Source: a gamma proteobacterium SCGC AAA007-O20 (GTDB taxonomy: Bacteria; Pseudomonadota; Gammaproteobacteria; PS1; Pseudothioglobaceae). From it: a DNA stretch of 64,000 nucleotides. The notes under the pieces are model-generated. The model had not been told where the DNA came from. It saw only the letters and a list, made by a program, of their open reading frames with translations, and did not search any database. This document shows, piece after piece, positions 1-64,000 of the stretch. Location: assembly GCA_000213395.2 (NCBI GenBank), contig AFHY01000003.1, positions 1 through 64,000 on the forward strand, given 5' to 3'. The position numbers were made by a program, and so were the translations under genes. Positions within the stretch are counted from its first letter, which is position 1; each line of letters starts with the position of its first letter.

Positions 1-511
1 CATAAATACATGAGACTTGCGATTTAGCATCAGGCCTTAGCCAAGGAATAGAACCACTTAGCATTAGGTCTGCTTGTTGTCTAACAAGCTGATGAGCAAG
101 CATTATAGGAGCTGGCATTAATTCATCTGTTGAGTTTTCAGCATAACCAAACATCAGTCCTTGATCACCTGCACCTTGCTCATGGTTTTCACTCTCGGTA
201 ACACCCATAGAGATGTCTTGCGATTGTCTTCCTAGGAGGTTAGTTACTGAACAAGTACTTCCATTAAAACCATACTCTTCATTGTTATAACCAATCCCAA
301 GGATAGTTTTGCGAGCCACATCAACATAATCAATTTGAGCATTGGTAGTTATTTCACCAGCTAATACTACTTGGTTGTCTTTTACAAGTGTTTCAACAGC
401 TACTCGTGAATCTTTGTCTTGTTCAAGTGCAGCATCAAGAATCGCATCAGAAACTTGATCGCAAACTTTGTCTGGATGTCCGGCGGAAACGGATTCGGAA
501 GTAAATATCAT
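1..511 (-). CDS. metK: S-adenosylmethionine synthetase, N-terminal part only (runs off left edge)
   Basis: MetK makes SAM from methionine and ATP in the cytoplasm. The 170 visible codons start [19 protein letters not shown], the ATP-binding start of the family, and include the [12 protein letters not shown] motif and [15 protein letters not shown] near the edge. The E. coli enzyme has 384 residues, so the C-terminal half is missing here. The start at 511 follows GAGGA at a suitable distance; an ATG 5 bases upstream is out of frame and stops at once. Upstream on the same strand lie a terminator, a SAM-II-type riboswitch and a promoter, so expression should fall when SAM is high. The missing C-terminal half appears on the opposite strand at about 3659-4279, within a few bases of where this fragment would continue. 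The gene is therefore split by an inversion or an assembly chimera. Confidence 0.95.
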
Positions 512-530
512 GGCATAGTCCTCAAAATAA

Positions 531-555
531 AAAAACCCATCTAAAGTGGGTTTTT
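531..555 (-). terminator. Intrinsic terminator in the metK leader
   Basis: On the minus strand, AAAAACCCA (555-547) pairs with TGGGTTTTT (539-531) around a 7-base loop, and the 3' arm ends in a U run. It lies between the riboswitch aptamer and the metK start, which suggests the riboswitch acts by premature termination. I did not identify an antiterminator pairing with confidence. Confidence 0.8.
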
Positions 556-568
556 GTTTTGGAAAACA

Positions 569-631
569 CCAGCTTTAGCTTTTTCTTGCCACCTTTGGCG
601 ACAACGCTAGCAATCGGAACAAATCAGCGTA
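569..631 (-). ncRNA. SAM-II-type riboswitch (metK leader)
   Basis: Read on the minus strand, ACGCU (630-626) pairs with AGCGU (608-604). The loop reads GAUUUGUUCCGAUUGCU, very close to the SAM-II loop GAUUUAACCGUAUUGCA. The downstream GCUAAA (579-574) matches the conserved 3' strand that forms the SAM-II pseudoknot. The linker between them is longer than in classical SAM-II and holds a small hairpin (GCC-AAAGGU-GGC). A SAM-V variant shares this core and cannot be excluded. Position right after a strong promoter, ahead of a terminator and metK, supports the call. The match is by eye against remembered consensus. Confidence 0.75.
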
Positions 632-636
632 CAGTA

Positions 637-665
637 ATTATAGTCTGTAATTTTTTTAATGTAAA
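637..665 (-). promoter_or_regulatory. Sigma-70 promoter for metK
   Basis: On the minus strand, -35 TTTACA (665-660) and -10 TATAAT (642-637) are separated by 17 bp. Transcription would start near 630, exactly at the first base pair of the riboswitch aptamer. Confidence 0.75.
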
Positions 666-667
666 GC

Positions 668-1333
668 TTAATCCAAACTGGTCTTTAGGGCTATAGCACT
701 TACAAAAGGGGATGTCATTAAACTGATTAGCAGTATGCTTGCTAAAAAATAGAGTTGTGCATTAATCGGAAGATTAAATTGGGATTGTGATACAGCACTT
801 GTGGCAAAAATTAAAATAGGGATATAAAGGGGTAGTATCAATAAGGATAACAACATCCCCGAGTTTTTAATGCCAACAATCAGTGATGCTCCTATAGCCC
901 CTATTAGGCTTAAACTCGGTGTAGCTAATAACAGCGTCAGCACTAAAACATAGATACTCTTAGCTTCTAAGAAAAGTGTCATTCCAAGTAAGGGCGACAG
1001 TAAGATGATAGGTAGACCGGTTAGTAGCCAATGAGCAATTGTTTTAGCTAACAATATAAGAGGAAGTGAATGGTGTGAGATAACCATCTGTTCAAGAACA
1101 CCATTGTCATAATCATAATGAAAGAACGCATTAAGTGAGAGTAACACTGAAAGCATACAAGTTACCCAAACAATTCCAGGTGCAATGTTTGATAAAGTGT
1201 GTGATTCTGGACTAATTGCTAAAGGAAACAAAGAAATAGCAATAACAAAGAACAGTAAAGGGTTAAGAAAACTAGATGGGTTGCGTAGTGACATCTTTAA
1301 GTCTCTCGTAAGTGTTTTAGTGAAGATGTTCAC
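668..1333 (-). CDS. ccmB: Heme exporter permease CcmB
   Basis: CcmB is the inner-membrane subunit of the CcmAB transporter of system I cytochrome c maturation. The protein is almost entirely hydrophobic with about six membrane segments and the N-terminal SLRNPSSFLNPLLFFVI stretch typical of CcmB. I chose the GTG at 1333, which overlaps the ccmA stop by 4 bp (GTGA), follows an AAGGA sequence and gives 221 residues, the usual family length. ATG starts at 1366 or 1390 would run deep into ccmA. ccmA is immediately upstream; ccmC and later ccm genes are not in the window. If the metK segment were restored, ccmAB would run into metK on the same strand. Confidence 0.9.
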   Translation of the reverse strand: MNIFTKTLTRDLKMSLRNPSSFLNPLLFFVIAISLFPLAISPESHTLSNIAPGIVWVTCMLSVLLSLNAFFHYDYDNGVLEQMVISHHSLPLILLAKTIAHWLLTGLPIILLSPLLGMTLFLEAKSIYVLVLTLLLATPSLSLIGAIGASLIVGIKNSGMLLSLLILPLYIPILIFATSAVSQSQFNLPINAQLYFLASILLISLMTSPFVSAIALKTSLD

Positions 1334-1932
1334 AGGGTAAGAGTCCTTAGACTGGGTAAGTTGCATTTTTGATGAGTTGTGAGGACACAAATTCCGCCAT
1401 TATCGCAGTGTTTAGTGATTTGAGTTTCAATCACATTAATGCCATCAGAGTCAAGAGCAGTGAAAGGTTCATCTAGAAGCCAAACTTTAGATTGAGTAAT
1501 AAAAAGAGCTGACAAAACAACCCTTCTTTTTTGACCAGCAGAAAGGTTTGCAGCATATTCATTCTCGAAATTTTTTAAGCCAACATTTGTAAGTGCATCA
1601 TTAAGCGACTGATTAGAGCTACTAATACTGAGCTGAGTAAGGTAATCAAGATTTTCTTTACAATGTAACTCGGGACTTAATGCTGGGAGATGACCTAGAT
1701 AAAATATATCAGACTGGTAATCGTAGGATCCAGCCTTATTATTATTAATGGATAATCTGCCAGATTCTGCTGAGTTGAGTCCAGCAAGTATTTTTAGTAA
1801 TGACGTTTTACCAGAACCATTAGCTCCAGAAATTTTTAGTATTTCTCCCGAATTTAGTTCAAACGAGAGATTGCTAAAGAGTTCGTTATACCCTCTTTGA
1901 CAACTTAAATCACTAACGATTAATTTAGACAT
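1330..1932 (-). CDS. ccmA: Heme exporter ATP-binding protein CcmA
   Basis: ATPase subunit of the CcmAB cytochrome c maturation transporter, acting on the cytoplasmic face of the membrane. Visible motifs are Walker A GANGSGKTS near residue 37, the signature LSAGQKRR near 130 and Walker B VWLLDEPF near 150, in 200 residues, the usual CcmA length. It is translationally coupled to ccmB by a 4-bp overlap. The order ccmA-ccmB is standard, but no ccmC follows. Confidence 0.93.
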   Translation of the reverse strand: MSKLIVSDLSCQRGYNELFSNLSFELNSGEILKISGANGSGKTSLLKILAGLNSAESGRLSINNNKAGSYDYQSDIFYLGHLPALSPELHCKENLDYLTQLSISSSNQSLNDALTNVGLKNFENEYAANLSAGQKRRVVLSALFITQSKVWLLDEPFTALDSDGINVIETQITKHCDNGGICVLTTHQKCNLPSLRTLTL

Positions 1933-2021
1933 GATATCATTTTAGTAGATTAGTCTCTCGAAGGCGAAAAAACGTAATGAGCATTAGAAAAGTTACAGAA
2001 AGTTGTTTTTGTAACTTTTGA

Positions 2022-2432
2022 TTATTGATTGTTAGTTAAGCCAGATAGTTCACTCTTATCAATTTCAGTTAGAGCATCTCCATCAAAAATTAACCTTAAA
2101 CGATAATGGATTACTTGATCACCATTGAGAGTTGAATGATGGATATAATCCCATTGATATTGATGAAAGGGGTCCATAATACTTGGCGACCCAATTAAGT
2201 TCATTACGGCACTTTTAGACATCCCCAATTGAAGCTTTTCAACAGCTTCAATTTCGAGAACAGAGCCTTGCATAATGCTAGGTTTGTAGACATCAATTGA
2301 AGGCATTGAAAAATCAAGCCAGCTTGGCATTGAAAACTTTGGTAACTTAGGTGTTTCAGGAGATTTTAGTAGTGAGTTTGAGCAGCCACTTAAAGTCGTA
2401 AAGGCAAGCACAATCAAAGTTAGTCTTTTCAT
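2022..2432 (-). CDS. bamE: Outer membrane assembly lipoprotein BamE (SmpA)
   Basis: Small lipoprotein of the beta-barrel assembly complex in the outer membrane. The N-terminus has a lipoprotein signal with lipobox LSGC (Cys near residue 17). The C-terminal half carries the BamE fold: the LQLGMSKSAVMNLIGSP motif and a later DYIHHS/RLRLIFDGDALTEID segment. A proline-rich stretch between lipobox and domain is longer than in E. coli. It is divergent from fur, the common gammaproteobacterial arrangement, which supports the call. Confidence 0.9.
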   Translation of the reverse strand: MKRLTLIVLAFTTLSGCSNSLLKSPETPKLPKFSMPSWLDFSMPSIDVYKPSIMQGSVLEIEAVEKLQLGMSKSAVMNLIGSPSIMDPFHQYQWDYIHHSTLNGDQVIHYRLRLIFDGDALTEIDKSELSGLTNNQ

Positions 2433-2484
2433 CTTTCTTTAAACGATTAAAATATTGATAGGATTTTACCTTAAGGATTTTTGA

Positions 2485-2901
2485 ATGGATGCTGAAGATT
2501 TAAAAAGTGCTGGTCTGAAAGTTACTTTACCGAGATTAAAGATTTTAGAGGTGTTAGAGAGATCATCTAATCATCATTTGAGTGCTGAGGATATCTATCG
2601 AGCGCTGATGGAACAACACGAAGAAGTTGGAGTGGCAACAATTTATCGAGTTTTAACTCAATTTGAAGAATCAGGAATTGTTAATAAGTTAAATTTTGAA
2701 AATAATCAGGCCGTTTATGAGCTCTCTAATGTTGAACACCATGATCACTTAGTTTGTGTTAAATGTAATGCAATCATTGAATTTCAAGATGATGTAATTG
2801 AGCAGCATCAATTACAAATAGCAAACAAACACGGTTTTCAACTTACAGATCATTCACTTTATCTTTATGGGCTTTGTAAGACCTGTAAAGAGTCTCTCTA
2901 G
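2485..2901 (+). CDS. fur: Ferric uptake regulator Fur
   Basis: Iron-responsive repressor, 138 residues. The sequence follows E. coli Fur closely: [19 protein letters not shown] at the start of the winged helix, [16 protein letters not shown] in the recognition region, the metal-binding HHDHLVC segment and [10 protein letters not shown], and NHSLYLYG-type C-terminal motif [12 protein letters not shown]. It is divergent from bamE. A zinc-transporter permease follows 16 bases downstream, which could hint at Zur, but the sequence is typical Fur. Confidence 0.92.
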
Positions 2902-2917
2902 AGACTATTTAATAGAT

Positions 2918-4279
2918 ATGGAAGATTTTATTCTTAGAGCGTTAGTCGCCTCTCTAGGAGTGTCGGTAATTGCAGGTTCTCTTGGATGTTTTGTAATATG
3001 GAAACGTCTATCGTATTTTTCTGATTCGATTTCTCATAGCGCCTTATTGGGTGTTGCATTAGGTTTGTCGACGGGTCTTGGCATAAATTTTGGTCTAGTT
3101 ATTGTTGGTGCACTTTTTGCAACTCTTATTGTTGTATTACAGCAAAAAGGTTTTTGGTCAAATGATGCTATTTTAGGAATTTTCTCTCATATTTCACTCT
3201 CAGTTGGTATTGTCGTTTTGGCTTTTGTTGGTGATCGAAATATTGATTACTTCGCTTATCTTTTTGGTGATATTCTTTCGATTAACAGTCAGGATATTTA
3301 TTGGATTTTTTCAGTGATGGCTATGGTAGTAGCGATTTTGGTAATGCATTGGAGAAGGTTATTGCTATTAACTTTGAATGAGGAATTAGCAAGAGCGGAA
3401 GGCCTTAACAAAGTGACCTATGAATTGCTATTTATGTTTTTAATTGCACTAGCAGTTTCTGTATCGGTACAAATTGTTGGTGTGCTTTTGATTACATCAT
3501 TACTCATAATTCCTCCAGCTATTGCACGTGTTTATGCAAGATCCCCTCTTTTCATGATTTTTAGTTCTATCGTTGTTTCTGTTGTGTCGGTTCTATTGGG
3601 GCTTTTCAGCTCGATTCAGTTTGATATAGCAACAGGTCCAGCTATTGTAATTACTTTAGGTAATCAAATTGTAGGTATTGATGCAGTAGTGCTTTCAACT
3701 CAACACGATGGTGACATATCTCTTGATCAACTTAGAGAAGCAGTACGAGAAGAAATCATTAAACCAATACTTCCAGAAAAATGGTTAACAAACGGAACAC
3801 AGTATCACATCAATCCGACTGGAAATTTCGAAATCGGTGGCCCGGTTGGAGATGCTGGACTAACAGGTAGAAAAATTATTGTTGATACCTATGGAGGTAT
3901 GGCTAGACATGGTGGAGGTGCTTTTTCTGGAAAAGATCCTTCTAAGGTAGATAGGAGTGCAGCTTATGCTACTCGTTATGTAGCAAAAAATATCGTTGCA
4001 GCTGGCCTTGCTGAACGTTGTGAGATTCAAGTTTCTTATGCAATCGGTGTTGCAGAGCCAACCAGTATCAGCGTTGATACCTTTGGTACTGGAAAGATTT
4101 CAAACCAAGAAATAGTTCAATTAATAAGAGAACATTTCGATTTACGCCCCAAGGGTTTAATTGATATGCTCGATTTAAAAAGACCGATCTACCAACAAAC
4201 CGCTAGTTATGGTCATTTTGGCAGAACTGAAAACTCAATTAGCTGGGAAAAAACTGATCGGGCTCACCTACTAAAATAA
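2918..4279 (+). CDS. Chimeric ORF: 3'-truncated ZnuB permease fused in frame to C-terminal half of MetK
   Basis: From the ATG at 2918 the first roughly 245 residues are a ZnuB-type permease of an ABC zinc/manganese importer ([31 protein letters not shown], about eight membrane segments). It stops near GPAIVITLG, about 15-20 residues short of a normal ZnuB end. From about 3659 the same frame reads as Met[51 protein letters not shown] and the [12 protein letters not shown]-terminus. A membrane permease carrying half of a soluble SAM synthetase makes no functional sense. The MetK part resumes just where the fragment at 1-511 leaves off. I read it as a rearrangement or chimera junction, not a real bifunctional protein. 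The SAH riboswitch and ahcY follow. Confidence 0.9.
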
Positions 4280-4298
4280 TTTTTTTCTGTTTGATTTT

Positions 4299-4306
4299 GG
4301 TATAAT
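4299..4306 (+). promoter_or_regulatory. Extended -10 promoter for ahcY
   Basis: TGGTATAAT (TG at 4298-4299, TATAAT at 4301-4306) is an extended -10 element. No good -35 is seen 17 bp upstream. The start would be near 4313, the first bases of the SAH riboswitch. Confidence 0.6.
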
Positions 4307-4312
4307 AGATTC

Positions 4313-4373
4313 TGCCAAGGGGCGTTGCATTGGGGTTTTCTTCCCAACAGGCTTGGCATTCATAACGACGCTC
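4313..4373 (+). ncRNA. SAH riboswitch (ahcY leader)
   Basis: GCCAAG (4314-4319) pairs with CTTGGC (4352-4357) as P1. TTGGG (4330-4334) pairs with CCCAA (4343-4347) as the inner hairpin. GGGCG (about 4319-4323) can pair with CGCTC (4368-4372) as the pseudoknot/P4. The order 'AAGGGGCGTTGCA ... AGGCTTGGC ... AACGACGCTC' reproduces the conserved SAH aptamer core. SAH riboswitches switch on SAH hydrolase genes, and ahcY begins 27 bases later. Confidence 0.88.
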
Positions 4374-4399
4374 ATTTTTTTCAATTTAAAGGAAATAAA

Positions 4400-5785
4400 A
4401 TGAGCGATTCAATAATTGATTATAACGACTATAAAGTTGCTGATATGAATTTGGCTGACTTTGGTCGTAAAGAGATTGAGTTAGCAGAGGCTGAAATGCC
4501 AGCTTTGATGACACTTAGAGCTAAGTACAACAATTCAAAACCCCTAGAAGGCGCTAAAATTATGGGTTGCATTCATATGACTATCCAAACGGCGGTCCTT
4601 ATGGAGACTTTGGTTGATCTTGGCGCTGAAATTCGCTGGTCATCTTGTAATATTTTTTCTACACAAGACCACGCAGCATCCGCTATGGCAGCGAATAATA
4701 TTCCTGTTTTTGCTTGGAAAGGAGAAACAGAAGAAGAGTTTTTATGGTGCATTGAACAAACGATTCTTCATAATGGTAAGCCATGGAATGCCAATATGAT
4801 TCTTGACGATGGTGGTGACTTGACGAAAATGGTCCATGAAAAGTATCCAGAAATACTTGATAATATTCATGGAATCAGTGAGGAAACCACAACCGGTGTT
4901 CACCGATTATTAGAAATGATTGAAAGTGGTGAGCTAAAAGTTCCAGCAATCAATGTTAATGATGCAGTTACTAAATCAAAAAATGACAACAAGTATGGAT
5001 GTCGTCACTCACTAAATGACGCTATAAAGCGTGGTACAGATATGTTAATGTCGGGCAAGAAGGCACTACTTATTGGCTATGGTGATGTTGGAAAAGGCTC
5101 AGCTCAATCACTTCGTCAAGAAGGAATGATTGTTAAGATTAGTGAAATCGACCCTATATGTGCTATGCAGGCCTGTATGGATGGTTTTGAAGTGATCTCT
5201 CCTTATAAGAACGGCATAAACACAGGTTCAATGGACTGTATTAATAAAGAATTGTTAAGTACTACTGATTTAATTGTCACAACTACTGGTAACACTAATG
5301 TTTGTGATTCATCCATGCTTAATAGTCTTAAAGCAGGTTCAGTAGTGTGTAATATCGGTCACTTCGATAATGAAATTGATACACAATATATGCGTGATAA
5401 TTGGCAGTGGGATGAGGTTAAGCCTCAAGTTCATCGTATCTATAGATCGGAAAATAAGAAAGATTATTTAATCCTTCTTTCTGAAGGTCGCCTAGTAAAT
5501 TTAGGCAATGCTACAGGTCACCCTTCTAGAATTATGGATGGTTCTTTTGCTAACCAGGTATTGGCTCAAATGCATCTTTTTGATAAAAAATTTGCTGACT
5601 TACCTAAAGAAAAAAAACCAGCTAATATTACGGTTGAATTGCTTCCTAAAAAGCTTGATGAAGAGGTGGCTGCTGGAATGGTTGGTGGATTTGGAGGTGT
5701 GCTAACGGTGATGACTGATGCTCAAGCAGAATACATTCATACACCTAAAGATGGTCCATTCAAACCAGAAACTTACAAATATTAA
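4400..5785 (+). CDS. ahcY: S-adenosylhomocysteine hydrolase
   Basis: NAD-dependent cytoplasmic enzyme that splits SAH into adenosine and homocysteine, removing the inhibitory product of methyltransferases. Visible motifs: [21 protein letters not shown] near residue 130, [16 protein letters not shown] with the NAD-contact Lys/Asp, the Rossmann [10 protein letters not shown], and the C-terminal PFKPETYKY end. The start at 4400 follows AAAGGA and gives 461 residues, a usual length; reading further upstream would translate the riboswitch. It was probably once downstream of an intact metK. Confidence 0.97.
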
Positions 5786-5811
5786 GTCCTGTTTAGTTCG
5801 ATAAAAATTAA

Positions 5812-6858
5812 TTAATCCTGATTAAGTCCAATTTCTATCGTAACCGATTGCACTTGAGGGTATTTTTGTTGAAGTTGGTTTGTTAAATTTTCTATGATAT
5901 GATCAATTCGGCGTACTGTTGCATATACGGCGGACTTTTCATCACGCATATCATCGTTTTCAGAAATTTGTATTTTTTCTTGTTCGATATCAAATTTAAT
6001 ATTGTCTATTAATGCCTCCTCTTTAACTTCTACTTCGGCAACAAGTACTATGTTATTTTCATCCATCACAATTGACTTTACGTCATGACATAGCTCAACC
6101 TCGTTATGTTCACTACATATTTTTGTGAAGTAATTTTCTATCTCTAGGTGACGAATGTCAGACAAATAAATCATATTTACCCGACCCAAAAAAACTGCTG
6201 CAATACCAAGTAATATTGCGATCAAGGAAGAGAACAAAATATCCCACACAGGATTTCCAGTGAGATAAGAAAGGGAAATACCCATGATTGCTAAAAAGAT
6301 TCCAATCATAGCAATGCTATCCTCTAGAATCATGGCAACCAGTGTCGGATCTTTAGCCTCAGATATATATTGAAAAACAGTTGTCTCAATATCCTTGGTT
6401 CTATGTTGATATTCTCGCATTGCAACTCGCCAGGCATTGCCCTCAATCAAGAAAGAAACAACTAACACTATGAACATCAATGTAATTCCAGAAATATTGA
6501 AATTTAAAATACTTATACTGACTGCTTCAGTTGCGTGTTGCCCCATCTTTAAGTAAGAGTGATAGGCATGATATAAACCTAAACCAGAGCCAATTGAAAA
6601 CAGACCAATTGCTGACCACAAGTTCCAAATAAATTTCTTTTGATGGTGACCAAATGCATAGTCTTCATCAGGCTCCTTTTCACTAGCTATCAATCCAAAC
6701 AACAAAAAGAGCTGGTTGAGCGTATCCATCAACGAATGGATTGCCTCGTTCATCATTGATGCAGATGTTGCAACTAATGCAGAAATAAATTTAAGGACCG
6801 TTACTATTGCGTTGCTGACTATACCTACGACAACAATTTTTTTACTACCAGATGACAT
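5812..6858 (-). CDS. Cation diffusion facilitator family transporter
   Basis: Inner-membrane proton-coupled efflux of a divalent cation, probably Zn(II), Fe(II) or Mn(II). About six membrane segments are visible. The first metal-site helix reads MNEAIHSLMDTLNQ and the second LEDSIAMIG. YAFGHHQKKFIWNLWSA after the second membrane segment is typical of the branch resembling human ZnT9. A cytoplasmic C-terminal domain with a KSAVYATVRRIDHI segment follows. It converges with ahcY and stands alone. The metal specificity cannot be read from the sequence. Confidence 0.85.
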   Translation of the reverse strand: MSSGSKKIVVVGIVSNAIVTVLKFISALVATSASMMNEAIHSLMDTLNQLFLLFGLIASEKEPDEDYAFGHHQKKFIWNLWSAIGLFSIGSGLGLYHAYHSYLKMGQHATEAVSISILNFNISGITLMFIVLVVSFLIEGNAWRVAMREYQHRTKDIETTVFQYISEAKDPTLVAMILEDSIAMIGIFLAIMGISLSYLTGNPVWDILFSSLIAILLGIAAVFLGRVNMIYLSDIRHLEIENYFTKICSEHNEVELCHDVKSIVMDENNIVLVAEVEVKEEALIDNIKFDIEQEKIQISENDDMRDEKSAVYATVRRIDHIIENLTNQLQQKYPQVQSVTIEIGLNQD

Positions 6859-7004
6859 TTAATCCTCAACAAGATTTGGTTAAAATAACTACTGAACTCA
6901 TTATATTCGATATTTATACTTTATTTTTCGCACAATCAAGTTTGTATAAGGGAAACCACCATTTGGCTATAATTAATCACTACATTGGTGAAAATTATTA
7001 ATAT

Positions 7005-8792
7005 ATGAGTGATCAATCGATTGTTTTTTTGCTGATTTCAGCTACCTTAGTATTATTTATTTGGGGTAGAGTTCGCTACGATTTGGTAGCCTTCATGGCA
7101 CTCATTGCTGGTACGCTTGTTGGTGTTATACCAACCCATGGCGTTTTTGCCGGCTTTGGTCATCCTGCCGTTGTAATTATTGCTCTTGTGTTAATCATTA
7201 GTAGAGGCTTGGTTCGATCAGGATCAGTTGAGTTAATTAGTTCTAATCTTTCTAATTTCACAAGCGGCGTTAAGACACATATTGCATTAATGGGTACTAT
7301 TTCTGCAACTCTCTCCAGTATCATAAACAACGTAGCTGCCTTAGCTATATTAATGCCAGCGGACACTCAGCTTAATCAAAAAGCCAAACGCAAACCTTCC
7401 ACAACTCTAATGGCACTTGCCTTTACCTCAATTTTAGGTGGCATGGTTACGATGATAGGTACTGCCTCAAATGTTGTAATAGCAACCTACAGAGAAGATG
7501 TTCTCGGTTCCCCTTATTCGATGTTTGACTTTACTCCAGTTGGTTTGATTGTCGCTATTTCTGGGGTACTTTTTATTGCTCTGTTCGGCTGGCGATTAAT
7601 GCCTCAAATCAAAGATTCAGACCTTAAAGATGGTAATGAAGAAATGCGACAGTATGTCTCTAATGTACTGGTTACAGAGGAATCTCCAATCGTCAGCAAA
7701 TATTTATCGTCTTTAGATGATGTTTGTGAAGGCGTTGATGTGTCAATTTTAGGGATTATTAGAAACGATGAGCGTCTAGAAGGTGAAGGATTTATCCGTA
7801 ATTTCATTATTCATGCTAACGACCTGCTCATTCTCGAAGGCTCTGTTCAGGGTATTGATGAATTTATGAAACAAACAAAAACTCACTATATCAGTGATTC
7901 TGAATCAGACTTTGAATTTAAACATACCTCACTAATCGAAGCTGTTGCTCCGCCATTTTCACGCTCGATCGGAAGAACCGCAACCCAATTAAGCCTACTC
8001 AAATTAAGACAGATATCTCTTTTGGGTATCTCTCGTGCCGGAAGATCCATTATTCATCACGTAAGAAACACCAAAATCCAACCAGGGGATGTTTTACTTC
8101 TTCACGGTAACAGTTCTCACCTAGAAAGTGCTGTGAAATGGATGGAATGTCTTACCTTAGAGAGGCGCGATTTGCAAATTCCACAGCGAAAAAAAGCTTC
8201 ACTAGCGATCTCTTCTTTCTTGATTGCAATTATCGCTTCGAGTCTCGGATATATAGACCTAACTATTGCACTGTCATTGGTTGTTATTTTCTATATCACA
8301 GCTAATGTTATTCCGAAAATTGATATCTACCGCTCAATACATTGGCCGGTAATTGTTCTTTTAGGCTCGATGATACCTATTGGTCAGGCATTACAAAGCA
8401 GTGGTGGCGCAGAGACAATCTCGAATATCCTTATTAATATGTCCTATGGTGCCTCACCAGTAACGATTCTTACCTCTATGCTCATCATTACGATGCTCCT
8501 TAGCGCTGTCCTTAACAACGTTGCAACCGTCCTAGTGGCAGCTCCTATCAGTGTCGAAATAGCCAAAACTTTGGCCGTTAATCCTGATACCTTTTTGATG
8601 GCAGTTGCGATTGGTGCATCATGTGCTTTCTTGACTCCTATTGGACACCAAAACAATACCTTGGTGATGGGTCCAGGAGGCTATCGATTTGGTGATTACT
8701 GGAAGCTTGGTCTACCTCTCGAGATTGTAATTACCGTTGTCAGTATTCCAACACTACTTTATTTTTGGCCACTAAATTCACTACCTATTTGA
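7005..8792 (+). CDS. SLC13-family permease with central TrkA-C (RCK_C) domains
   Basis: Membrane permease of the ion transporter superfamily, 595 residues. An N-terminal membrane half includes SSIINNVAALAILMPA. A cytoplasmic insert at about 205-390 has two TrkA-C-like repeats (ANDLLILEGS and PGDVLLLHGNSS). A second membrane half has VLNNVATVLVAAPI and SCAFLTPIGHQNN. The repeated NNxA helical hairpins are the anion/sodium-binding signature of this family. Characterised relatives move sulfate, dicarboxylates or other anions. The substrate is not readable, and the gene is single. Confidence 0.85.
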   Translation: MSDQSIVFLLISATLVLFIWGRVRYDLVAFMALIAGTLVGVIPTHGVFAGFGHPAVVIIALVLIISRGLVRSGSVELISSNLSNFTSGVKTHIALMGTISATLSSIINNVAALAILMPADTQLNQKAKRKPSTTLMALAFTSILGGMVTMIGTASNVVIATYREDVLGSPYSMFDFTPVGLIVAISGVLFIALFGWRLMPQIKDSDLKDGNEEMRQYVSNVLVTEESPIVSKYLSSLDDVCEGVDVSILGIIRNDERLEGEGFIRNFIIHANDLLILEGSVQGIDEFMKQTKTHYISDSESDFEFKHTSLIEAVAPPFSRSIGRTATQLSLLKLRQISLLGISRAGRSIIHHVRNTKIQPGDVLLLHGNSSHLESAVKWMECLTLERRDLQIPQRKKASLAISSFLIAIIASSLGYIDLTIALSLVVIFYITANVIPKIDIYRSIHWPVIVLLGSMIPIGQALQSSGGAETISNILINMSYGASPVTILTSMLIITMLLSAVLNNVATVLVAAPISVEIAKTLAVNPDTFLMAVAIGASCAFLTPIGHQNNTLVMGPGGYRFGDYWKLGLPLEIVITVVSIPTLLYFWPLNSLPI

Positions 8793-8876
8793 TTTCTTAA
8801 ATATACAAATGTTTTTAAAAGACTCAACTAGAGTTAGTGGTGAGGTAAAATTTTTGTTATTTTTTGATCAATTTTA

Positions 8877-9779
8877 ATGTCCCCATCTGAGCTAGATACA
8901 AGCACATCATTTCAGAACTTAATTCTTAAATTACAAAATTATTGGGCTGACAAAGGTTGTGCTATCGTTCAACCATTTGATATGGAGATCGGTGCAGGAA
9001 CCTTTCACCCTGCAACTTTTCTTCGTGCAATTGGGCCCGAGCCATGGAAAGCTGCATATGTACAACCTTCTCGTCGACCAGGGGATGGACGTTACGGTGA
9101 AAACCCCAACCGACTACAACATTATTATCAATTTCAAGTCTTACTCAAACCTTCGCCTAGTGACATTCAAGACCTTTACCTTGCTTCATTAACAGCGATT
9201 GGTATCGATCTAAAAATTCATGATGTGCGTTTTGTTGAGGATAATTGGGAGTCACCTACTCTGGGCGCTTGGGGACTCGGTTGGGAGGTTTGGCTGGATG
9301 GTATGGAGGTGAGTCAATTTACCTATTTCCAACAAGTTGGAGGCCTTGCATGCAAACCAGTTTCTGGGGAGCTGACTTATGGCCTCGAGAGACTCGCAAT
9401 GTATCTTCAAGGAGTCGATAGTGTGTTTGACCTTACCTGGACGGAAGACTTGACTTATGGTGATGTTTATCACCAAAACGAGGTGGAGCAATCTAAATAC
9501 AATTTTGAAATTGCGGACACTGAGGTTCTTTTTAGACAATTCGATGAAGCCGAATCAATGAATACAAAGCTCATTGAAAAAGAACTACCTTTCCCGGCCT
9601 ATGAACAAACCATAAAGGCCTCTCACTTATTTAACCTTTTAGATGCAAGGCATGCGATCAGCGTCACAGACAGAGCTCGATTTATTCGCCGAGTGAGATC
9701 GATGAGTCAAAAAGTTGCTCAGGCTTATTACGAATCAAGAGAGAGACTAGGCTTTCCAATGTTAAAAAACAAGAACTAA
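8877..9779 (+). CDS. glyQ: Glycyl-tRNA synthetase alpha subunit
   Basis: Catalytic subunit of the bacterial alpha2beta2 glycyl-tRNA synthetase, 300 residues (E. coli 303). Motifs include [57 protein letters not shown] and [11 protein letters not shown]-type [14 protein letters not shown]. The usual partner glyS does not follow; a YqaA-like gene starts 14 bases downstream. glyS must lie elsewhere if this enzyme is to work. Confidence 0.96.
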
Positions 9780-9793
9780 GGCTTGATCTCTGA

Positions 9794-10372
9794 ATGAGAC
9801 CTTTTTATACACTCTACAATAACATTCTTAAATGGTCATCAAGTCGTTTTGCTGTTATTTGGTTGGCCACAATTAGTTTCTTAGAATCTTCGATACTACC
9901 CTACCCTATACAAGATATCTTGCTGGCGTCTATGTCACTCAAGAGTAGAAATAGGGCTTACTACTTTGCAATTATTTGCACATTAAGTTCAGTACTAGGC
10001 GCAATCGCTGGCTACTACATCGGTATCTATGCCATCAACCTTATTATGCCATTTTTAGATACAATGAATTATCTACCAGAATTATATAAAGCTGAGCAGT
10101 ACTTTAACACCTACGGAATTTGGATCATTCTAATTGCAGGTTTTAGTCCAATACCATATAAGCTCTTCACTATTAGTGCAGGAATGATGTCAATGCCTCT
10201 CTTACCCTTTGTGATTTTCTCTTTGGTAGCACGCAGTGCTCGCTATTTGTTAATTGCTTTTCTGGTAAGAAAGTTTGGAAAACGTACCGATGCATGGTTA
10301 AATAAATACATTGATAGATTAGGATACGGACTGATTGTTATTGTTGTTTTGGGGATATGGTATGCGTACTAA
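9794..10372 (+). CDS. YqaA/DedA-family membrane protein
   Basis: Inner-membrane protein of the VTT/SNARE-associated family, 192 residues with about five hydrophobic segments. The family core is visible: SILPYPIQDILLASMSL, GAIAGYYIGIYA and IAGFSPIPYKLFTISAG. YqaA-type proteins are conserved next to tRNA or envelope genes, and DedA relatives are linked to lipid scrambling and membrane homeostasis. The downstream lipoprotein gene overlaps by 11 bp, so the two are probably co-transcribed with the MscS and miaB genes. Confidence 0.85.
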   Translation: MRPFYTLYNNILKWSSSRFAVIWLATISFLESSILPYPIQDILLASMSLKSRNRAYYFAIICTLSSVLGAIAGYYIGIYAINLIMPFLDTMNYLPELYKAEQYFNTYGIWIILIAGFSPIPYKLFTISAGMMSMPLLPFVIFSLVARSARYLLIAFLVRKFGKRTDAWLNKYIDRLGYGLIVIVVLGIWYAY

Positions 10373-10856
10373 ATATTTGATTCTTTTTTTATCTTTAATC
10401 CTATCAGGTTGTTTGACCAATGACCCAGGTCAAGTAACTGTTGTTGAGAAGTCATTTAACAAGGTATTGAATGACAATCAAAACAATTCAAAAGCCAAAG
10501 TAGTAAGCAACAATAAAAACTGGTCTCTTCCAGTTGATGCTGAAATACTCAAAAAGTTCTCAATAGAAAATAATCACCCAGGCTTGACCTATAATAATGT
10601 ACTTGGTCAAGATGTCCGAGCTGTCAGAAAGGGAGAAGTGGTCTATAGCGGAGACAAAATGACGAGTTATGGAAAAATGATTATTATCAAGCATGCCTAT
10701 GGCTTCTACAGTATCTACAATCAAAATCAAGAAATCTATGTTAGTGAGGGTGACAGTATTGAGAAAGGTCAAGTGATTGCTATAACAGGTAACAAGCCAT
10801 TCTATTTCGAAATGAAAAAATACGAAGAACCTATTAATCCGTTAAAATACCTCTAA
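10362..10856 (+). CDS. LytM/M23-domain lipoprotein, degenerate (NlpD-like)
   Basis: 164-residue lipoprotein with lipobox LSGC and a C-terminal LytM fold: GQDVRAVRKGEVVYSG, GKMIIIKHAYGFYSIYNQN, SVEKGQ-like SIEKGQVIAITG and FYFEMKKYEEPINPLKYL. Active M23 peptidases need an H-x3-D and an H-x-H motif. Here the first is absent (LTYNN region) and the second reads FYFEM, so metal binding is lost. This pattern fits NlpD/EnvC-type activators of N-acetylmuramyl amidases. A LysM domain as in NlpD is not seen. The start at ATG 10362 overlaps the previous gene; the mscS start overlaps its stop by one base (TAATG). Confidence 0.8.
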   Translation: MRTKYLILFLSLILSGCLTNDPGQVTVVEKSFNKVLNDNQNNSKAKVVSNNKNWSLPVDAEILKKFSIENNHPGLTYNNVLGQDVRAVRKGEVVYSGDKMTSYGKMIIIKHAYGFYSIYNQNQEIYVSEGDSIEKGQVIAITGNKPFYFEMKKYEEPINPLKYL

Positions 10857-11893
10857 TGAACGAATTCCTCCAAAATATAACCCCAATCCAGATGACCGGC
10901 GTATTGTTGTTGTTGGCTGTTATTGCCCATGTTGGTCTAGGCGTTATACTGAAACAAATAAATAAACACACTAGTGGCACTAAAACGCAGATAGATGATA
11001 TCTTTAGCGACGCACTCTCGGCACCCCTAAAATTACTCATCTGGTATTTCTGGTTATTCTTTTCATTACACGAACTGAAGGCTGAAATTTTAACCCTTGG
11101 CAAAGTTGTTGAATATATAGACATTGCTCCTATCTTTATTCTAACCTGGGGAGTACTCAGACTAATATCAAGCATTGAAAGCTTTATGTTAGAAAAAGAA
11201 GGTAATGTCGATAAAGATTCCGTTAGATTGTTCACCCGTCTAATCAAGATAGTGTTTGTTTTTTCAATCATTCTTGGTGTCGCACAATATTATGGTTATT
11301 CTATGTCCTCAATATTAACTCTCGGTGGTGTCGGCGGTCTTGTCGTTGGTTTTGCTGCCAAAGACATGCTTGCCAATGTTTTTGGTGGATTAATGATCCA
11401 GATGGACAAGCCCTTCTCAACTGGAGACTGGATTCGGACAACGGATAAAAGTATAGAAGGTGTAGTCGAAAAAATTGGCTGGAGAGTGACTCGTCTTCGT
11501 ACCTTTAACAAAAACCCTATTTATGTCCCCAACGGTATTTTTGCAACCGTTCCCATTGAGACACCTTCTAGAATGACTAACCGTGAAATTAACGCAGTTA
11601 TCGGTATCCGTTATGACGATATTGCACAAATGCAAAGTATTATTGAGAAGGTTGAAAAATTGTTGGCTGACCATGAACACATTGCTCACGATGAACCTTG
11701 TCGTGTGTATTTTGACTTGTTCAATGCCTCTTCACTTGATTTTGTGATTTGGGCTTTCTGTACGATCACCGCAGGTGCAGAATTTAAAAAAATTAAAGGC
11801 AAACTATTGCTTGATGTAGCAGACATTATTGCCGAGCATGGTGCAGAAATCGCATACCCAACCCAAACACTGCACATTCAAAAACCAGCATAA
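10856..11893 (+). CDS. MscS-family mechanosensitive channel
   Basis: Small-conductance mechanosensitive channel homologue, 345 residues, inner membrane. The pore-lining segment is visible as [22 protein letters not shown] around residue 158, followed by the beta domain ([33 protein letters not shown]) and a C-terminal alpha/beta domain. The N-terminal part has extra membrane helices, as in YbdG/YnaI-type MscS proteins. It overlaps its neighbours by one base on each side, so it lies in an operon with the lipoprotein and miaB. Confidence 0.9.
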
Positions 11894-13215
11894 TGGGTCT
11901 CTCTAAATTACACATCCGCACCTTTGGGTGTCAAATGAACGAGTACGATTCTAACAAAATGAGTGACGTACTCAAACATTCTCATGGGCTCGAATTGACT
12001 GATGATATTGACCAAGCTGACGTCCTTTTAGTAAACACCTGCTCGATTCGTGAAAAGGCCGAGGAAAAACTATTCCATCAACTCGGACGTTGGAAAAAAT
12101 TAAAGACTACTAAACCAAATTTAGTGATTGGTGTTGGTGGCTGTGTTGCCTCTCAAGAGGGTGATCTGATACTCAAAAGAGCGCCCTACGTTGATCTAAT
12201 TTTTGGTCCTCAAACCCTACATCGACTGCCCAATATGCTCAATGATGTCCTTGATAAAAGTCAAGTAAGTATTGATATTTCTTTTCCGGAAATTGAAAAA
12301 TTTGACCATCTGCCTGAACCTCACAGCGATACTGCCTCGGCATTTGTTTCTGTGATGGAAGGTTGTAGCAAATATTGCACCTTTTGTGTTGTTCCCTATA
12401 CAAGAGGTGAAGAAATTTCCCGTCCCTTTAACGATGTGATTCGTGAAGTCGAGGTTCTGGCAGAACAAGGTGTCAAAGAAATCAACCTTTTAGGGCAAAA
12501 TGTTAACGCCTATCGTGGTCTTATGGATGATGGAGAAATCGCTGATTTAGCACTCCTTATTGCTATCGTCGCGCAAGTGTCAGGCATAGAACGTATCCGC
12601 TATACAACCTCTCATCCTGTCGAGTTTAGTGATCGCTTAATCAAAACTTATGCCGAAGTGCCTGAGCTTGTCTCACATGTACATCTACCTGTACAGAGTG
12701 GCTCAGATAAAATTCTCGGCTCAATGAAACGAGGTCATACCGTGATTGAATATAAATCAAAGATTCGAAAACTTAGAGAAATTAGACCTAATATTTCTTT
12801 GTCATCAGATTTCATTATTGGCTTTCCTGGAGAGACTGAAGAGGATTTTAATAACACAATGAAGCTTATTGATGAGATGGGCTTTGATAAATCTTTTAGT
12901 TTTATTTATTCTAAACGACCTGGAACAATTGCAGAAAATCTTCCCGATGATGTTGATCAGAGAGTCAAGAAACAACGACTTAGCGTTATACAAGATAAAC
13001 TCAATGAGAATACTGAAAAAATCTCTAGATCAATGATTGGCAGCGTCCAAAAAGTTCTTGTAGAAGGTCATTCAAAAAAAGGTAGTACTTTATCAGCTAG
13101 AACAGAAAATATGCGTACCACCCACTTTCAGGGCAATGAGGACTTGATTGGTCAAATAGTCTCTGTAAAAATTACCGAAGGTTTTGCCAACTCTCTCCAG
13201 GGAGAGCTTATCTAA
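11893..13215 (+). CDS. miaB: tRNA-2-methylthio-N6-dimethylallyladenosine synthase MiaB
   Basis: Radical-SAM methylthiotransferase that converts i6A37 to ms2i6A37 in tRNA. Order of domains: UPF0004 domain with three cluster cysteines ([30 protein letters not shown]), the radical SAM motif [15 protein letters not shown] near residue 156, and a C-terminal TRAM domain. The length of 440 is normal. miaA, which makes the i6A37 substrate, is at 28609. The 3' end overlaps the convergent deacetylase gene by 4 bp. Confidence 0.97.
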
Positions 13216-14240
13216 CTGGTTGGCCTTAACCAAAGCTTTGAATACCAGTAATATCGCCCCACCTCCTTCGATGGCATTGTACAGTTGTAACGACTCCTGC
13301 CCTTTGGCAGTGACTCTCTTGCTTGAACATTGACTTTATTAGAAGCTAGCCATATCAATTCGGGCTGATCTTGACCAGACACAAAACAGGAAAATTGTTG
13401 TTTTTCGTTGTTCGTCAATTCACGAGAAAAGGTAAGAGTTAAGGATGGTTTGAAGTTTTCAGAAATAAGTAGAGATTTCGGTTCTTCGAATTCAATTGGC
13501 ATTGTCAATGTTTTTATCTTTAAAGTAAAGCTGTCCATTTTTGCATAGGGCCCCGACATCGAAAACCTTGGTAAATTCAAAAAGTCGCTGTTTCTGCTTA
13601 TGGCGCCGGAGTGTTGTCCAAAACCGACATATCCAAGATCACTCATTAGACGATAAGTCTCGTCATCAAATTCGCCGTATGGGTAAGCAAAAAACTTCTC
13701 TTTAACACCTAACTCCTGTTGTATTCTTTGCTGTGCTTGAGTAATTTCACTTTGCACTACCTCAACACTCTGTTCAACCAAATGAAGATGTTTCACGCTG
13801 TGGTTATAAACATCTACAAGGTCTGACATTTCTTGGAGCTGTTGCCAAGACAACATCAGAGTATATTTCATGTCAATAGATTCTGTAGAAACAAATACCG
13901 ACATCGGCATCTGGTATTTGACGAGTAAAGGATAAGCGTTAGTGTAGAGTGACAAGAAACCATCATCTGCAGTCAAACTGACGCATTTTTTTGGCAACAA
14001 TTCTTGCATTTTAAGACCCTCGATGACTTCTACTAAGGGGAGCACTTTATAGCCGTTCTCGTAAAGATATTCTAGGTGCTTCTCAAAGACTTCTGGAGAG
14101 GTACTAGTAGACTGAGGCCCTTCGTCTGAAAAGCGGTGGTACAAAAGTAATACACATTGATTATCATCTGCAATAGAAGCGTACGGCCACAATACAAATA
14201 GCAAGAAAAAGGTATTTAAGATAAATCTAACTCTCTTCAT
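13212..14240 (-). CDS. Secreted polysaccharide deacetylase-family protein (NodB domain)
   Basis: 342 residues with an N-terminal signal peptide (hydrophobic [15 protein letters not shown]). A NodB-type domain spans about residues 30-230. The first motif is TADDG where the family normally has TFDDG. The metal-binding NHSVKH and the [10 protein letters not shown] motif are present. About 110 residues of C-terminal sequence match nothing I recognise. Relatives remove acetyl groups from poly-N-acetylglucosamine or peptidoglycan. No biosynthetic locus is adjacent, so the substrate is unknown. Confidence 0.8.
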
Positions 14241-14321
14241 GACATCAATGTTAAATTAAATGATGTAATAAATCATACAACTTATCAATTGTTTTAAATG
14301 TAAAGCAGTAAAATATTAACA

Positions 14322-15239
14322 ATGAAATTTACTCTCGATATTCAAAGCTCCGATCAGCTAGCAAATATTTGCGGCTCCCTAGATAAAAACCTCGATAACA
14401 TTGCCAAAAACCTGAAAGTAAACCTTTCGAACAAAGGTTCTGACTTTAATATCAAGGGTGATAATGCTCCACTAGCAATTAGTGTTTTGCAAGAACTTCT
14501 CTCATTATCAGAGAGTAAAACTATTGATTCTGGGGATATCAACCTTTGTATTAAATCTCAAAAAAGTGGCAATGGTTCAACCAAATCAGTCACTATTAAG
14601 ACAAGTCGCAAACATATTAATATTCGTAGCACTAACCAACAAAACTATGTCAATGCTATTATTGAAAATGATGCAGTTTTTGCCATAGGACCTGCAGGTA
14701 CTGGAAAAACATATCTAGCAGTTGCAAGAGCAGTTGAAGCTTTAGAGAACTCTAATGTTAAACGAATTATTTTAGTCAGACCTGCTGTTGAAGCAGGAGA
14801 AAAATTGGGATTTTTACCCGGTGATCTGAGTGAAAAAGTCGACCCTTATTTGCGACCTATTTATGATGCGCTTTACGAATTCATCGGCTTTGAAAAGGTG
14901 AATAGATTAATAGAAAAACACGTCATTGAAGTTGCCCCGCTTGCATTTATGAGAGGTCGCACTTTGAATGAATGCTACATTATTCTTGATGAAGCTCAAA
15001 ATACCACGATTCCTCAAATGAAAATGTTTCTGACAAGAATGGGTTTTGGCTCAAAGATGGTAATTACCGGTGATGTCACACAAATTGATTTGCCTAACCC
15101 TAGTCAATCTGGCCTGTTAGATGCAATAAAAATACTTGACAGCATTGAACAAATCGCTTTTTGTGAGTTAGACTCGCAAGATATTGTCAGGCATCAGTTG
15201 GTTAAACAAATTGTAAGCGCTTACGATAAAGCACAATGA
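14322..15239 (+). CDS. PhoH-like ATPase
   Basis: Cytoplasmic PhoH-family ATPase, 305 residues. Visible: Walker A GPAGTGKTYLA near residue 126, RPAVEAGEKLGFLPGDL, Walker B YIILDEAQNTT and MVITGDVTQIDLP. The N-terminal about 100 residues form the KH-like domain usual in the YbeZ branch. It overlaps mnmA by 4 bp (ATGA). In many gammaproteobacteria PhoH lies between miaB and ybeY; here ybeY is absent and the deacetylase intervenes. Confidence 0.92.
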   Translation: MKFTLDIQSSDQLANICGSLDKNLDNIAKNLKVNLSNKGSDFNIKGDNAPLAISVLQELLSLSESKTIDSGDINLCIKSQKSGNGSTKSVTIKTSRKHINIRSTNQQNYVNAIIENDAVFAIGPAGTGKTYLAVARAVEALENSNVKRIILVRPAVEAGEKLGFLPGDLSEKVDPYLRPIYDALYEFIGFEKVNRLIEKHVIEVAPLAFMRGRTLNECYIILDEAQNTTIPQMKMFLTRMGFGSKMVITGDVTQIDLPNPSQSGLLDAIKILDSIEQIAFCELDSQDIVRHQLVKQIVSAYDKAQ

Positions 15240-16327
15240 ACCCCTCTAAAGAAAAAATAATTGTCGGCCTGTCTGGGGGTGTTGATTCATCTGTTGCGGC
15301 TCTTGTTTTGCTTAAAAAAGGATTTCATGTGGAGGCCTTGTTCATGAAAAATTGGGATGAGGATGACGATGACAAATACTGTAGTGTCGCTGAAGACTTG
15401 TTGGACGCTCAACAAGTCGCAAACAAGCTTGGAATCAAACTTCATACAGTAAACTTTTCTCACGAATACTGGGAAGATGTTTTTGAACACTTTCTATCTG
15501 AACATAAAAAAGGGCGAACACCAAATCCTGATGTATTGTGTAACCAAAGAATTAAATTTAAAGCATTTTTAGATTATGCAAAAGACTTAGGTGCCAACAA
15601 AATAGCAACTGGTCACTATGCAAGAATTATCAATAATAATGGCCACTACCTACTGAAAGCTGGAATTGATGGGAGTAAAGATCAAAGCTACTTTCTTCAC
15701 CTACTTAACCAAGATCAACTTTCACAGAGCCTCTTTCCACTTGGAGATTTACATAAAAAACAAGTACGTGAAATCGCACTACAGAATGGCTTTGAAAACG
15801 CTGAAAAAAAAGACTCTACAGGCATTTGCTTTATCGGAGAAAGACCTTTTGCGGACTTTTTAACCACCTTTCTGCCTAAACAAAAGGGCGATATTGTAGA
15901 TGAGAATGGTCACTTTATTAAACATCACCATGGTTTACCTTTTTATACCATCGGTCAGCGCAAAGGCTTGGAGATCGGAGGGGGTTATAGCGATTCCCCT
16001 GAACCTTGGTTTGTCGCTGATAAGTTGGTCGAGTCAAATGAAATTTTAGCTGTTCAAGGAGATCATCCATTGCTTTATCACAATACACTTGTTGCAGATA
16101 GTGTCCACTGGATTGATCAGTCACCTGCTCTACCCCATAAATGCAGTGCTAAAATACGTTATCGTCAAGCATCCCAAGAGTGTCAGATATTGGGAATAGA
16201 TGGTGACTCTATTCGGGTTGATTTTACGGAATCTCAGAGAGCAATAACGCCCGGACAGTCAATCGTCTTCTATGACCGTGATATTTGCTTAGGTGGCAGT
16301 GTAATCAAATCAAAGTCTAATGAATAA
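15236..16327 (+). CDS. mnmA: tRNA-specific 2-thiouridylase MnmA
   Basis: Makes 2-thiouridine at position 34 of Lys, Glu and Gln tRNAs. The PP-loop is GLSGGVDSSVA near residue 12, followed by the catalytic-cysteine segments NPDVLCNQRIKF and DSTGICFIGERPF. The length of 363 is normal. It overlaps phoH by 4 bp and hflD by 8 bp; mnmA-hflD is a conserved gammaproteobacterial pair. Confidence 0.96.
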   Translation: MNPSKEKIIVGLSGGVDSSVAALVLLKKGFHVEALFMKNWDEDDDDKYCSVAEDLLDAQQVANKLGIKLHTVNFSHEYWEDVFEHFLSEHKKGRTPNPDVLCNQRIKFKAFLDYAKDLGANKIATGHYARIINNNGHYLLKAGIDGSKDQSYFLHLLNQDQLSQSLFPLGDLHKKQVREIALQNGFENAEKKDSTGICFIGERPFADFLTTFLPKQKGDIVDENGHFIKHHHGLPFYTIGQRKGLEIGGGYSDSPEPWFVADKLVESNEILAVQGDHPLLYHNTLVADSVHWIDQSPALPHKCSAKIRYRQASQECQILGIDGDSIRVDFTESQRAITPGQSIVFYDRDICLGGSVIKSKSNE

Positions 16328-16925
16328 AGCAGCAAAACAAACTCTAGCATTGGCAAGTATATTTCAAACAACTGCCCTAGTGCATCAACTTGCCTCTACT
16401 GGTCAATGTGATAACCATAGTAACAAAGCAAGCCTGAATAGTATTGTCAGTCAGAGTGACGATGTCGATGAAATTTTTTCATCGCCCGAGGATTTACGAG
16501 TCGGCTTTGAATCTCTAAAAACATTACTCGAGAAAAAACCAATCAGTATGCAAAATATCATGCTCTATTCAACAGCACTTATTAATCTTGAAAAGAAATT
16601 AATGAAAAAACCTCAATTACTAACTCAGATTTCAACGGAAATTGACCACATTAAAAAACAAGATTTTTTTGCTATTCATCACAGTAACTCAATTGCCAGA
16701 CTTGCTGAACTCTATAAAAATACCTTAGGCAGCCTCAACCCAACGATTATGGTTCGAGGTGAGCAAATCTATTTAACAAACAAACATACTGCAAACCATA
16801 TCAGAGCCTTGCTTCTTGCAGGCATTCGGTCAGTTTCGTTATGGAAATCACAGGGCGGTAAGACATGGCACTTGTTGCTTAACAAGAAAAAAACTCTTCG
16901 CTATGTTAACTCCTTGGACGCATAA
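16320..16925 (+). CDS. hflD: High frequency lysogenization protein HflD homologue
   Basis: 201-residue helical protein. ALASIFQTTALVHQLASTGQ at the N-terminus, LKTLLEKK in the middle and NHIRALLLAGIRSVSLWKSQGG near the C-terminus match the HflD family. In E. coli the protein is membrane-associated and affects lambda CII stability; its general cell role is unclear. The position directly after mnmA is the conserved one. Confidence 0.9.
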   Translation: MNKAAKQTLALASIFQTTALVHQLASTGQCDNHSNKASLNSIVSQSDDVDEIFSSPEDLRVGFESLKTLLEKKPISMQNIMLYSTALINLEKKLMKKPQLLTQISTEIDHIKKQDFFAIHHSNSIARLAELYKNTLGSLNPTIMVRGEQIYLTNKHTANHIRALLLAGIRSVSLWKSQGGKTWHLLLNKKKTLRYVNSLDA

Positions 16926-16943
16926 CCAAGTGAAAACAAATAC

Positions 16944-16972
16944 TTGCATTAATAGTACTGAGACTTTATAAT
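16944..16972 (+). promoter_or_regulatory. Sigma-70 promoter for rpsT
   Basis: TTGCAT (16944-16949) and TATAAT (16967-16972) with a 17-bp spacer, 38 bases ahead of the rpsT start. Confidence 0.75.
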
Positions 16973-17009
16973 TCTGACTTTTGTAATTTAGCATTTAATT
17001 AAAGACAAT

Positions 17010-17270
17010 ATGGCCAATTCAGCAGGATCTAGAAAACGAGCAAGACAGGCAGTAAAACGAAATAAACATAACTCTCAAATCCGAGCTAAAGTTCGTACTT
17101 TTGTGAAAAAAGTGACTTATGCGGTTGCAGCTGGAGACAAAAAAGAGGCTGATAGCGGTTTTGAAGCAATGCAAAAAAACCTAGACCAGGCTGTTAGCAA
17201 AGGGTTAATCCACAAGAACCAAGCCGCTAGAAAAAAATCTCGTCTTAAAGCTCAAATTAAAGCCCTATAA
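17010..17270 (+). CDS. rpsT: 30S ribosomal protein S20
   Basis: Primary 16S rRNA-binding protein, 86 residues and very basic. It starts MANSAGSRKRARQAVKRNKHN and ends KGLIHKNQAARKKSRL, both typical of S20. Single gene with its own promoter and a terminator downstream. Confidence 0.96.
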   Translation: MANSAGSRKRARQAVKRNKHNSQIRAKVRTFVKKVTYAVAAGDKKEADSGFEAMQKNLDQAVSKGLIHKNQAARKKSRLKAQIKAL

Positions 17271-17340
17271 ATACCCTCTCTATACTCTGGCTCGGTTTTT
17301 ACAAGGTTAATCTTTAAATAGTAAAAATCGTTGCTATAAT

Positions 17341-17366
17341 AAAAACCTTCCACGAGGGTTTTTTTA
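17341..17366 (+). terminator. Intrinsic terminator after rpsT
   Basis: AAAAACC pairs with GGTTTTT around a 9-base loop and runs into a T tract, between rpsT and the Smr-domain gene. Confidence 0.65.
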
Positions 17367-17387
17367 TGCATCAAATTCAGCATTATT

Positions 17388-17885
17388 ATGATTGATGAAA
17401 GTGATAAATCGTTATTTAGAAGTGCCGTTAATCAACAAATGCCTATAGATAAAGATGGTGACAAGGAAGAGGTTTATAACAACAAAAAGCATTGGAATAA
17501 GCCTTTTGAAGATTATAGCTATTTACCTAAACCCAACCTATCAGCCTCAGACTCTATAAGCCACTGCCAAACGGGTGTATCACCTAAAACATTAAAAAAA
17601 ATGAAACAAGGTAGGATTGGCTATGCGCCCTCTATAGATTTGCATGGACAAAAGATTGAGGAGGCATGTCAATCTCTATCAAAATTTATTCATTACCATG
17701 GAGATGAACGTTTTATTCAAATAATTCATGGCAAAGGATATAACTCTGATCAAAACTTATCCATCTTGAAATCACAGGTAGTACACTATCTCAAGCAACA
17801 CCCACAAGTGCTTGCATTCTGTTCTTGTCCCCAAAAAATGGGCGGCACAGGAGCGGTGTTTGTTTATCTTAAAGGCAATGTTTAA
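17388..17885 (+). CDS. Smr-domain protein
   Basis: 165 residues with a C-terminal Smr domain: SIDLHGQKIEEA near residue 83 (the DLHG motif), IQIIHGKGYNSD (the HGKG motif) and GGTGAVFVYL. Smr domains of this type are nucleases acting on nucleic acid, including ribosome-linked mRNA cleavage by SmrB in E. coli. The N-terminal 75 residues are polar and not recognised. xseA starts inside its 3' end. Confidence 0.88.
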   Translation: MIDESDKSLFRSAVNQQMPIDKDGDKEEVYNNKKHWNKPFEDYSYLPKPNLSASDSISHCQTGVSPKTLKKMKQGRIGYAPSIDLHGQKIEEACQSLSKFIHYHGDERFIQIIHGKGYNSDQNLSILKSQVVHYLKQHPQVLAFCSCPQKMGGTGAVFVYLKGNV

Positions 17886-19143
17886 TCTCGACGAAGTCTA
17901 TTCTGTTTCTGATTTCTTAAACTTATGTAGAAATTCAGTTGAACAAAACATACCCCATTGCTGGGTCCAGGGTGAAATTTCAAATTTGTCCAGACCCACT
18001 TCTGGGCACTGGTATTTTTCACTGAAAGATTCAAAAGGGCAAATTCGATGCGCTTTTTTTCGTCTCAATCAACGTAAAGTCCAGTTCACTCCAGAAAACG
18101 GCATGTCTGTTGTAATAAGAGGTGCACCTACCCTTTATGAACTTAGAGGTGACTTCCAGCTGATTGTGCAACAAATGGAACCTGCAGGTATAGGTAATCT
18201 GCAGATTGCATTTGATCAACTAAAAAATAAACTTAGAGCTGAAGGTTTGTTTGATGCACAAAACAAAAAAAATCTCCCTATCTCTCCAAAAACCATCGGA
18301 GTCATCTCATCTTCTAGCGGTGCAGTGATCCGTGACATCATCCATGTATTAAAAACAAGATATCCATTTTCCAAAATTCTTCTTTACGATACTATAGTAC
18401 AAGGTGAAGATGCCTATAAAAAAATTATCAAAGCACTCCGAATTGCAGATAGCGATAATCGCTGCGATGTTCTTATATTGGCAAGAGGTGGTGGCTCAAT
18501 GGAAGATCTATGGTCCTTCAATGAAGAAGAGCTTGCGAGAGAGATTTTTGCTTGTACAACACCAATTATAAGCTCTATAGGCCATGAAACAGATACTACT
18601 ATTGCAGATTTTGTAGCCGACGTTAGAGCTCCAACACCTAGCGCTGCTGCCGTTATCGCAACACCTGATCGACTTGCAATAATCAATCAGGCAACAAAAC
18701 TTAGAAAACAATTGCAGGACAGTGTCAATCTATCTCTTGACAAAATAAAGTTCTCCCTTGACTTACTTCAAGTTAGAATTATTGACCCCAGTCAACAGCT
18801 TCAACGAAATGCTCAGAAACTAGACGAATATGAGTTTCGACTTTTCAGGCAGATAAAAAGAGCCCATCAACTCTATAGATCACAACTCCAACAACTAAAT
18901 ATTCGTCTACGTAATAATGCGGAATATTTTCTTAAAGATCAGGCAAATCAATTCGGTGACAAGGTCAACCGACTTAACCTACTGTCACCTCTAAATACAC
19001 TCTCTAGGGGTTACAGCATTACTCACGATAAAGACGAGAAGGTTTTACTTTCATCTAAGAAGATTAACCTTGGAGACCTTATCTGCTCTCAGCTTCATGA
19101 TGGAAAAGTTACTTCAAAGGTATTAAAGAAAGAGGATAATTAG
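17878..19143 (+). CDS. xseA: Exodeoxyribonuclease VII large subunit
   Basis: Catalytic subunit of the single-strand-specific exonuclease VII. An N-terminal OB fold (CWVQGEISNLSRPTSGHWYF) is followed by the catalytic domain (TIGVISSSSGAVIRDI, ILARGGGSMEDLWSFNEE, SSIGHETDTTIADFVAD, RAPTPSAAA) and a long coiled coil. The ATG at 17878 gives 421 residues and overlaps the Smr gene by 8 bp. xseB is not in the window. Confidence 0.95.
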   Translation: MFNLDEVYSVSDFLNLCRNSVEQNIPHCWVQGEISNLSRPTSGHWYFSLKDSKGQIRCAFFRLNQRKVQFTPENGMSVVIRGAPTLYELRGDFQLIVQQMEPAGIGNLQIAFDQLKNKLRAEGLFDAQNKKNLPISPKTIGVISSSSGAVIRDIIHVLKTRYPFSKILLYDTIVQGEDAYKKIIKALRIADSDNRCDVLILARGGGSMEDLWSFNEEELAREIFACTTPIISSIGHETDTTIADFVADVRAPTPSAAAVIATPDRLAIINQATKLRKQLQDSVNLSLDKIKFSLDLLQVRIIDPSQQLQRNAQKLDEYEFRLFRQIKRAHQLYRSQLQQLNIRLRNNAEYFLKDQANQFGDKVNRLNLLSPLNTLSRGYSITHDKDEKVLLSSKKINLGDLICSQLHDGKVTSKVLKKEDN

Positions 19144-19186
19144 TAGCCATTAATTTTACATTGTTAATGAAACTATCAAAACATAT

Positions 19187-19591
19187 ATGAAATCCAATGT
19201 CTCATTTCTACGTCGACTAGGTTCCATCATCTACGATTTTTTTCTTGTCTTCTCTTTTGTTTTTTTTATTGAAGGTGTGGTCATTATTATCAATAATAAA
19301 CAAGCAATAACCAGTAGTCTGTTCTTCTATCTTTTAACTTTACCTCTTATATATGTTTATTTTTCAATGTCTTGGGTTAGAGGTAAACAAACGCTTGGGA
19401 TGAGGGCTTGGAAATTTGAAATCATACAAAAAGATGGCTCACATGTCTCCCAAAAGCAGTCACTAATTAGGTTCTTATTAGCTATCATTTCAATGCTGGG
19501 TATTGGCTTTATTTTTCAATTTTTCAACCAATATAAGCTCCCGTTGCATGATTATTATTCAAAAACTTACCTGAAATTAACCTTGAAATAA
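19187..19591 (+). CDS. RDD-family membrane protein
   Basis: 134 residues with three hydrophobic segments. RRLGSIIYDFFLV carries the Arg-Asp pattern that gives the family its name, and GKQTLGMRAWKFEI is the conserved central motif. The function is unknown. It stands between xseA and ftsB on the same strand. Confidence 0.85.
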   Translation: MKSNVSFLRRLGSIIYDFFLVFSFVFFIEGVVIIINNKQAITSSLFFYLLTLPLIYVYFSMSWVRGKQTLGMRAWKFEIIQKDGSHVSQKQSLIRFLLAIISMLGIGFIFQFFNQYKLPLHDYYSKTYLKLTLK

Positions 19592-19629
19592 TATGATAAA
19601 GAATTACAAGAGCTCTATTAATTAAGTTT

Positions 19630-19989
19630 ATGCAAAATAATACCCATAAAGGCATAGTTGGTTTTGTTATTAAATACAAAATCTCATTAATATTAATTCT
19701 GATATTGATTTCACTAGTGAAGCAAAATATATTGGTTAATGACTTTCCCAATATTATTTTCCAAAAACAACAAACCATTGAAGGTATTGAATTGATCAAT
19801 AAACTGTTACAAAACAATAATAAACAACTACAAGAGCAAATTGACGGCTACACAGAGGAAGATTTAAGCCTAATTGAATCACATGCACGATTTAAATATG
19901 GACTCATCAAAGACGGTGAGGTTTTTTATCAAATCAACACAACTGTTGAAACTGAGAATGTAGTAGAGTCTAGTGAGTCTGCTTTATAA
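19630..19989 (+). CDS. ftsB: FtsB-like septum formation initiator
   Basis: Small bitopic division protein that joins FtsL and FtsQ. One N-terminal membrane segment (about residues 17-30) is followed by a coiled coil (IELINKLLQNNNKQLQEQI) and a conserved short segment ESHARFKYGLIKDGEVFYQI that matches the E. coli pattern ERARNELSMTRPGETFYRL. At 119 residues it is slightly longer than E. coli FtsB (103). The order ftsB-ispD-ispF is the standard one, which supports the call. Confidence 0.85.
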   Translation: MQNNTHKGIVGFVIKYKISLILILILISLVKQNILVNDFPNIIFQKQQTIEGIELINKLLQNNNKQLQEQIDGYTEEDLSLIESHARFKYGLIKDGEVFYQINTTVETENVVESSESAL

Positions 19990-20034
19990 TAAAGACCATT
20001 AATTTCTCACTCCTAAAAGGATTTCGTAGCTGTC

Positions 20035-20733
20035 ATGCATGATGATAATTGTTTCTTAATCATTCCAGCCAGTGGTACAGGTTCGCGCATGAATACAGAC
20101 ACTCCTAAACAATATCTAAAACTTGAAAACGGCTCAACCATACTAGATCAAAGTCTGGAAACTCTTTTAGATATGAATCAGATTTCTGGCTGTGTTGTCG
20201 CTATCTCAGATAATGATGAATATTTTATGACTTCGCCCTATTACTCCCACCCAAAATTGCTTGCTACTGCAAAGGGAGGTCGAGAACGCTTTCACTCTGT
20301 TTTAAATGCCCTGAGTACTTTAATTGATTTTGCAAAAGATGATGATTGGGTGCTCGTACATGATGCGGTTCGACCCTGTATAAAAAAAGAAGACGTAGAA
20401 AGGTTAATAAATGAACTACAAAACCAGCCTATTGGGGGTATTCTTGCAGTAGAAGTTGTTGATACATTAAAAATAGTGGGCAATGAGGACGTTGTAAGAA
20501 CAATTGAACGAAACAAATTGTATCAAGCACAAACCCCTCAAATGTTTCGAATTGGACTCCTAAAGCAAGCCCTTGAGAAGGTGGTCGAAGATAATGATCA
20601 CATTACAGATGAGGCAGAGGCGATTGAACGTTTAGGGCATTCTATAAAAATTGTATTAAGTTCTAAAAGCAACATTAAAATTACCCACTCAGATGACCTT
20701 AAATTAGCCAATTATTACTTAAATAAACCATGA
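20035..20733 (+). CDS. ispD: 2-C-methyl-D-erythritol 4-phosphate cytidylyltransferase
   Basis: Third step of the MEP isoprenoid pathway (MEP plus CTP gives CDP-ME). The nucleotide-binding start is PASGTGSRMNTDTPKQYL, followed by GGRERFHSV, VHDAVRPC and RNKLYQAQTPQMF. Length 232 is normal. It overlaps ispF by 4 bp. Confidence 0.96.
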   Translation: MHDDNCFLIIPASGTGSRMNTDTPKQYLKLENGSTILDQSLETLLDMNQISGCVVAISDNDEYFMTSPYYSHPKLLATAKGGRERFHSVLNALSTLIDFAKDDDWVLVHDAVRPCIKKEDVERLINELQNQPIGGILAVEVVDTLKIVGNEDVVRTIERNKLYQAQTPQMFRIGLLKQALEKVVEDNDHITDEAEAIERLGHSIKIVLSSKSNIKITHSDDLKLANYYLNKP

Positions 20734-21206
20734 CAGCAATAACCGGAATCGGACAAGACTCTCACGCATTTGAAGAGGCACCAGGAAAACCTTTAATATT
20801 GGCTGGCATTAAGCTTGACCATCCTATAGGACTCAAAGGTAATAGTGACGCCGATGTAGTATTGCATTCGATAACAAATGCCATTTCGAGTATTACAGGT
20901 AGCAATATACTTGGCACGATCGCCGATCAACTTTGTCAAGAAGGTGTAACTGATAGTAGCAACTATTTAAAGCTAGCGCTTGATGATTTAGGAGATTGGA
21001 AAATTAGCCACATAGCAATCACTATAGAATGTTTAAAACCGAAAATTTCACTCCAAATTGATTCAATGAAAAAAAGCATCGCCAAACTATGCCATATCAA
21101 TAAAACCGATGTAGGCATCACTGCAACGACTGGTGAAGGTATGACGGCATTTGGCAAGGGAGAGGGAATTCAAGCAATAACCATCGTAACCGTTAATAAA
21201 ACATGA
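20730..21206 (+). CDS. ispF: 2-C-methyl-D-erythritol 2,4-cyclodiphosphate synthase
   Basis: Fifth step of the MEP pathway. GIGQDSHAFE holds the metal-binding Asp-x-His, and SDADVVLHSITNAI the second site; TTGEGMTAFGKGEGI closes the protein. 158 residues, normal. It overlaps murC by 4 bp, linking isoprenoid precursor and peptidoglycan genes in one transcript. Confidence 0.95.
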   Translation: MTAITGIGQDSHAFEEAPGKPLILAGIKLDHPIGLKGNSDADVVLHSITNAISSITGSNILGTIADQLCQEGVTDSSNYLKLALDDLGDWKISHIAITIECLKPKISLQIDSMKKSIAKLCHINKTDVGITATTGEGMTAFGKGEGIQAITIVTVNKT

Positions 21207-22618
21207 CACTAGTTGACAACCCGACCCGTTCAAAAATAAATAAAATTCACTTCATAGGTATTGGTGGTTCTGGAATGAGTGGTATTGCAGAGGTGCTTGT
21301 TAATTTAGGTTATGAAATATCTGGGTCAGATATTCAATCAAATACTGCAACAGAAAAGCTTGAAAAATTAGGATGCTGTATCAGTTATAAGCAGGTAGCG
21401 GCTAATGTTTTAGGCAAGCAAGCAGTTGTTGTTTCTTCTGCAATCGACAAAACTAATCTAGAACTACAGGAAGCCAGGCATCAAAACTTATTAATAGTTC
21501 CTAGAGCAGAAATGTTGGGTGAACTGATGCGCTTTCGTTTTGGTATAGCGATCTCTGGCACTCATGGAAAAACTACCACTACCAGTCTAATTGTTCACAT
21601 ATTGACTGAAGCAAAACTTGATCCGACTTATGTTATTGGCGGCATTATTAATGCCACAGGTATGAACGCTAAGTTAGGGAAAAGTGATTATTTAATTGCC
21701 GAAGCGGATGAAAGTGACGCTTCATTCCTTTACCTCCAACCGATGTTGAGCGTTATTACTAACATTGATGAAGACCACATGGGGACATACAAACATAACT
21801 ACAAAAACCTTATTGATGCCTTTATAAGTTTTACCTCAAATCTGCCCTTTTATGGAGTCTGCGTTGCCTGTATTGATGACCAAGGTGTGCAAGATATTCT
21901 TAATAAAGTGCACAGACCCATCATGAGTTATGGTTTTAGCGATGATGCTGATGTCAGGGCCTTTAATGTTGAACAGAAGAAGATGAAAATGTTGTTTGAT
22001 GTTAATTGTAGTAAATACCAAAAAAACTTTCCTGTGACACTTAATTTAATAGGAAAACACAACATATTAAACGCACTGGCAGCCATTAGTGTTGCGATCG
22101 AGCTGGAAATTAAGCCAAAAATTATTCAACAGGCATTATCTAACTTTAGTGGCGTATCAAGAAGATTAGACTATCACCAAGCTTTAACAATCAATCAAAA
22201 ACCGATACCATTGTTTGATGACTATGGTCACCATCCTAATGAAATTGAAGCTGTTCTAAGCACCCTTAGAGACACCTATCCAACGAATCGCCTAGTTGTT
22301 ATTTTTCAGCCTCACAGGTACTCTCGAACTAGAGATTTATTTAATGAATTTGTGAGCTGTTTGTCTAAAGTAGATGTATTGATTTTATTAAATATTTATT
22401 CTGCTAATGAAGCTCCAATAAATACAATTAGTTCATCAACACTCGCCGATTCGATAAGAAGAAGAAGCTCTATTGACCCTATCGTAGCTAAAAATAGTAG
22501 TGAAATCGTGGATATACTGCCAAACGTTGTAACAGAAAACGACGTCATCCTTACACTTGGTGCTGGCGATGTCCATAAAATACCTCAACAATTAAAGAAT
22601 CACTTTGCCATTAACTAG
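21203..22618 (+). CDS. murC: UDP-N-acetylmuramate--L-alanine ligase
   Basis: ATP-dependent ligase adding L-Ala to UDP-MurNAc. Visible: HFIGIGGSGMSGIAEVL near the N-terminus, the ATP-binding GTHGKTTTTSL, NIDEDHMGTY in the centre, FDDYGHHPNEIEAVL and FQPHRYSRTRDLF in the C-terminal domain. Length 471 is normal. First of four cell-wall/division genes (murC-murB-ddlB-ftsQ). Confidence 0.96.
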   Translation: MTLVDNPTRSKINKIHFIGIGGSGMSGIAEVLVNLGYEISGSDIQSNTATEKLEKLGCCISYKQVAANVLGKQAVVVSSAIDKTNLELQEARHQNLLIVPRAEMLGELMRFRFGIAISGTHGKTTTTSLIVHILTEAKLDPTYVIGGIINATGMNAKLGKSDYLIAEADESDASFLYLQPMLSVITNIDEDHMGTYKHNYKNLIDAFISFTSNLPFYGVCVACIDDQGVQDILNKVHRPIMSYGFSDDADVRAFNVEQKKMKMLFDVNCSKYQKNFPVTLNLIGKHNILNALAAISVAIELEIKPKIIQQALSNFSGVSRRLDYHQALTINQKPIPLFDDYGHHPNEIEAVLSTLRDTYPTNRLVVIFQPHRYSRTRDLFNEFVSCLSKVDVLILLNIYSANEAPINTISSSTLADSIRRRSSIDPIVAKNSSEIVDILPNVVTENDVILTLGAGDVHKIPQQLKNHFAIN

Positions 22619-22620
22619 AG

Positions 22621-23454
22621 ATGCTGAAATACAACGAACCTATGTCAAAACACTGTTCATTAAGATCAGGTGGCCTTACTCGTGAATTCTTTTCACCCAA
22701 AAATGCAACCGAACTCTCAGAATTTCTAAGTGACAACTCAAAGCAAGTTTTGTTTATCGGACTGGGAAGCAACCTGCTTATTCGAGACCATGGTTTTGAT
22801 GGCGCAACTATTCATACCAAACACTTAAATGAACTCGCAATTTCAGAAGGTACCATTGAAGCTGAGTCTGGCACAACGCTAGCCAAATTGTCAAGATTTG
22901 CACAATCTAATAACAAGCACGGGGCAGAATTTCTTAGCGCAATCCCAGGAAGTGTTGGTGGAGCACTTGCCATGAATGCGGGTGCATTTGGTTCAGAAAT
23001 ATGGCAATATGTAGTGTCCGTGCAAACCATAAACTTGAGTGGCAAGGTGCATCAAAGAAACAAGAGTGATTTTGTCATTGATTATCGTTCAGTGTCGCAC
23101 AAACATATTGACGAGTTTTTTCTGAGCGCTCGATTCGATTTCAACCTGAAGCAACAAAATGATGACGTTCGTGACTTGCTTGAGAAGAGGAACTCTACCC
23201 AACCTATAGGATTACCTAGTTGCGGCAGTGTATTTAAAAACCCGAACGGTAATTATGCTGCTGAATTAATTGAATCAAGCAAGCTGAAAGGTTTTTGTGT
23301 CGGAGGCGCTTGTGTTTCAGAAAAACACGCAAACTATATTATTAATCACAACAATGCAACTGCTGCAGATATAGAAAATTTAATTAATCACATTCAAAAA
23401 ACCGTAAAGTCATTGCATGACATTGAACTTGAGACTGAAATAATAATCATATGA
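22621..23454 (+). CDS. murB: UDP-N-acetylenolpyruvoylglucosamine reductase
   Basis: FAD-dependent reduction giving UDP-MurNAc. Motifs are HCSLRSGG, FIGLGSNLLIRD, FLSAIPGSVGGALAMNAGAFG and GLPSCGSVFKNP with the catalytic serine. At 277 residues it is the shorter type II-like form. It lies 2 bases after murC and overlaps ddlB by 4 bp. Confidence 0.95.
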   Translation: MLKYNEPMSKHCSLRSGGLTREFFSPKNATELSEFLSDNSKQVLFIGLGSNLLIRDHGFDGATIHTKHLNELAISEGTIEAESGTTLAKLSRFAQSNNKHGAEFLSAIPGSVGGALAMNAGAFGSEIWQYVVSVQTINLSGKVHQRNKSDFVIDYRSVSHKHIDEFFLSARFDFNLKQQNDDVRDLLEKRNSTQPIGLPSCGSVFKNPNGNYAAELIESSKLKGFCVGGACVSEKHANYIINHNNATAADIENLINHIQKTVKSLHDIELETEIIII

Positions 23455-24329
23455 TCGCAGTTTTAATGGGTGGCTATTCTACCGAAAGAGAGATATCACT
23501 GATGAGCGGTAAGGCCGTTTATAAAGCCTTACTTAAAAACAATGTTGAGTGTTTTCCGTTTGACTTGACTGAAGACAACCTTGACAAATTATGGATCAAA
23601 GAATTCGACAAAGCATTCATTGTTCTGCACGGTCGAGGGGGGGAGGATGGCTATATACAATCCCTACTTGATAAAAGAAAGATCCCATTCACAGGCTCTG
23701 GAGTTGAGGCCTCTAATCTTTGTATGAATAAGGTTCATACTAAAGATGTTTGGCTCAAGCACGAATTACCTTTATCACCCTCAATCGTTGCCACTCAAGG
23801 CAAACCTATAGATCCAATAGACTTCCCGCTACCTTGGGCTATAAAGCCGACAATGGAGGGCTCAAGCATTGGCATCACCAAAGTAGAAAATAAAAATGAA
23901 CTGGATACGGCACTTGAACTTGCATGGCAATACAACGGCGAAGCATTGATTGAACATTGGATTGAAGGCGATGAATACACTGTGGCAATTCTAGGTAATC
24001 AAGCATTACCAAGCATAAAGATAATGTCAGACCACGATTTTTATGACTACGACTCTAAATATTTCAGCAATAAAACTGAATATTTATGCCCTTCAGATCT
24101 CTCAGAGCAGCAAGAGAAAAATATTCGAACGATCGCCATGAAGGCCTTTAATCTAACTGGAGCTTCCGACTGGGGTCGGGTTGATTTCATTTTAGATAAG
24201 AATAAAAATCCATACTTGTTAGAAATAAATACGGTACCTGGAATGACATCACATTCACTCGTCCCTATGGCCGCAAAAGCCGCTGGTATGAACTTTGAGC
24301 AACTAGTGTTAAAAATTCTACATGGCTAA
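23451..24329 (+). CDS. ddlB: D-alanine--D-alanine ligase
   Basis: ATP-grasp enzyme that makes D-Ala-D-Ala. Visible motifs: VLMGGYSTEREISLMSG, VLHGRGGEDGYIQ, IKPTMEGSSIGI and GASDWGRVDFILD with LLEINTVPGMTSHSL. 292 residues. It overlaps murB by 4 bp and ftsQ by 8 bp. Confidence 0.95.
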   Translation: MIAVLMGGYSTEREISLMSGKAVYKALLKNNVECFPFDLTEDNLDKLWIKEFDKAFIVLHGRGGEDGYIQSLLDKRKIPFTGSGVEASNLCMNKVHTKDVWLKHELPLSPSIVATQGKPIDPIDFPLPWAIKPTMEGSSIGITKVENKNELDTALELAWQYNGEALIEHWIEGDEYTVAILGNQALPSIKIMSDHDFYDYDSKYFSNKTEYLCPSDLSEQQEKNIRTIAMKAFNLTGASDWGRVDFILDKNKNPYLLEINTVPGMTSHSLVPMAAKAAGMNFEQLVLKILHG

Positions 24330-25050
24330 AGAACGACTTAATCGCTTAAAAGAGCCGAGAAAACCTTTCAAACTCGTAATACTCGAGCTGCTAAAAAAAC
24401 TGACTTATTTATTTATACTTCTGTTATTTGCCGGCCTGATTTATGTCATTGACAGTTCAGATCTATTTGAACCAAAAATTTCTTGGGAAGTCGACGGAAG
24501 TCTGACAACCGAAACTGCACAATATGACCGAATAATCAAACCACTCCTAAACAACAAATATTTGATTGACCTGTCTCAGTTAAAAGAAAAAGTAGAGCAA
24601 TACCCATGGGTTGCCAAGGCTGAAGTCAGTCGACTATTTTGGAATAAAATTCGAATCGCTGTTGTAAGCCATGATATTGCAATGCGTTGGGGGTCTGAAG
24701 GCTATATTTCATATCAAGGGGTGTTGTTTAAACCAAACCTTTCAATTGACTCTGATGCACCCATAGCTATCGTTTCAGAAGACCAAATTGAACAGTTTTA
24801 CGTTGACTTTATTAACTATCAATCAATTCTAGGTCCACTAATCATCAACCAGTTTGAGAGGTCACATATTGACCAATTAATCCTCGAACCAAACGTGAAG
24901 GTTATTTTGGGCTACCAACAACAAGGTAAAAGATTACAAGTCTTTCTTAAAGCTTATAATCAGCTAAAGAGGTCTTCAAAAATTAGAAAAAGAGGTATTT
25001 TTGATATGCGCTACCCTAAAGGTTTTGCGCTGAGTTATTCGCCACAATAA
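24322..25050 (+). CDS. ftsQ: Cell division protein FtsQ
   Basis: Bitopic divisome protein. One membrane segment (about residues 28-45) is followed by a POTRA domain and the FtsQ beta domain: LKEKVEQYPWVAKAEVSRLFWNKI-type segment and VNIxE-like IAVVSHDIAMRWG. 242 residues. In the classic cluster ftsA and ftsZ come next; here a convergent membrane-protein gene overlaps the 3' end by 35 bp, so the cluster stops at ftsQ. Confidence 0.9.
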   Translation: MAKERLNRLKEPRKPFKLVILELLKKLTYLFILLLFAGLIYVIDSSDLFEPKISWEVDGSLTTETAQYDRIIKPLLNNKYLIDLSQLKEKVEQYPWVAKAEVSRLFWNKIRIAVVSHDIAMRWGSEGYISYQGVLFKPNLSIDSDAPIAIVSEDQIEQFYVDFINYQSILGPLIINQFERSHIDQLILEPNVKVILGYQQQGKRLQVFLKAYNQLKRSSKIRKRGIFDMRYPKGFALSYSPQ

Positions 25051-25690
25051 CTCGATAGCACAAGGCAAAGCTAATCGCCATCCAATAAATTATGATAATC
25101 ATGGCTCCCCAGAAAACAAACTCGGCACCAATCAATATTACAAGAGCAACTAGAAAGGAAGGCACACCCAACTTAATTAAGAACACACTTAATTGAACCC
25201 TCGCCGGTAATTTTATTTTTTTATAAGGAACGTCATTGGCTATAGAAACCAAATTAAGAGCAAATGGAATTAAAAGAAAGTAAACCAACGGAATCAGAAG
25301 CGGCGAAATAAAAAATAATGGCAACTGTGTTGCTATAGACAAAAGCAAAAATAAAACAAAAAAACGACCCAAACGAATGCTTGGCAAGACAACTCCAAAC
25401 CTTGCAACGGAAGTACCTCCTGAAACCACCAAACGATAGACATTGATTAGTATTGCTATATAACCATAGTCAAACATTAACAAGTAGAGTTGATAAAACT
25501 GAGGGTAGGCTTGGACTTGGCCGACCCCAAATAATTGTGCTTGCAGAACACCCATCATTTCTGGCAGAATGGTAACTAACGGAAGTGCCATCAACAATGG
25601 AAATACACTCACCTCTATTAACTTCTTCCAATTAGAGAATGCGAAAGCCAAACTGGCAAGAATAGTTTGTATAATCGGCATATTTGTCAT
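25016..25690 (-). CDS. Hypothetical multi-pass membrane protein
   Basis: 224 residues, strongly hydrophobic, with about five to six membrane segments separated by short loops. I do not recognise the family. It starts inside the stop of mltD (4-bp ATGA overlap), so it is probably translated from the mltD transcript, and its 3' end overlaps ftsQ on the other strand by 35 bp. The context would allow an envelope role, but nothing shows it directly. Confidence 0.75.
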   Translation of the reverse strand: MTNMPIIQTILASLAFAFSNWKKLIEVSVFPLLMALPLVTILPEMMGVLQAQLFGVGQVQAYPQFYQLYLLMFDYGYIAILINVYRLVVSGGTSVARFGVVLPSIRLGRFFVLFLLLSIATQLPLFFISPLLIPLVYFLLIPFALNLVSIANDVPYKKIKLPARVQLSVFLIKLGVPSFLVALVILIGAEFVFWGAMIIIIYWMAISFALCYRVIVANNSAQNL

Positions 25691-27225
25691 GACAAATTTG
25701 AGTTTACTACATTAATTGTAATGGTCAATTTTTCACCCGGTTGTAATATATGGTCTTCATCTAAATTGTTCCATGCACGAATATCTATAACTTTAACTTT
25801 GTATTTACTGGCTATTACTGAAAGGTTATCGCCAGACCTAACTGTGTAGACAATTTTTCGACTAATATCAATTCCTGTATTGGTTATTTTAGCTAATTCA
25901 GTTTTATTCTTATTCTCAAGCCAAATAACCAGTTCCTTTCCTATAGAAAGCGGTGCAGTAGGGATCAGCTGATTCCACCTCACAAGGCTATTAACAGTAG
26001 TATCAAATTGTACTGCAATTTTCCATAAACTGTCGCCAGAAACAACCTTATAAATAACTTTTTCAGAATTTTTTTGAGTATTCAGTCGGCTTTTCTCTCT
26101 CTGCTTCTCAGAAAGAGAATAGTACCCTTCTGTTTGCTGGGCCAGAGGCACAATTAGATAATCACCGACCCTAATCAAATCGCTACCTAGTTCATTAACA
26201 CTTTTAATTTGTTCAATAGTTGTCTTATATTTCTTTGCAAGATAGCTCAAACTATCACCAGATTTTACTTCATGTCGAGCCCAACTAATTTGAGGCCGTT
26301 CTCCAGCTTGTGATAACTTGTTCTCAAAGCGAGAAACCACATCCTGAGGAAGAAGGATTGTATACGGGAGAGTCACCGGAGTTGCCCAGCGCCTTAATCC
26401 TGGATTAAATGCATATATTTGATCAATACTTAAACCTGTCCACTGAGCAATCAATGCAAGATCGAACTGTGAGTTAAGTTCAATGGCCTTGAGATAGGGA
26501 TTACGATCTATCTTCAATAGATTCTGATTGTAACGCGATGGATCCTTAACAATCTTTGCCAAGGCCAATAGTTTGGGTACATACCTTGTAGTCTCTTTGG
26601 GTAAATTTAAATGCCAAAAATCTGTCTCTTGACCATTCTCAGCATTTGCCTTGATTGCTTTTTGAACTCGACCAGGACCTGCATTGTATGCAGCTATTGA
26701 TAAGAGCCAATCACCATCAAATAACTTATTTAGGTCTTTCATATATTTTACAGCTGCCCTAGTTGAGGCCAAAACGTCCCTTCTGTCCTCGTGCCACCAA
26801 TCTTGATCTAATCCATAAAGTTTTCCTGTTGAAGGTATAAACTGCCAAAGACCGACTGCGGTGCCGTGTGAAAAGGAGAAAGGGTAATAGTCAGACTCTA
26901 TTATCGGCAATAAAGCAATTTCGATAGGTAAACCCTCTTTTTCAACCTCGGAAACGACTAGGTAGAGGTAAGGCTGCGCCCTTTCAGAGATTCGGGTAAG
27001 GTGTTCAGGGTGTTTTTTATACCAATTAATAAACTCTAGAACCCTTGGATGATCTTCAATTAGAAGCTCTTGATGGCTGGCTATGTAGTTCCATAGGTTT
27101 GACTCATCAACATATTCAAAGCTATCAGCCGAATTAGTTGCTTGGCTACCTATCTTTTGAGAATTATCAATAATACTCTGACAACCAGAGACAAGCAACA
27201 ACGTCAATAAAAGAACAAATTTCAC
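25687..27225 (-). CDS. mltD: Membrane-bound lytic murein transglycosylase D with three LysM domains
   Basis: Lipoprotein (lipobox VSGC) that cleaves peptidoglycan glycan strands. An SLT domain at about residues 95-240 has PIIESDYYPFSFSHGTAVGLWQF with the catalytic Glu and IAAYNAGPGRV. Three LysM repeats follow at about 320, 390 and 460 (VKSGDSLSYLAKKYKTT, VVSGDSLWKIAVQFDTT, VRSGDNLSVIASKYKVK). 512 residues. It is in a minus-strand run with bolA upstream and the hypothetical membrane gene downstream. Confidence 0.93.
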   Translation of the reverse strand: MKFVLLLTLLLVSGCQSIIDNSQKIGSQATNSADSFEYVDESNLWNYIASHQELLIEDHPRVLEFINWYKKHPEHLTRISERAQPYLYLVVSEVEKEGLPIEIALLPIIESDYYPFSFSHGTAVGLWQFIPSTGKLYGLDQDWWHEDRRDVLASTRAAVKYMKDLNKLFDGDWLLSIAAYNAGPGRVQKAIKANAENGQETDFWHLNLPKETTRYVPKLLALAKIVKDPSRYNQNLLKIDRNPYLKAIELNSQFDLALIAQWTGLSIDQIYAFNPGLRRWATPVTLPYTILLPQDVVSRFENKLSQAGERPQISWARHEVKSGDSLSYLAKKYKTTIEQIKSVNELGSDLIRVGDYLIVPLAQQTEGYYSLSEKQREKSRLNTQKNSEKVIYKVVSGDSLWKIAVQFDTTVNSLVRWNQLIPTAPLSIGKELVIWLENKNKTELAKITNTGIDISRKIVYTVRSGDNLSVIASKYKVKVIDIRAWNNLDEDHILQPGEKLTITINVVNSNLS

Positions 27226-27227
27226 TT

Positions 27228-27521
27228 CTAAGACTTGCTAGAACATTCTGGAGACTCTGGTGCACTTTGGCGCTTTTGCCATTCCTTCGGGGTATAAGTG
27301 TGCATAGCTAGGGCATGAATATGGCTAAGCTCTTCAGCAAAAAGTTTATTGATAAATCGATGTCGGTCTATGAGCTTCATTTCATTAAATAGCTCACTAA
27401 CGACCACCAATTTAAAATGGGATTCAGTTGCAGGCCCTGAGTGCTGGCTAGATTCATTAACAACCTCAAAATAATCGGGCTTTAGAGCTACCTCTAGTTG
27501 CGTTTTTAAATGGTTTTCCAT
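27228..27521 (-). CDS. bolA: BolA-family protein
   Basis: 97-residue BolA/IbaG-type protein. HFKLVVVSELFNEMKLIDRHRFINKLF and the LSHIHALAMHTYTPKEW segment match E. coli BolA. The ATG at 27521 lies one base after the stop of the upstream ferredoxin reductase gene. BolA proteins pair with monothiol glutaredoxins in iron-sulfur traffic and affect cell-wall gene expression; either would suit the neighbours here. Confidence 0.9.
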   Translation of the reverse strand: MENHLKTQLEVALKPDYFEVVNESSQHSGPATESHFKLVVVSELFNEMKLIDRHRFINKLFAEELSHIHALAMHTYTPKEWQKRQSAPESPECSSKS

Positions 27522-27522
27522 G

Positions 27523-28539
27523 TTATTCTTCATCACTACTCTCAAAAGCATATTCAAAGGAATCTGAAAAGAAGTTCTTCTTACTTAGACCTTGCTCTAA
27601 GCAACCTTTTACTGCAGCCTTAACCATCACCGGGGGACCGCAAGCATAGACTTCATAATCCGACAAGTCTTCAAAATCTCTCATCACAGATTCATGAACA
27701 TAGCCACGCTCACCTTGCCAGACTCCACTTGCTTCTGATAATACTGGAACGAACTGAATTTTTGGAGATTTTTCAGCCCACTCACTCGGAAGTTTTGAAT
27801 ATATATCCTTTTCATCTCTAACGCCCCAATACAGATAAACGACTCTTTCTGAGTTAATAGCGATCAGGTGTTCAATTATAGCCTTGATAGGGCCAAAACC
27901 AGTACCGCCAGCAATCATAATAATTGGCCCCTCACTTTCCTCTCTAAGGAAAAAACCACCCTTAGGACCTTCAATCCTTAGAATGGTTTTTTCAGCCAAA
28001 CTATTAAAAATATAATTAGTAAATTTGCCATCTTCAACCAAACGTACATGGAGCTCGATTAAGTTTGAATTAACTGGCGCATTGGCAATCGAAAAAGCTC
28101 TCGGTTCGAAATCGGAATGCTCCAAGTCTAGGTATTGACCTGCTAGGTACTGCAAAGACTGAGCACCAGGAATTTTTAATATAATTTGAATGACGTCATG
28201 GTTCAAATGATTTATTTCTTCAACCCTGCAAGGAATGCTACGAACTTCAATATTGGCAAGAGCATCTAATTCATCAACGGCAATGTATAAATCACTTTTC
28301 GCCTTGCATTGACAAAGCAAAGCCATGTTGGCTTCAACTTCCTCTTCTGTGATAGCTGAAGGAATTTCGCCATCATATTCAATTTCACCATTCAAGATAA
28401 CGGCTTTGCATTTACCACAAAAACCATTTTGACAGCCGTATGGAAAATTTAAACCATGAGAAAGAGCACCATCCAAAACACTTACTTCGCCATTACTTTG
28501 AAAAGACTTTCCACTAACTTGATTCAATACTGTAAACAT
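27523..28539 (-). CDS. [2Fe-2S]/FAD/NAD(P)H oxidoreductase
   Basis: 338-residue fused electron-transfer protein. An N-terminal plant-type ferredoxin domain has Cys in YGCQNGFCGKCKAV and LLCQCKA. An FNR-like module follows with RAFSIANAP for FAD, GGTGFGPIKAIIEH and CGPPVMVKA for NAD(P)H. It is often labelled CDP-6-deoxy-delta-3,4-glucoseen reductase, but no deoxysugar genes are near. It heads the run to bolA and mltD. It could supply electrons to the P450 ferredoxin 8 kb away, which has no dedicated reductase; that is speculation. Confidence 0.85.
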   Translation of the reverse strand: MFTVLNQVSGKSFQSNGEVSVLDGALSHGLNFPYGCQNGFCGKCKAVILNGEIEYDGEIPSAITEEEVEANMALLCQCKAKSDLYIAVDELDALANIEVRSIPCRVEEINHLNHDVIQIILKIPGAQSLQYLAGQYLDLEHSDFEPRAFSIANAPVNSNLIELHVRLVEDGKFTNYIFNSLAEKTILRIEGPKGGFFLREESEGPIIMIAGGTGFGPIKAIIEHLIAINSERVVYLYWGVRDEKDIYSKLPSEWAEKSPKIQFVPVLSEASGVWQGERGYVHESVMRDFEDLSDYEVYACGPPVMVKAAVKGCLEQGLSKKNFFSDSFEYAFESSDEE

Positions 28540-28608
28540 TGTTTTGGAGCGAAATGCACAAAGCTGACATTATAATGTAGGTCTTAGTGTTATAAGCCTA
28601 GTATTCTT

Positions 28609-29526
28609 ATGAGAATATCGTCCAATGATTCAGTAGTTTTTTTGATGGGGCCAACCGCTTCTGGAAAAACTGAATTAGCACTAGAGATATTTGATCGCTT
28701 TGATATCTCCTTGATAAGTGTAGACTCTGCTCTAATATATCGTGGCATGGATATTGGCACCGCCAAACCGAACCCTGAAACACTATCAAACTATCCACAC
28801 GCACTGATCGATATTTGCGAACCCGAAGAAAGTTTTTCAGTCAATCACTTTGTCAATCTTGCAAAAGAGCATATCGACTTAGCGTTAAAAGAAAACAAGC
28901 TGCCAGTTTTGGTGGGTGGCACCTCTTTTTATTTCCATGCACTCGAATATGGGCTATCTGAATTGCCTGAATCCACAAAAGATTCGAGAAAACATTTTAA
29001 TAATCTTTTAAAGAATAAAGGTAGTGAAAAATTACACTCACAATTAGTAAAAATTGACCCAAAGTCTGCTGAGCGAATTCACCCTAATGATTCACAAAGA
29101 ATTACCCGGGCACTTGAAGTTTTTCACCTTTCAGGACAAACATTGAGTGAGCTTCAAGGCAATCAGGCGATAAATAAGCTGAATCATCAAATAAAAAAAA
29201 TTATACTCATGCCAGATCGCTCAGAACTTCACTTAAGAATTGAAAAGCGCTTTATGAAAATGATGGAGAATGGATTTCTGGATGAAGTAGAAATACTCAG
29301 GAATAACAAAAATTTGAACTTAGATCTAGCTTCTATGCGCTGCGTTGGTTATCGTCAAGCTTGGAAATATTTTGATGGGGTTTACGACAAGCAAGAAATG
29401 ATTGATAAAGCTGTTATTGCTTCGAGGCAGTTGTGTAAACGCCAGTGCACCTGGTTAAGGGACGAAAATAAAGCACTGATCCTTAAAAAAGCTAATATTG
29501 ATGAGGTGATTAAGTTTCTTCAATAA
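28609..29526 (+). CDS. miaA: tRNA dimethylallyltransferase MiaA
   Basis: Adds the dimethylallyl group to A37 of tRNAs reading UNN codons. Visible: P-loop GPTASGKTELAL, ISVDSALIYRGMDIGTAKP, GGTSFYFHALEYGL and RQLCKRQCTWLR. 305 residues, normal. It supplies the substrate of MiaB (11893). It is divergent from the oxidoreductase gene and ends the core block before the accessory island. Confidence 0.96.
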   Translation: MRISSNDSVVFLMGPTASGKTELALEIFDRFDISLISVDSALIYRGMDIGTAKPNPETLSNYPHALIDICEPEESFSVNHFVNLAKEHIDLALKENKLPVLVGGTSFYFHALEYGLSELPESTKDSRKHFNNLLKNKGSEKLHSQLVKIDPKSAERIHPNDSQRITRALEVFHLSGQTLSELQGNQAINKLNHQIKKIILMPDRSELHLRIEKRFMKMMENGFLDEVEILRNNKNLNLDLASMRCVGYRQAWKYFDGVYDKQEMIDKAVIASRQLCKRQCTWLRDENKALILKKANIDEVIKFLQ

Positions 29527-29565
29527 GATGAAACTTTACCTAGATAAAATAATGGTGAACAACTG

Positions 29566-30099
29566 TCAACTGTTATCCTTGTTGGTAAATTCTTCCATAG
29601 TGTGAAGCATTGTCCTTAAGCTGTCTATAGTAGTTTCGAATTCATCACTCGTTAACTCGGATACAGCAACATCTTCGATTTTATGATATTTTGAAAAGAC
29701 TTTTTCCATAAGCTCTTCACCAGGTTTGTTGATATGAACAACAACTCGTCTAGCGTCATTTGGGTGAGCTAGTCTTTGACAATAACCATGTTTTTCTAGT
29801 GTTATTAAAATTCCTGTCAATGTACTTTTTGCAATGCCAGCATTTTTGGCTAGTTTTGCAGTCTCAAGATCCCCCCAAACCCACAATACCCACATAACAA
29901 CAAAGCCAGAAAAGGATAGGTTAAATTCCTTAAAAACATGTTTTTCTGCATAACTCCTGATAATTGATGTAAGTCTGAAAGCATTAGAAATGATTGAGAC
30001 TGATCTTCCATATAGTCCAACTGAAATTAAGTGCTGCTTGGCTTTCTCTTCAGCACTTGTGGCTTTAGGATGTGATTTATTTGCAGACTTATCCATCAA
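29566..30099 (-). CDS. MarR-family transcriptional regulator
   Basis: 177 residues. A MarR winged-helix domain is visible at about residues 55-130: LETAKLAKNAGIAKSTLTGILITLEKHGYCQRL followed by the wing HPNDARRVVVHI. About 35 extra N-terminal residues are rich in Lys/Ala. It lies 27 bases after the ADC-like gene on the same strand. HpaR of the homoprotocatechuate operon is also a MarR protein, and the neighbours here resemble that pathway. It is the best candidate to bind the TTCG-N4-CGAA palindromes at 30966, 37388 and 42891, but no binding is shown. Confidence 0.88.
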   Translation of the reverse strand: MMDKSANKSHPKATSAEEKAKQHLISVGLYGRSVSIISNAFRLTSIIRSYAEKHVFKEFNLSFSGFVVMWVLWVWGDLETAKLAKNAGIAKSTLTGILITLEKHGYCQRLAHPNDARRVVVHINKPGEELMEKVFSKYHKIEDVAVSELTSDEFETTIDSLRTMLHTMEEFTNKDNS

Positions 30100-30126
30100 C
30101 GATTCTCATTAAATAGTTAACTAGAG

Positions 30127-30927
30127 TTAAGTTAAATTTTCTCTAGCCAGAGTTCTACCACCCTTCCAAGACACACCGACTTGGCGGTAATAGCCCTGAA
30201 TTAGTTCCTCAGGTTCGAGTAAATGAAACTCCTCAACAGGTGAGGAGAACAATTCAAGCTCAAAGGAACCTTTAAAGGTTAGGCCAATCTCAGCGTCAAA
30301 ACCTGACATTGTGACCACTTCATTCAAACTGTCTTTCCCATTGCATTCAATTGCAGGCATCCAACGGTTGTGAAGCATTGGTAAAGCATTGACAAAACCA
30401 GCATGATCTGATTCTGCCTCAATAGTGAACTTAGCTTGAACTAGGCGATGATCATAAGCTGCTAAAGTGGCTCCAAAAATACCCCCAGGCTGAAGTCGAG
30501 GTCCGGCTTTTCCTACAGTAGTTGACCTTGTTAAATGGATAGAACCAATTTTTTTCGGATAACCCTGAAATTGACCACGAGCAGCTGAAAAGTCCTTATC
30601 TACCCAAATATATATACAACGTGAGTAGATTTTTCCTTGATATTTACAACGAACAACAAAAAACACCTCTTTATATTGAGCACGTACAGGATCTAATAAT
30701 TCATTAAAGTTATCACTGCAGCTTTGCCAATCTGCCCAAATAACAGCAACAGCTCCGGGGTCTTCATCAGCTAACTCAATTCCATCAGGCAAGAGTTCAG
30801 CTACACGGTCAGGATTAGTTCGATATTCTAAGGTTAACAAGTCTCCCGAGTAGTGCCAAGGCACATTAGGAATTAATGACGAATTACCTGTGTGAGTTCT
30901 GGGAAAGAGAAAACCTTGTAAAGACAT
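30127..30927 (-). CDS. Acetoacetate decarboxylase-like protein
   Basis: 266 residues of the ADC superfamily. The Schiff-base lysine region is intact as QGYPKKIGSIHL near residue 123, and the LPDGIELADEDPG and EYRTNPDRVAELLP segments match the family. The family decarboxylates or rearranges 3-oxo acids via an enamine; many members are not acetoacetate decarboxylases. It shares a divergent promoter region with the FAH-P450 operon and precedes the MarR gene, so it probably acts on an intermediate of that pathway. Confidence 0.82.
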   Translation of the reverse strand: MSLQGFLFPRTHTGNSSLIPNVPWHYSGDLLTLEYRTNPDRVAELLPDGIELADEDPGAVAVIWADWQSCSDNFNELLDPVRAQYKEVFFVVRCKYQGKIYSRCIYIWVDKDFSAARGQFQGYPKKIGSIHLTRSTTVGKAGPRLQPGGIFGATLAAYDHRLVQAKFTIEAESDHAGFVNALPMLHNRWMPAIECNGKDSLNEVVTMSGFDAEIGLTFKGSFELELFSSPVEEFHLLEPEELIQGYYRQVGVSWKGGRTLARENLT

Positions 30928-30965
30928 TTATATAGCAATTAGAATTATTAATAAACCTATGATAC

Positions 30966-30981
30966 CATTCGGGAACGAATG
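30966..30981. promoter_or_regulatory. Palindromic operator candidate, ADC/FAH divergent region (site 1)
   Basis: CATTCGGGAACGAATG, a 6+6 inverted repeat of the form TTCG-N4-CGAA. It lies 39 bases upstream of the ADC-like start, and shares its core with the sites at 37388 and 42891. Confidence 0.6.
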
Positions 30982-31056
30982 AAATTATCAAAATTTAAAT
31001 ATATAGCTTTGAAATTAAGTCATAATTTATCAATCATCATATATAATATATAATCA

Positions 31057-31072
31057 TTCGTACCCAAACGAA
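31057..31072. promoter_or_regulatory. Operator-like inverted repeat upstream of FAH gene (site 2, wider spacing)
   Basis: TTCGTACCCAAACGAA carries the same half-sites, TTCG and CGAA, but 8 bases apart instead of 4. It lies just after a TATAAT (31042-31047) and 15 bases before the FAH gene, where a repressor could block transcription. Weaker than site 1. Confidence 0.4.
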
Positions 31073-31087
31073 ATATAGGAATAAATC

Positions 31088-31978
31088 ATGCCAACAAAAG
31101 AATATCGGAAAATACTATTAAATGGACACTCGATTCAAGTTACCTTAGAGGGAGATGAGCTGGTTACTGAAGACGGAAAAAGTGTTGGCATCGAAGAAGT
31201 GCAACATCTCCCACCAACTCAACCCTCGAAGATTATATGTGTACATTTAAACTATGAAAGTCGCGTTAAGGAATATATAACAAAGCTACCACCGGCTCCA
31301 ACATATTTTCATAAACCTATCACTGCACTTAATAGCCATAAAGGCGATGTTGTAAGACCTGAACGCTGCAAATGGCTAAATTATGAAGGAGAGATTGCCA
31401 TAGTTATTGGTCAAAATTGTCGTAATATAAGCCCTGCTGATGCAGGAGAATACATTGCAGGTTATACAATAGCTAATGATTACGGTTTGCACGATTTTAG
31501 AGATACAGATGCAGGGTCAATGCTTAGAGTTAAAGGTTCAGATACGCTTTGCCCAGTGGGACCAGGTTTAGTTACTGGTTGGGATTTTCATAACAAAGGA
31601 ATCCGCACAATTGTTAATGGGAAAGTTATGCAAGACGCCAACACTAACGAGATGGAGTGGGATATGCACTATCTTGTCGCTGATATAGCCCGCAATATTA
31701 CTTTAGCACCAGGAGACCTACTACTCTCAGGAACACCTGCAAACAGTCGTCCCGTTGAACCAGGTGATGTTGTTGAAGTTGAGGTAGAAGGTTTGGGCCT
31801 GTTATCCAATACAATCGTTAATGGTGCTGCTATTCGTGATGATGTTGGCGCACAACCTTCTAGCTCTGAAGAGGTTGTTTCTACTGCCATGGGTGGTGAC
31901 TGGGAATTTCGTGGCAAAAGAGCAGCAGGTGGGCAAGGTGCGAAACATTATAAATCTGCTGTAGAAACCAAAAAGTAG
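31088..31978 (+). CDS. Fumarylacetoacetate hydrolase-family protein (HpaG-like)
   Basis: 296 residues. The FAH core from about residue 45 has YFHKPITALNSHKGDVVRP, the metal ligands in NYEGEIAIVIG and ANDYGLHDFRD, and LLLSGTPANSRPVEPGDVVEVEVEGLG. These motifs match the HpaG/HpcE branch that decarboxylates or isomerises meta-cleavage products. First gene of a plus-strand operon with P450, GS-like ligase, aldehyde dehydrogenase and ferredoxin. The exact reaction is inferred from neighbours, notably HpaE- and HpaD-like genes. Confidence 0.85.
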   Translation: MPTKEYRKILLNGHSIQVTLEGDELVTEDGKSVGIEEVQHLPPTQPSKIICVHLNYESRVKEYITKLPPAPTYFHKPITALNSHKGDVVRPERCKWLNYEGEIAIVIGQNCRNISPADAGEYIAGYTIANDYGLHDFRDTDAGSMLRVKGSDTLCPVGPGLVTGWDFHNKGIRTIVNGKVMQDANTNEMEWDMHYLVADIARNITLAPGDLLLSGTPANSRPVEPGDVVEVEVEGLGLLSNTIVNGAAIRDDVGAQPSSSEEVVSTAMGGDWEFRGKRAAGGQGAKHYKSAVETKK

Positions 31979-32004
31979 TTGATTATTATCTCTCGGAAAA
32001 AATA

Positions 32005-33282
32005 ATGATCAAAACAGTTAGCCCAAATAACAATGACGATATCAATGCAGATATTACTAGTCACGATACTTTTGAAAAAGGCTTTCCACATTTGGCATTT
32101 AAACAGATGCGTGATGAAGACCCCTGTGCCTGGATAGATGAGACCGATGGTGGAAGCGGTTTCTGGTCAGTTAGCCGATATAAGGACATCAAAGAGGTTA
32201 ACGGTTTACCGAAAATTTTTAGCTCAGCTCAAGGAATTCGTCTAGAAGAGCAATCGAAAGAAGAATACGAGGCTCGCAAGACATTCCAAGAAACTGACCC
32301 ACCAGTCCATACCCGTCAACGAATGATGTTCCATCGTGGATTTACACGTAAACTAATCACAACCTATGAACCTATGATTCGTGATATTTGTAACGATATT
32401 ATTAATGAAGCGGTTGACTTGGGTGAAGTCGATGCCACTAAACAGATTGCTAGAAAATTACCAATGAGAATGTTGGGCCGTGTTGTTGGTACTCCAGATG
32501 AGGATGCAGAGTGGCTAGTTTCAAGAGGTGACTCAATGATTGCTAACAGTGACCCAGATTTTACAGACTATGTGATTGACAAGGTTGATACAGATGAATA
32601 TCGATTTTTGCCTTTTCGCTCCCCTGCTGGTAAGGAAATTTATGATTATGGAGAAAAACAAAAGAGGCTTCGTGAAGATCACGATATGGGTGATGTGATG
32701 TCAATGTTATTACAACCAAACAAGCAGGGCGACAAGCTATCAGACCTCGAATTTAAAAACTTCTTTGCACTCATGGTTGCTGCTGGAAATGATACAACCC
32801 GATATTCGATGGCATCTTCAATGCATGCTATAGCCAATAATCCCTATATTTTTGACTGCCTAAAATCTGCCCCTGATGATGCCCCAGTTTGGGCTAGCGC
32901 TACCGAAGAGTTTATCAGATGGGCTTCACCAACTATGCACTTTAGACGCACTGCAACGGAGGATTATGAACTTCATGGGAAGCAAATCAGAGAGGGAGAC
33001 AAAGTCGCTATTTGGTTTACTTCAGGAAATTACGATGAGCGCAAGTTTCTCGACCCATACAGTCTTATTTTAGAGAGAGAAAATAATCAACATATCGCTT
33101 TTGGTCAAGGTGGCCCTCATGCATGCTTGGGTATGTGGCTTGCAAGGCTAGAAGTTCGTGTGGCTATGCAGGAGTTACTTAAAAGGATTTCGAAAATTGA
33201 GCAAATCGGCCCCGAAAAATACTTACGCTCTAATTTTATTCGGGGAATAAAAAACTTGCCTGTTAAGTTAACATCAGCATAA
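32005..33282 (+). CDS. Cytochrome P450
   Basis: 425-residue soluble class I bacterial P450. Visible: I-helix AAGNDTTR near residue 260, the ExxR element EEFIRW, the HFRRTATEDYEL segment and the heme-cysteine loop FGQGGPHACLG near residue 370. ETDPPVHTRQRMMFHRGFT in the C-helix region is typical of the CYP108/111/125-like group that oxidises terpenoid, sterol or aromatic compounds. A [2Fe-2S] ferredoxin is encoded in the same operon at 36102; no ferredoxin reductase is. The substrate is unknown. Confidence 0.93.
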   Translation: MIKTVSPNNNDDINADITSHDTFEKGFPHLAFKQMRDEDPCAWIDETDGGSGFWSVSRYKDIKEVNGLPKIFSSAQGIRLEEQSKEEYEARKTFQETDPPVHTRQRMMFHRGFTRKLITTYEPMIRDICNDIINEAVDLGEVDATKQIARKLPMRMLGRVVGTPDEDAEWLVSRGDSMIANSDPDFTDYVIDKVDTDEYRFLPFRSPAGKEIYDYGEKQKRLREDHDMGDVMSMLLQPNKQGDKLSDLEFKNFFALMVAAGNDTTRYSMASSMHAIANNPYIFDCLKSAPDDAPVWASATEEFIRWASPTMHFRRTATEDYELHGKQIREGDKVAIWFTSGNYDERKFLDPYSLILERENNQHIAFGQGGPHACLGMWLARLEVRVAMQELLKRISKIEQIGPEKYLRSNFIRGIKNLPVKLTSA

Positions 33283-33314
33283 TATGGTATTAGATAATTA
33301 AGTAAAGGAGAAAA

Positions 33315-34601
33315 ATGAACAATTACAGAAGAGTTCGAGTACTATTTTCAGATCACTTGGGGTTAGCGAGAGGAAAATATCAACCTATAAATACTGCGGC
33401 TGGTGGTGAGGCAAGATTTTGTATTAGCCTTTACGGTCTTACCTATGATAAGCAGTTATTGCCAGTACCAGGTAGCGGCTTACTTGATGGATTGCCTGAT
33501 GTGGTTGCTAAATTCAAAGAAGAAGATGTTCGCCCTTCCTGGGAGGCTGACACGGGTGTCGTTATTCCAGATATTGAATTTAAAGGAGAACCGTTGGCAC
33601 ATTGTGGACGTAATGTATTGAAAAAGACAATAGCTCAGTTTGAAGGAATAGGTTTAACACCATATGTCGGAATAGAGCTAGAAGCCTATGTTTTTCAAAA
33701 GAATAGGTACGGCAAATGGGTTCCCTACGACACTCCAGGAGCCTACGTCTATGGTACTGGTTCAACAGTTGATCCTGCAGGTCTGATTGATGAGGTTTGG
33801 GAACAAGCTGAAGCTTGTGGTATTGAGCTAGAATCATTTAATTCAGAGTTTGATTCACCGCAATTTGAATTGACTCTAAAGTACGACAAGGCTTTGGAAG
33901 CGGTTGATCAGATATTCCTATTTAAAGCAATGGCAAAAGAGATTTTTGAACAGAATGGTTACTTATTAAGTTTTATGCCAAAACCTTTATCGAAAAATGG
34001 CGGAAGTGGAATGCACGTCAATTTTAGTTTCAATGACAAAAAAGGTAATAATGTCATTTATGATAAGTCTGCCAAAGATGGCTTGTCTGATATTGCAAAA
34101 AAATCGATTTCTGGTCTTGTACAGCACCATGAAGGTATGTCAGCTTTACTTGCGCCAACAGTTAATTCTTATCGAAGATTGTTGCCTGCAAGTCTTTCAG
34201 GATATTGGGCAAATTGGGGGTACGACCATCGAGGAGTGACAACTAGAATACCTGATGAACGTGGCGCAGGCACAAGAATTGAATTCAGAATGGCTGATTG
34301 CGCTGCAAATCCATATACTGCAGTTGCAACAGTTCTTCAAGCTGCTAAGTTGGGTATAGAGAATGACTATGAATTGCCTGACGCAGAAACTCTAGACTGC
34401 CTTGAATCTCAAAGCACAGATAGACATGTTCCAGATAACTTGGCTCTTGCCTTGGAGGCTTTAAATGCTGATAAAGATTTATGTCAAGCGGTAGGTCAAG
34501 AGCTGGTAGATAATCATACTGCTATCAAGGAGCAAGAGTGGCAAGACTATTCTGCTCATACAACAGATTGGGAATTTGACCAATACCTGAAATATATTTA
34601 G
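33315..34601 (+). CDS. Glutamine synthetase-like ligase (gamma-glutamylamide synthetase type)
   Basis: 428 residues with the GS catalytic fold: GIELEAYVF, FNSEFDSPQFELTL, GGSGMHVNFSF, NSYRRLLPASLSGYWANWGYD and GTRIEFRMADCAANPYTAV. The N-terminal beta-grasp domain is short. Relatives outside nitrogen assimilation ligate glutamate to amines (PuuA, isopropylamine IpuC, aniline AtdA1/TdnQ). A start with AAAGGAG ahead of ATG is well placed. In aniline clusters such a ligase pairs with a class-I amidotransferase; a candidate partner is at 37446. I infer that an amine substrate or intermediate is gamma-glutamylated here. Confidence 0.85.
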   Translation: MNNYRRVRVLFSDHLGLARGKYQPINTAAGGEARFCISLYGLTYDKQLLPVPGSGLLDGLPDVVAKFKEEDVRPSWEADTGVVIPDIEFKGEPLAHCGRNVLKKTIAQFEGIGLTPYVGIELEAYVFQKNRYGKWVPYDTPGAYVYGTGSTVDPAGLIDEVWEQAEACGIELESFNSEFDSPQFELTLKYDKALEAVDQIFLFKAMAKEIFEQNGYLLSFMPKPLSKNGGSGMHVNFSFNDKKGNNVIYDKSAKDGLSDIAKKSISGLVQHHEGMSALLAPTVNSYRRLLPASLSGYWANWGYDHRGVTTRIPDERGAGTRIEFRMADCAANPYTAVATVLQAAKLGIENDYELPDAETLDCLESQSTDRHVPDNLALALEALNADKDLCQAVGQELVDNHTAIKEQEWQDYSAHTTDWEFDQYLKYI

Positions 34602-34610
34602 GATTGGGTA

Positions 34611-36074
34611 ATGTCAAATAGAATTTCTATAAAAGGCGTTGAGGTTTCTACGGATCACTATATTAATGGAAAGCGAGTTTCGTCTGATAAAAAATTTACC
34701 GTCATCAATCCAAATAACCCTAGCGAGGTTCTCGCCGAAGTCTCAAGAGGTGATGCGGAAATAGCTAAACTTGCAGTTTCTGCTGCCCGAGAAGGGTTTA
34801 ATATTTGGTCAGAAATGAGTGTTGATGAACGTGCATCGATTATGCACAGACTAGCTGATCTCATCGAGTCTAATATCGACAATATTTCTCTTATTGAGTG
34901 CTTGGATATGGGTATGCGCCATGAAAGTCTAAGAAACCGTGTCATTCCAAGGGGCGCTAGAAATTTTCGTTCATATGCAGATATAGCTAAAGAATATAAA
35001 CCAAGGAAATGGCATTCAAATACTACCAAGAATGAAATTCAACGTATGCCTAGCGGAATTAGTGTCATTATTACTCCCTGGAATGCTCCATTTATGTTGT
35101 CTACATGGAAATGTGCACCCGCCCTCGCTGCAGGCAATAGTGTAATTTTGAAGCCAGCTGAATGGTCACCATTGTCTGCATCATTGTTGGGTGATTTGAT
35201 TGATGAAGCAGGTTTTCCAGCTGGAGTTTTTAATATTGTCCAGGGTATTGGTGAAGAAGTTGGAGCGATACTAGTATCAGACTCAAATGTGAATCGTGTT
35301 TCATTTACCGGTTCCCCTGAGGCGGCACGCCATATTGGTAAATCAGCTGCTGAAAATATCACCCCATTCACTGGTGAGTTAGGTGGAAAAAGTCCATTAA
35401 TCATTTTTCCAGATGCAGATCTAGAAGTGGCTGTTGCAAAGGCGGTAGGTCAGTTTGATGATTCTGGTCAGATTTGTCTTGCGGGAACTAGATTACTAGT
35501 GCATTCATCCATAAAAAATGAATTTTTAAATCGCTTCTTAGAACTAACTGCCAAACAAAAACTAGGTCCAAGTTTTGATGACGAAACTGAAATTACCCCG
35601 ATGATCCACCCTGAGCACCTTCAAAGTGTTGCTGGTTTTGTTGACCGAGCTAGAATCAACGGAGACAAGATTCTGTGCGGTGGAAAGGTATTAAAAAATG
35701 GCAAGTTGTGGTACGAACCAACTTTAATCGAGCCTGTTTCTAATCAATCTGAAGTGGTTCAAAAAGAAATTTTTGGTCCAGTTTTGACACTTCAAACATT
35801 TAACACTGAATCAGAAGCAATCGAGTTGGCAAACAGTACTGAATATGGTCTTGCCGGAATGCTCTATACCAAGAATCGCGACATCGCTGAACGAGTTGGA
35901 CGTGCAATTCGCGCAGGCACGGTTTGGGTTAACTGTTTTCTTATTCGTGACCTGACAGCACCATTCGGTGGTTTTGGTCTGAGTGGTATTGGACGAGAAG
36001 GTGGTGATTATGGAATTGATTTTCATAGTGACTTAAAAACCTTTCAAATACTTGATGATTCTTTATCTGAGTAG
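34611..36074 (+). CDS. Aldehyde dehydrogenase, HpaE-like
   Basis: 487-residue NAD(P)-dependent aldehyde dehydrogenase. Visible: TPWNAPFMLSTWKCAPALAAGN, FTGSPEAARHIG, the catalytic-base motif GELGGKSP, catalytic Cys in DDSGQICLAGTRL, EIFGPVLTLQTF and PFGGFGLSGIGREGG. The segments RVIPRGARNFRSYAD and VNCFLIRDLTAPFGG line up with HpaE (5-carboxymethyl-2-hydroxymuconate-semialdehyde dehydrogenase) better than with general aldehyde dehydrogenases. It would oxidise the semialdehyde left by ring cleavage by the HpaD-like enzyme at 36449. It lies 9 bases after the GS-like gene. Confidence 0.9.
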   Translation: MSNRISIKGVEVSTDHYINGKRVSSDKKFTVINPNNPSEVLAEVSRGDAEIAKLAVSAAREGFNIWSEMSVDERASIMHRLADLIESNIDNISLIECLDMGMRHESLRNRVIPRGARNFRSYADIAKEYKPRKWHSNTTKNEIQRMPSGISVIITPWNAPFMLSTWKCAPALAAGNSVILKPAEWSPLSASLLGDLIDEAGFPAGVFNIVQGIGEEVGAILVSDSNVNRVSFTGSPEAARHIGKSAAENITPFTGELGGKSPLIIFPDADLEVAVAKAVGQFDDSGQICLAGTRLLVHSSIKNEFLNRFLELTAKQKLGPSFDDETEITPMIHPEHLQSVAGFVDRARINGDKILCGGKVLKNGKLWYEPTLIEPVSNQSEVVQKEIFGPVLTLQTFNTESEAIELANSTEYGLAGMLYTKNRDIAERVGRAIRAGTVWVNCFLIRDLTAPFGGFGLSGIGREGGDYGIDFHSDLKTFQILDDSLSE

Positions 36075-36101
36075 TATTTTTATTTTATTAGGATGAAGTA
36101 A

Positions 36102-36431
36102 ATGACAACCGTTAAATATATATTGGAAGATGGCTCTGAAGTCTTGATTGAAGCAGATGTAGGGCAAAATTTAATGCAATTGGCCCTTGATAATAATCTT
36201 GCTGGTATTGAGGGTGCTTGTGGTGGCTCCTGTATGTGTGGTACTTGCCACGTTCTAATTGAATCAGTTAAAGGAAAGCAGCTTGAAGAAAGAGATGAAA
36301 TGGAAACAGTAATAATAGAAATGGAAATCGATGAGCTTGCTCCGATTAATAGTCGCTTGGGATGTCAGATTACTATACAAGAAGGAATGGAGTCAATCAC
36401 GGCACGTATAGCCAATCTCAGTAATTTCTAA
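36102..36431 (+). CDS. [2Fe-2S] ferredoxin, putidaredoxin type
   Basis: 109 residues. Cluster cysteines in GACGGSCMCGTCHVLIE and the fourth in SRLGCQI follow the adrenodoxin/putidaredoxin spacing, with one extra Cys between the first two ligands. Last gene of the operon with the P450, so the likely electron donor to it. It converges with the HpaD-like gene. Confidence 0.93.
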   Translation: MTTVKYILEDGSEVLIEADVGQNLMQLALDNNLAGIEGACGGSCMCGTCHVLIESVKGKQLEERDEMETVIIEMEIDELAPINSRLGCQITIQEGMESITARIANLSNF

Positions 36432-36448
36432 TATATCTGGCGAAATAT

Positions 36449-37321
36449 TTAAGTCCAACCCTCAACAGGTTGATCAAACCAAAGATGAACTTGTCCTGTT
36501 CCTGTGGCGTTTTCGTAGTCACCAAACTGGCGACCTTTAGCTCGACAATTCACTCCACCAATAGCTTCTGCCATAATTAAATAATGTCCAAATTTACCCT
36601 CTGGAGAGTATTTATTATATTCATCCATTCCATCAAATACAGAGCGATGATCACCTTTTTTTAACCAATCAATTCGCTTCTCATCAGCTTTCCTTGCCCC
36701 TGATGTAATGATGTGAATAGGGTCAGAAGCTTCGTGTTTCTCGAGTTCATCAAGTGGCCAAAATCTATGACTTAATCCTCCACTAGCTAATATCACTACA
36801 CGCTTATCAGATTCCTCTATGGCTGCTTTCAAGCCCCTACCAACCTTCATAAAATGCTCTTTCTTAGCAGTACCACAAATACTCATAGAAAGCCACTGTT
36901 CATTACCTTGGAGATACTCAAGCAAATTAACAGTTGGATAATGTATTGGTAGGTGTTCATTGTCATTGGCAGAGCAACGCACCCCATTTTCATTGACACG
37001 CTCTACAATATTATTTGCTAATTCTGGGTTGCCAGTTATATCGAACGGAATGCTGTTCATTGTCCGAGGCAACTCCTCCGATGTATAAAAACCTTGACGC
37101 CTTTGATGGCTGGTGACAATGAACTCAACAATCGTAAACCAATGCGTGTCAATAACAATAACAACATCGGGATTGAGTGGCTCTAAGATTTCACGTCGCA
37201 TATCTTGAAAACCTGTCACTAACGAGATTTCTTTACCTTCATTTAGAGCATACCGCTGCTCTTTAGTCATCATGATTGTCGGCGCATGGGATACTAATCC
37301 AACCCCTACTATTTCACCCAA
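36449..37321 (-). CDS. Class III extradiol ring-cleavage dioxygenase (HpaD/HpcB-like)
   Basis: 290 residues of the LigB superfamily. Motifs shared with E. coli homoprotocatechuate 2,3-dioxygenase HpcB: VSHAPT with the first metal His, VIDTHW, GFYTSEELP, GNPELA, VILASGGLSHRFW and ATGTGQVHLWF. It would open a catechol-type ring next to a hydroxyl using Fe(II) and oxygen. Single gene transcribed toward the P450 operon, with a perfect TTCGTATACGAA palindrome 67 bases upstream. With the HpaE- and HpaG-like genes it forms the core of a meta-cleavage pathway. The true ring substrate is not known. Confidence 0.88.
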   Translation of the reverse strand: MGEIVGVGLVSHAPTIMMTKEQRYALNEGKEISLVTGFQDMRREILEPLNPDVVIVIDTHWFTIVEFIVTSHQRRQGFYTSEELPRTMNSIPFDITGNPELANNIVERVNENGVRCSANDNEHLPIHYPTVNLLEYLQGNEQWLSMSICGTAKKEHFMKVGRGLKAAIEESDKRVVILASGGLSHRFWPLDELEKHEASDPIHIITSGARKADEKRIDWLKKGDHRSVFDGMDEYNKYSPEGKFGHYLIMAEAIGGVNCRAKGRQFGDYENATGTGQVHLWFDQPVEGWT

Positions 37322-37387
37322 ATTTATTCTCCAAAAAAATCAAAAAACTCTCTAACTGCGTCAGCTCAATGGAATAAGCAAAAAATT

Positions 37388-37401
37388 GTTCGTATACGAA
37401 C
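37388..37401. promoter_or_regulatory. Palindromic operator candidate upstream of HpaD-like gene (site 3)
   Basis: Perfect palindrome GTTCGTATACGAAC. With flanks it reads ACGTTCGTATACGAACAAT on the minus strand, identical over 19 bases to the plus strand at the site upstream of tctC (42889-42907). Confidence 0.7.
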
Positions 37402-37445
37402 GTTATTAATCAATATACTATAACCTCAACTCTGAGTCAAGGAAA

Positions 37446-38165
37446 CTAAGAATAAAAAAACTCCATAATCCACTGAGCCCAGATACTTGAATCAGACTTA
37501 CCATTTTCAATACGCAGCTTAGCATTTTCAAGTTCTTTTTCGGTTAGCACATTTTTAGTAACTTCAAGAAAGTTATACATAGCGCGTTTTGGTTGTTCTG
37601 GATGCCCCTGAAGACAAGCGATATTATTGCCAAGAGTATAAGCAAAATCTGGATAGTCTTTAGTGCTAGCAAAACTTATTGCGCCTTCAGGTAATTTAGT
37701 GACTCTCTCTTTATTAAAATGATATAGGTCAGTAGTATCTAATGTATTCTTCATCCAAGGAAATTTTTTTTTGATTTCTAAAGGGAAGCTCCCTATCATC
37801 CAGCCTTTTTCGTTATTACCAACAACACCGCCAAAATACTTTGCAATGAGTTGATGACCGAAACATACCCCGACGATTGGTTTATTTTTATTGTCTGCCT
37901 GGCCCACAAACTCCGAAAGCATTTTGATCCAATCATGATTATCATGCACACTAACTGGGCTTCCTGTCAACAAGTAACCATCATAACTCTCAATATTGTC
38001 AGGAAACTCGTACTCCGAAACATAAAAAATATCAAATTTTGCATTGACATTTTCAGGCGCTAGTAAGTCAACAAATTTCTGGCCATCAGTAACACCATTG
38101 TCATCACGCCAATGAAATTTTGGCACTGAGTCAAGTATCGCAATTTTAATTGGCTGCTCGTTCAT
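37446..38165 (-). CDS. Class-I glutamine amidotransferase-like protein
   Basis: 239 residues with the triad GATase fold: nucleophile in GVCFGHQLIAKYFGG near residue 99, and HPEQP near the C-terminus. It is a stand-alone domain with no synthetase partner. Its ATG directly follows the sulfatase stop. Such proteins can hydrolyse gamma-glutamyl amides (PuuD/PauD roles; AtdA2 in aniline clusters). In this context it could remove the glutamyl group added by the ligase at 33315. That pairing is inference. Confidence 0.82.
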   Translation of the reverse strand: MNEQPIKIAILDSVPKFHWRDDNGVTDGQKFVDLLAPENVNAKFDIFYVSEYEFPDNIESYDGYLLTGSPVSVHDNHDWIKMLSEFVGQADNKNKPIVGVCFGHQLIAKYFGGVVGNNEKGWMIGSFPLEIKKKFPWMKNTLDTTDLYHFNKERVTKLPEGAISFASTKDYPDFAYTLGNNIACLQGHPEQPKRAMYNFLEVTKNVLTEKELENAKLRIENGKSDSSIWAQWIMEFFYS

Positions 38166-39731
38166 CTACCATCTACCAATAATAATGCCTGCCTTCTCGT
38201 CTGCTTCAGGCGAGCGTTTATAAAGTTCATCTAAATGAACCACGGTTCTTTGCTTTCTTTGTCTTAGCCATGTAAATAATTGCTTTTCAAAGTCAGCTAA
38301 ACGCTCAGATTGGTCTTGATTTTCAGCTAAATCATTGAACTCATTAGGGTCGTTCAACAAGTCAAACAATTGTGCTCGGAAGCCTTCCCAATAAATATAC
38401 TTCCATTGAGTATTTTTTATCATGTAGCCTCGACACTTATAAGGGTGATGGTCAAGAATTTGTCTGGCACCACGATCGCTATAATCTATTTCGGCAAAAA
38501 CTGTATCACGCCAAGTTGGATTATCACCAAAAAGCAATGGAACAAGTGATCGACCCTCCATTCTATTAGATGCATATGAGCCTCCCATCGTTTCGACAAG
38601 GGTCGGCACTACATCAACGGATTCAATCATTCTATTTTCAGTAGATCCACGAAGATTTTCTGGCATTTCAGGCTCAACAATAATTAATGGAATGCGAATA
38701 GAAGGCTCATGAAATAAGTCCTTCTCACCAAGCCAATGATCACCAAGATAGTCACCATGATCACTGGTAAAAATAATTAAAGTATTTCTACTTAAATTAT
38801 TTTCATCCAAAAATTTTATAAGTCTACCAATATGATGGTCAATTTCACTTATTAAGCCCATATAGGTCGGAATTACGTGTCTACGTTTTTCCTCATCAGT
38901 GTAGTTTCGAGAATATTCAAGTTGCTGAAAAGCAGAAAAGACGGGGTGAGGATTTTTCATCTCGATCTTATCCTTAACAACCCCTATAACATCACTGTCT
39001 TTATACATTTTGTGGTACGGCGAGGGAGCAAGCAAAGGCCAATGAGGATTGAAGTAGCTCAAATGCAAACACCATGGCGTATCCTTATTTCGAGTAGAAA
39101 TATACTCCATTGCCCGATTAGTTAAAAAAGCTGTTTCTGAATGCTGTGCTTCGATATCTGAAGGCAAATGAGCATTTCTCATTTCCCATCCACTATATTT
39201 CAAACCGGATTTAGTGGCCGTATTGGCTGCGTTTTCCCAAGGATTATGCATCTCATAGCCTTGAGACAATAAATAATCGTTATAACCAACTCCATCATGG
39301 ACAATTGGCTCTGGATATAAACCTCCATAATGCTCAAAAGGGGTAAAACCATTGTCATGACGATTTAAAGCTATTTCAGAATCTAGTGGTATCTTTAAAC
39401 GTGACAAGCTTTCTTCATTAGGACGGCCTTCACTTTTACCTACAACATGCGCTTCGCAACCCAACTCACGCATGTAATCGCCTAAGGTAACTTCGTCCAC
39501 TTTTATTGGGTCATCATTAGCCATCACCCCATGGCTAGTCATATAACGACCTGTATAAAAACTTGCCCTGCTAGGACCACAGAGAGAGGCATTACAATAA
39601 CTATTCTCAAACAACATACCTCGACTGGCAAGCATATCAATATTTGGTGTTTTTAAGCTGGAATGGCCAGTACAACCAAGATAGTCATGCCTTAGCTGGT
39701 CACACATAATAAATAAGATATTTTTAGTCAT
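38166..39731 (-). CDS. Sulfatase / phosphonate monoester hydrolase-family enzyme
   Basis: 521 residues of the alkaline phosphatase superfamily. FIMCDQLRHDYLG at the start carries metal ligands. CGPSRASFYTGR (Cys near residue 51) is the C-x-P-S-R motif whose cysteine becomes formylglycine. IIFTSDHGDYLGDH supplies further ligands. The segments LHLSYFNPHWPLLAPSPYHKMY and GLISEIDHHIGRLIKFLDE resemble the arylsulfatase/phosphonate monoester hydrolase group. No signal peptide is seen, so it is probably cytoplasmic and acts after uptake by the adjacent Tct transporter. An activating formylglycine enzyme is not in the window. Confidence 0.87.
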   Translation of the reverse strand: MTKNILFIMCDQLRHDYLGCTGHSSLKTPNIDMLASRGMLFENSYCNASLCGPSRASFYTGRYMTSHGVMANDDPIKVDEVTLGDYMRELGCEAHVVGKSEGRPNEESLSRLKIPLDSEIALNRHDNGFTPFEHYGGLYPEPIVHDGVGYNDYLLSQGYEMHNPWENAANTATKSGLKYSGWEMRNAHLPSDIEAQHSETAFLTNRAMEYISTRNKDTPWCLHLSYFNPHWPLLAPSPYHKMYKDSDVIGVVKDKIEMKNPHPVFSAFQQLEYSRNYTDEEKRRHVIPTYMGLISEIDHHIGRLIKFLDENNLSRNTLIIFTSDHGDYLGDHWLGEKDLFHEPSIRIPLIIVEPEMPENLRGSTENRMIESVDVVPTLVETMGGSYASNRMEGRSLVPLLFGDNPTWRDTVFAEIDYSDRGARQILDHHPYKCRGYMIKNTQWKYIYWEGFRAQLFDLLNDPNEFNDLAENQDQSERLADFEKQLFTWLRQRKQRTVVHLDELYKRSPEADEKAGIIIGRW

Positions 39732-39745
39732 TCAATTAATGTAGA

Positions 39746-41227
39746 TTAGTTAGTTTTCCTTCTGTATTGGCGCCATATTGACCAAAAATGAATTAATAGT
39801 GCTATCACAATTATCGCAAAAATTGTGCCTGATATGGGTCTATTTATATAGTCAAACAGAGTATCGATACGTGCCTGACTGGCACGAAACCTTTGTTCCA
39901 TAATAGTGCCTAATACCATTCCAAGAATGATGGGCACAATAGGTAAATTAAGTCTCTTTAAAGCGTAACCAAATATACCAAAAACTGCACACATTATGCA
40001 ATCAATCATAGAATTTCGTAGCGTATAAACACCAACAAAAGAGAGACCCAAAATTGAGACACCTAAAAAACGCTGTGGTATCTGAATTATTTTGAGTAGG
40101 TACTTTGTAGCAAAAAGCAAGAAAATCATCACAATAATATTAATTACAATTAAACTTTCATATAGTCCATACACAAAATCAAGATGTCTTACAAACAAAT
40201 CTGGACCCGGAATGATGTTGTGAACATAAAAAACTGACAGCATCATTGCGGTTAAAGCTTCGCCAGGAATACCGAGTGCTAAAAGTGGAATCATGGCTGC
40301 AGCTGGAACGGCATTGTTGGCAGCTTCAGAGGCGATAATGCCTTCTGGAGCCCCTTTACCAAATCTCTCAGGTTTGTCAGAAATGCCTCTGGCTATATTG
40401 TAAGAAAAAAATTGTGCTAAGAACTCACCTACACCAGGAATAATTCCCATTATCACTCCCATCGCTGAGGAAATGAGCGCAACAGTTTTATATTTAATTA
40501 GATCGAAAAAGCCTTCACTTTTTTTACCTTTTAAACTAGGCATTGACACTCGTCTATCGTTACCAATAAGTAGTATGAAAGCTTGAGAAACTGCAAATAA
40601 ACCGAGCAATACGGTAATTAAATCAAAACCTGATAAGAGCCACGATTGGTCAAAAGTAAATCGCTTTGAATATTTGACACTTTCCATTCCGATAGTACTT
40701 ATAAACATTCCAAAGAAAACTAGCATTCCAGCTATTAAGGTTTGTTTTCTATGTGAAATAACAACCAATACCAATCCCAACAAGGCTGCCATTAGTATAT
40801 CCCTAGAGCCAAATAGTGGGGCCACCTTGGCTATTAAAGATGTCATAAAAATGAGAGCTATGATTGAGAAAATACCGCCAGTAAATGAAGACCAATAAGC
40901 CAGAGTGATTGCTCGCCTTGCTTTATTGTCTTTCGTCATGCTGTAACCATCATAAGTAGTCAATGCATTGACAGGTGTACCAGGAGTATTAATCAAAATT
41001 GCAGGAATCGCACCACCATACATTGCAGAACCATAAATACCCAATAGCACAGTAATACCAATAATTGGGTCCATACTGTAGGTTGCAGGGAGCAAAATAG
41101 CAATCGCCACGGCTGGTCCGACGCCTGGAATCGCGCCTATAATCACTCCACCTATTGAACCAACTAATATAGCTACCCAGACATCCCATCGAAGGAATAT
41201 GTCAAAACTTGAAAGAATTAATTCCAT
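39746..41227 (-). CDS. tctA: Tripartite tricarboxylate transporter, large permease TctA
   Basis: 493-residue inner-membrane protein with about twelve segments. Conserved motifs: GGVIIGAIPGVGPAVAIAILLP near the N-terminus, YGSAMYGGAIPAILINTPGTP, and GIIPGVGEFLAQFFSYNIAR. It takes the substrate from the periplasmic binding protein TctC using an ion gradient. Encoded downstream of tctC and tctB and followed after 14 bases by the sulfatase. TTT systems import many carboxylates; the substrate here is unknown. Confidence 0.92.
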   Translation of the reverse strand: MELILSSFDIFLRWDVWVAILVGSIGGVIIGAIPGVGPAVAIAILLPATYSMDPIIGITVLLGIYGSAMYGGAIPAILINTPGTPVNALTTYDGYSMTKDNKARRAITLAYWSSFTGGIFSIIALIFMTSLIAKVAPLFGSRDILMAALLGLVLVVISHRKQTLIAGMLVFFGMFISTIGMESVKYSKRFTFDQSWLLSGFDLITVLLGLFAVSQAFILLIGNDRRVSMPSLKGKKSEGFFDLIKYKTVALISSAMGVIMGIIPGVGEFLAQFFSYNIARGISDKPERFGKGAPEGIIASEAANNAVPAAAMIPLLALGIPGEALTAMMLSVFYVHNIIPGPDLFVRHLDFVYGLYESLIVINIIVMIFLLFATKYLLKIIQIPQRFLGVSILGLSFVGVYTLRNSMIDCIMCAVFGIFGYALKRLNLPIVPIILGMVLGTIMEQRFRASQARIDTLFDYINRPISGTIFAIIVIALLIHFWSIWRQYRRKTN

Positions 41228-41236
41228 GAATTCTAA

Positions 41237-41764
41237 TCAAAAATAAATCATAAAAAATGTTGCCCAGCCATCTGGAAGATAATCATAAATTGCACCACTG
41301 GCTATCTTCACTTGTAACAAAGATTTAAATACAATCACAATTCCAAATCCCGTTGCCAAACTAACCCAGAACATTAAAAGAGTTCGATAACCTGCCCTAA
41401 TGGTTAGTAGCGAGAAAAACAATAAGGTTGAAAGTAAATAGCCTGCTAAAGGAACAGACCAAACATACAATACAAAATAAAAAACAAACTCTAAAGGCCT
41501 TAACCAGGATGATAATTCATTCAATTCACCCTGAACCTGGCCTAGTTGAATTTTATAGCTTCGCCAAATCTGAATACTATAAAGCAAACCAAAAAGAGCC
41601 ATTCCGACTAAACAAAATGTGGGCCAAAGTCTTGGCTGTTTAACTAATGGGACGCCATCAAACCACTTTGTTTCAAAGGGAATTGATACCAGTAAAACCA
41701 GTACAATAAACAACATCAGCATTGCAAAGACTAAATCACCTGCTTGATATTCTTCTCTACCCAT
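41237..41764 (-). CDS. tctB: Tripartite tricarboxylate transporter, small permease TctB
   Basis: 175 residues with four hydrophobic segments, as expected for TctB. Sequence is poorly conserved in this family, so the call rests on size, topology, the RLWPTFCLVGMALFG pattern and its place between tctC and tctA (9 bases from tctA). Confidence 0.85.
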   Translation of the reverse strand: MGREEYQAGDLVFAMLMLFIVLVLLVSIPFETKWFDGVPLVKQPRLWPTFCLVGMALFGLLYSIQIWRSYKIQLGQVQGELNELSSWLRPLEFVFYFVLYVWSVPLAGYLLSTLLFFSLLTIRAGYRTLLMFWVSLATGFGIVIVFKSLLQVKIASGAIYDYLPDGWATFFMIYF

Positions 41765-41806
41765 AAAGACCTATAAAATTATGATTAGTTTATATTTTAA
41801 ATAAAA

Positions 41807-41834
41807 AAAAGGAAGGTAAATGAACCTTCCTTTT
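41807..41834. terminator. Intrinsic terminator between tctC and tctB
   Basis: GGAAGGT (41811-41817) pairs with ACCTTCC (41824-41830), extended by A/T pairs into T tracts on both strands. Placed between the binding-protein gene and the permease genes, it would lower permease relative to binding-protein expression. Confidence 0.75.
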
Positions 41835-41853
41835 CTTTGTAGTTTTATCTTTT

Positions 41854-42792
41854 CTAAAGACCGGCAATAGTAGCCATGGTCGCCCTGTCTTTATTGATTT
41901 GTGCAGTTGAAGCATCAGCATCCATCCAGTAGATTAATGCACCGCTGTTGGCCGCAACTTCTTGCGCCCTATCACTTAGCATTGATCTCTTGGCAACAGC
42001 AGTAATCTTATCTTTAACATCCTGTGGTGTGCCTGCTCCGACAAATAAGCCGTTCCATAAAAATATGTCTAACTCAGGTATCAATTCACCAATTGTTGGT
42101 GTGTTCGGTACCTTAGAAATACGCTCATTTGTTATAGAAACTAAAACTTTAACGTCATTTAAGCATGGCAGGATTAGCTGAATCGTTGTATTAATAACGT
42201 CTGCATCACCTGAAGCTAAAGTATTACAGTCCAACATATCAAAGGCAGCATCTGAACCCCATTCGAAGCCCATTATCTTAGCTGCAGCTTTGGTCACCTG
42301 GGTTGGTGCCAGTGGGTCACCAAAGTGACCTAGCGTTACTTTGTTACTTTTAGCATGATAAGCTAATTGATGTAGTGAACTATATGGAGCATCGCCTGCT
42401 ACAGCTATCACAAATGGATAGGTTAGAAAAATCCCTAGAGGCTCAAAAGTTTCTTTAGTTAAACCCTCTATTCCAATTTCTGGTCCTACAACCGGTACAC
42501 CGATTACAAATGAACCTACCATGGAACCATCAGGATCTGCCGCCGCTACTTCCATTGCACCTGGGAATGGACCACCGCCACCACCTGGTTTATTAACAAC
42601 CGCTGCAGCAACACCATATTCAGCCTGAAAGTCTTCCGCAATCATTCTAGTTAAAACATCTTCAAGATCCCCAGGAGGCCATGGAACAACAAAAGTCACA
42701 GGTTTATCAGGATAATCAGCCTGTGCAATTGGCATACCTACCATAAAAGTTGAAAGTGCAAATAACACTCCAATAAAAATTTTATTCATCAT
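41854..42792 (-). CDS. tctC: Tripartite tricarboxylate transporter substrate-binding protein TctC (Bug family)
   Basis: 312-residue periplasmic binding protein. Signal peptide of about 25 residues ending IAQADYPDKPVTFVVPWPPG, the usual mature N-terminus of the family; NKPGGGGGPFPGAMEVAAADPDG follows. GGAG is the start site with AAGGAGA ahead of ATGATG. The DNA ahead of the gene holds a palindromic operator and an unusual nested inverted repeat. First gene of the tctCBA-sulfatase-amidotransferase operon. Confidence 0.92.
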   Translation of the reverse strand: MMNKIFIGVLFALSTFMVGMPIAQADYPDKPVTFVVPWPPGDLEDVLTRMIAEDFQAEYGVAAAVVNKPGGGGGPFPGAMEVAAADPDGSMVGSFVIGVPVVGPEIGIEGLTKETFEPLGIFLTYPFVIAVAGDAPYSSLHQLAYHAKSNKVTLGHFGDPLAPTQVTKAAAKIMGFEWGSDAAFDMLDCNTLASGDADVINTTIQLILPCLNDVKVLVSITNERISKVPNTPTIGELIPELDIFLWNGLFVGAGTPQDVKDKITAVAKRSMLSDRAQEVAANSGALIYWMDADASTAQINKDRATMATIAGL

Positions 42793-42828
42793 TTATCTCC
42801 TTTTTTAAGTTAATTCAATTATAAAAAA

Positions 42829-42893
42829 AACGTCTCACAAATAATCCAGTGGATTATTCTTTTCACTCAATTAAGTCATATTAAAGAGACGTT
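42829..42893 (-). promoter_or_regulatory. Nested inverted repeats in the gcvT-like/tctC intergenic region
   Basis: An outer repeat, GAGACGTT (42886-42893) with AACGTCTC (42829-42836), encloses an inner hairpin of GGATTATT (42851-42858) with AATAATCC (42840-42847). On the minus strand the 3' outer arm runs into a T tract, so it may end the TMADH-like/gcvT-like transcript or form a structured tctC leader. A TATAAT follows on the minus strand about 37 bases before tctC. Confidence 0.5.
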
Positions 42894-42904
42894 CGTATAC
42901 GAAC
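42891..42904. promoter_or_regulatory. Palindromic operator candidate upstream of tctC (site 4)
   Basis: Perfect palindrome GTTCGTATACGAAC, 99 bases upstream of the tctC start, the same 14-mer as at 37388. Its left edge overlaps the outer arm of the nested repeat. Confidence 0.7.
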
Positions 42905-42977
42905 AATCCAAATATAACATAATACTTTTCAATTATCAAGTTATTCAATTCAATTAAAACATAATACTTATCAATTA

Positions 42978-44084
42978 TCAAGAACGTGATCTAACTCTCT
43001 CAGGGTCATAAACTGGAGTTGCCACGATTTCTGCCTGACCATCGCTTTCCATACTTAGATCTAGTCTATTACCCACTGACGAGTTTTCCCGATTGATTCG
43101 AGCTAATCCAAGAAATTGTCCGTCTAGGTAAGGCGAAGGAATTGCCATTGTAACTATACCTACCTTCTTGTTATTGTCCATTAATTCGACGCCATCGTAT
43201 TCACCTTCCCCCGGCAATATAACACTAACGATATTTAATGAAGGGTTTTTCTGTGCTTCGATTAGAGCATCCTTTCCATGAAAATTATCCTTGTTAAGAT
43301 CAACTGACCAAGCCATTCGGCATTCGTAAGGGGTCATCGTATGATCATATTCGACTTCACCCATAATCAAGCCAGCTTCGATACGACACATCATTACGCA
43401 AGCAGCTCCAGCTGGTAATAAACCAAGTGGCTCTCCTACTTTAAAAAGAGCATCCCAGAATGCTTGCGCACTATCGACAGGTAGCATGATTTCATAACCA
43501 AGTTCACCAGTGTAACCGATTCGGCTAATTTGAACTTTCATGCCGGCCATATCGACATCAGTAATGAAATGATACCAACGAAGCGCATCATTACTTATAT
43601 CGCTACTTGTTAGTTTTTGTAATATTTCTCTGCTTAAAGGCCCTTGAACTGAGAGCTGAGCAAGTTCATCACAACGCTCACTAATGGTGACATTATTTGT
43701 ACGATAATGATCCAGTAAATCACCAACTATTGGATTTGCTCCAATAATTCGAACAAGTTCGGGACCGTATACAAAAACCGTGCAATCATCGACCATTTTG
43801 CCTGCTTCACTAACGACGACACCGTAGGCAATAGTTCCCGGTTTCATCTCACTTATATCGCGCGAAAATATATTATTCACGGTTTGTATTGCTCCCGCGC
43901 CTTCTACGTCCCATTTGAGAAGCATAGAAAATTCAAACGCTGCAGCTTGATTCCGAACTGCTGCACATTCAACATTAGGATCACCCCAGGTTAATGGGAC
44001 TGCATAACCGAATATATCAATCCATTCGACAACTCCATCAGGATAGGATGATGAAAATGGGGTTTGTTTTAATTCATCTGACAT
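42978..44084 (-). CDS. GcvT/DmdA-like folate-dependent aminomethyltransferase-family protein
   Basis: 368 residues of the GcvT fold. Visible: FEFSMLLKWDVEGAGA, YGVVVSEAGKMVDDCTVF with the catalytic-type Asp, LSVQGPLSREIL, ISRIGYTGELGYEIMLP and PAGAACVMMCRIEAGLIMGEVEYD. Relatives move a methylene or methyl group to tetrahydrofolate (T-protein, DMSP demethylase DmdA, the tails of dimethylglycine dehydrogenases). It lies 12 bases after the TMADH-like flavoprotein gene, so the pair probably demethylates one compound, with this protein capturing the C1 unit. Which methyl compound is not readable. Confidence 0.85.
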   Translation of the reverse strand: MSDELKQTPFSSSYPDGVVEWIDIFGYAVPLTWGDPNVECAAVRNQAAAFEFSMLLKWDVEGAGAIQTVNNIFSRDISEMKPGTIAYGVVVSEAGKMVDDCTVFVYGPELVRIIGANPIVGDLLDHYRTNNVTISERCDELAQLSVQGPLSREILQKLTSSDISNDALRWYHFITDVDMAGMKVQISRIGYTGELGYEIMLPVDSAQAFWDALFKVGEPLGLLPAGAACVMMCRIEAGLIMGEVEYDHTMTPYECRMAWSVDLNKDNFHGKDALIEAQKNPSLNIVSVILPGEGEYDGVELMDNNKKVGIVTMAIPSPYLDGQFLGLARINRENSSVGNRLDLSMESDGQAEIVATPVYDPERVRSRS

Positions 44085-44096
44085 AGCAAATTCCTC

Positions 44097-46250
44097 TTAA
44101 TGATATGGTTTAACCTTTATCACCTCAGCATCAAGCTGATAATCCTTTTCTGTCGCATTTATGAGACGACGTTCACGAATGAAAGGCTTATGTTGGTCGG
44201 GATTATCTGAATCAAATTCCCTTGCAAGACGAGTTCCAGAAAAAGTTGCCTGTGCAATTACGTTTGGCGTGTGAGCGTCACCGATTAAATGTATAGACTT
44301 AATTCCAGCATTGGACATTTCATCAGGCGACCCTTGTAGTTGATCATATAAATCGCAATTAGAAGTTCTGTGCGTGACTAACATAATACTATCGTATTCG
44401 ACAGTCATTTCCTCACCTTTCCATATATCCACAAGAGTTGCATTTCCGTTTTCAACAGCTACTGCGACATGCTGATGAATCGTTGTAACACCGAGCTCAA
44501 GAAGTCGCATTAACATTCGTTGCTCTTCTAAAACCAGACGGAGGTAAGGGCCAACGGTTTCTCCATAAGTAGCGTATGTTACTTCATGGCCATTTTCTGC
44601 AATAAGTTCCGCCATAGCAGAACCCATATAATAAGGATCATTGTCGATTACTAATACTCGTTTTCCGAGTTTTTTCCCATGTACACAATACTGTTCTGGA
44701 TTACAAATTTCCGGCTTTGAAGCGTCAGCACCAGCTATATAATCATGAAGTAGTGATGACATACCCGTTTCGTCCCAGTTAGAACCGGTTGCGAAAACAA
44801 TGCGCTCAGCTCCACATTCAAGAACATCTTGATAATTAAGCCGATTATTCAAGATAATTTGTACATTGGTTTTTGTTCTAATTTGCGTTTCCCGCCAATC
44901 AATAACACGCTTCCAAGCCCCAAAATTAGGCAGTTTAGAAACCCAACGTAAATGACCACCTATTTCAGCTTCAGCTTCAATTAGATGGACAGTATTATAG
45001 CCACGAAGACCGAGAGTCATCGCACACTCAAGTCCAGCAGGGCCTGCCCCAACAACAACAATTGGTAGATCAGGATTTTTTGTTGGAATATATTTTTCAG
45101 GATGCCATCCCCTACGATATTCTTCACCAGAAGTTGGATTCTGAGTGCACCAAATCGGCGGCCCACCTTTTTCCCATCGAGAAACACAAATATTGCAACC
45201 AATACATTCTCGGATATCATTGTATCGACCTTCCTCTATTTTTTTTGGCAGAAATGGGTCGGCAATAGATGGACGAGCTGCCCCAATAATATCGCACTGA
45301 CCTGAATTTATTGCTTTAATCATAACTTCCGGATCTGTAAAGCGACCAACATTTATAACTGGTTTTTTAGAGGCTTTTTTTGCATGTTGGGTATACTGGG
45401 CTTGATGATTTGAATCAAAGAACCGTGAAGATCCTGCATCCTCTCCCCAGTTTAGGGTGCCAATATTTATATCCCAATAATCAACCAGATCGTCCATTGC
45501 CTTGATGAAAGCTACGCCCTCATCTTCAGCTTTTGTTCCCAAATCTCCAAGACCAAAAGGTTCAGGCAAGGTATCAATTGGAAAACGTATTCCAATTGCA
45601 CAGTCATCAATTTCTTCTCTCATCATCTCTAACAATTCTCGAGTAAAACGACATCGGTTTTCAAAGGAACCACCATATTCGTCAGTACGTTTGTTGTGAG
45701 AACGGTACAAGAAATGCTGAGGTATTGTCGCGAGACCAACGAAAAGAGTCAGCAAATCAAAACCTGCTGCCCTTGCTCTTAAAGCTCCATCCACATGTTC
45801 ACGTTGTATTTGTCGAATTTCTTTAATTGTCATCGCCCTTGCACTTGCCATAGGTTCAAATTCATGTGGTATTTGTGAGGCTGCTCGAGCTGGTTCACGG
45901 GTTTCTGCATTGAAGCCAAAGGAAGTGGCATGAGTAAGCTCCACACCAGCAAGGCCACCATGAGCATGGATACTATCGCACATCAAGGATAAATTCCTAA
46001 CGTCACCTTCATCAATAATTTTACTTCCAACCCATGGATGAATATCACTATCATGTGTTATAAAACAAACTTCCGTAAAAACTGCCCCCCAACCACCTTC
46101 AGCTTTCATTCCTCGAAAAGATGCCTGCATTCCTGGTTTATCTGATCCAGCTCCATTACAGTGAGGTACTTGCCAGAATCGGTTTTTAAGGGTTTTTGGT
46201 CCAAGTTTGATTGGTTCAAAAAGAATATCGTGACGTTTTTCTCTAGCCAT
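44097..46250 (-). CDS. Trimethylamine dehydrogenase-like iron-sulfur flavoprotein
   Basis: 717 residues with the full TMADH architecture. An FMN barrel (to about residue 350) carries the cysteinyl-FMN motif QVPHCNGAGSDKPG at Cys31. A [4Fe-4S] site CIGCNICVSRW...C has Cys spacing 2-2-12, identical to TMADH. Nucleotide-binding domains follow (VVVGAGPAGLECAMTLG). By eye against Methylophilus TMADH, substrate-site residues differ: Tyr60 corresponds to Val61, and the Tyr169/His172 segment reads FVGLA, while the Trp and Asp of WGEDAG and the Trp of SRWEKGG are kept. A different N-methyl substrate is likely. Divergent from the TetR regulator. Confidence 0.88.
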   Translation of the reverse strand: MAREKRHDILFEPIKLGPKTLKNRFWQVPHCNGAGSDKPGMQASFRGMKAEGGWGAVFTEVCFITHDSDIHPWVGSKIIDEGDVRNLSLMCDSIHAHGGLAGVELTHATSFGFNAETREPARAASQIPHEFEPMASARAMTIKEIRQIQREHVDGALRARAAGFDLLTLFVGLATIPQHFLYRSHNKRTDEYGGSFENRCRFTRELLEMMREEIDDCAIGIRFPIDTLPEPFGLGDLGTKAEDEGVAFIKAMDDLVDYWDINIGTLNWGEDAGSSRFFDSNHQAQYTQHAKKASKKPVINVGRFTDPEVMIKAINSGQCDIIGAARPSIADPFLPKKIEEGRYNDIRECIGCNICVSRWEKGGPPIWCTQNPTSGEEYRRGWHPEKYIPTKNPDLPIVVVGAGPAGLECAMTLGLRGYNTVHLIEAEAEIGGHLRWVSKLPNFGAWKRVIDWRETQIRTKTNVQIILNNRLNYQDVLECGAERIVFATGSNWDETGMSSLLHDYIAGADASKPEICNPEQYCVHGKKLGKRVLVIDNDPYYMGSAMAELIAENGHEVTYATYGETVGPYLRLVLEEQRMLMRLLELGVTTIHQHVAVAVENGNATLVDIWKGEEMTVEYDSIMLVTHRTSNCDLYDQLQGSPDEMSNAGIKSIHLIGDAHTPNVIAQATFSGTRLAREFDSDNPDQHKPFIRERRLINATEKDYQLDAEVIKVKPYH

Positions 46251-46284
46251 AATAGTATCTCATAAAAAAAATTTAAGTCATTTG

Positions 46285-46300
46285 ACCGTCAATTGACGGT
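46285..46300. promoter_or_regulatory. Perfect 16-bp palindrome, likely TetR operator
   Basis: ACCGTCAATTGACGGT lies 34 bases upstream of the TMADH-like start and 97 upstream of the TetR start. A second imperfect repeat, GTAGTAATATACTAC, sits at 46306-46320. The position fits autoregulation and repression of the divergent TMADH-like/gcvT-like operon by the TetR protein. Confidence 0.7.
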
Positions 46301-46397
46301 TTTATGTAGTAATATACTACTTGTTGAAATAAAAGTCAAAAAAAAATATTAGATGCTACGTACAATGACATTTTTGTAATTTGAATAAAATAAACTT

Positions 46398-47042
46398 ATG
46401 ACCAATCAACAATACGACTCACTGGAAAATATTTCGCCAAGGAAGTTAAAACGAAAAAGTTCGAAAAAACGCAACTTGGAGATACTGGAGGCGACAAGGG
46501 TGCTGCTTTCGGAAAAGGGCTATGATAAGCTTAGTTTGCGAAAGATAGCAGTCATCACAGGAATCCACTTAAAGACGCTTCAACACTACTTTCCTACCAA
46601 AGAGATCCTAATAAAGTCGACATTAGAATATGTGATTTCTTTGTATGACAAAAAAGTTCAGGAGATCTCAACACATTCGAGTGACCCTGAAAAAAACTTT
46701 AAAAACTACGTTAAATACTTAATTGAAGACACCAAAAATATTCAGACAGCTGGATTTTTCTATCAACTCTGGGCAATGTCATATGTTGATGAGAAGACTA
46801 ATAATATAATGAATAAAATGTATCTTGACCACACAAATAATATTGAAAACTTAATAGAAACACTTAATCCAGATATGGGTAATCATATGCGAAAACATCG
46901 TGCCGTGATGATTGCAGCATTAATTGAAGGAATGATGTTATTTGTGGGTTATGGGAAAAAACGTCCTAAAAATACAGCTCATATAGAAAAAGAAATTGTT
47001 GCACTTTGCACTAATCTTGCTGTATCTAATAATTCGCTGTAA
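46398..47042 (+). CDS. TetR-family transcriptional regulator
   Basis: 214 residues. The N-terminal helix-turn-helix reads ATRVLLSEKGYDKLSLRKIAVITGIHLKTLQHYFPTKE (about residues 32-70) and follows a basic stretch (KLKRKSSKKR). The ligand-binding C-terminal domain is helical. It is divergent from the TMADH-like gene across a perfect palindrome, so it is the probable local regulator of that operon. Confidence 0.9.
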   Translation: MTNQQYDSLENISPRKLKRKSSKKRNLEILEATRVLLSEKGYDKLSLRKIAVITGIHLKTLQHYFPTKEILIKSTLEYVISLYDKKVQEISTHSSDPEKNFKNYVKYLIEDTKNIQTAGFFYQLWAMSYVDEKTNNIMNKMYLDHTNNIENLIETLNPDMGNHMRKHRAVMIAALIEGMMLFVGYGKKRPKNTAHIEKEIVALCTNLAVSNNSL

Positions 47043-47069
47043 TAACTACAATATATCGCTCGTCTCTAT

Positions 47070-48386
47070 TTATAGAAAATCCTTGTTGTCTTCAAGAACG
47101 TGACGCTTAAAAACTTCACCGCGTTCATTAAAATCAACAAACATATCAAAACTTGCACAACCAGGTGAAAGCAATATTGCGCCTTCCTTGGCAATAGCTT
47201 TTGATGAGATGACTGCTTGTTTCATTGATTCAACAATACTCACAGGACAACCATTAATCTGCTGAGAAAATAATGTTGCAGACTCTCCAATCAAGATCAC
47301 AGCATTAATCTTTTCACTTATTAACTGAAAAAGTTTTGAGTAGTCTTCTTTTTTTGCAATCCCGCCTGCAATTAAAACTATCGATTTATATCTATCTGAA
47401 AGAGCCTCAATAGCTGTGATTGTAGAAATTGCATTGGTAGATTTGGAGTTATTGAAGTAATCTACTCCACTAAGATTGGCAACCCACTCCAATCTGTGTG
47501 GTAAACCTGTAAAGGACTTTGCGACCTGTATCATCTCCTGTACTGATAGCCCCGCTTGTTGGCCAAGCGATAAGGCTGCAAGCACATTTTCAACATTGTG
47601 TTGCCCAACCACTATCAGGTCATCACTTGTCATTAGAATATTTTTACCCTGGTAAATGGTATAGATACCACCAACTTTTTTTGCACTAAATTCACAACTT
47701 TGAGTAGCCTCTTCAATGGCGTAGTAACTGTCACCCTTGATACCTTTCACTAAAGGTTCATTAAGGTTAACAACCGAATACTGGCAGTATTCATAAAGTT
47801 TTAACTTAGAGGCAATATAAATATCATAATTTGGGTATCTATCTAGATGGTCTGGACTGATATTGGTGACTACCCCAGTTAATAAATTAAGGTTGTTTGT
47901 ATAATCTAGCTGGTAACTAGACATTTCAACAACGTATAGTTCAGCTTCGTCACTCAAACTCTCCATAACTGGTTTACCAATGTTGCCGCAAATGACTGCG
48001 TTTTTCCCACTACCTATGGCCATTTCACCCAATAATTGTGTTACTGTAGATTTACCATTAGAGCCGGTAATGCCAACAATTGGCGCCTTTGTATAGCGAC
48101 CGAAAAGCTCAATATCACTGATAACGGGGATTTTTTGTAGTCGCGCCCAGCCAACAATTGATTCCGTTTCCGCAATTCCGGGACTGATAATAATTTCAGT
48201 GATATTGTCAAGTAGTGATTCTTTCCATTCACCAAGATGACAATCTGAGAGGAGATTTTCTTTTTTACATATATCCTGCATTGGCGGTGACAAACGAGAA
48301 TCCGCTATACGGTAGACAATATTATTTGATGAAAAAAAGCGTGCAACCGACAAACCGGTCAGCCCCATACCCAAAATAAGTTTCAT
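47070..48386 (-). CDS. murD: UDP-N-acetylmuramoylalanine--D-glutamate ligase
   Basis: Adds D-Glu to UDP-MurNAc-L-Ala. Visible: LGMGLTGLSVARFF, ATP loop VGITGSNGKSTVTQLLGEM, NISPDHLDRY, PHRLEWVANLSGVDYFNNSKSTN and LLSPGCASFDMF. 438 residues, normal. It stands alone, 22 kb from murC-murB-ddlB-ftsQ, although these genes normally lie in one division/cell-wall cluster. Confidence 0.95.
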   Translation of the reverse strand: MKLILGMGLTGLSVARFFSSNNIVYRIADSRLSPPMQDICKKENLLSDCHLGEWKESLLDNITEIIISPGIAETESIVGWARLQKIPVISDIELFGRYTKAPIVGITGSNGKSTVTQLLGEMAIGSGKNAVICGNIGKPVMESLSDEAELYVVEMSSYQLDYTNNLNLLTGVVTNISPDHLDRYPNYDIYIASKLKLYEYCQYSVVNLNEPLVKGIKGDSYYAIEEATQSCEFSAKKVGGIYTIYQGKNILMTSDDLIVVGQHNVENVLAALSLGQQAGLSVQEMIQVAKSFTGLPHRLEWVANLSGVDYFNNSKSTNAISTITAIEALSDRYKSIVLIAGGIAKKEDYSKLFQLISEKINAVILIGESATLFSQQINGCPVSIVESMKQAVISSKAIAKEGAILLSPGCASFDMFVDFNERGEVFKRHVLEDNKDFL

Positions 48387-48448
48387 GAAAGCCTTGTGTT
48401 TTCAGTCAAAATTGACTATATTTTACACTTTTACTTAACTTTAAGATT

Positions 48449-49108
48449 ATGCGTACAAACGTTCAAACAACAACAAATGCGATTGTTATCAATCGTACAC
48501 TGAGAAACACTTATCAGCTACTTTCAGCAACACTACTTTTTAGCGGCCTGATGGCGTTCTTATCAATGTCCCTTAATTTTCCTTACTTAGGAATATGGAT
48601 TACCTTAGGTGGCTATTTTGGTCTCTTATTCTTAGTGACAAAACTAAGAAACTCAGCGGCTGGAATATTTGCGGTTTTTGCCCTAACTGGTTTTATGGGC
48701 TTAACCTTGGGTCCTATTATTGGTATCTATACAACGGCTTTTTCGAATGGTGCTGAGTTAGTAGCAATGGCAATGACGGGAACTGCTGCTATCTTTTTGT
48801 CACTGTCTTTCTATGCGCTTTATTCGCAGAAAGATTTTAGCTTTCTGTCTGGCTTTTTAACTGCAGGTATTGTGGTTGCATTTCTGGCAGGTATTGCTGC
48901 ATACTTTTTCCAGATACCAACCTTAGCGTTGACAGTGTCTACAGCATTTATTTTGTTGATGAGTGGTTTGATATTGTTCGAAACAAGCAATATCATTCGT
49001 GGTGGAGAAACGAATTACATCATGGCAACCGTCACCCTATATATTTCTATTTACAACTTGTTCTTAAGTCTGATTCACCTTTTAGGTATTTTTTCAGGCG
49101 ATGACTAG
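48449..49108 (+). CDS. Bax inhibitor-1/YccA-family membrane protein
   Basis: 219 residues with about seven membrane segments. LRNTYQLLSATLLFSGLMAF at the N-terminus and FETSNIIRGGETNYIMATVTLYISIYNLF at the C-terminus are the family's conserved ends. E. coli YccA modulates the FtsH protease. Its stop overlaps the GTG start of rppH by one base (TAGTG). Confidence 0.9.
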   Translation: MRTNVQTTTNAIVINRTLRNTYQLLSATLLFSGLMAFLSMSLNFPYLGIWITLGGYFGLLFLVTKLRNSAAGIFAVFALTGFMGLTLGPIIGIYTTAFSNGAELVAMAMTGTAAIFLSLSFYALYSQKDFSFLSGFLTAGIVVAFLAGIAAYFFQIPTLALTVSTAFILLMSGLILFETSNIIRGGETNYIMATVTLYISIYNLFLSLIHLLGIFSGDD

Positions 49109-49641
49109 TGATAGATAGCGAGGGTTATCGCGCTAATATTGGCATTGTAATTACAAACGAAAAAAAACAAATCCTTTTAGCAAAGCGATACAAACAAGAT
49201 GCTTGGCAACTTCCTCAGGGCGGGATCGATAAGGGCGAAACTGAATTAGAAGCTCTTTATAGAGAACTTGAGGAGGAGGTTGGACTTGCACCCAAGCAGG
49301 TCAGTTTACTTGCGAAAACACCAAAATGGCTACGCTACGAATTACCCATGGAACATATAAGGCGTAAACAAAAACCGACCTGTATTGGGCAAAAACAGGT
49401 TTGGTACTTGCTAAAGCTAGTATCCAATGATAGTGATATTTCCCTTAGTCTACATAATAAGGTGGAGTTCGATGACTGGAAATGGGTTGATTACTGGAAC
49501 CCTGTTGATGAAGTCATTAACTTTAAAAAAGAGGTTTACGAAGACATGCTTAAAACCTTGGCACCTGTTCTGTTTGAGAACAAACATAGCATTCCATCAA
49601 AACTCTCTCGACCTTTGCAGTTCAGTGCAATCAAACTATAG
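49108..49641 (+). CDS. rppH: RNA pyrophosphohydrolase RppH
   Basis: Nudix hydrolase that removes pyrophosphate from mRNA 5' ends and starts their decay. GYRANIGIVITN starts the domain, the Nudix box is GGIDKGETELEALYRELEEEVGL, and KWLRYELP and CIGQKQVWYLLKL are RppH-specific. 177 residues. The GTG start at 49108 keeps the usual N-terminus MIDxEGYRxN. Confidence 0.95.
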   Translation: MIDSEGYRANIGIVITNEKKQILLAKRYKQDAWQLPQGGIDKGETELEALYRELEEEVGLAPKQVSLLAKTPKWLRYELPMEHIRRKQKPTCIGQKQVWYLLKLVSNDSDISLSLHNKVEFDDWKWVDYWNPVDEVINFKKEVYEDMLKTLAPVLFENKHSIPSKLSRPLQFSAIKL

Positions 49642-50304
49642 TTGAGATAGACTCTTTTTAATAATCTCTACTGGTGTCATAATGTGTGCTTCAATAAGCT
49701 TTTTGGCAGATTTTTTATCCCTTTCAAGAGCTAGGATCAACAAAGCTGCATGTTCATTCTGATTGATTTTAAGTGCTGCAGTGTTAGTAACATTTTCTCT
49801 CAACCAAAGATTACGATATCTAGTAGATTTTTCGAATAATGAATCTCTTATTTGAAAAAGTCTTGGAGACATACAACCTACCACTAATGCCTCATGGAAG
49901 GCGGCATGACGACTCTGCCATTCGCCCATATCTATTTTGTCTGATTTACTATATTTATTTAAACGATGTGAAGCTGCAATCAAATTAGCCTCCCAAAAAT
50001 CATCTCCTTTCTCTATAGCCATTTCAATGCAAAGTGACTCTATTTTTGCTCTAGCTTGATAGATATCTGTCAAATCATCAATTGAAATATCACTGACATA
50101 GAAACCTCTTTGATTTTCAGATATCACTAAATCCTTTGCGATTAGTTGAGATAAAGCTTCTCGTAAGGGACTTGTGCCAACGTTGTATCGTTCTTTTAAG
50201 GTTTTTATATGTAGCTTCTGTCTGGGTGAGTATTCACCCTGAATAATATCATTAGTTAATGAATCAAGTATCTGAGCGGCTGTATTTTGCTTAGAATTTT
50301 TCAT
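49636..50304 (-). CDS. csiR: GntR-family regulator, CsiR/GlaR-like
   Basis: 222 residues. An N-terminal GntR winged helix (LKERYNVGTSPLREALSQLIAKDLV) is followed by an FCD ligand domain with the metal-binding His pattern in SRHAAFHEALV and NEHAALLIL. It is divergent from csiD-lhgO, as GlaR/CsiR is in E. coli, where it represses glutarate and lysine breakdown genes. The palindrome at 50394 is its likely operator. It ends overlapping rppH by 6 bp, convergent. Confidence 0.85.
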   Translation of the reverse strand: MKNSKQNTAAQILDSLTNDIIQGEYSPRQKLHIKTLKERYNVGTSPLREALSQLIAKDLVISENQRGFYVSDISIDDLTDIYQARAKIESLCIEMAIEKGDDFWEANLIAASHRLNKYSKSDKIDMGEWQSRHAAFHEALVVGCMSPRLFQIRDSLFEKSTRYRNLWLRENVTNTAALKINQNEHAALLILALERDKKSAKKLIEAHIMTPVEIIKKSLSQL

Positions 50305-50393
50305 AAACTATTTATTTTTATATTATTAATAATGAATAAAAAGTTAATACGATAAAAAATATTATAATTTGAATTTTAACATAAATGTAGTTA

Positions 50394-50423
50394 TAATTAT
50401 AAAATGTCGACATTTTATAATTA
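50394..50423. promoter_or_regulatory. 30-bp perfect palindrome upstream of csiD
   Basis: The repeat is symmetrical about GTCGAC (50406-50411), with arms AATTATAAAATGTC and its exact complement, ending 13 bases before the csiD start. GTCGAC-centred sites are usual for FadR/FCD-type GntR regulators. Likely the CsiR operator. Confidence 0.75.
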
Positions 50424-50436
50424 AGAGACATATATT

Positions 50437-51408
50437 ATGAAAAAAACGTTAAATAAAAGTAATTTTGGTTTTGAGACAAGCTCTCACCCTACTAATGAAA
50501 GGCTTCAAACAGTTTCGCTTAGTAAAGACACAGTTAAACACTTTGCTGAAAAAATCTCTAATCTTGATGTCCAATCAGTCGAATACAAGCCTTTTCTTAG
50601 GTTTTTGGTTGCAAATAGTCTTAATCAGACAACTAACAACACTCTCGGTAATTATTTATTAAACACAATCAAGGATCGTTCTACTGGAGCTGTTTTACTT
50701 CAATGCGAATCAATAGATGATTCATCACTAAATGGTATTGATTTGATTGACTTCAATATTCTCCTATCAACGGCAGTTTCTCATCTCATTGGTGTTCCCA
50801 ATCTTGATTCAATGTCCGGTAAATATTACGCAAGATTTAGTGTAAAAAATGATGATAATAGTGATAGTTATCTTCGCCAAGCCCACCGCAGAATGGAGCT
50901 TCATAATGACGGCACTTACGTTAAAGAACTTACTGATTGGGTTATCATGCAAAAGATGGTTGAAGTGAATGTTGAAGGAGGAGATTCGCTCTTACTCCAT
51001 GTTGATGACTGGCAAGATTTAGATAAATTTTATCAACATCCTTTAGCAAATGAAAATCTACAATGGGGCTCTCCAGCAAGTAAAAATGTTGGCTATAAGA
51101 CCTATCACCCTATTTTTCTTAAAGAGCAAGTCAAAGGTGAACCAAGAATGTCTTTTATTGATCAATTTGTAGAGCCATTAAATATGGATCAGGGTCTATA
51201 TTTGTATGAACTGGGAGAGTCACTTGAAAATGAAACTAAAACCTTTAATGTTAAATTGCAAGAGGGCAGTATTTTGATTATCAATAACTATATTTGGTTG
51301 CATGGTAGAGATAAGTTTATTGCCCACAAAAATCTTCATCGAGAACTTTTACGTCAGAGAGGTGTTTTTGTTGAAAATACCGGTTATGACAACAACAATA
51401 ATGTGTAA
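50437..51408 (+). CDS. csiD: Glutarate 2-hydroxylase CsiD (GlaH)
   Basis: Fe(II)/2-oxoglutarate-dependent enzyme converting glutarate to L-2-hydroxyglutarate. The H-x-D metal motif is in MELHNDGTYVKEL near residue 155, and the distal His with the 2OG-binding Arg is in LHRELLRQRGVF near the C-terminus. GSILIINNYIWLHGRDKF is the conserved strand before it. 323 residues (E. coli 325). With lhgO 38 bases downstream it forms the last steps of the glutarate route of lysine/cadaverine breakdown. Confidence 0.92.
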   Translation: MKKTLNKSNFGFETSSHPTNERLQTVSLSKDTVKHFAEKISNLDVQSVEYKPFLRFLVANSLNQTTNNTLGNYLLNTIKDRSTGAVLLQCESIDDSSLNGIDLIDFNILLSTAVSHLIGVPNLDSMSGKYYARFSVKNDDNSDSYLRQAHRRMELHNDGTYVKELTDWVIMQKMVEVNVEGGDSLLLHVDDWQDLDKFYQHPLANENLQWGSPASKNVGYKTYHPIFLKEQVKGEPRMSFIDQFVEPLNMDQGLYLYELGESLENETKTFNVKLQEGSILIINNYIWLHGRDKFIAHKNLHRELLRQRGVFVENTGYDNNNNV

Positions 51409-51446
51409 CCTTTGTGATTATTTCTTTTAGTATTTAGACTATCCAA

Positions 51447-52649
51447 ATGTACGACTATATAGTTATTGGTGGCGGAATAGTAGGAGTTTCAACCGCACTA
51501 TCACTCATTACAAAACAACCCGATAAGCGCATCCTTTTAGTGGAAAAAGAAAACTCCTTTGGTGACCACCAGACAGGCCATAATAGTGGCGTTATGCATG
51601 CCGGAGTCTATTACCAACCTGGTAGTCTCAAGGCTAAGTTTTGTAAGGAAGGTTTAAAAGAAACAATCAACTTTTGTACAACTCATCATATCCCCTTTAA
51701 CCAGTGCGGTAAGTTAATAGTAGCCACCTCTGATGAAGAGTTATCAGGTATGCATGACTTGTATCAGCGATGCAAAGAAAATGAAATTGAAGCTGAAATT
51801 TTAGATCAACAACAGCTTCTTAAAACCGAACCCAATGTTCAAGGAGTCGGTGCTATTTTGGTGAAATCCTCTGGCATTGTGAGTTACCGTATTGTTGCCG
51901 AAAAAATGGCCGAGCAATATGAAGCAATGGGTGGGGAATACCTTCTCGATACCGAAATAATTAATCTCAAAGAGGACTTAGACGAGATTAAAGTTATTTC
52001 CAAAAATGAAACCTTTATTTCAAAGTATCTAGTCTGCTGTGCAGGCTTAATGGCAGACAGAATGGCCAACCTTTTGGATATTAAAACAAGCTTTCAAATT
52101 ATTCCATTTCGTGGCGAGTACTTTAAATTACCAGAGAAACACAATACACTTGTCAAACACTTAATCTATCCCATACCAAACCCTAAATTACCTTTCCTCG
52201 GCATACACCTAACCCGCATGATTGATGGCAACATTACTGTTGGACCAAATGCCGTTATTGGATTTAAGCGAGAAGGATACGGTATTGTTAATTTCAGCTT
52301 AAAGGACACTATTGAAATGTTTACCTTTAAAGGTTTTGGAGGAGTACTTAAGAATCATTTTAGATCCGGAATGAAGGAAATGCTGAACTCTGTATACAAA
52401 CGTGGCTACTTGAAACAAGTACAAAAATATGCTTCCTCAATTACACTCAAAGATCTCCAGCCTTACCCTGCCGGCATTCGCGCAATGGCAGTTTCAAAAG
52501 ATGGATCATTGATTGACGACTTCTTGTTTGAGGAGACAAGGCGTTCTATCCATGTTTGTAACGCGCCCTCTCCAGCTGCAACCTCGGCAATACCTATTGG
52601 AAGATATGTCACTGAAAAAGCAACAACGGCATTTAACAAGCTAGATTAA
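51447..52649 (+). CDS. lhgO: L-2-hydroxyglutarate oxidase/dehydrogenase LhgO
   Basis: FAD enzyme oxidising L-2-hydroxyglutarate to 2-oxoglutarate at the membrane. The FAD motif is IVIGGGIVGVSTALSL; QTGHNSGVMHAGVYYQPGSLKAKFC and VGPNAVIGFKREGY are characteristic of LhgO. 400 residues. Partner of CsiD. Its stop overlaps the convergent amidotransferase stop. Confidence 0.93.
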   Translation: MYDYIVIGGGIVGVSTALSLITKQPDKRILLVEKENSFGDHQTGHNSGVMHAGVYYQPGSLKAKFCKEGLKETINFCTTHHIPFNQCGKLIVATSDEELSGMHDLYQRCKENEIEAEILDQQQLLKTEPNVQGVGAILVKSSGIVSYRIVAEKMAEQYEAMGGEYLLDTEIINLKEDLDEIKVISKNETFISKYLVCCAGLMADRMANLLDIKTSFQIIPFRGEYFKLPEKHNTLVKHLIYPIPNPKLPFLGIHLTRMIDGNITVGPNAVIGFKREGYGIVNFSLKDTIEMFTFKGFGGVLKNHFRSGMKEMLNSVYKRGYLKQVQKYASSITLKDLQPYPAGIRAMAVSKDGSLIDDFLFEETRRSIHVCNAPSPAATSAIPIGRYVTEKATTAFNKLD

Positions 52650-53362
52650 TTTAAGAAAAAACGTCGAATAGTCTCAGCGAAGTGACTTGATTGAACAAGG
52701 CCTGGATTATCTTCAAGTCCAACCATTGCTCGGTCGACAAACTCTTTTGGAATAGTTACATCTCTTCTAGCGTTTAGAAGATCCTTAGTAAAATCAACCA
52801 AAAATTCTGGATGCGCTTGCATAGTCAAAACCTTATCTTTAATATAAAACCCAGCATACTCGCAAAAATCAGAGCGTGCATAGACGACAGCACCCCGAGG
52901 AAGGTTTGTTACTTGATCTTGATGGCAAATATTTAAAGTAATTTCTTCTGCCAAATTACCCATATATCCAGATTTATTGTCAATTTGATAGGTATGAAGT
53001 CCCAAACCCCAACCTTTCTGAGATTTTTCAACGTCACCACCGAGCGCTTGCGCAATCAATTGATGACCAAAACAGACACCCAAAATAGGCAAACCAGCAT
53101 CGTAGATATCATTAATCAATTGGCTAATTGTTTTCATCCATGGTAACTCTTCATAAACACCATGTGGTGAACCCGTAATAATCCAACCATCACACTCAAG
53201 ATGATCGTCAGGAAACTTATCATCAAGAATATTAAAAGTTTTAAATTCAAATATTTTCTCTTCAGAATTAATCAATGCAACCAACATATCTGCATAGGTA
53301 CCATACTGATTGACCAAATCTTCTGACGCCCTTCCGACTAGTAGTATGCCTATTCTCATCAT
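52646..53362 (-). CDS. Class-I glutamine amidotransferase-like protein (possible gamma-glutamyl hydrolase)
   Basis: 238 residues. The nucleophile elbow is ILGVCFGHQLIAQALGG near residue 95 and the His is in MQAHPEF. It is a stand-alone GATase domain, in the same run as agmatinase, PuuB-like oxidase and aminotransferase. By position it may hydrolyse gamma-glutamyl-GABA as PuuD/PauD do, although PuuD proper is a C26 peptidase of different sequence. It is similar in outline to the protein at 37446, so the window has two such proteins, each near a GS-like ligase. Confidence 0.8.
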   Translation of the reverse strand: MMRIGILLVGRASEDLVNQYGTYADMLVALINSEEKIFEFKTFNILDDKFPDDHLECDGWIITGSPHGVYEELPWMKTISQLINDIYDAGLPILGVCFGHQLIAQALGGDVEKSQKGWGLGLHTYQIDNKSGYMGNLAEEITLNICHQDQVTNLPRGAVVYARSDFCEYAGFYIKDKVLTMQAHPEFLVDFTKDLLNARRDVTIPKEFVDRAMVGLEDNPGLVQSSHFAETIRRFFLN

Positions 53363-53380
53363 ATATAGAGTTTTAAATTA

Positions 53381-54343
53381 TTACTTTGCCTTCATTTTTT
53401 GCTTTGCACGGATTACTAAATAATCATGAGCAATGGTTGCTGCAGCAATAGCTGTGATTTCAGCATGATCATAAGCAGGAGCAACCTCAACGACATCTGC
53501 TCCGATAAAATTTAAACCATCTAGCCCCCTGATAATTGCCAAGGCTTGTGCAGAGGTTAGGCCACCAGCAACAGGTGTACCAGTTCCCGGGGCATATGCA
53601 GGGTCAAGACCATCTATATCAAAAGTTAGATAAGCTGGTCGATCTTTGATAACTGCAATTATTTTTTTAATAACCTTATCAACACCATTCTTGTGAACCC
53701 ATGGGGCGTCAAGAATAGTGACACCCTTGGTGTTACTATTATGTGTTCTGATACCAACTTGAATAGAATGTTTAGTATCAATCAGATCTTCTTTTATAGC
53801 CCTAGAAAACATAGTCCCATGATCTAATCGACCATCTTCATCAGGCCAAGTATCTGTATGTGCATCAAAATGAACAAGTGCTATCGGTCCATACTTTTCA
53901 GCGTGAGCACGTAAAAGAGGATAAGTAATAAAATGATCGCCACCAAAAGTCAGCATCTCTGTTCCAGATTCCAAAATAGTCTTAGCATGTGCTTCAATTT
54001 GAGAAACGACATTACTATGAAACCCATAATCCAGTTCACAGTCACCATAATCAATAACCGCTAAAGTCTTGAAAGGGTCAATACCATCAGGATACGCCAA
54101 CAGCTCAGCAAGCTGAACAGAGGCCTCTCTTATTGCTTTAGGTCCAAATCGTGCGCCAGGGCGGAAGCTTGTTGCAGCGTCGAATGGAATACCGCTAACA
54201 GCAATATCGACACCTTCTAAGTTCTTGGTGTATTTGCGTCTTAAAAAACTAAGAGCGCCGCCATAGGTCATCTCTCCATCTCTACCATAGAGAGTTTTTT
54301 TAGTAAACGCCTGGTCTGTAGTTACATCTTTAAAATCGCTCAT
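53381..54343 (-). CDS. speB: Agmatinase/ureohydrolase-family protein
   Basis: 320-residue binuclear manganese enzyme of the arginase family. Metal ligands are in GGDHFITYPL, ALVHFDAHTDTW and LTFDIDGLDPAYAPGTGTP. Family members hydrolyse agmatine to putrescine and urea, or guanidinobutyrate to GABA; both products fit this locus. The symbol reflects the commonest annotation; guanidinobutyrase is an equal possibility. Confidence 0.82.
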   Translation of the reverse strand: MSDFKDVTTDQAFTKKTLYGRDGEMTYGGALSFLRRKYTKNLEGVDIAVSGIPFDAATSFRPGARFGPKAIREASVQLAELLAYPDGIDPFKTLAVIDYGDCELDYGFHSNVVSQIEAHAKTILESGTEMLTFGGDHFITYPLLRAHAEKYGPIALVHFDAHTDTWPDEDGRLDHGTMFSRAIKEDLIDTKHSIQVGIRTHNSNTKGVTILDAPWVHKNGVDKVIKKIIAVIKDRPAYLTFDIDGLDPAYAPGTGTPVAGGLTSAQALAIIRGLDGLNFIGADVVEVAPAYDHAEITAIAAATIAHDYLVIRAKQKMKAK

Positions 54344-54413
54344 TAACTTTGGTCTTTGTTAAAAAATTGTGGCAACAACAGTCTTCATTATATTAGATTT
54401 TCTTCCCCATTAA

Positions 54414-55682
54414 CTATAGGCGGTCAAGCAGAGCATGATAAAACATCCCAATCTTCATGGTAGGATTTCGTAGAAATCTGCCGCCAGGAAAACTCTGCAT
54501 TGGAATATTGGCCATAGTGTCAAATATCTCTCCATCACCAGTAATCTTTTCTGCAATTACCTTTCCAGCATAGCTTGCTAGAGCCACACCCTGTCCTGAA
54601 TAGCCCTGCGCACTCAACACCTTTCCTTTATTCATTTCTTTATAGAATGGCAACCTGTTCATTGTTATTGCCAACTTACCACCCCAAGCATAGTCAATCT
54701 TAACGCCTTTTAAGAATGGATAAATCTTTTCAAGCGGTTTTGTAACAATAGGAATGACATTATTACTAAGTTCTTGTGAGTAATTTTCACCACCACCAAA
54801 AAGCAGACGCTTGTCGGCACTCAATCGAAAATAATTGATAACGAACCTTGAATCGGCAAAAGCGATATCTCTTGGATTAATCTTTGCAACAGTTTCATTA
54901 TCTAGAGGTTTAGTGGCAACAATATAGTTGTTCATAGGTAATATTTTTGAATTTAAGCGTTTCTCAAGATTACCCAAATAGCCATTACATGCAAGTACCA
55001 CACGCTCTGCTTTAACAGAACCCGATTTGGTATTCACTTTAACATGGCTGTTAGACAATTCATAACTCGATACGTTACTATTTTCATAGATCTTTGCATG
55101 AGCCGATAGTGCAGCCTGTGCGATACCTAGTGCGTAATTAAGCGGGTGACAGTGAGCTTCGCCTTTGTCATAGCTGCCACCGAAATAGGTCTCAGAGCCA
55201 GTTACCTCTTTCATCTCATTGTCATTTAGATACTCAATATCGTTGTAATCGTAATTCTGGTTCAAATGTTCGACATAGCGCCGAGAATCTTCACAAAATT
55301 TTTGCTTGTGATTAGGGTGTGCGATACCTTTTTTATAGTCGCACTGAATTTCATATTCATCCATCAACTCCTTGGCATGGTATTTAGCTTTCTCACCTAT
55401 ATCCCACAAAACGCGTGCATATTCTTTGCCTAGAGCTTTTTCTATATAAAACTGATCTCTTCGCATCCCTCCAGAAACTTGACCTCCGTTGGCACCTGAG
55501 GCGCCGGATGCTAACTTATTTGCTTCGAGTAGTACTACACTGAGACCCTCTTTTGCCAAATATAGAGCACTCGATAGGCCTGTGTATCCACCACCAACAA
55601 TGCAGATGTCTGCTTCAATATCTCCTGATAGATGGGGCTGACTTATTTCTATATTACGACTGGCTTGGTAATAAGATTGCAC
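54414..55682 (-). CDS. puuB: FAD-dependent amine oxidase, PuuB-like (gamma-glutamylputrescine oxidase)
   Basis: 422-residue DAO-family flavoenzyme. ADICIVGGGYTGLSSALYLA is the FAD site; LLEANKLASGASGANGGQVSGG and LSAQGYSGQGVALASYAGK match PuuB/PauB. It would oxidise gamma-glutamylputrescine (or -cadaverine) made by the PuuA-like ligase at 57252, giving the aldehyde. It is in a minus-strand run: aminotransferase, puuB, agmatinase family, amidotransferase. Confidence 0.88.
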   Translation of the reverse strand: MQSYYQASRNIEISQPHLSGDIEADICIVGGGYTGLSSALYLAKEGLSVVLLEANKLASGASGANGGQVSGGMRRDQFYIEKALGKEYARVLWDIGEKAKYHAKELMDEYEIQCDYKKGIAHPNHKQKFCEDSRRYVEHLNQNYDYNDIEYLNDNEMKEVTGSETYFGGSYDKGEAHCHPLNYALGIAQAALSAHAKIYENSNVSSYELSNSHVKVNTKSGSVKAERVVLACNGYLGNLEKRLNSKILPMNNYIVATKPLDNETVAKINPRDIAFADSRFVINYFRLSADKRLLFGGGENYSQELSNNVIPIVTKPLEKIYPFLKGVKIDYAWGGKLAITMNRLPFYKEMNKGKVLSAQGYSGQGVALASYAGKVIAEKITGDGEIFDTMANIPMQSFPGGRFLRNPTMKIGMFYHALLDRL

Positions 55683-55695
55683 GCGAGGGATTAAC

Positions 55696-57075
55696 CTACT
55701 TTATGGATTGAGCAGTCAAATCAAGACACTTCCATACCTTTTCAATAATTTCATCTATATGCTCGTTACTGCAGATTAATGGCGGCGCAATAACCATCTT
55801 GTTGACTATCGCCCTCATAACTAAGCCATTGTCATAGCAATAATCCTTACACCTTGTTACAATCTCTTTACTATTTTCGAAGCGCTTATAATTATTTTTG
55901 TCTTCGACTATTTCTAAGGCAGCAAGCATTCCAAGGCAACGAGCCTCACCCACTAATGGATGCTCTTCCAAAGTTTTCCACTTACTAGCTAAATAGGGAG
56001 CCGTATTGCTTTGTACTTGGTGCAAAATATTTGTTTCTTTCATCAATTCGAGATTAGCAATTCCTGCAGCCATGCAGGTTGGATGACCAGAATAAGTATA
56101 ACCGTGAGCAAATTCTTGTCCTGCAGAGACTATAACATCTACTATATCATCACGCACAATGACTCCACCTACGGGTAGATATCCAGAAGTCACCGCTTTT
56201 GCAAAAAGCATTAAGTCTGGCTGAATATCATAATAATCAGTCGCAAACCATTCACCTGTCCTACCAAATCCACAAATGACTTCATCAGCAACCAACAAAA
56301 TACCACGCTCTTTACAGATTCGAGCCACTTCTGGCCAATAGGTTTTTGGAGGAACAATAACACCACCTGCACCCTGGATAGGTTCAGCTATAAATGCTGC
56401 AACTCTGTCCTCACCCAGTTCATCAATTTTATTTGCCAGACTTTGTGCAGCTTTTATGCCAAACTCATCAGCATCAATTTTTTCTCCAGCTTCAACACAT
56501 GCTTCAAAATAGTAAGGCTGATCTACATGTTCAATATCAGGTATAGGCAATCCACCCTGAGCATGCATCGTGCTCATACCACCCAAACTAGCTCCAGCCA
56601 TAGTGGAACCATGATAAGCATTTTTTCGACTAATGATTACTGACTTAGTCGGCTTACCTTTAGCAGCCCAGTAATGCCTTACGAGCCTAATCATAGTGTC
56701 ATTTGCTTCAGAACCTGAACCTGTAAAATAGATCTTATTCAATCCTTCAGGGGTTAAATCTGTAATCATTTCAGATAACTTGATAGCTGAAGGATGACTT
56801 GTACCAAAAAAATTATTATAGTAAACAAGCTCTTTCATCTGATTATTGACTGCTTTGATAATTGACTGCTGACCGTAACCCATATTAACGCACCATAACC
56901 CTGACATACTGTCTAGTATTTTGTGTCCGTCACTATCATAAATATAAACACCATCTGCACGAGTAATGATGTGAGTTGCCGATGGGTTCTTTGTGTAAGC
57001 AAAATCGCTAAATGATTGCATGTGATGCTGTGCATTGCGGTTTTGAAGGTTTAAAGTGCTGTCAGTCATAGTCAT
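55696..57075 (-). CDS. spuC: Class III aminotransferase (SpuC-like putrescine aminotransferase)
   Basis: 459-residue PLP enzyme. Visible: MSGLWCVNMGYGQQSI, YFTGSGSEANDTMIRLVR, AYHGSTMAGASLGGM, LVADEVICGFGRTGEWFA and the PLP lysine in LFAKAVTSGYLPVGG. The N-terminus resembles Pseudomonas SpuC, which transaminates putrescine/cadaverine with pyruvate. This provides a route parallel to the gamma-glutamylation route. Other omega-amine substrates are possible. Divergent from puuA. Confidence 0.85.
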   Translation of the reverse strand: MTMTDSTLNLQNRNAQHHMQSFSDFAYTKNPSATHIITRADGVYIYDSDGHKILDSMSGLWCVNMGYGQQSIIKAVNNQMKELVYYNNFFGTSHPSAIKLSEMITDLTPEGLNKIYFTGSGSEANDTMIRLVRHYWAAKGKPTKSVIISRKNAYHGSTMAGASLGGMSTMHAQGGLPIPDIEHVDQPYYFEACVEAGEKIDADEFGIKAAQSLANKIDELGEDRVAAFIAEPIQGAGGVIVPPKTYWPEVARICKERGILLVADEVICGFGRTGEWFATDYYDIQPDLMLFAKAVTSGYLPVGGVIVRDDIVDVIVSAGQEFAHGYTYSGHPTCMAAGIANLELMKETNILHQVQSNTAPYLASKWKTLEEHPLVGEARCLGMLAALEIVEDKNNYKRFENSKEIVTRCKDYCYDNGLVMRAIVNKMVIAPPLICSNEHIDEIIEKVWKCLDLTAQSIK

Positions 57076-57251
57076 TCCTTATATAAAACAGTGTAAATAA
57101 TCTTCAACGAATTATATTACCAAAAATAATAAAGTGTTATAGTGTAATCCATTTTTGCTTTTTGACAATAATTAATTTAATATAATCCGTTCAAGAATTG
57201 TAATTCGACCTACAAATATCAATCAAAAAAATGATTAGTGAAAGTTAATCC

Positions 57252-58610
57252 ATGAAAAACATTGCAAAAAAATTTCTAGATTTACATCCAGAGTTGGAAA
57301 AAATTGAGTTTATATATGTAGACTTTAATGGCATACCAAGAGGAAAAAACGCCTCACCAAAAACCCTAATAAAAGCATTCGATGGCGGTCTTAGAATGCC
57401 TATTTCAAGCTTTGTTCTAAATATCTGGGGTGACAATCCTAAGGGAACTGGCTTGATTATGACAGGTGACGGTGATGCAATTTGTAGACCCGTTGCAAGT
57501 TCCCTTGCAGTAACGCCTTGGAATTCTCGCAATACAGCTCAGTGCTTAGTGAGCATGGAGGATGGAGATGGCAAAGCTATTTTTGCCGACCCAAGACACA
57601 TACTTAGCAAGGTGCTGGATCGTTTTACTGAGATGGGCCTCAGGCCGGTTATAGCTCCAGAGATGGAATTTTATCTTATCGACAAAAAACTTCAAGCTAA
57701 TGGACACCCTCAAACTCCCTTAATACCTGGAAGCCATAGACGTTACCAGGATGTTCAATTACTTAACTTAAGTGAGATGGATGATTTTGAAGGCTTTTTT
57801 ACCCTTGTTGAAAAGAGCGCCCACTCTTTGGGAATTCCCGCAGAAACGGCAATCAAGGAATGCGCTCCTGGGCAATTTGAGATCAACCTGCTGCACCATG
57901 ATGATGCCCTATTGATGGCTGACCAAACATTCTTATTGAAACGCTTAATCAAAAATTGCGCCAGACAATTTAATATGAATGCCTCCTTTATGGCAAAACC
58001 ATTTTCTGAAGAAGCTGGAAATGGTATGCATGTTCATCTAAGTGTTGTCGATAAAGATGGCAATAATGTGTTTACTGTGGATAAGAATAAGCAACCTCAG
58101 GGTCTCTTTTCTCAGGCTATTGGAGGCCTTCTGAAAACGACTCCTGACTTTCTATCTTTTTACGCCCCACACTCAAACTCTTATAGACGTCTAGTTCATA
58201 ACGCTGATCACGCACCAACAACTTTAAGTTGGGGCAATGAGAATAGAACTGCCCTAATAAGACTGCCAGAAGCTTCCGCTGAAGCGACTAGGCTTGAGTT
58301 CCGTGTCGCTAGTGCCGACTCCAACCCCTACTTAGTATTTGCTTCAGTACTTGCGAGCGTGTATGCTGGCATACAAGGCAAACTTCCGCTTGGTAAAGAA
58401 ACTGTCGGTAATGCCCATGCACAACACCCACCATCACTAGGAGTTACATGGAGGGAAGCCGTAGAGAAAACAAGTGTATCATCTCTTGTAAAAGATTTTT
58501 TTGGAGAACAGTTTGTGCAATGCTATAAATGCGTTAAAGAATCAGAAATAAAGAGATTTGAATCAACAATAACAGATTTTGAATATCACTCTTACTTGAG
58601 GTGTCTTTGA
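57252..58610 (+). CDS. puuA: Gamma-glutamylputrescine synthetase (GS family)
   Basis: 452 residues. The N-terminal IEFIYVDFNGIPRGKNASP is the PuuA/PauA signature. Catalytic motifs include PEMEFYLIDK, ECAPGQFEINLLHHDDAL, GNGMHVHLSVVD, NSYRRLVHNADHAPTTLSWG and LEFRVASADSNPYL. It ligates glutamate to putrescine or another polyamine. Start at 57252 just after a divergent intergenic region of 176 bases shared with the aminotransferase. A polyamine ABC transporter follows. Confidence 0.9.
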   Translation: MKNIAKKFLDLHPELEKIEFIYVDFNGIPRGKNASPKTLIKAFDGGLRMPISSFVLNIWGDNPKGTGLIMTGDGDAICRPVASSLAVTPWNSRNTAQCLVSMEDGDGKAIFADPRHILSKVLDRFTEMGLRPVIAPEMEFYLIDKKLQANGHPQTPLIPGSHRRYQDVQLLNLSEMDDFEGFFTLVEKSAHSLGIPAETAIKECAPGQFEINLLHHDDALLMADQTFLLKRLIKNCARQFNMNASFMAKPFSEEAGNGMHVHLSVVDKDGNNVFTVDKNKQPQGLFSQAIGGLLKTTPDFLSFYAPHSNSYRRLVHNADHAPTTLSWGNENRTALIRLPEASAEATRLEFRVASADSNPYLVFASVLASVYAGIQGKLPLGKETVGNAHAQHPPSLGVTWREAVEKTSVSSLVKDFFGEQFVQCYKCVKESEIKRFESTITDFEYHSYLRCL

Positions 58611-58686
58611 TGGCAACTTCTGAATTGTGGTTACAAAAGAGTCTTTTAATTAGCAATAATTAAAAGTTTAATAATAAAGGAGAGAA

Positions 58687-59784
58687 ATGATGAAAATAAA
58701 AGTAAAAAGTCTGCTTATCACTAGTGCACTGGCCTGCTCAGCGCAAATCGCCGTAGCAGAGGAAAAGGTTGTACATGTCTATAACTGGTCGGACTATATC
58801 GATGAGCAAGTGAATACTGATTTTACTGCCGCAACTGGCATTAAAGTGATCTACGATGTTTTTGACTCCAACGAAGTACTAGAAGCTAAACTCTTAGCAG
58901 GTGGTTCAGGCTATGATGTAGTTGTGCCTTCAGCTGGATTCTTGGCAAGACAAATTCAGGCGGGTGTTTTCCAGAAGTTGGATAAGTCCAAACTGACAAA
59001 CATCGGTAATATGTGGGATGTTGTTGAAAAACGTGTTGAACAGTATGGACCTCTCAATGAATATTCTGTCAACTGGATGTGGGGTACAACTGGTCTTGGT
59101 TACAACGAAGGCAAGATCAATGAAAGAATGGAAAATGCTCCAGTCACTTCTCTGGCGATGGTCTTCGACCCAGACGTTGTATCTAAATTCGCTGATTGCG
59201 GTGTTCATTTATTGAATGCGCCAACAGAAATCATTCCTGCGGCTTTGGCATATATTGGTGAAGATCCATCAACAACAGATGCCGAAGTGTTGAAAAAAGC
59301 AGAAGGCGTCCTTGAAAAAGTTCGTCCATATATTCAGAAATTCCATTCATCGCAATATATTGATTCACTTGCCAATGGCGATGTCTGTTTAGTTGTTGGT
59401 TGGTCAGGTGATATCTTTATGGCTCAATATAATGCCTGGGAAGCTGACAATGGCGTTGAAATTGTTTATGCAATACCTGATGAAGGTGCGCTTATGTGGT
59501 TTGATCAGTTAGCCATTCCGAAAGATGCTCCTCACCCTGATAACGCCCACCAGTACATCAACTGGACAATGGAACCTGAGCAGATTGCTACAGCAACAAA
59601 CTATGTTTGGTATGCTAATGGTAATTTAGCTTCTCAACCTCTTTTAGATGAAGAGCTGTTCAATGATCCAGCAGTTTACCCAACACCTGAAATTCTTGAA
59701 GGTTTGTATACTGTGCCAACATACGATGCTGCAACACAACGTGTTGTGACCCGTCTTTGGACTAAGATTACAACAGGATACTAA
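58687..59784 (+). CDS. potF: Polyamine ABC transporter substrate-binding protein (PotF/SpuD-like)
   Basis: 365-residue periplasmic binding protein. A signal peptide (LLITSALACSAQIAVAEE) precedes VVHVYNWSDYIDEQVNTDF, the typical start of PotF/SpuD. GGSGYDVVVPSAGFLARQI and VVGWSGDIFMAQYNA form parts of the polyamine pocket; the latter includes the Trp seen in putrescine binders. A terminator follows before the ATPase gene. Confidence 0.92.
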   Translation: MMKIKVKSLLITSALACSAQIAVAEEKVVHVYNWSDYIDEQVNTDFTAATGIKVIYDVFDSNEVLEAKLLAGGSGYDVVVPSAGFLARQIQAGVFQKLDKSKLTNIGNMWDVVEKRVEQYGPLNEYSVNWMWGTTGLGYNEGKINERMENAPVTSLAMVFDPDVVSKFADCGVHLLNAPTEIIPAALAYIGEDPSTTDAEVLKKAEGVLEKVRPYIQKFHSSQYIDSLANGDVCLVVGWSGDIFMAQYNAWEADNGVEIVYAIPDEGALMWFDQLAIPKDAPHPDNAHQYINWTMEPEQIATATNYVWYANGNLASQPLLDEELFNDPAVYPTPEILEGLYTVPTYDAATQRVVTRLWTKITTGY

Positions 59785-59798
59785 AACTGCACTATCAT

Positions 59799-59837
59799 TA
59801 CCTCCATGGTTTTATTGCCATGGAGGTATTTTTTTTT
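59799..59837 (+). terminator. Intrinsic terminator between potF and the ATPase gene
   Basis: TACCTCCATGG (59799-59809) pairs perfectly with CCATGGAGGTA (59818-59828) around an 8-base loop, followed by nine T. Partial read-through would give more binding protein than ATPase and permease. Confidence 0.88.
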
Positions 59838-59849
59838 ATGTTATAGGTT

Positions 59850-60980
59850 ATGACAGAGACTACTACAACTGAACCGTGGCTGGATTCAAACCAGAAACCC
59901 TACATTCAAATAGTAAACGCTACAAAAAAATTTGGCAACTTTACAGCCATAGATAATTTATCCTTAGATATATATAAAAATGAGTTCTTCTCATTATTAG
60001 GGCCTTCAGGATGTGGAAAAACAACGCTACTTCGAATGCTAGCTGGGTTTGAAAGATTTACCGAAGGCAGAGTTCTTGTTGATGGTGAAGATATCTCTGA
60101 AATCCCACCTCACCTAAGACCTATCAATATGATGTTTCAGTCTTATGCGCTGTTCCCGCATCTGACGGTTGAAAAGAATATCGCCTTTGGTTTACAGCAA
60201 GACAAATTACCAGACAATATCATCAATCAAAGGGTTGAAGAAATGTTGGAATTAGTTGAACTGACTGATTTTGCCAAACGCAAACCTAGACAACTTTCTG
60301 GCGGTCAAAGTCAACGTGTTGCACTTGCAAGAAGCCTAGCTAAACAACCTAAATTGCTACTCTTAGATGAGCCATTAGGTGCACTAGATAAACGCCTAAG
60401 AGAACAAACACAGTTTGAGTTAATGGACATTCAGGAGAAATTGGAGGTGACTTTTGTTATCGTCACACATGACCAAGAAGAGGCAATGACTGTTTCTAGT
60501 AGGATTGGTGTAATGGATTCAGGAAAATTAATCCAAGTTGCCACACCTACACAGATTTACGAAGCACCTATCAACAGAGAGGTGGCAGACTTTATTGGTG
60601 ACGTTAATATCTTCAAAGGTATCTACAAGGGTCAAGACGAAAAGGGAACTCAACTACTCTCTGAAGATTCAAAGTCGATTATCTACGCAACTCAAAAAGT
60701 TGATGTGCCAGTTGGTAATAGAATATGGTTTGCACTAAGACCAGAAAAACTTGAAATATCAAAAAAATTACCAGAAGTTGATTGCAATATATTGAAAGGT
60801 AAGATTGAAGATATCGGTTATGGAGGTAGTTTTTCAACCTATCACGTTAAACTCGAAAACGGTAGACAGCTTACCGCCATCCGTGCTAACCGTGAACGAA
60901 CCGCTGAGCACCATTTAACCTGGGGAGATGAGGTTTATCTTCATTGGGTCCCCCATTCCGCTGTTGTTTTACTTTCTTAG
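59850..60980 (+). CDS. potG: Polyamine ABC transporter ATP-binding protein (PotG/PotA-like)
   Basis: 376 residues. Walker A GPSGCGKTTLLRM, the MMFQSYALFPHLTV Q-loop, signature LSGGQSQRVALARSLA, Walker B LLLLDEPLGALD and a C-terminal TOBE domain (WFALRPEKLEIS). Belongs with the potF, potH and potI genes; energises putrescine uptake. Confidence 0.93.
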   Translation: MTETTTTEPWLDSNQKPYIQIVNATKKFGNFTAIDNLSLDIYKNEFFSLLGPSGCGKTTLLRMLAGFERFTEGRVLVDGEDISEIPPHLRPINMMFQSYALFPHLTVEKNIAFGLQQDKLPDNIINQRVEEMLELVELTDFAKRKPRQLSGGQSQRVALARSLAKQPKLLLLDEPLGALDKRLREQTQFELMDIQEKLEVTFVIVTHDQEEAMTVSSRIGVMDSGKLIQVATPTQIYEAPINREVADFIGDVNIFKGIYKGQDEKGTQLLSEDSKSIIYATQKVDVPVGNRIWFALRPEKLEISKKLPEVDCNILKGKIEDIGYGGSFSTYHVKLENGRQLTAIRANRERTAEHHLTWGDEVYLHWVPHSAVVLLS

Positions 60981-60986
60981 TTTTTT

Positions 60987-61904
60987 ATGAATATAAAAGA
61001 AATACAAGTCCCATCCTTTCTGAGACGAGCCTTTAATGGAAGAAACGCCATAATTTCAATTCCATACTTGTGGTTACTTTTTCTGTTTTTGTTCCCATTT
61101 ATTATAGTACTTAAAATTAGTCTTGCTCAGCCTGTCATCGCAATGCCCCCCTATACAGATCTTCTTAAGTGGGGTGAGTCATGGTGGCCAACAATTCAGG
61201 CAAGTCTTGATAGTTATTTATTTCTTTTTAGTGATTCGCTCTATATCCATGCCTATCTTTCTAGCCTAAAAATTGCAATCATTTCAACAATACTAACGCT
61301 AATAATAGGCTATTCGATAGCTTACAGTGTCGCCAGAGCGCCTACACGCTGGCGCGGCATCTTGTTGATGCTCGTTATTCTTCCGTTCTGGACCTCCTTC
61401 CTTATAAGAGTTTATGCATGGATAGGAATCCTGAAGACTGAAGGATTATTAAACTTAGCATTAACAACTATTGGAATTATCGATAAGCCTCTTATTATTA
61501 TGAATACTGATCTTGCAGTCTATATCGGTATTGTCTATTCCTATCTTCCCTTCATGATTTTGCCTCTGTATGCAAACTTAGAAAAAATGGATATGAGTTT
61601 ATTAGAGGCAGCCGCTGATCTTGGTTGTCGTCCCTTAAAAACCTTTTGGACAGTAACTATACCTTTATCTCTTCCTGGAATATTAGCAGGCTGTTTTCTA
61701 GTCTTTATTCCTGTGATGGGTGAGTTTGTTATCCCAGATTTACTTGGTGGCTCACAAACCCTTATGATTGGCAAAGTTCTTTGGGGTGAATTCTTCTATA
61801 ACAGAGACTGGCCAGTAGCTTCGGCAGTTGCTATCATATTGCTAGCAATCCTAGTGGTGCCAATTATGTTCTATCAAAAATCTCAAGAAAAGGCAATCTC
61901 ATGA
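60987..61904 (+). CDS. potH: Polyamine ABC transporter permease (PotH-like)
   Basis: 305 residues, six membrane segments. The EAA loop LLEAAADLGCRPLKTFWTVTIPLSLPG near residue 205 contacts the ATPase, and PYLWLLFLFLFPFIIVLKISLAQ is the conserved first helix. Overlaps potI by 4 bp. Confidence 0.93.
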   Translation: MNIKEIQVPSFLRRAFNGRNAIISIPYLWLLFLFLFPFIIVLKISLAQPVIAMPPYTDLLKWGESWWPTIQASLDSYLFLFSDSLYIHAYLSSLKIAIISTILTLIIGYSIAYSVARAPTRWRGILLMLVILPFWTSFLIRVYAWIGILKTEGLLNLALTTIGIIDKPLIIMNTDLAVYIGIVYSYLPFMILPLYANLEKMDMSLLEAAADLGCRPLKTFWTVTIPLSLPGILAGCFLVFIPVMGEFVIPDLLGGSQTLMIGKVLWGEFFYNRDWPVASAVAIILLAILVVPIMFYQKSQEKAIS

Positions 61905-62695
61905 AAAAATTTGGTAACTTCAATATCGCTGCCTTAGTAATTGGGTTCTCATTTTTATATATCCCTATTATCTTATTGATTCTGTTTAGCTTTAATGAAT
62001 CCAGATTGGTCACTGTTTGGGGTGGCTTTTCAACAAAATGGTATGGTGAACTGATGCACAACCAAGGAATCAAAGATGCTGCATGGGTTACTATAAAGGT
62101 TGCCTTTATATCTTCTACTGTGGCAACCTTGTTGGGCACTATTGCCGGAATTGTGATGACACGTTTTGGTAATTTCAGGGGTAGAACACTTTTTTCCGGC
62201 ATGATCTATGCACCAATGGTAATGCCCGAAGTGATTATAGGCTTATCAACTTTACTTATGTTTGTATCCTTGGCAATTGACAGGGGTGTGTTAACAGTAA
62301 CGCTCGCCCATATAACCTTCTCGATGTGCTATGTCGCAGTGATTATTCAGTCAAGAATGTCTAGTTATGACGACAGTATTACTGAAGCCGCTCTTGACTT
62401 AGGTTGTACACCCTTTCGTACTTTCATGTTAATCACATTCCCAATTATTTTGCCGGCAATTGTGTCGGGTTGGCTATTAGCATTCACCTTATCCCTTGAC
62501 GATCTTGTTATTGCGAGTTTCACCTCTGGGCCAGGCTCAACAACACTGCCAATTAAGATATATTCAATGGTAAGGCTGGGGGTTACTCCTGAAATCAACG
62601 CCGTATCTACGATCTTAGTAGGCTTGGTAACAGTTGGCGTGGTAACTGCTTCATTAATAGGCAAAAGACAAAAACAACAACTAGCCCAAAGCTAA
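61901..62695 (+). CDS. potI: Polyamine ABC transporter permease (PotI-like)
   Basis: 264 residues, six membrane segments. The EAA loop is ITEAALDLGCTPFRTFMLITFPIILPA, followed by LDDLVIASFTSGPGSTTLPIKIYS, characteristic of PotC/PotI. Last transporter gene; the gabD-like gene starts 84 bases on. Confidence 0.93.
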   Translation: MKKFGNFNIAALVIGFSFLYIPIILLILFSFNESRLVTVWGGFSTKWYGELMHNQGIKDAAWVTIKVAFISSTVATLLGTIAGIVMTRFGNFRGRTLFSGMIYAPMVMPEVIIGLSTLLMFVSLAIDRGVLTVTLAHITFSMCYVAVIIQSRMSSYDDSITEAALDLGCTPFRTFMLITFPIILPAIVSGWLLAFTLSLDDLVIASFTSGPGSTTLPIKIYSMVRLGVTPEINAVSTILVGLVTVGVVTASLIGKRQKQQLAQS

Positions 62696-62778
62696 CAAAG
62701 TTAAATATCATCAAATTATAATTAAGGGTATTATAATTTGCGACTTCGAAAACATTATTTGAACATCTTGGACAAAAT

Positions 62779-64000
62779 ATGCTGAACAATACTGAGCTCT
62801 TAAAAACCGCTGGATATATCAATGGTCAATGGCTGGGGCTTGACTCTGACAATAGATTTGAAGTGAAGAATGCTTATACCAAAGAAGTTATATGTACGCT
62901 TCCAAATATGGGTGCTAAAGAAACAAATATGGCAATTGATGCCGCTGACCAGGCTTGGCCAAGTTGGCGAAGTATGACTGCCAAAGAAAGAGCTGGTATT
63001 TTAAAAAAATGGTTTGAGCTGGTTATGAAGAATCAAGAAGACCTGGCTACTTTGATGACATCGGAGCAAGGTAAACCTTTGGTAGAAGCTAGAGGTGAAG
63101 TCGGCTATGGTGCTTCATTTATCGAGTGGTTTGCTGAGGAAGGGAAAAGAACCTATGGAGATGTCATCCCTACACCTGCAAATGACCGTAGAATTCTAGT
63201 CATCAAGCAACCTATAGGTGTGGTTGCCGCGATTACGCCATGGAATTTTCCAATTGCCATGATTACAAGAAAATGCGCTCCCGCACTCGCTGCTGGATGC
63301 CCGGTGGTAATTAAGCCTGCCTCTGAAACCCCACTATCAGCTTTAGCATTAGCAGAACTTGCAGACCAGGCAGGCATTCCAAAAGGTGTTCTTAATGTAG
63401 TTGTGGGAACTAATGCAAGTGAGATTGGTACTGCACTAACTGACAGTCCGATTGTACGAAAACTCTCTTTTACTGGCTCTACATCTATTGGTAAGATTCT
63501 GACTCGTAATTGTGCAGACACAATGAAGAAGGTCTCAATGGAGTTAGGGGGTAATGCACCATTTATTGTTTTCGATGATGCTGATTTAGATTCGGCTGTG
63601 GCAGGTGCAATGACATCAAAGTTTCGTAACACTGGACAAACTTGTGTTTGTAGTAATCGCATCCTAGTACAGGATGGTATTTATGATAAATTTGTAGCTA
63701 AATTAGCTGAAGCGGTTAAAATACTTGAGGTTGGAAACGGAATGAAGGAAGGAATTAATCAAGGCCCTTTAATCAATGAAAATGCGCTCAAAAAAGTTCA
63801 GGATCACATCTCAGATGCTGTTGATAAGGGCGCAGTTATTGTCACTGGAGGTAAACCGCACTCGAGCGGCGGTACGATGTTCGAACCAACCATTATTGGT
63901 AATGTAACAACTTCAATGAAGGTTGCATCTGAAGAGACTTTTGGACCACTAGCAGCTGTTTTTAAGTTTTCAACCGAAAAACAAGCAATTGAAATGGCCA
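62779..64000 (+). CDS. gabD: Succinate/glutarate-semialdehyde dehydrogenase, 5' part (cut by right edge)
   Basis: 407 codons are visible from ATG 62779 and the frame is open at the window end. Full GabD is about 480-490 residues, so roughly 80 are missing. Motifs: AGYINGQWLGLDSDNRFEV, ITPWNFPIAMITRKCAPALA, FTGSTSIGKILTRN, MELGGNAPFIVFDDADLD and catalytic Cys in RNTGQTCVCSNRI. It oxidises succinate semialdehyde from GABA, and in E. coli also glutarate semialdehyde. It could therefore close both putrescine and cadaverine routes, glutarate passing on to CsiD/LhgO. PuuC-like activity is an alternative. Confidence 0.9.
   Translation, partial: MLNNTELLKTAGYINGQWLGLDSDNRFEVKNAYTKEVICTLPNMGAKETNMAIDAADQAWPSWRSMTAKERAGILKKWFELVMKNQEDLATLMTSEQGKPLVEARGEVGYGASFIEWFAEEGKRTYGDVIPTPANDRRILVIKQPIGVVAAITPWNFPIAMITRKCAPALAAGCPVVIKPASETPLSALALAELADQAGIPKGVLNVVVGTNASEIGTALTDSPIVRKLSFTGSTSIGKILTRNCADTMKKVSMELGGNAPFIVFDDADLDSAVAGAMTSKFRNTGQTCVCSNRILVQDGIYDKFVAKLAEAVKILEVGNGMKEGINQGPLINENALKKVQDHISDAVDKGAVIVTGGKPHSSGGTMFEPTIIGNVTTSMKVASEETFGPLAAVFKFSTEKQAIEMA

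What the first reader, a model, noticed from the sequence alone, without database searches (positions are those of the whole stretch)
42978..46300. TMADH-like enzyme with altered substrate pocket paired with a GcvT-like protein: possible new demethylase
FMN-cysteine and [4Fe-4S] ligands are kept, but positions aligned by eye with TMADH Tyr60, Tyr169 and His172 are Val, Phe and Leu, so trimethylamine is unlikely to be the substrate. Coupling to a GcvT/DmdA-like protein, as in the fused dimethylglycine dehydrogenases, suggests transfer of the methyl carbon to folate. A TetR regulator and palindrome make it a self-contained inducible unit.
Basis: partly seen in the sequence, partly recalled or inferred. 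Interest (0 to 1): 0.7.

Follow-up and report, generated by a model that had tools for sequence, protein, structure and literature searches.

The report
Folate-coupled demethylase for aromatic amines
A marine sulfur-oxidising bacterium carries a relative of trimethylamine dehydrogenase with a reshaped substrate pocket, paired with a folate-binding protein inside a gene cluster that looks built to strip methyl groups off aromatic amines and then break the ring, an activity that I found assigned to no member of this enzyme branch.

Summary
Window 44097-46250(-) encodes a TMADH-family flavoprotein (49% identical to Methylophilus TMADH), 42978-44084(-) a GcvT-like protein. TMADH Tyr60, Tyr169 and His172 are Val, Phe and Leu; FMN-Cys30, the cluster cysteines, Trp264, Trp355 and Asp267 are kept. 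Y60V/I, H172L, Y174T/N and loss of W105 are fixed in a 16-member clade apart from true TMADH; Y169F is not (Tyr in five). GcvT sits beside the enzyme across three phyla, the two co-diverge (r=0.93), and purU/folD often follow: good evidence that the methyl carbon goes to folate. Corrections: (1) The unit is not self-contained but the demethylation arm of a cluster with GS-like, P450, amidotransferase, ALDH, HpaD- and HpaG-like genes and a transporter, mirrored in Aeromicrobium; the likely substrate is an N-methylated aromatic amine (N-methyltyramine/hordenine type as examples). (2) GcvT is dispensable: two Thioglobus strains deleted it with different breakpoints while the flavoprotein stayed under purifying selection. 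(3) Genuine TMADHs also sit beside sister GcvTs. New variant of a known kind; substrate untested.

The parts
44097..46250 (-). TMADH-like iron-sulfur flavoprotein (proposed N-demethylating dehydrogenase)
42978..44084 (-). GcvT-like aminomethyltransferase (proposed folate acceptor partner)
46398..47042 (+). TetR/BetI-like regulator, divergent; absent in relatives L039 and L040
46285..46300 (.). Perfect 16-bp palindrome, likely TetR operator; conserved in L049 and as variants in L041
42891..42904 (.). Second operator-like palindrome GTTCGTATACGAAC upstream of tctC; conserved in L039, L040, L049
37388..37401 (.). Second copy of GTTCGTATACGAAC, upstream of the HpaD-like gene
41854..42792 (-). TctC solute-binding protein of a tripartite tricarboxylate-type transporter
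41237..41764 (-). TctB-like small membrane subunit
   Evidence: position and conserved order with TctC/TctA (no profile search run)
39746..41227 (-). TctA-like large membrane subunit
   Evidence: position and conserved order (no profile search run)
38166..39731 (-). Sulfatase-family hydrolase with CGPSR formylglycine-type motif
37446..38165 (-). Class I glutamine amidotransferase-like protein (gamma-glutamyl hydrolase role proposed)
   Evidence: gamma-glutamyl hydrolase family genes in the related clusters
36449..37321 (-). LigB-family extradiol dioxygenase, nearest HpaD
36102..36431 (+). 2Fe-2S ferredoxin
34611..36074 (+). Aldehyde dehydrogenase, nearest HpaE
33315..34601 (+). Glutamine-synthetase-like (gamma-glutamyl-amide ligase role proposed)
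32005..33282 (+). Cytochrome P450
31088..31978 (+). Fumarylacetoacetate hydrolase family, near HpaG C-terminal part
30127..30927 (-). Acetoacetate-decarboxylase-fold (MppR-like) protein
29566..30099 (-). MarR-family regulator, nearest HpaR

Best explanation
The pair is a two-protein oxidative N-demethylase. The TMADH-like enzyme (covalent FMN, 4Fe-4S) oxidises an N-methyl group of a secondary or tertiary amine to the iminium; the GcvT-like partner hands that carbon to tetrahydrofolate as methylene-THF, limiting formaldehyde release. Without GcvT the iminium hydrolyses to formaldehyde, as for TMADH. The pocket keeps two of the three aromatic-bowl residues (Trp264, Trp355) but replaces Tyr60, Trp105, His172 and Tyr174 with smaller side chains, fitting a larger N-substituent than methyl. 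The cluster (transporter, sulfatase, GS-like, P450/ferredoxin, ALDH, amidotransferase-like hydrolase, HpaD/E/G-like genes, HpaR-like regulator) indicates that the demethylated product is an aromatic amine, for example tyramine from N-methyltyramine or hordenine. Shown: genes, residues, clade, linkage, gcvT losses. Inferred: reaction, folate coupling, substrate class. Speculative: the named substrates.
For: Family, cofactor residues and fold. Clade with Y60V/I, H172L, Y174T/N and W105 lost in 16/16, apart from true TMADH with SH-aLRT 99-100. GcvT adjacent in every clade locus read outside two Thioglobus strains; these GcvTs form one clade (support 100), mirror-tree r=0.93 over 14 pairs (shared ancestry contributes to r). 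GcvT keeps Asp96, Glu195, Tyr83. purU follows GcvT in Gemmobacter; purU+folD in Aeromicrobium, Kineosporia and S. canus; purU beside it in a Solirubrobacterales MAG. Aeromicrobium has one run: TMADH-like, GcvT, PurU, FolD, APC permease, P450-like, MarR, gamma-glutamyl hydrolase, ALDH, MppR-like, HpaE-, HpaD-, FAH-, GS-like, P450. An Acidobacteriota MAG has sulfatase, TctABC, HpaD-like, TMADH-like, GcvT and P450 at 43-74% identity. Alphaproteobacterial members carry a gentisate-dioxygenase-like ring-cleavage set. Family precedent: 6l6j (HisD) is listed as a 6-hydroxypseudooxynicotine amine oxidase; that substrate is an aryl-alkyl N-methylamine (my knowledge).
Against: No assay. Two Thioglobus strains keep the flavoprotein (dN/dS 0.06-0.16) without gcvT. 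GcvT Arg227 and Tyr100 are replaced as in Tdm, whose authors read this as impaired THF binding (PMC12560246); but DMGO, which uses THF, also lacks both. In S. canus a GcvT of this clade sits in the aromatic cluster with no gene annotated or matched as TMADH-like in the 32 kb read, so GcvT may serve other oxidases. HpaD-, HpaE- and HpaG-like proteins score well under NCBIfam cut-offs, so the ring substrate need not be homoprotocatechuate. The Novosphingobium aromatic cluster lacks TMADH-like and GcvT genes.
Confidence: 0.58

Rival explanations
1. The flavoprotein is an oxidative deaminase, as histamine dehydrogenase and HisD are, cutting the amine off an aromatic side chain; GcvT independently handles C1 units or demethylates something else.
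For: Histamine dehydrogenase and HisD are in the same family. S. canus has the GcvT without a TMADH-like gene nearby. gcvT was lost twice without the flavoprotein.
Against: Consistent adjacency and co-divergence of the pair; the clade is nearer TMADH than HADH/HisD and keeps the Trp355 loop that HADH and HisD lack; GS/ALDH/gamma-glutamyl hydrolase would already supply a deamination route.
Confidence: 0.17
2. The substrate is a small methylated osmolyte-type amine (dimethylglycine, sarcosine, N-methyl amino acid) and the aromatic genes are neighbours by chance.
For: TetR is nearest BetI (well below cut-off); marine setting; GcvT fusions act on dimethylglycine in DMGO.
Against: The aromatic genes recur with the pair in Aeromicrobium, an Acidobacteriota MAG and Thioglobus; Alphaproteobacteria have another ring-cleavage set instead. 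The changed pocket positions are V/L/T, giving no obvious carboxylate partner.
Confidence: 0.12
3. GcvT is a stand-alone methyltransferase like DmdA or LigM that moves an intact methyl group (methyl-THF), and the flavoprotein acts elsewhere in the pathway.
For: GcvT-fold demethylases DmdA, LigM and DesA exist and match weakly.
Against: Profile scores favour GcvT/Tdm over DmdA (204-223 versus 97 bits) and far over LigM/DesA. FolD and PurU in the operons fit methylene-THF, not methyl-THF.
Confidence: 0.07
4. It is still a tri- or dimethylamine dehydrogenase despite the pocket changes.
For: 49% identity to TMADH; Trp264, Trp355, Asp267 kept; genuine TMADHs also lie beside GcvTs.
Against: Tyr60 and His172 replaced in all 16 clade members; a separate true TMADH (72% identical to Methylophilus) exists in Thioglobus genome G017; positions Val344 and Tyr442 (ETF contacts, from memory) are Glu and Arg.
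Confidence: 0.06

Closest known systems
Trimethylamine dehydrogenase (Methylophilus, 1djn/2tmd)
   Same: Fold, 6-S-cysteinyl-FMN Cys, 4Fe-4S Cys, Trp264, Trp355, Asp267; 49% identity
   Different: Tyr60, Trp105, His172, Tyr174 replaced clade-wide; positions Val344/Tyr442 are Glu/Arg; separate clade; embedded in an aromatic-amine cluster
HisD, 6-hydroxypseudooxynicotine amine oxidase (6l6j)
   Same: Same family; acts on an aryl-alkyl N-methylamine (by its name)
   Different: 38% identity; Ala at the FMN Cys position; lacks the Trp355 loop; keeps Tyr169/His172
Histamine dehydrogenase (3k30, 6de6)
   Same: Same family; aromatic amine substrate; same Glu/Arg at positions 344/442
   Different: 41-42% identity; Gln at Tyr60, Tyr169/His172 kept; no GcvT partner seen beside the plasmid members of that group that were read
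N,N-dimethylglycine oxidase (1pj5) and TMAO demethylase Tdm (9q5a)
   Same: GcvT-fold module coupled to demethylation; Asp and Glu of the folate site kept
   Different: There fused to an unrelated oxidase or DUF1989 domain; here a separate protein with a TMADH-type partner
Homoprotocatechuate meta-cleavage pathway (HpaD, HpaE, HpaG, HpaR)
   Same: Nearest or near families of four cluster genes
   Different: All score below NCBIfam cut-offs; HpaD-like protein is about 28% identical to plasmid-borne HpaD

Membership tests
TMADH-type iron-sulfur flavoprotein family | OYE-like FMN barrel plus 4Fe-4S and nucleotide-fold domains | tested here: met
TMADH-type iron-sulfur flavoprotein family | FMN-linking Cys30 and four cluster Cys | tested here: met
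Trimethylamine dehydrogenase proper | Aromatic bowl Tyr60/Trp264/Trp355 | tested here: not met
   Tyr60 is Val/Ile in 16/16; both Trp kept
Trimethylamine dehydrogenase proper | Tyr169/His172/Asp267 triad | tested here: not met
   His172 is Leu in 16/16; Asp267 kept; Tyr169 variable
Trimethylamine dehydrogenase proper | Groups with verified TMADH in a tree | tested here: not met
   separate clades, SH-aLRT 99-100
Trimethylamine dehydrogenase proper | Oxidises trimethylamine | not testable with these tools
   no assay
Histamine dehydrogenase / HisD | Groups with the solved enzymes in a tree | tested here: not met
   other side of a branch with SH-aLRT 100
Dimethylamine dehydrogenase | Groups with the Hyphomicrobium enzyme | not tested
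Stachydrine/N-methylproline or dimethylglycine (DgcA) demethylases | Groups with the characterised enzymes | not tested
   no named reference; a member beside a Rieske protein and an MttB-like gene (L093) falls in another clade
Glycine cleavage T-protein (GcvT) | Arg227 and equivalog score | tested here: not met
   Val at Arg227; 164 versus cut-off 236 bits
DmdA | NCBIfam equivalog score | tested here: not met
   96.8 versus cut-off 410 bits
Folate-binding GcvT-fold proteins of the DMGO type | Asp96/Asp552-type and Glu195/Glu658-type residues kept | tested here: met
   (residue roles from general knowledge)
Folate-binding GcvT-fold proteins of the DMGO type | Transfers C1 to tetrahydrofolate | not testable with these tools
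   no assay; purU/folD context only
Homoprotocatechuate dioxygenase HpaD | NCBIfam equivalog score | tested here: not met
   138 versus 316 bits

The most novel reading that the evidence does not exclude
A TMADH-type flavoprotein and a separate GcvT-type folate protein form a demethylation module older than the split between TMADH and this clade; the clade has turned it to N-methylated aromatic amines, and the module is traded between ring-cleavage clusters (homoprotocatechuate-like and gentisate-like) across at least three phyla, including open-ocean SUP05-group bacteria.
Probability: 0.45. Interest if true: 0.65.

Novelty: new variant of a known kind. Interest (0 to 1): 0.5.

Why it matters
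If right, it assigns a function to an unnamed branch of a classic flavoenzyme family, shows folate capture of the methyl carbon by a separate partner in TMADH-type enzymes (including genuine TMADHs, usually described as releasing formaldehyde), and gives SUP05-group bacteria, known for sulfur oxidation, a route to methylated aromatic nitrogen compounds. Natural gcvT losses offer a built-in comparison of coupled and uncoupled demethylation.

Tried and rejected
Homarine or trigonelline degradation: dropped as a lead; the one paper read reports that Mgd, not a TMADH-type enzyme, takes part in homarine catabolism, and the key paper is not held. Relocation of gcvT elsewhere in the gcvT-less genomes: best other hits are only about 33% identical and Tdm-like in the tree, though those genomes are 82-95% complete. 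Literature searches for hordenine or N-methyltyramine catabolic genes and for TMADH-GcvT coupling found nothing relevant. Glutamine-synthetase-like and P450 PDB searches did not identify the substrate. ORF calling on high-GC loci was too noisy and was replaced by tblastn with annotated proteins. A search of 274 gammaproteobacterial genomes found no further GcvT of this clade: sparse, probably horizontally moved. The predicted model gave no residue-level pocket comparison because coordinates could not be read.
Full report
What is there. The window belongs to a Candidatus Thioglobus-group gammaproteobacterium (nearest named relatives: REDSEA-S12, ALOHA and SAG AG-464-B02 records). On the minus strand, 44097-46250 encodes a 717-aa TMADH-family protein and 42978-44084 a 368-aa GcvT-like protein, 12 bp apart; a TetR gene (46398-47042) is divergent. 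The best PDB match of the first is TMADH (E 1.2e-209), and an AlphaFold2 model (pLDDT 79.9) aligns to 2tmd with Z 48.9 over 682 residues, then to HisD, histamine dehydrogenase and OYE-type reductases.

Residues. In a table over 54 family members plus four solved references, the window's clade of 16 has Val/Ile at 60, Leu at 172, Thr/Asn at 174 and Thr/Val/Cys/Ala at 105 without exception, and keeps Cys30, Trp264, Asp267, Trp355 and the cluster cysteines. Position 169 is Phe in 11 and Tyr in 5, including two Thioglobus proteins 95% identical to the window's, so it says little about the substrate. Val344 and Tyr442, which I recall as ETF electron-transfer positions of TMADH, are Glu and Arg in the clade, as in HADH and HisD. 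Enzymes that are 72-83% identical to Methylophilus TMADH keep the TMADH pocket residues and form their own clade (SH-aLRT 100).

The partner. The GcvT-like protein scores best with the C-terminal part of TMAO demethylase (223 bits) and GcvT (204), far less with DmdA (97). Partners of the clade form a single GcvT clade (support 100) and pairwise distances track those of the flavoproteins (r=0.93, 14 pairs), which shared organismal ancestry explains in part. Asp96, Glu195 and Tyr83 of T. maritima GcvT are kept, Arg227 and Tyr100 are not. The same two losses in Tdm were read as impaired THF binding (PMC12560246), but dimethylglycine oxidase, which uses THF, has Phe and Ala there in the phmmer alignment, so the argument does not carry. 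Genomic context favours folate: purU follows GcvT in Gemmobacter, purU plus folD in Aeromicrobium, Kineosporia and Streptomyces canus, and purU lies beside the pair in a Solirubrobacterales MAG. That is the route methylene-THF to formyl-THF to formate.

Not unique to this clade. Genuine TMADHs lie next to GcvTs in Azoarcus, Paraburkholderia phymatum and a Thioglobus genome, and near one after the ETF genes in Paracoccus aminovorans. Those GcvTs fall in the sister group of the clade's GcvTs (support 85). The plainest reading is that the pairing predates the split. No GcvT was seen beside the HADH-side members that were read.

Natural loss. Two relatives have the flavoprotein at 98% and 95% identity but no gcvT. 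In L039 only about the last 18 codons remain after the flavoprotein's stop; in L040 only about the first 30 codons (29 codons matched). Different remnants mean two deletions. Flavoprotein dN/dS is 0.06-0.16 in all comparisons, including between these two strains, so the enzyme is still selected. TetR is also missing in both, with a near-identical junction. GcvT is therefore helpful, not required. One record is a single-cell and the other a metagenome assembly; read mapping would secure the junctions.

The wider cluster. The pair is followed by TctCBA, a sulfatase-family gene with a CGPSR motif, a glutamine-amidotransferase-like gene, a LigB dioxygenase nearest HpaD, and an oppositely oriented set of ferredoxin, ALDH (nearest HpaE), GS-like, P450 and FAH (near HpaG) genes, with an MppR-like gene and an HpaR-like MarR gene beyond. 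All Hpa-like scores are under the equivalog cut-offs. A palindrome GTTCGTATACGAAC stands exactly in both internal gaps (37388, 42891), recurs in all four Thioglobus strains (one copy with one mismatch in L039 and in L049), and with one mismatch 90 bp upstream of the GcvT-TMADH pair of an Acidimicrobiaceae MAG, but in none of thirteen control loci. So at least two operators, probably two regulators, act, and the unit is not self-contained.

Is the neighbourhood chance? It does not look so. Aeromicrobium sp. Root344 has TMADH-like, GcvT, PurU, FolD, permease, P450-like, MarR, gamma-glutamyl hydrolase, ALDH, MppR-like, HpaE-, HpaD-, FAH- and GS-like genes and another P450 in one run. An Acidobacteriota MAG has sulfatase, TctABC, HpaD-like, TMADH-like, GcvT and P450. 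The HpaD-like gene at 48% identity or more occurs in 5 of 11 clade genomes tested. The same aromatic set occurs without the pair in Novosphingobium and S. lunaelactis, and alphaproteobacterial pairs sit with a gentisate-dioxygenase-like set and a permease or transporter instead. The pair thus behaves like a peripheral, exchangeable demethylation arm feeding ring-cleavage clusters that may handle an amine through gamma-glutamyl intermediates.

Mechanism and confidence. Shown: genes, residues, clades, linkage, losses, operator-like repeats. Inferred from family knowledge: N-methyl oxidation to an iminium by FMN; transfer to THF by GcvT; hydrolysis to formaldehyde without it. Inferred from context: an aromatic amine product, hence an N-methylated aromatic amine substrate; N-methyltyramine or hordenine are examples only. 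Smaller residues at 60, 105 and 174 with both tryptophans kept fit a bulkier N-substituent. HisD is a family precedent for an aryl-alkyl N-methylamine. Quaternary betaines are unlikely since TMADH-type chemistry needs an amine lone pair (not tested).

Verdict. It is a new variant of a known kind: a TMADH-family clade without a characterised member known to me, with a co-evolving folate partner. No assay, no characterised DMADH, DgcA or StcD sequence, and no literature on these genes was available here.

Noticed in passing
L014 (Thioglobus genome G017, contig C21), L089, L096, L088: Genuine TMADHs (72-83% identical to Methylophilus TMADH) lie beside or near GcvT-family genes, in Azoarcus and Paracoccus also with ETF and Fe-S protein genes; usually TMADH is described as releasing free formaldehyde.
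   Followed up: partly
L039 12152-12210 and L040 12152-12270: Remnants of gcvT with different breakpoints: two independent deletions in close Thioglobus relatives that keep the flavoprotein.
   Followed up: yes
window 37388-37401 and 42891-42904; L047 8773 and 16786: Palindrome GTTCGTATACGAAC shared, with one mismatch, between Thioglobus and an Acidimicrobiaceae MAG upstream of the same genes; its regulator is unknown (MarR is a candidate).
   Followed up: partly
G000:C164:77534-79558 (13.5 kb past the window end): A second TMADH-family gene (39% identical, Glu at Tyr60, Tyr/His kept) on the same contig; this type is widespread in the genus and its function is open.
   Followed up: no
window 49636-52649: Glutarate dioxygenase GlaH (over cut-off) and L-2-hydroxyglutarate oxidase (over cut-off) with an FCD-type GntR regulator: a glutarate catabolic unit in a SUP05-group bacterium.
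   Followed up: no
own genome G000, several contigs: Seven GcvT-domain matches over the Pfam cut-off in a 1.03-Mb, 61% complete genome, suggesting heavy use of methylated compounds.
   Followed up: no
L085 (Streptomyces canus plasmid, 8487-28235): A GcvT of this clade with purU, folD and the aromatic-amine module but no TMADH-like gene in the 32 kb read; another oxidase may replace it.
   Followed up: partly
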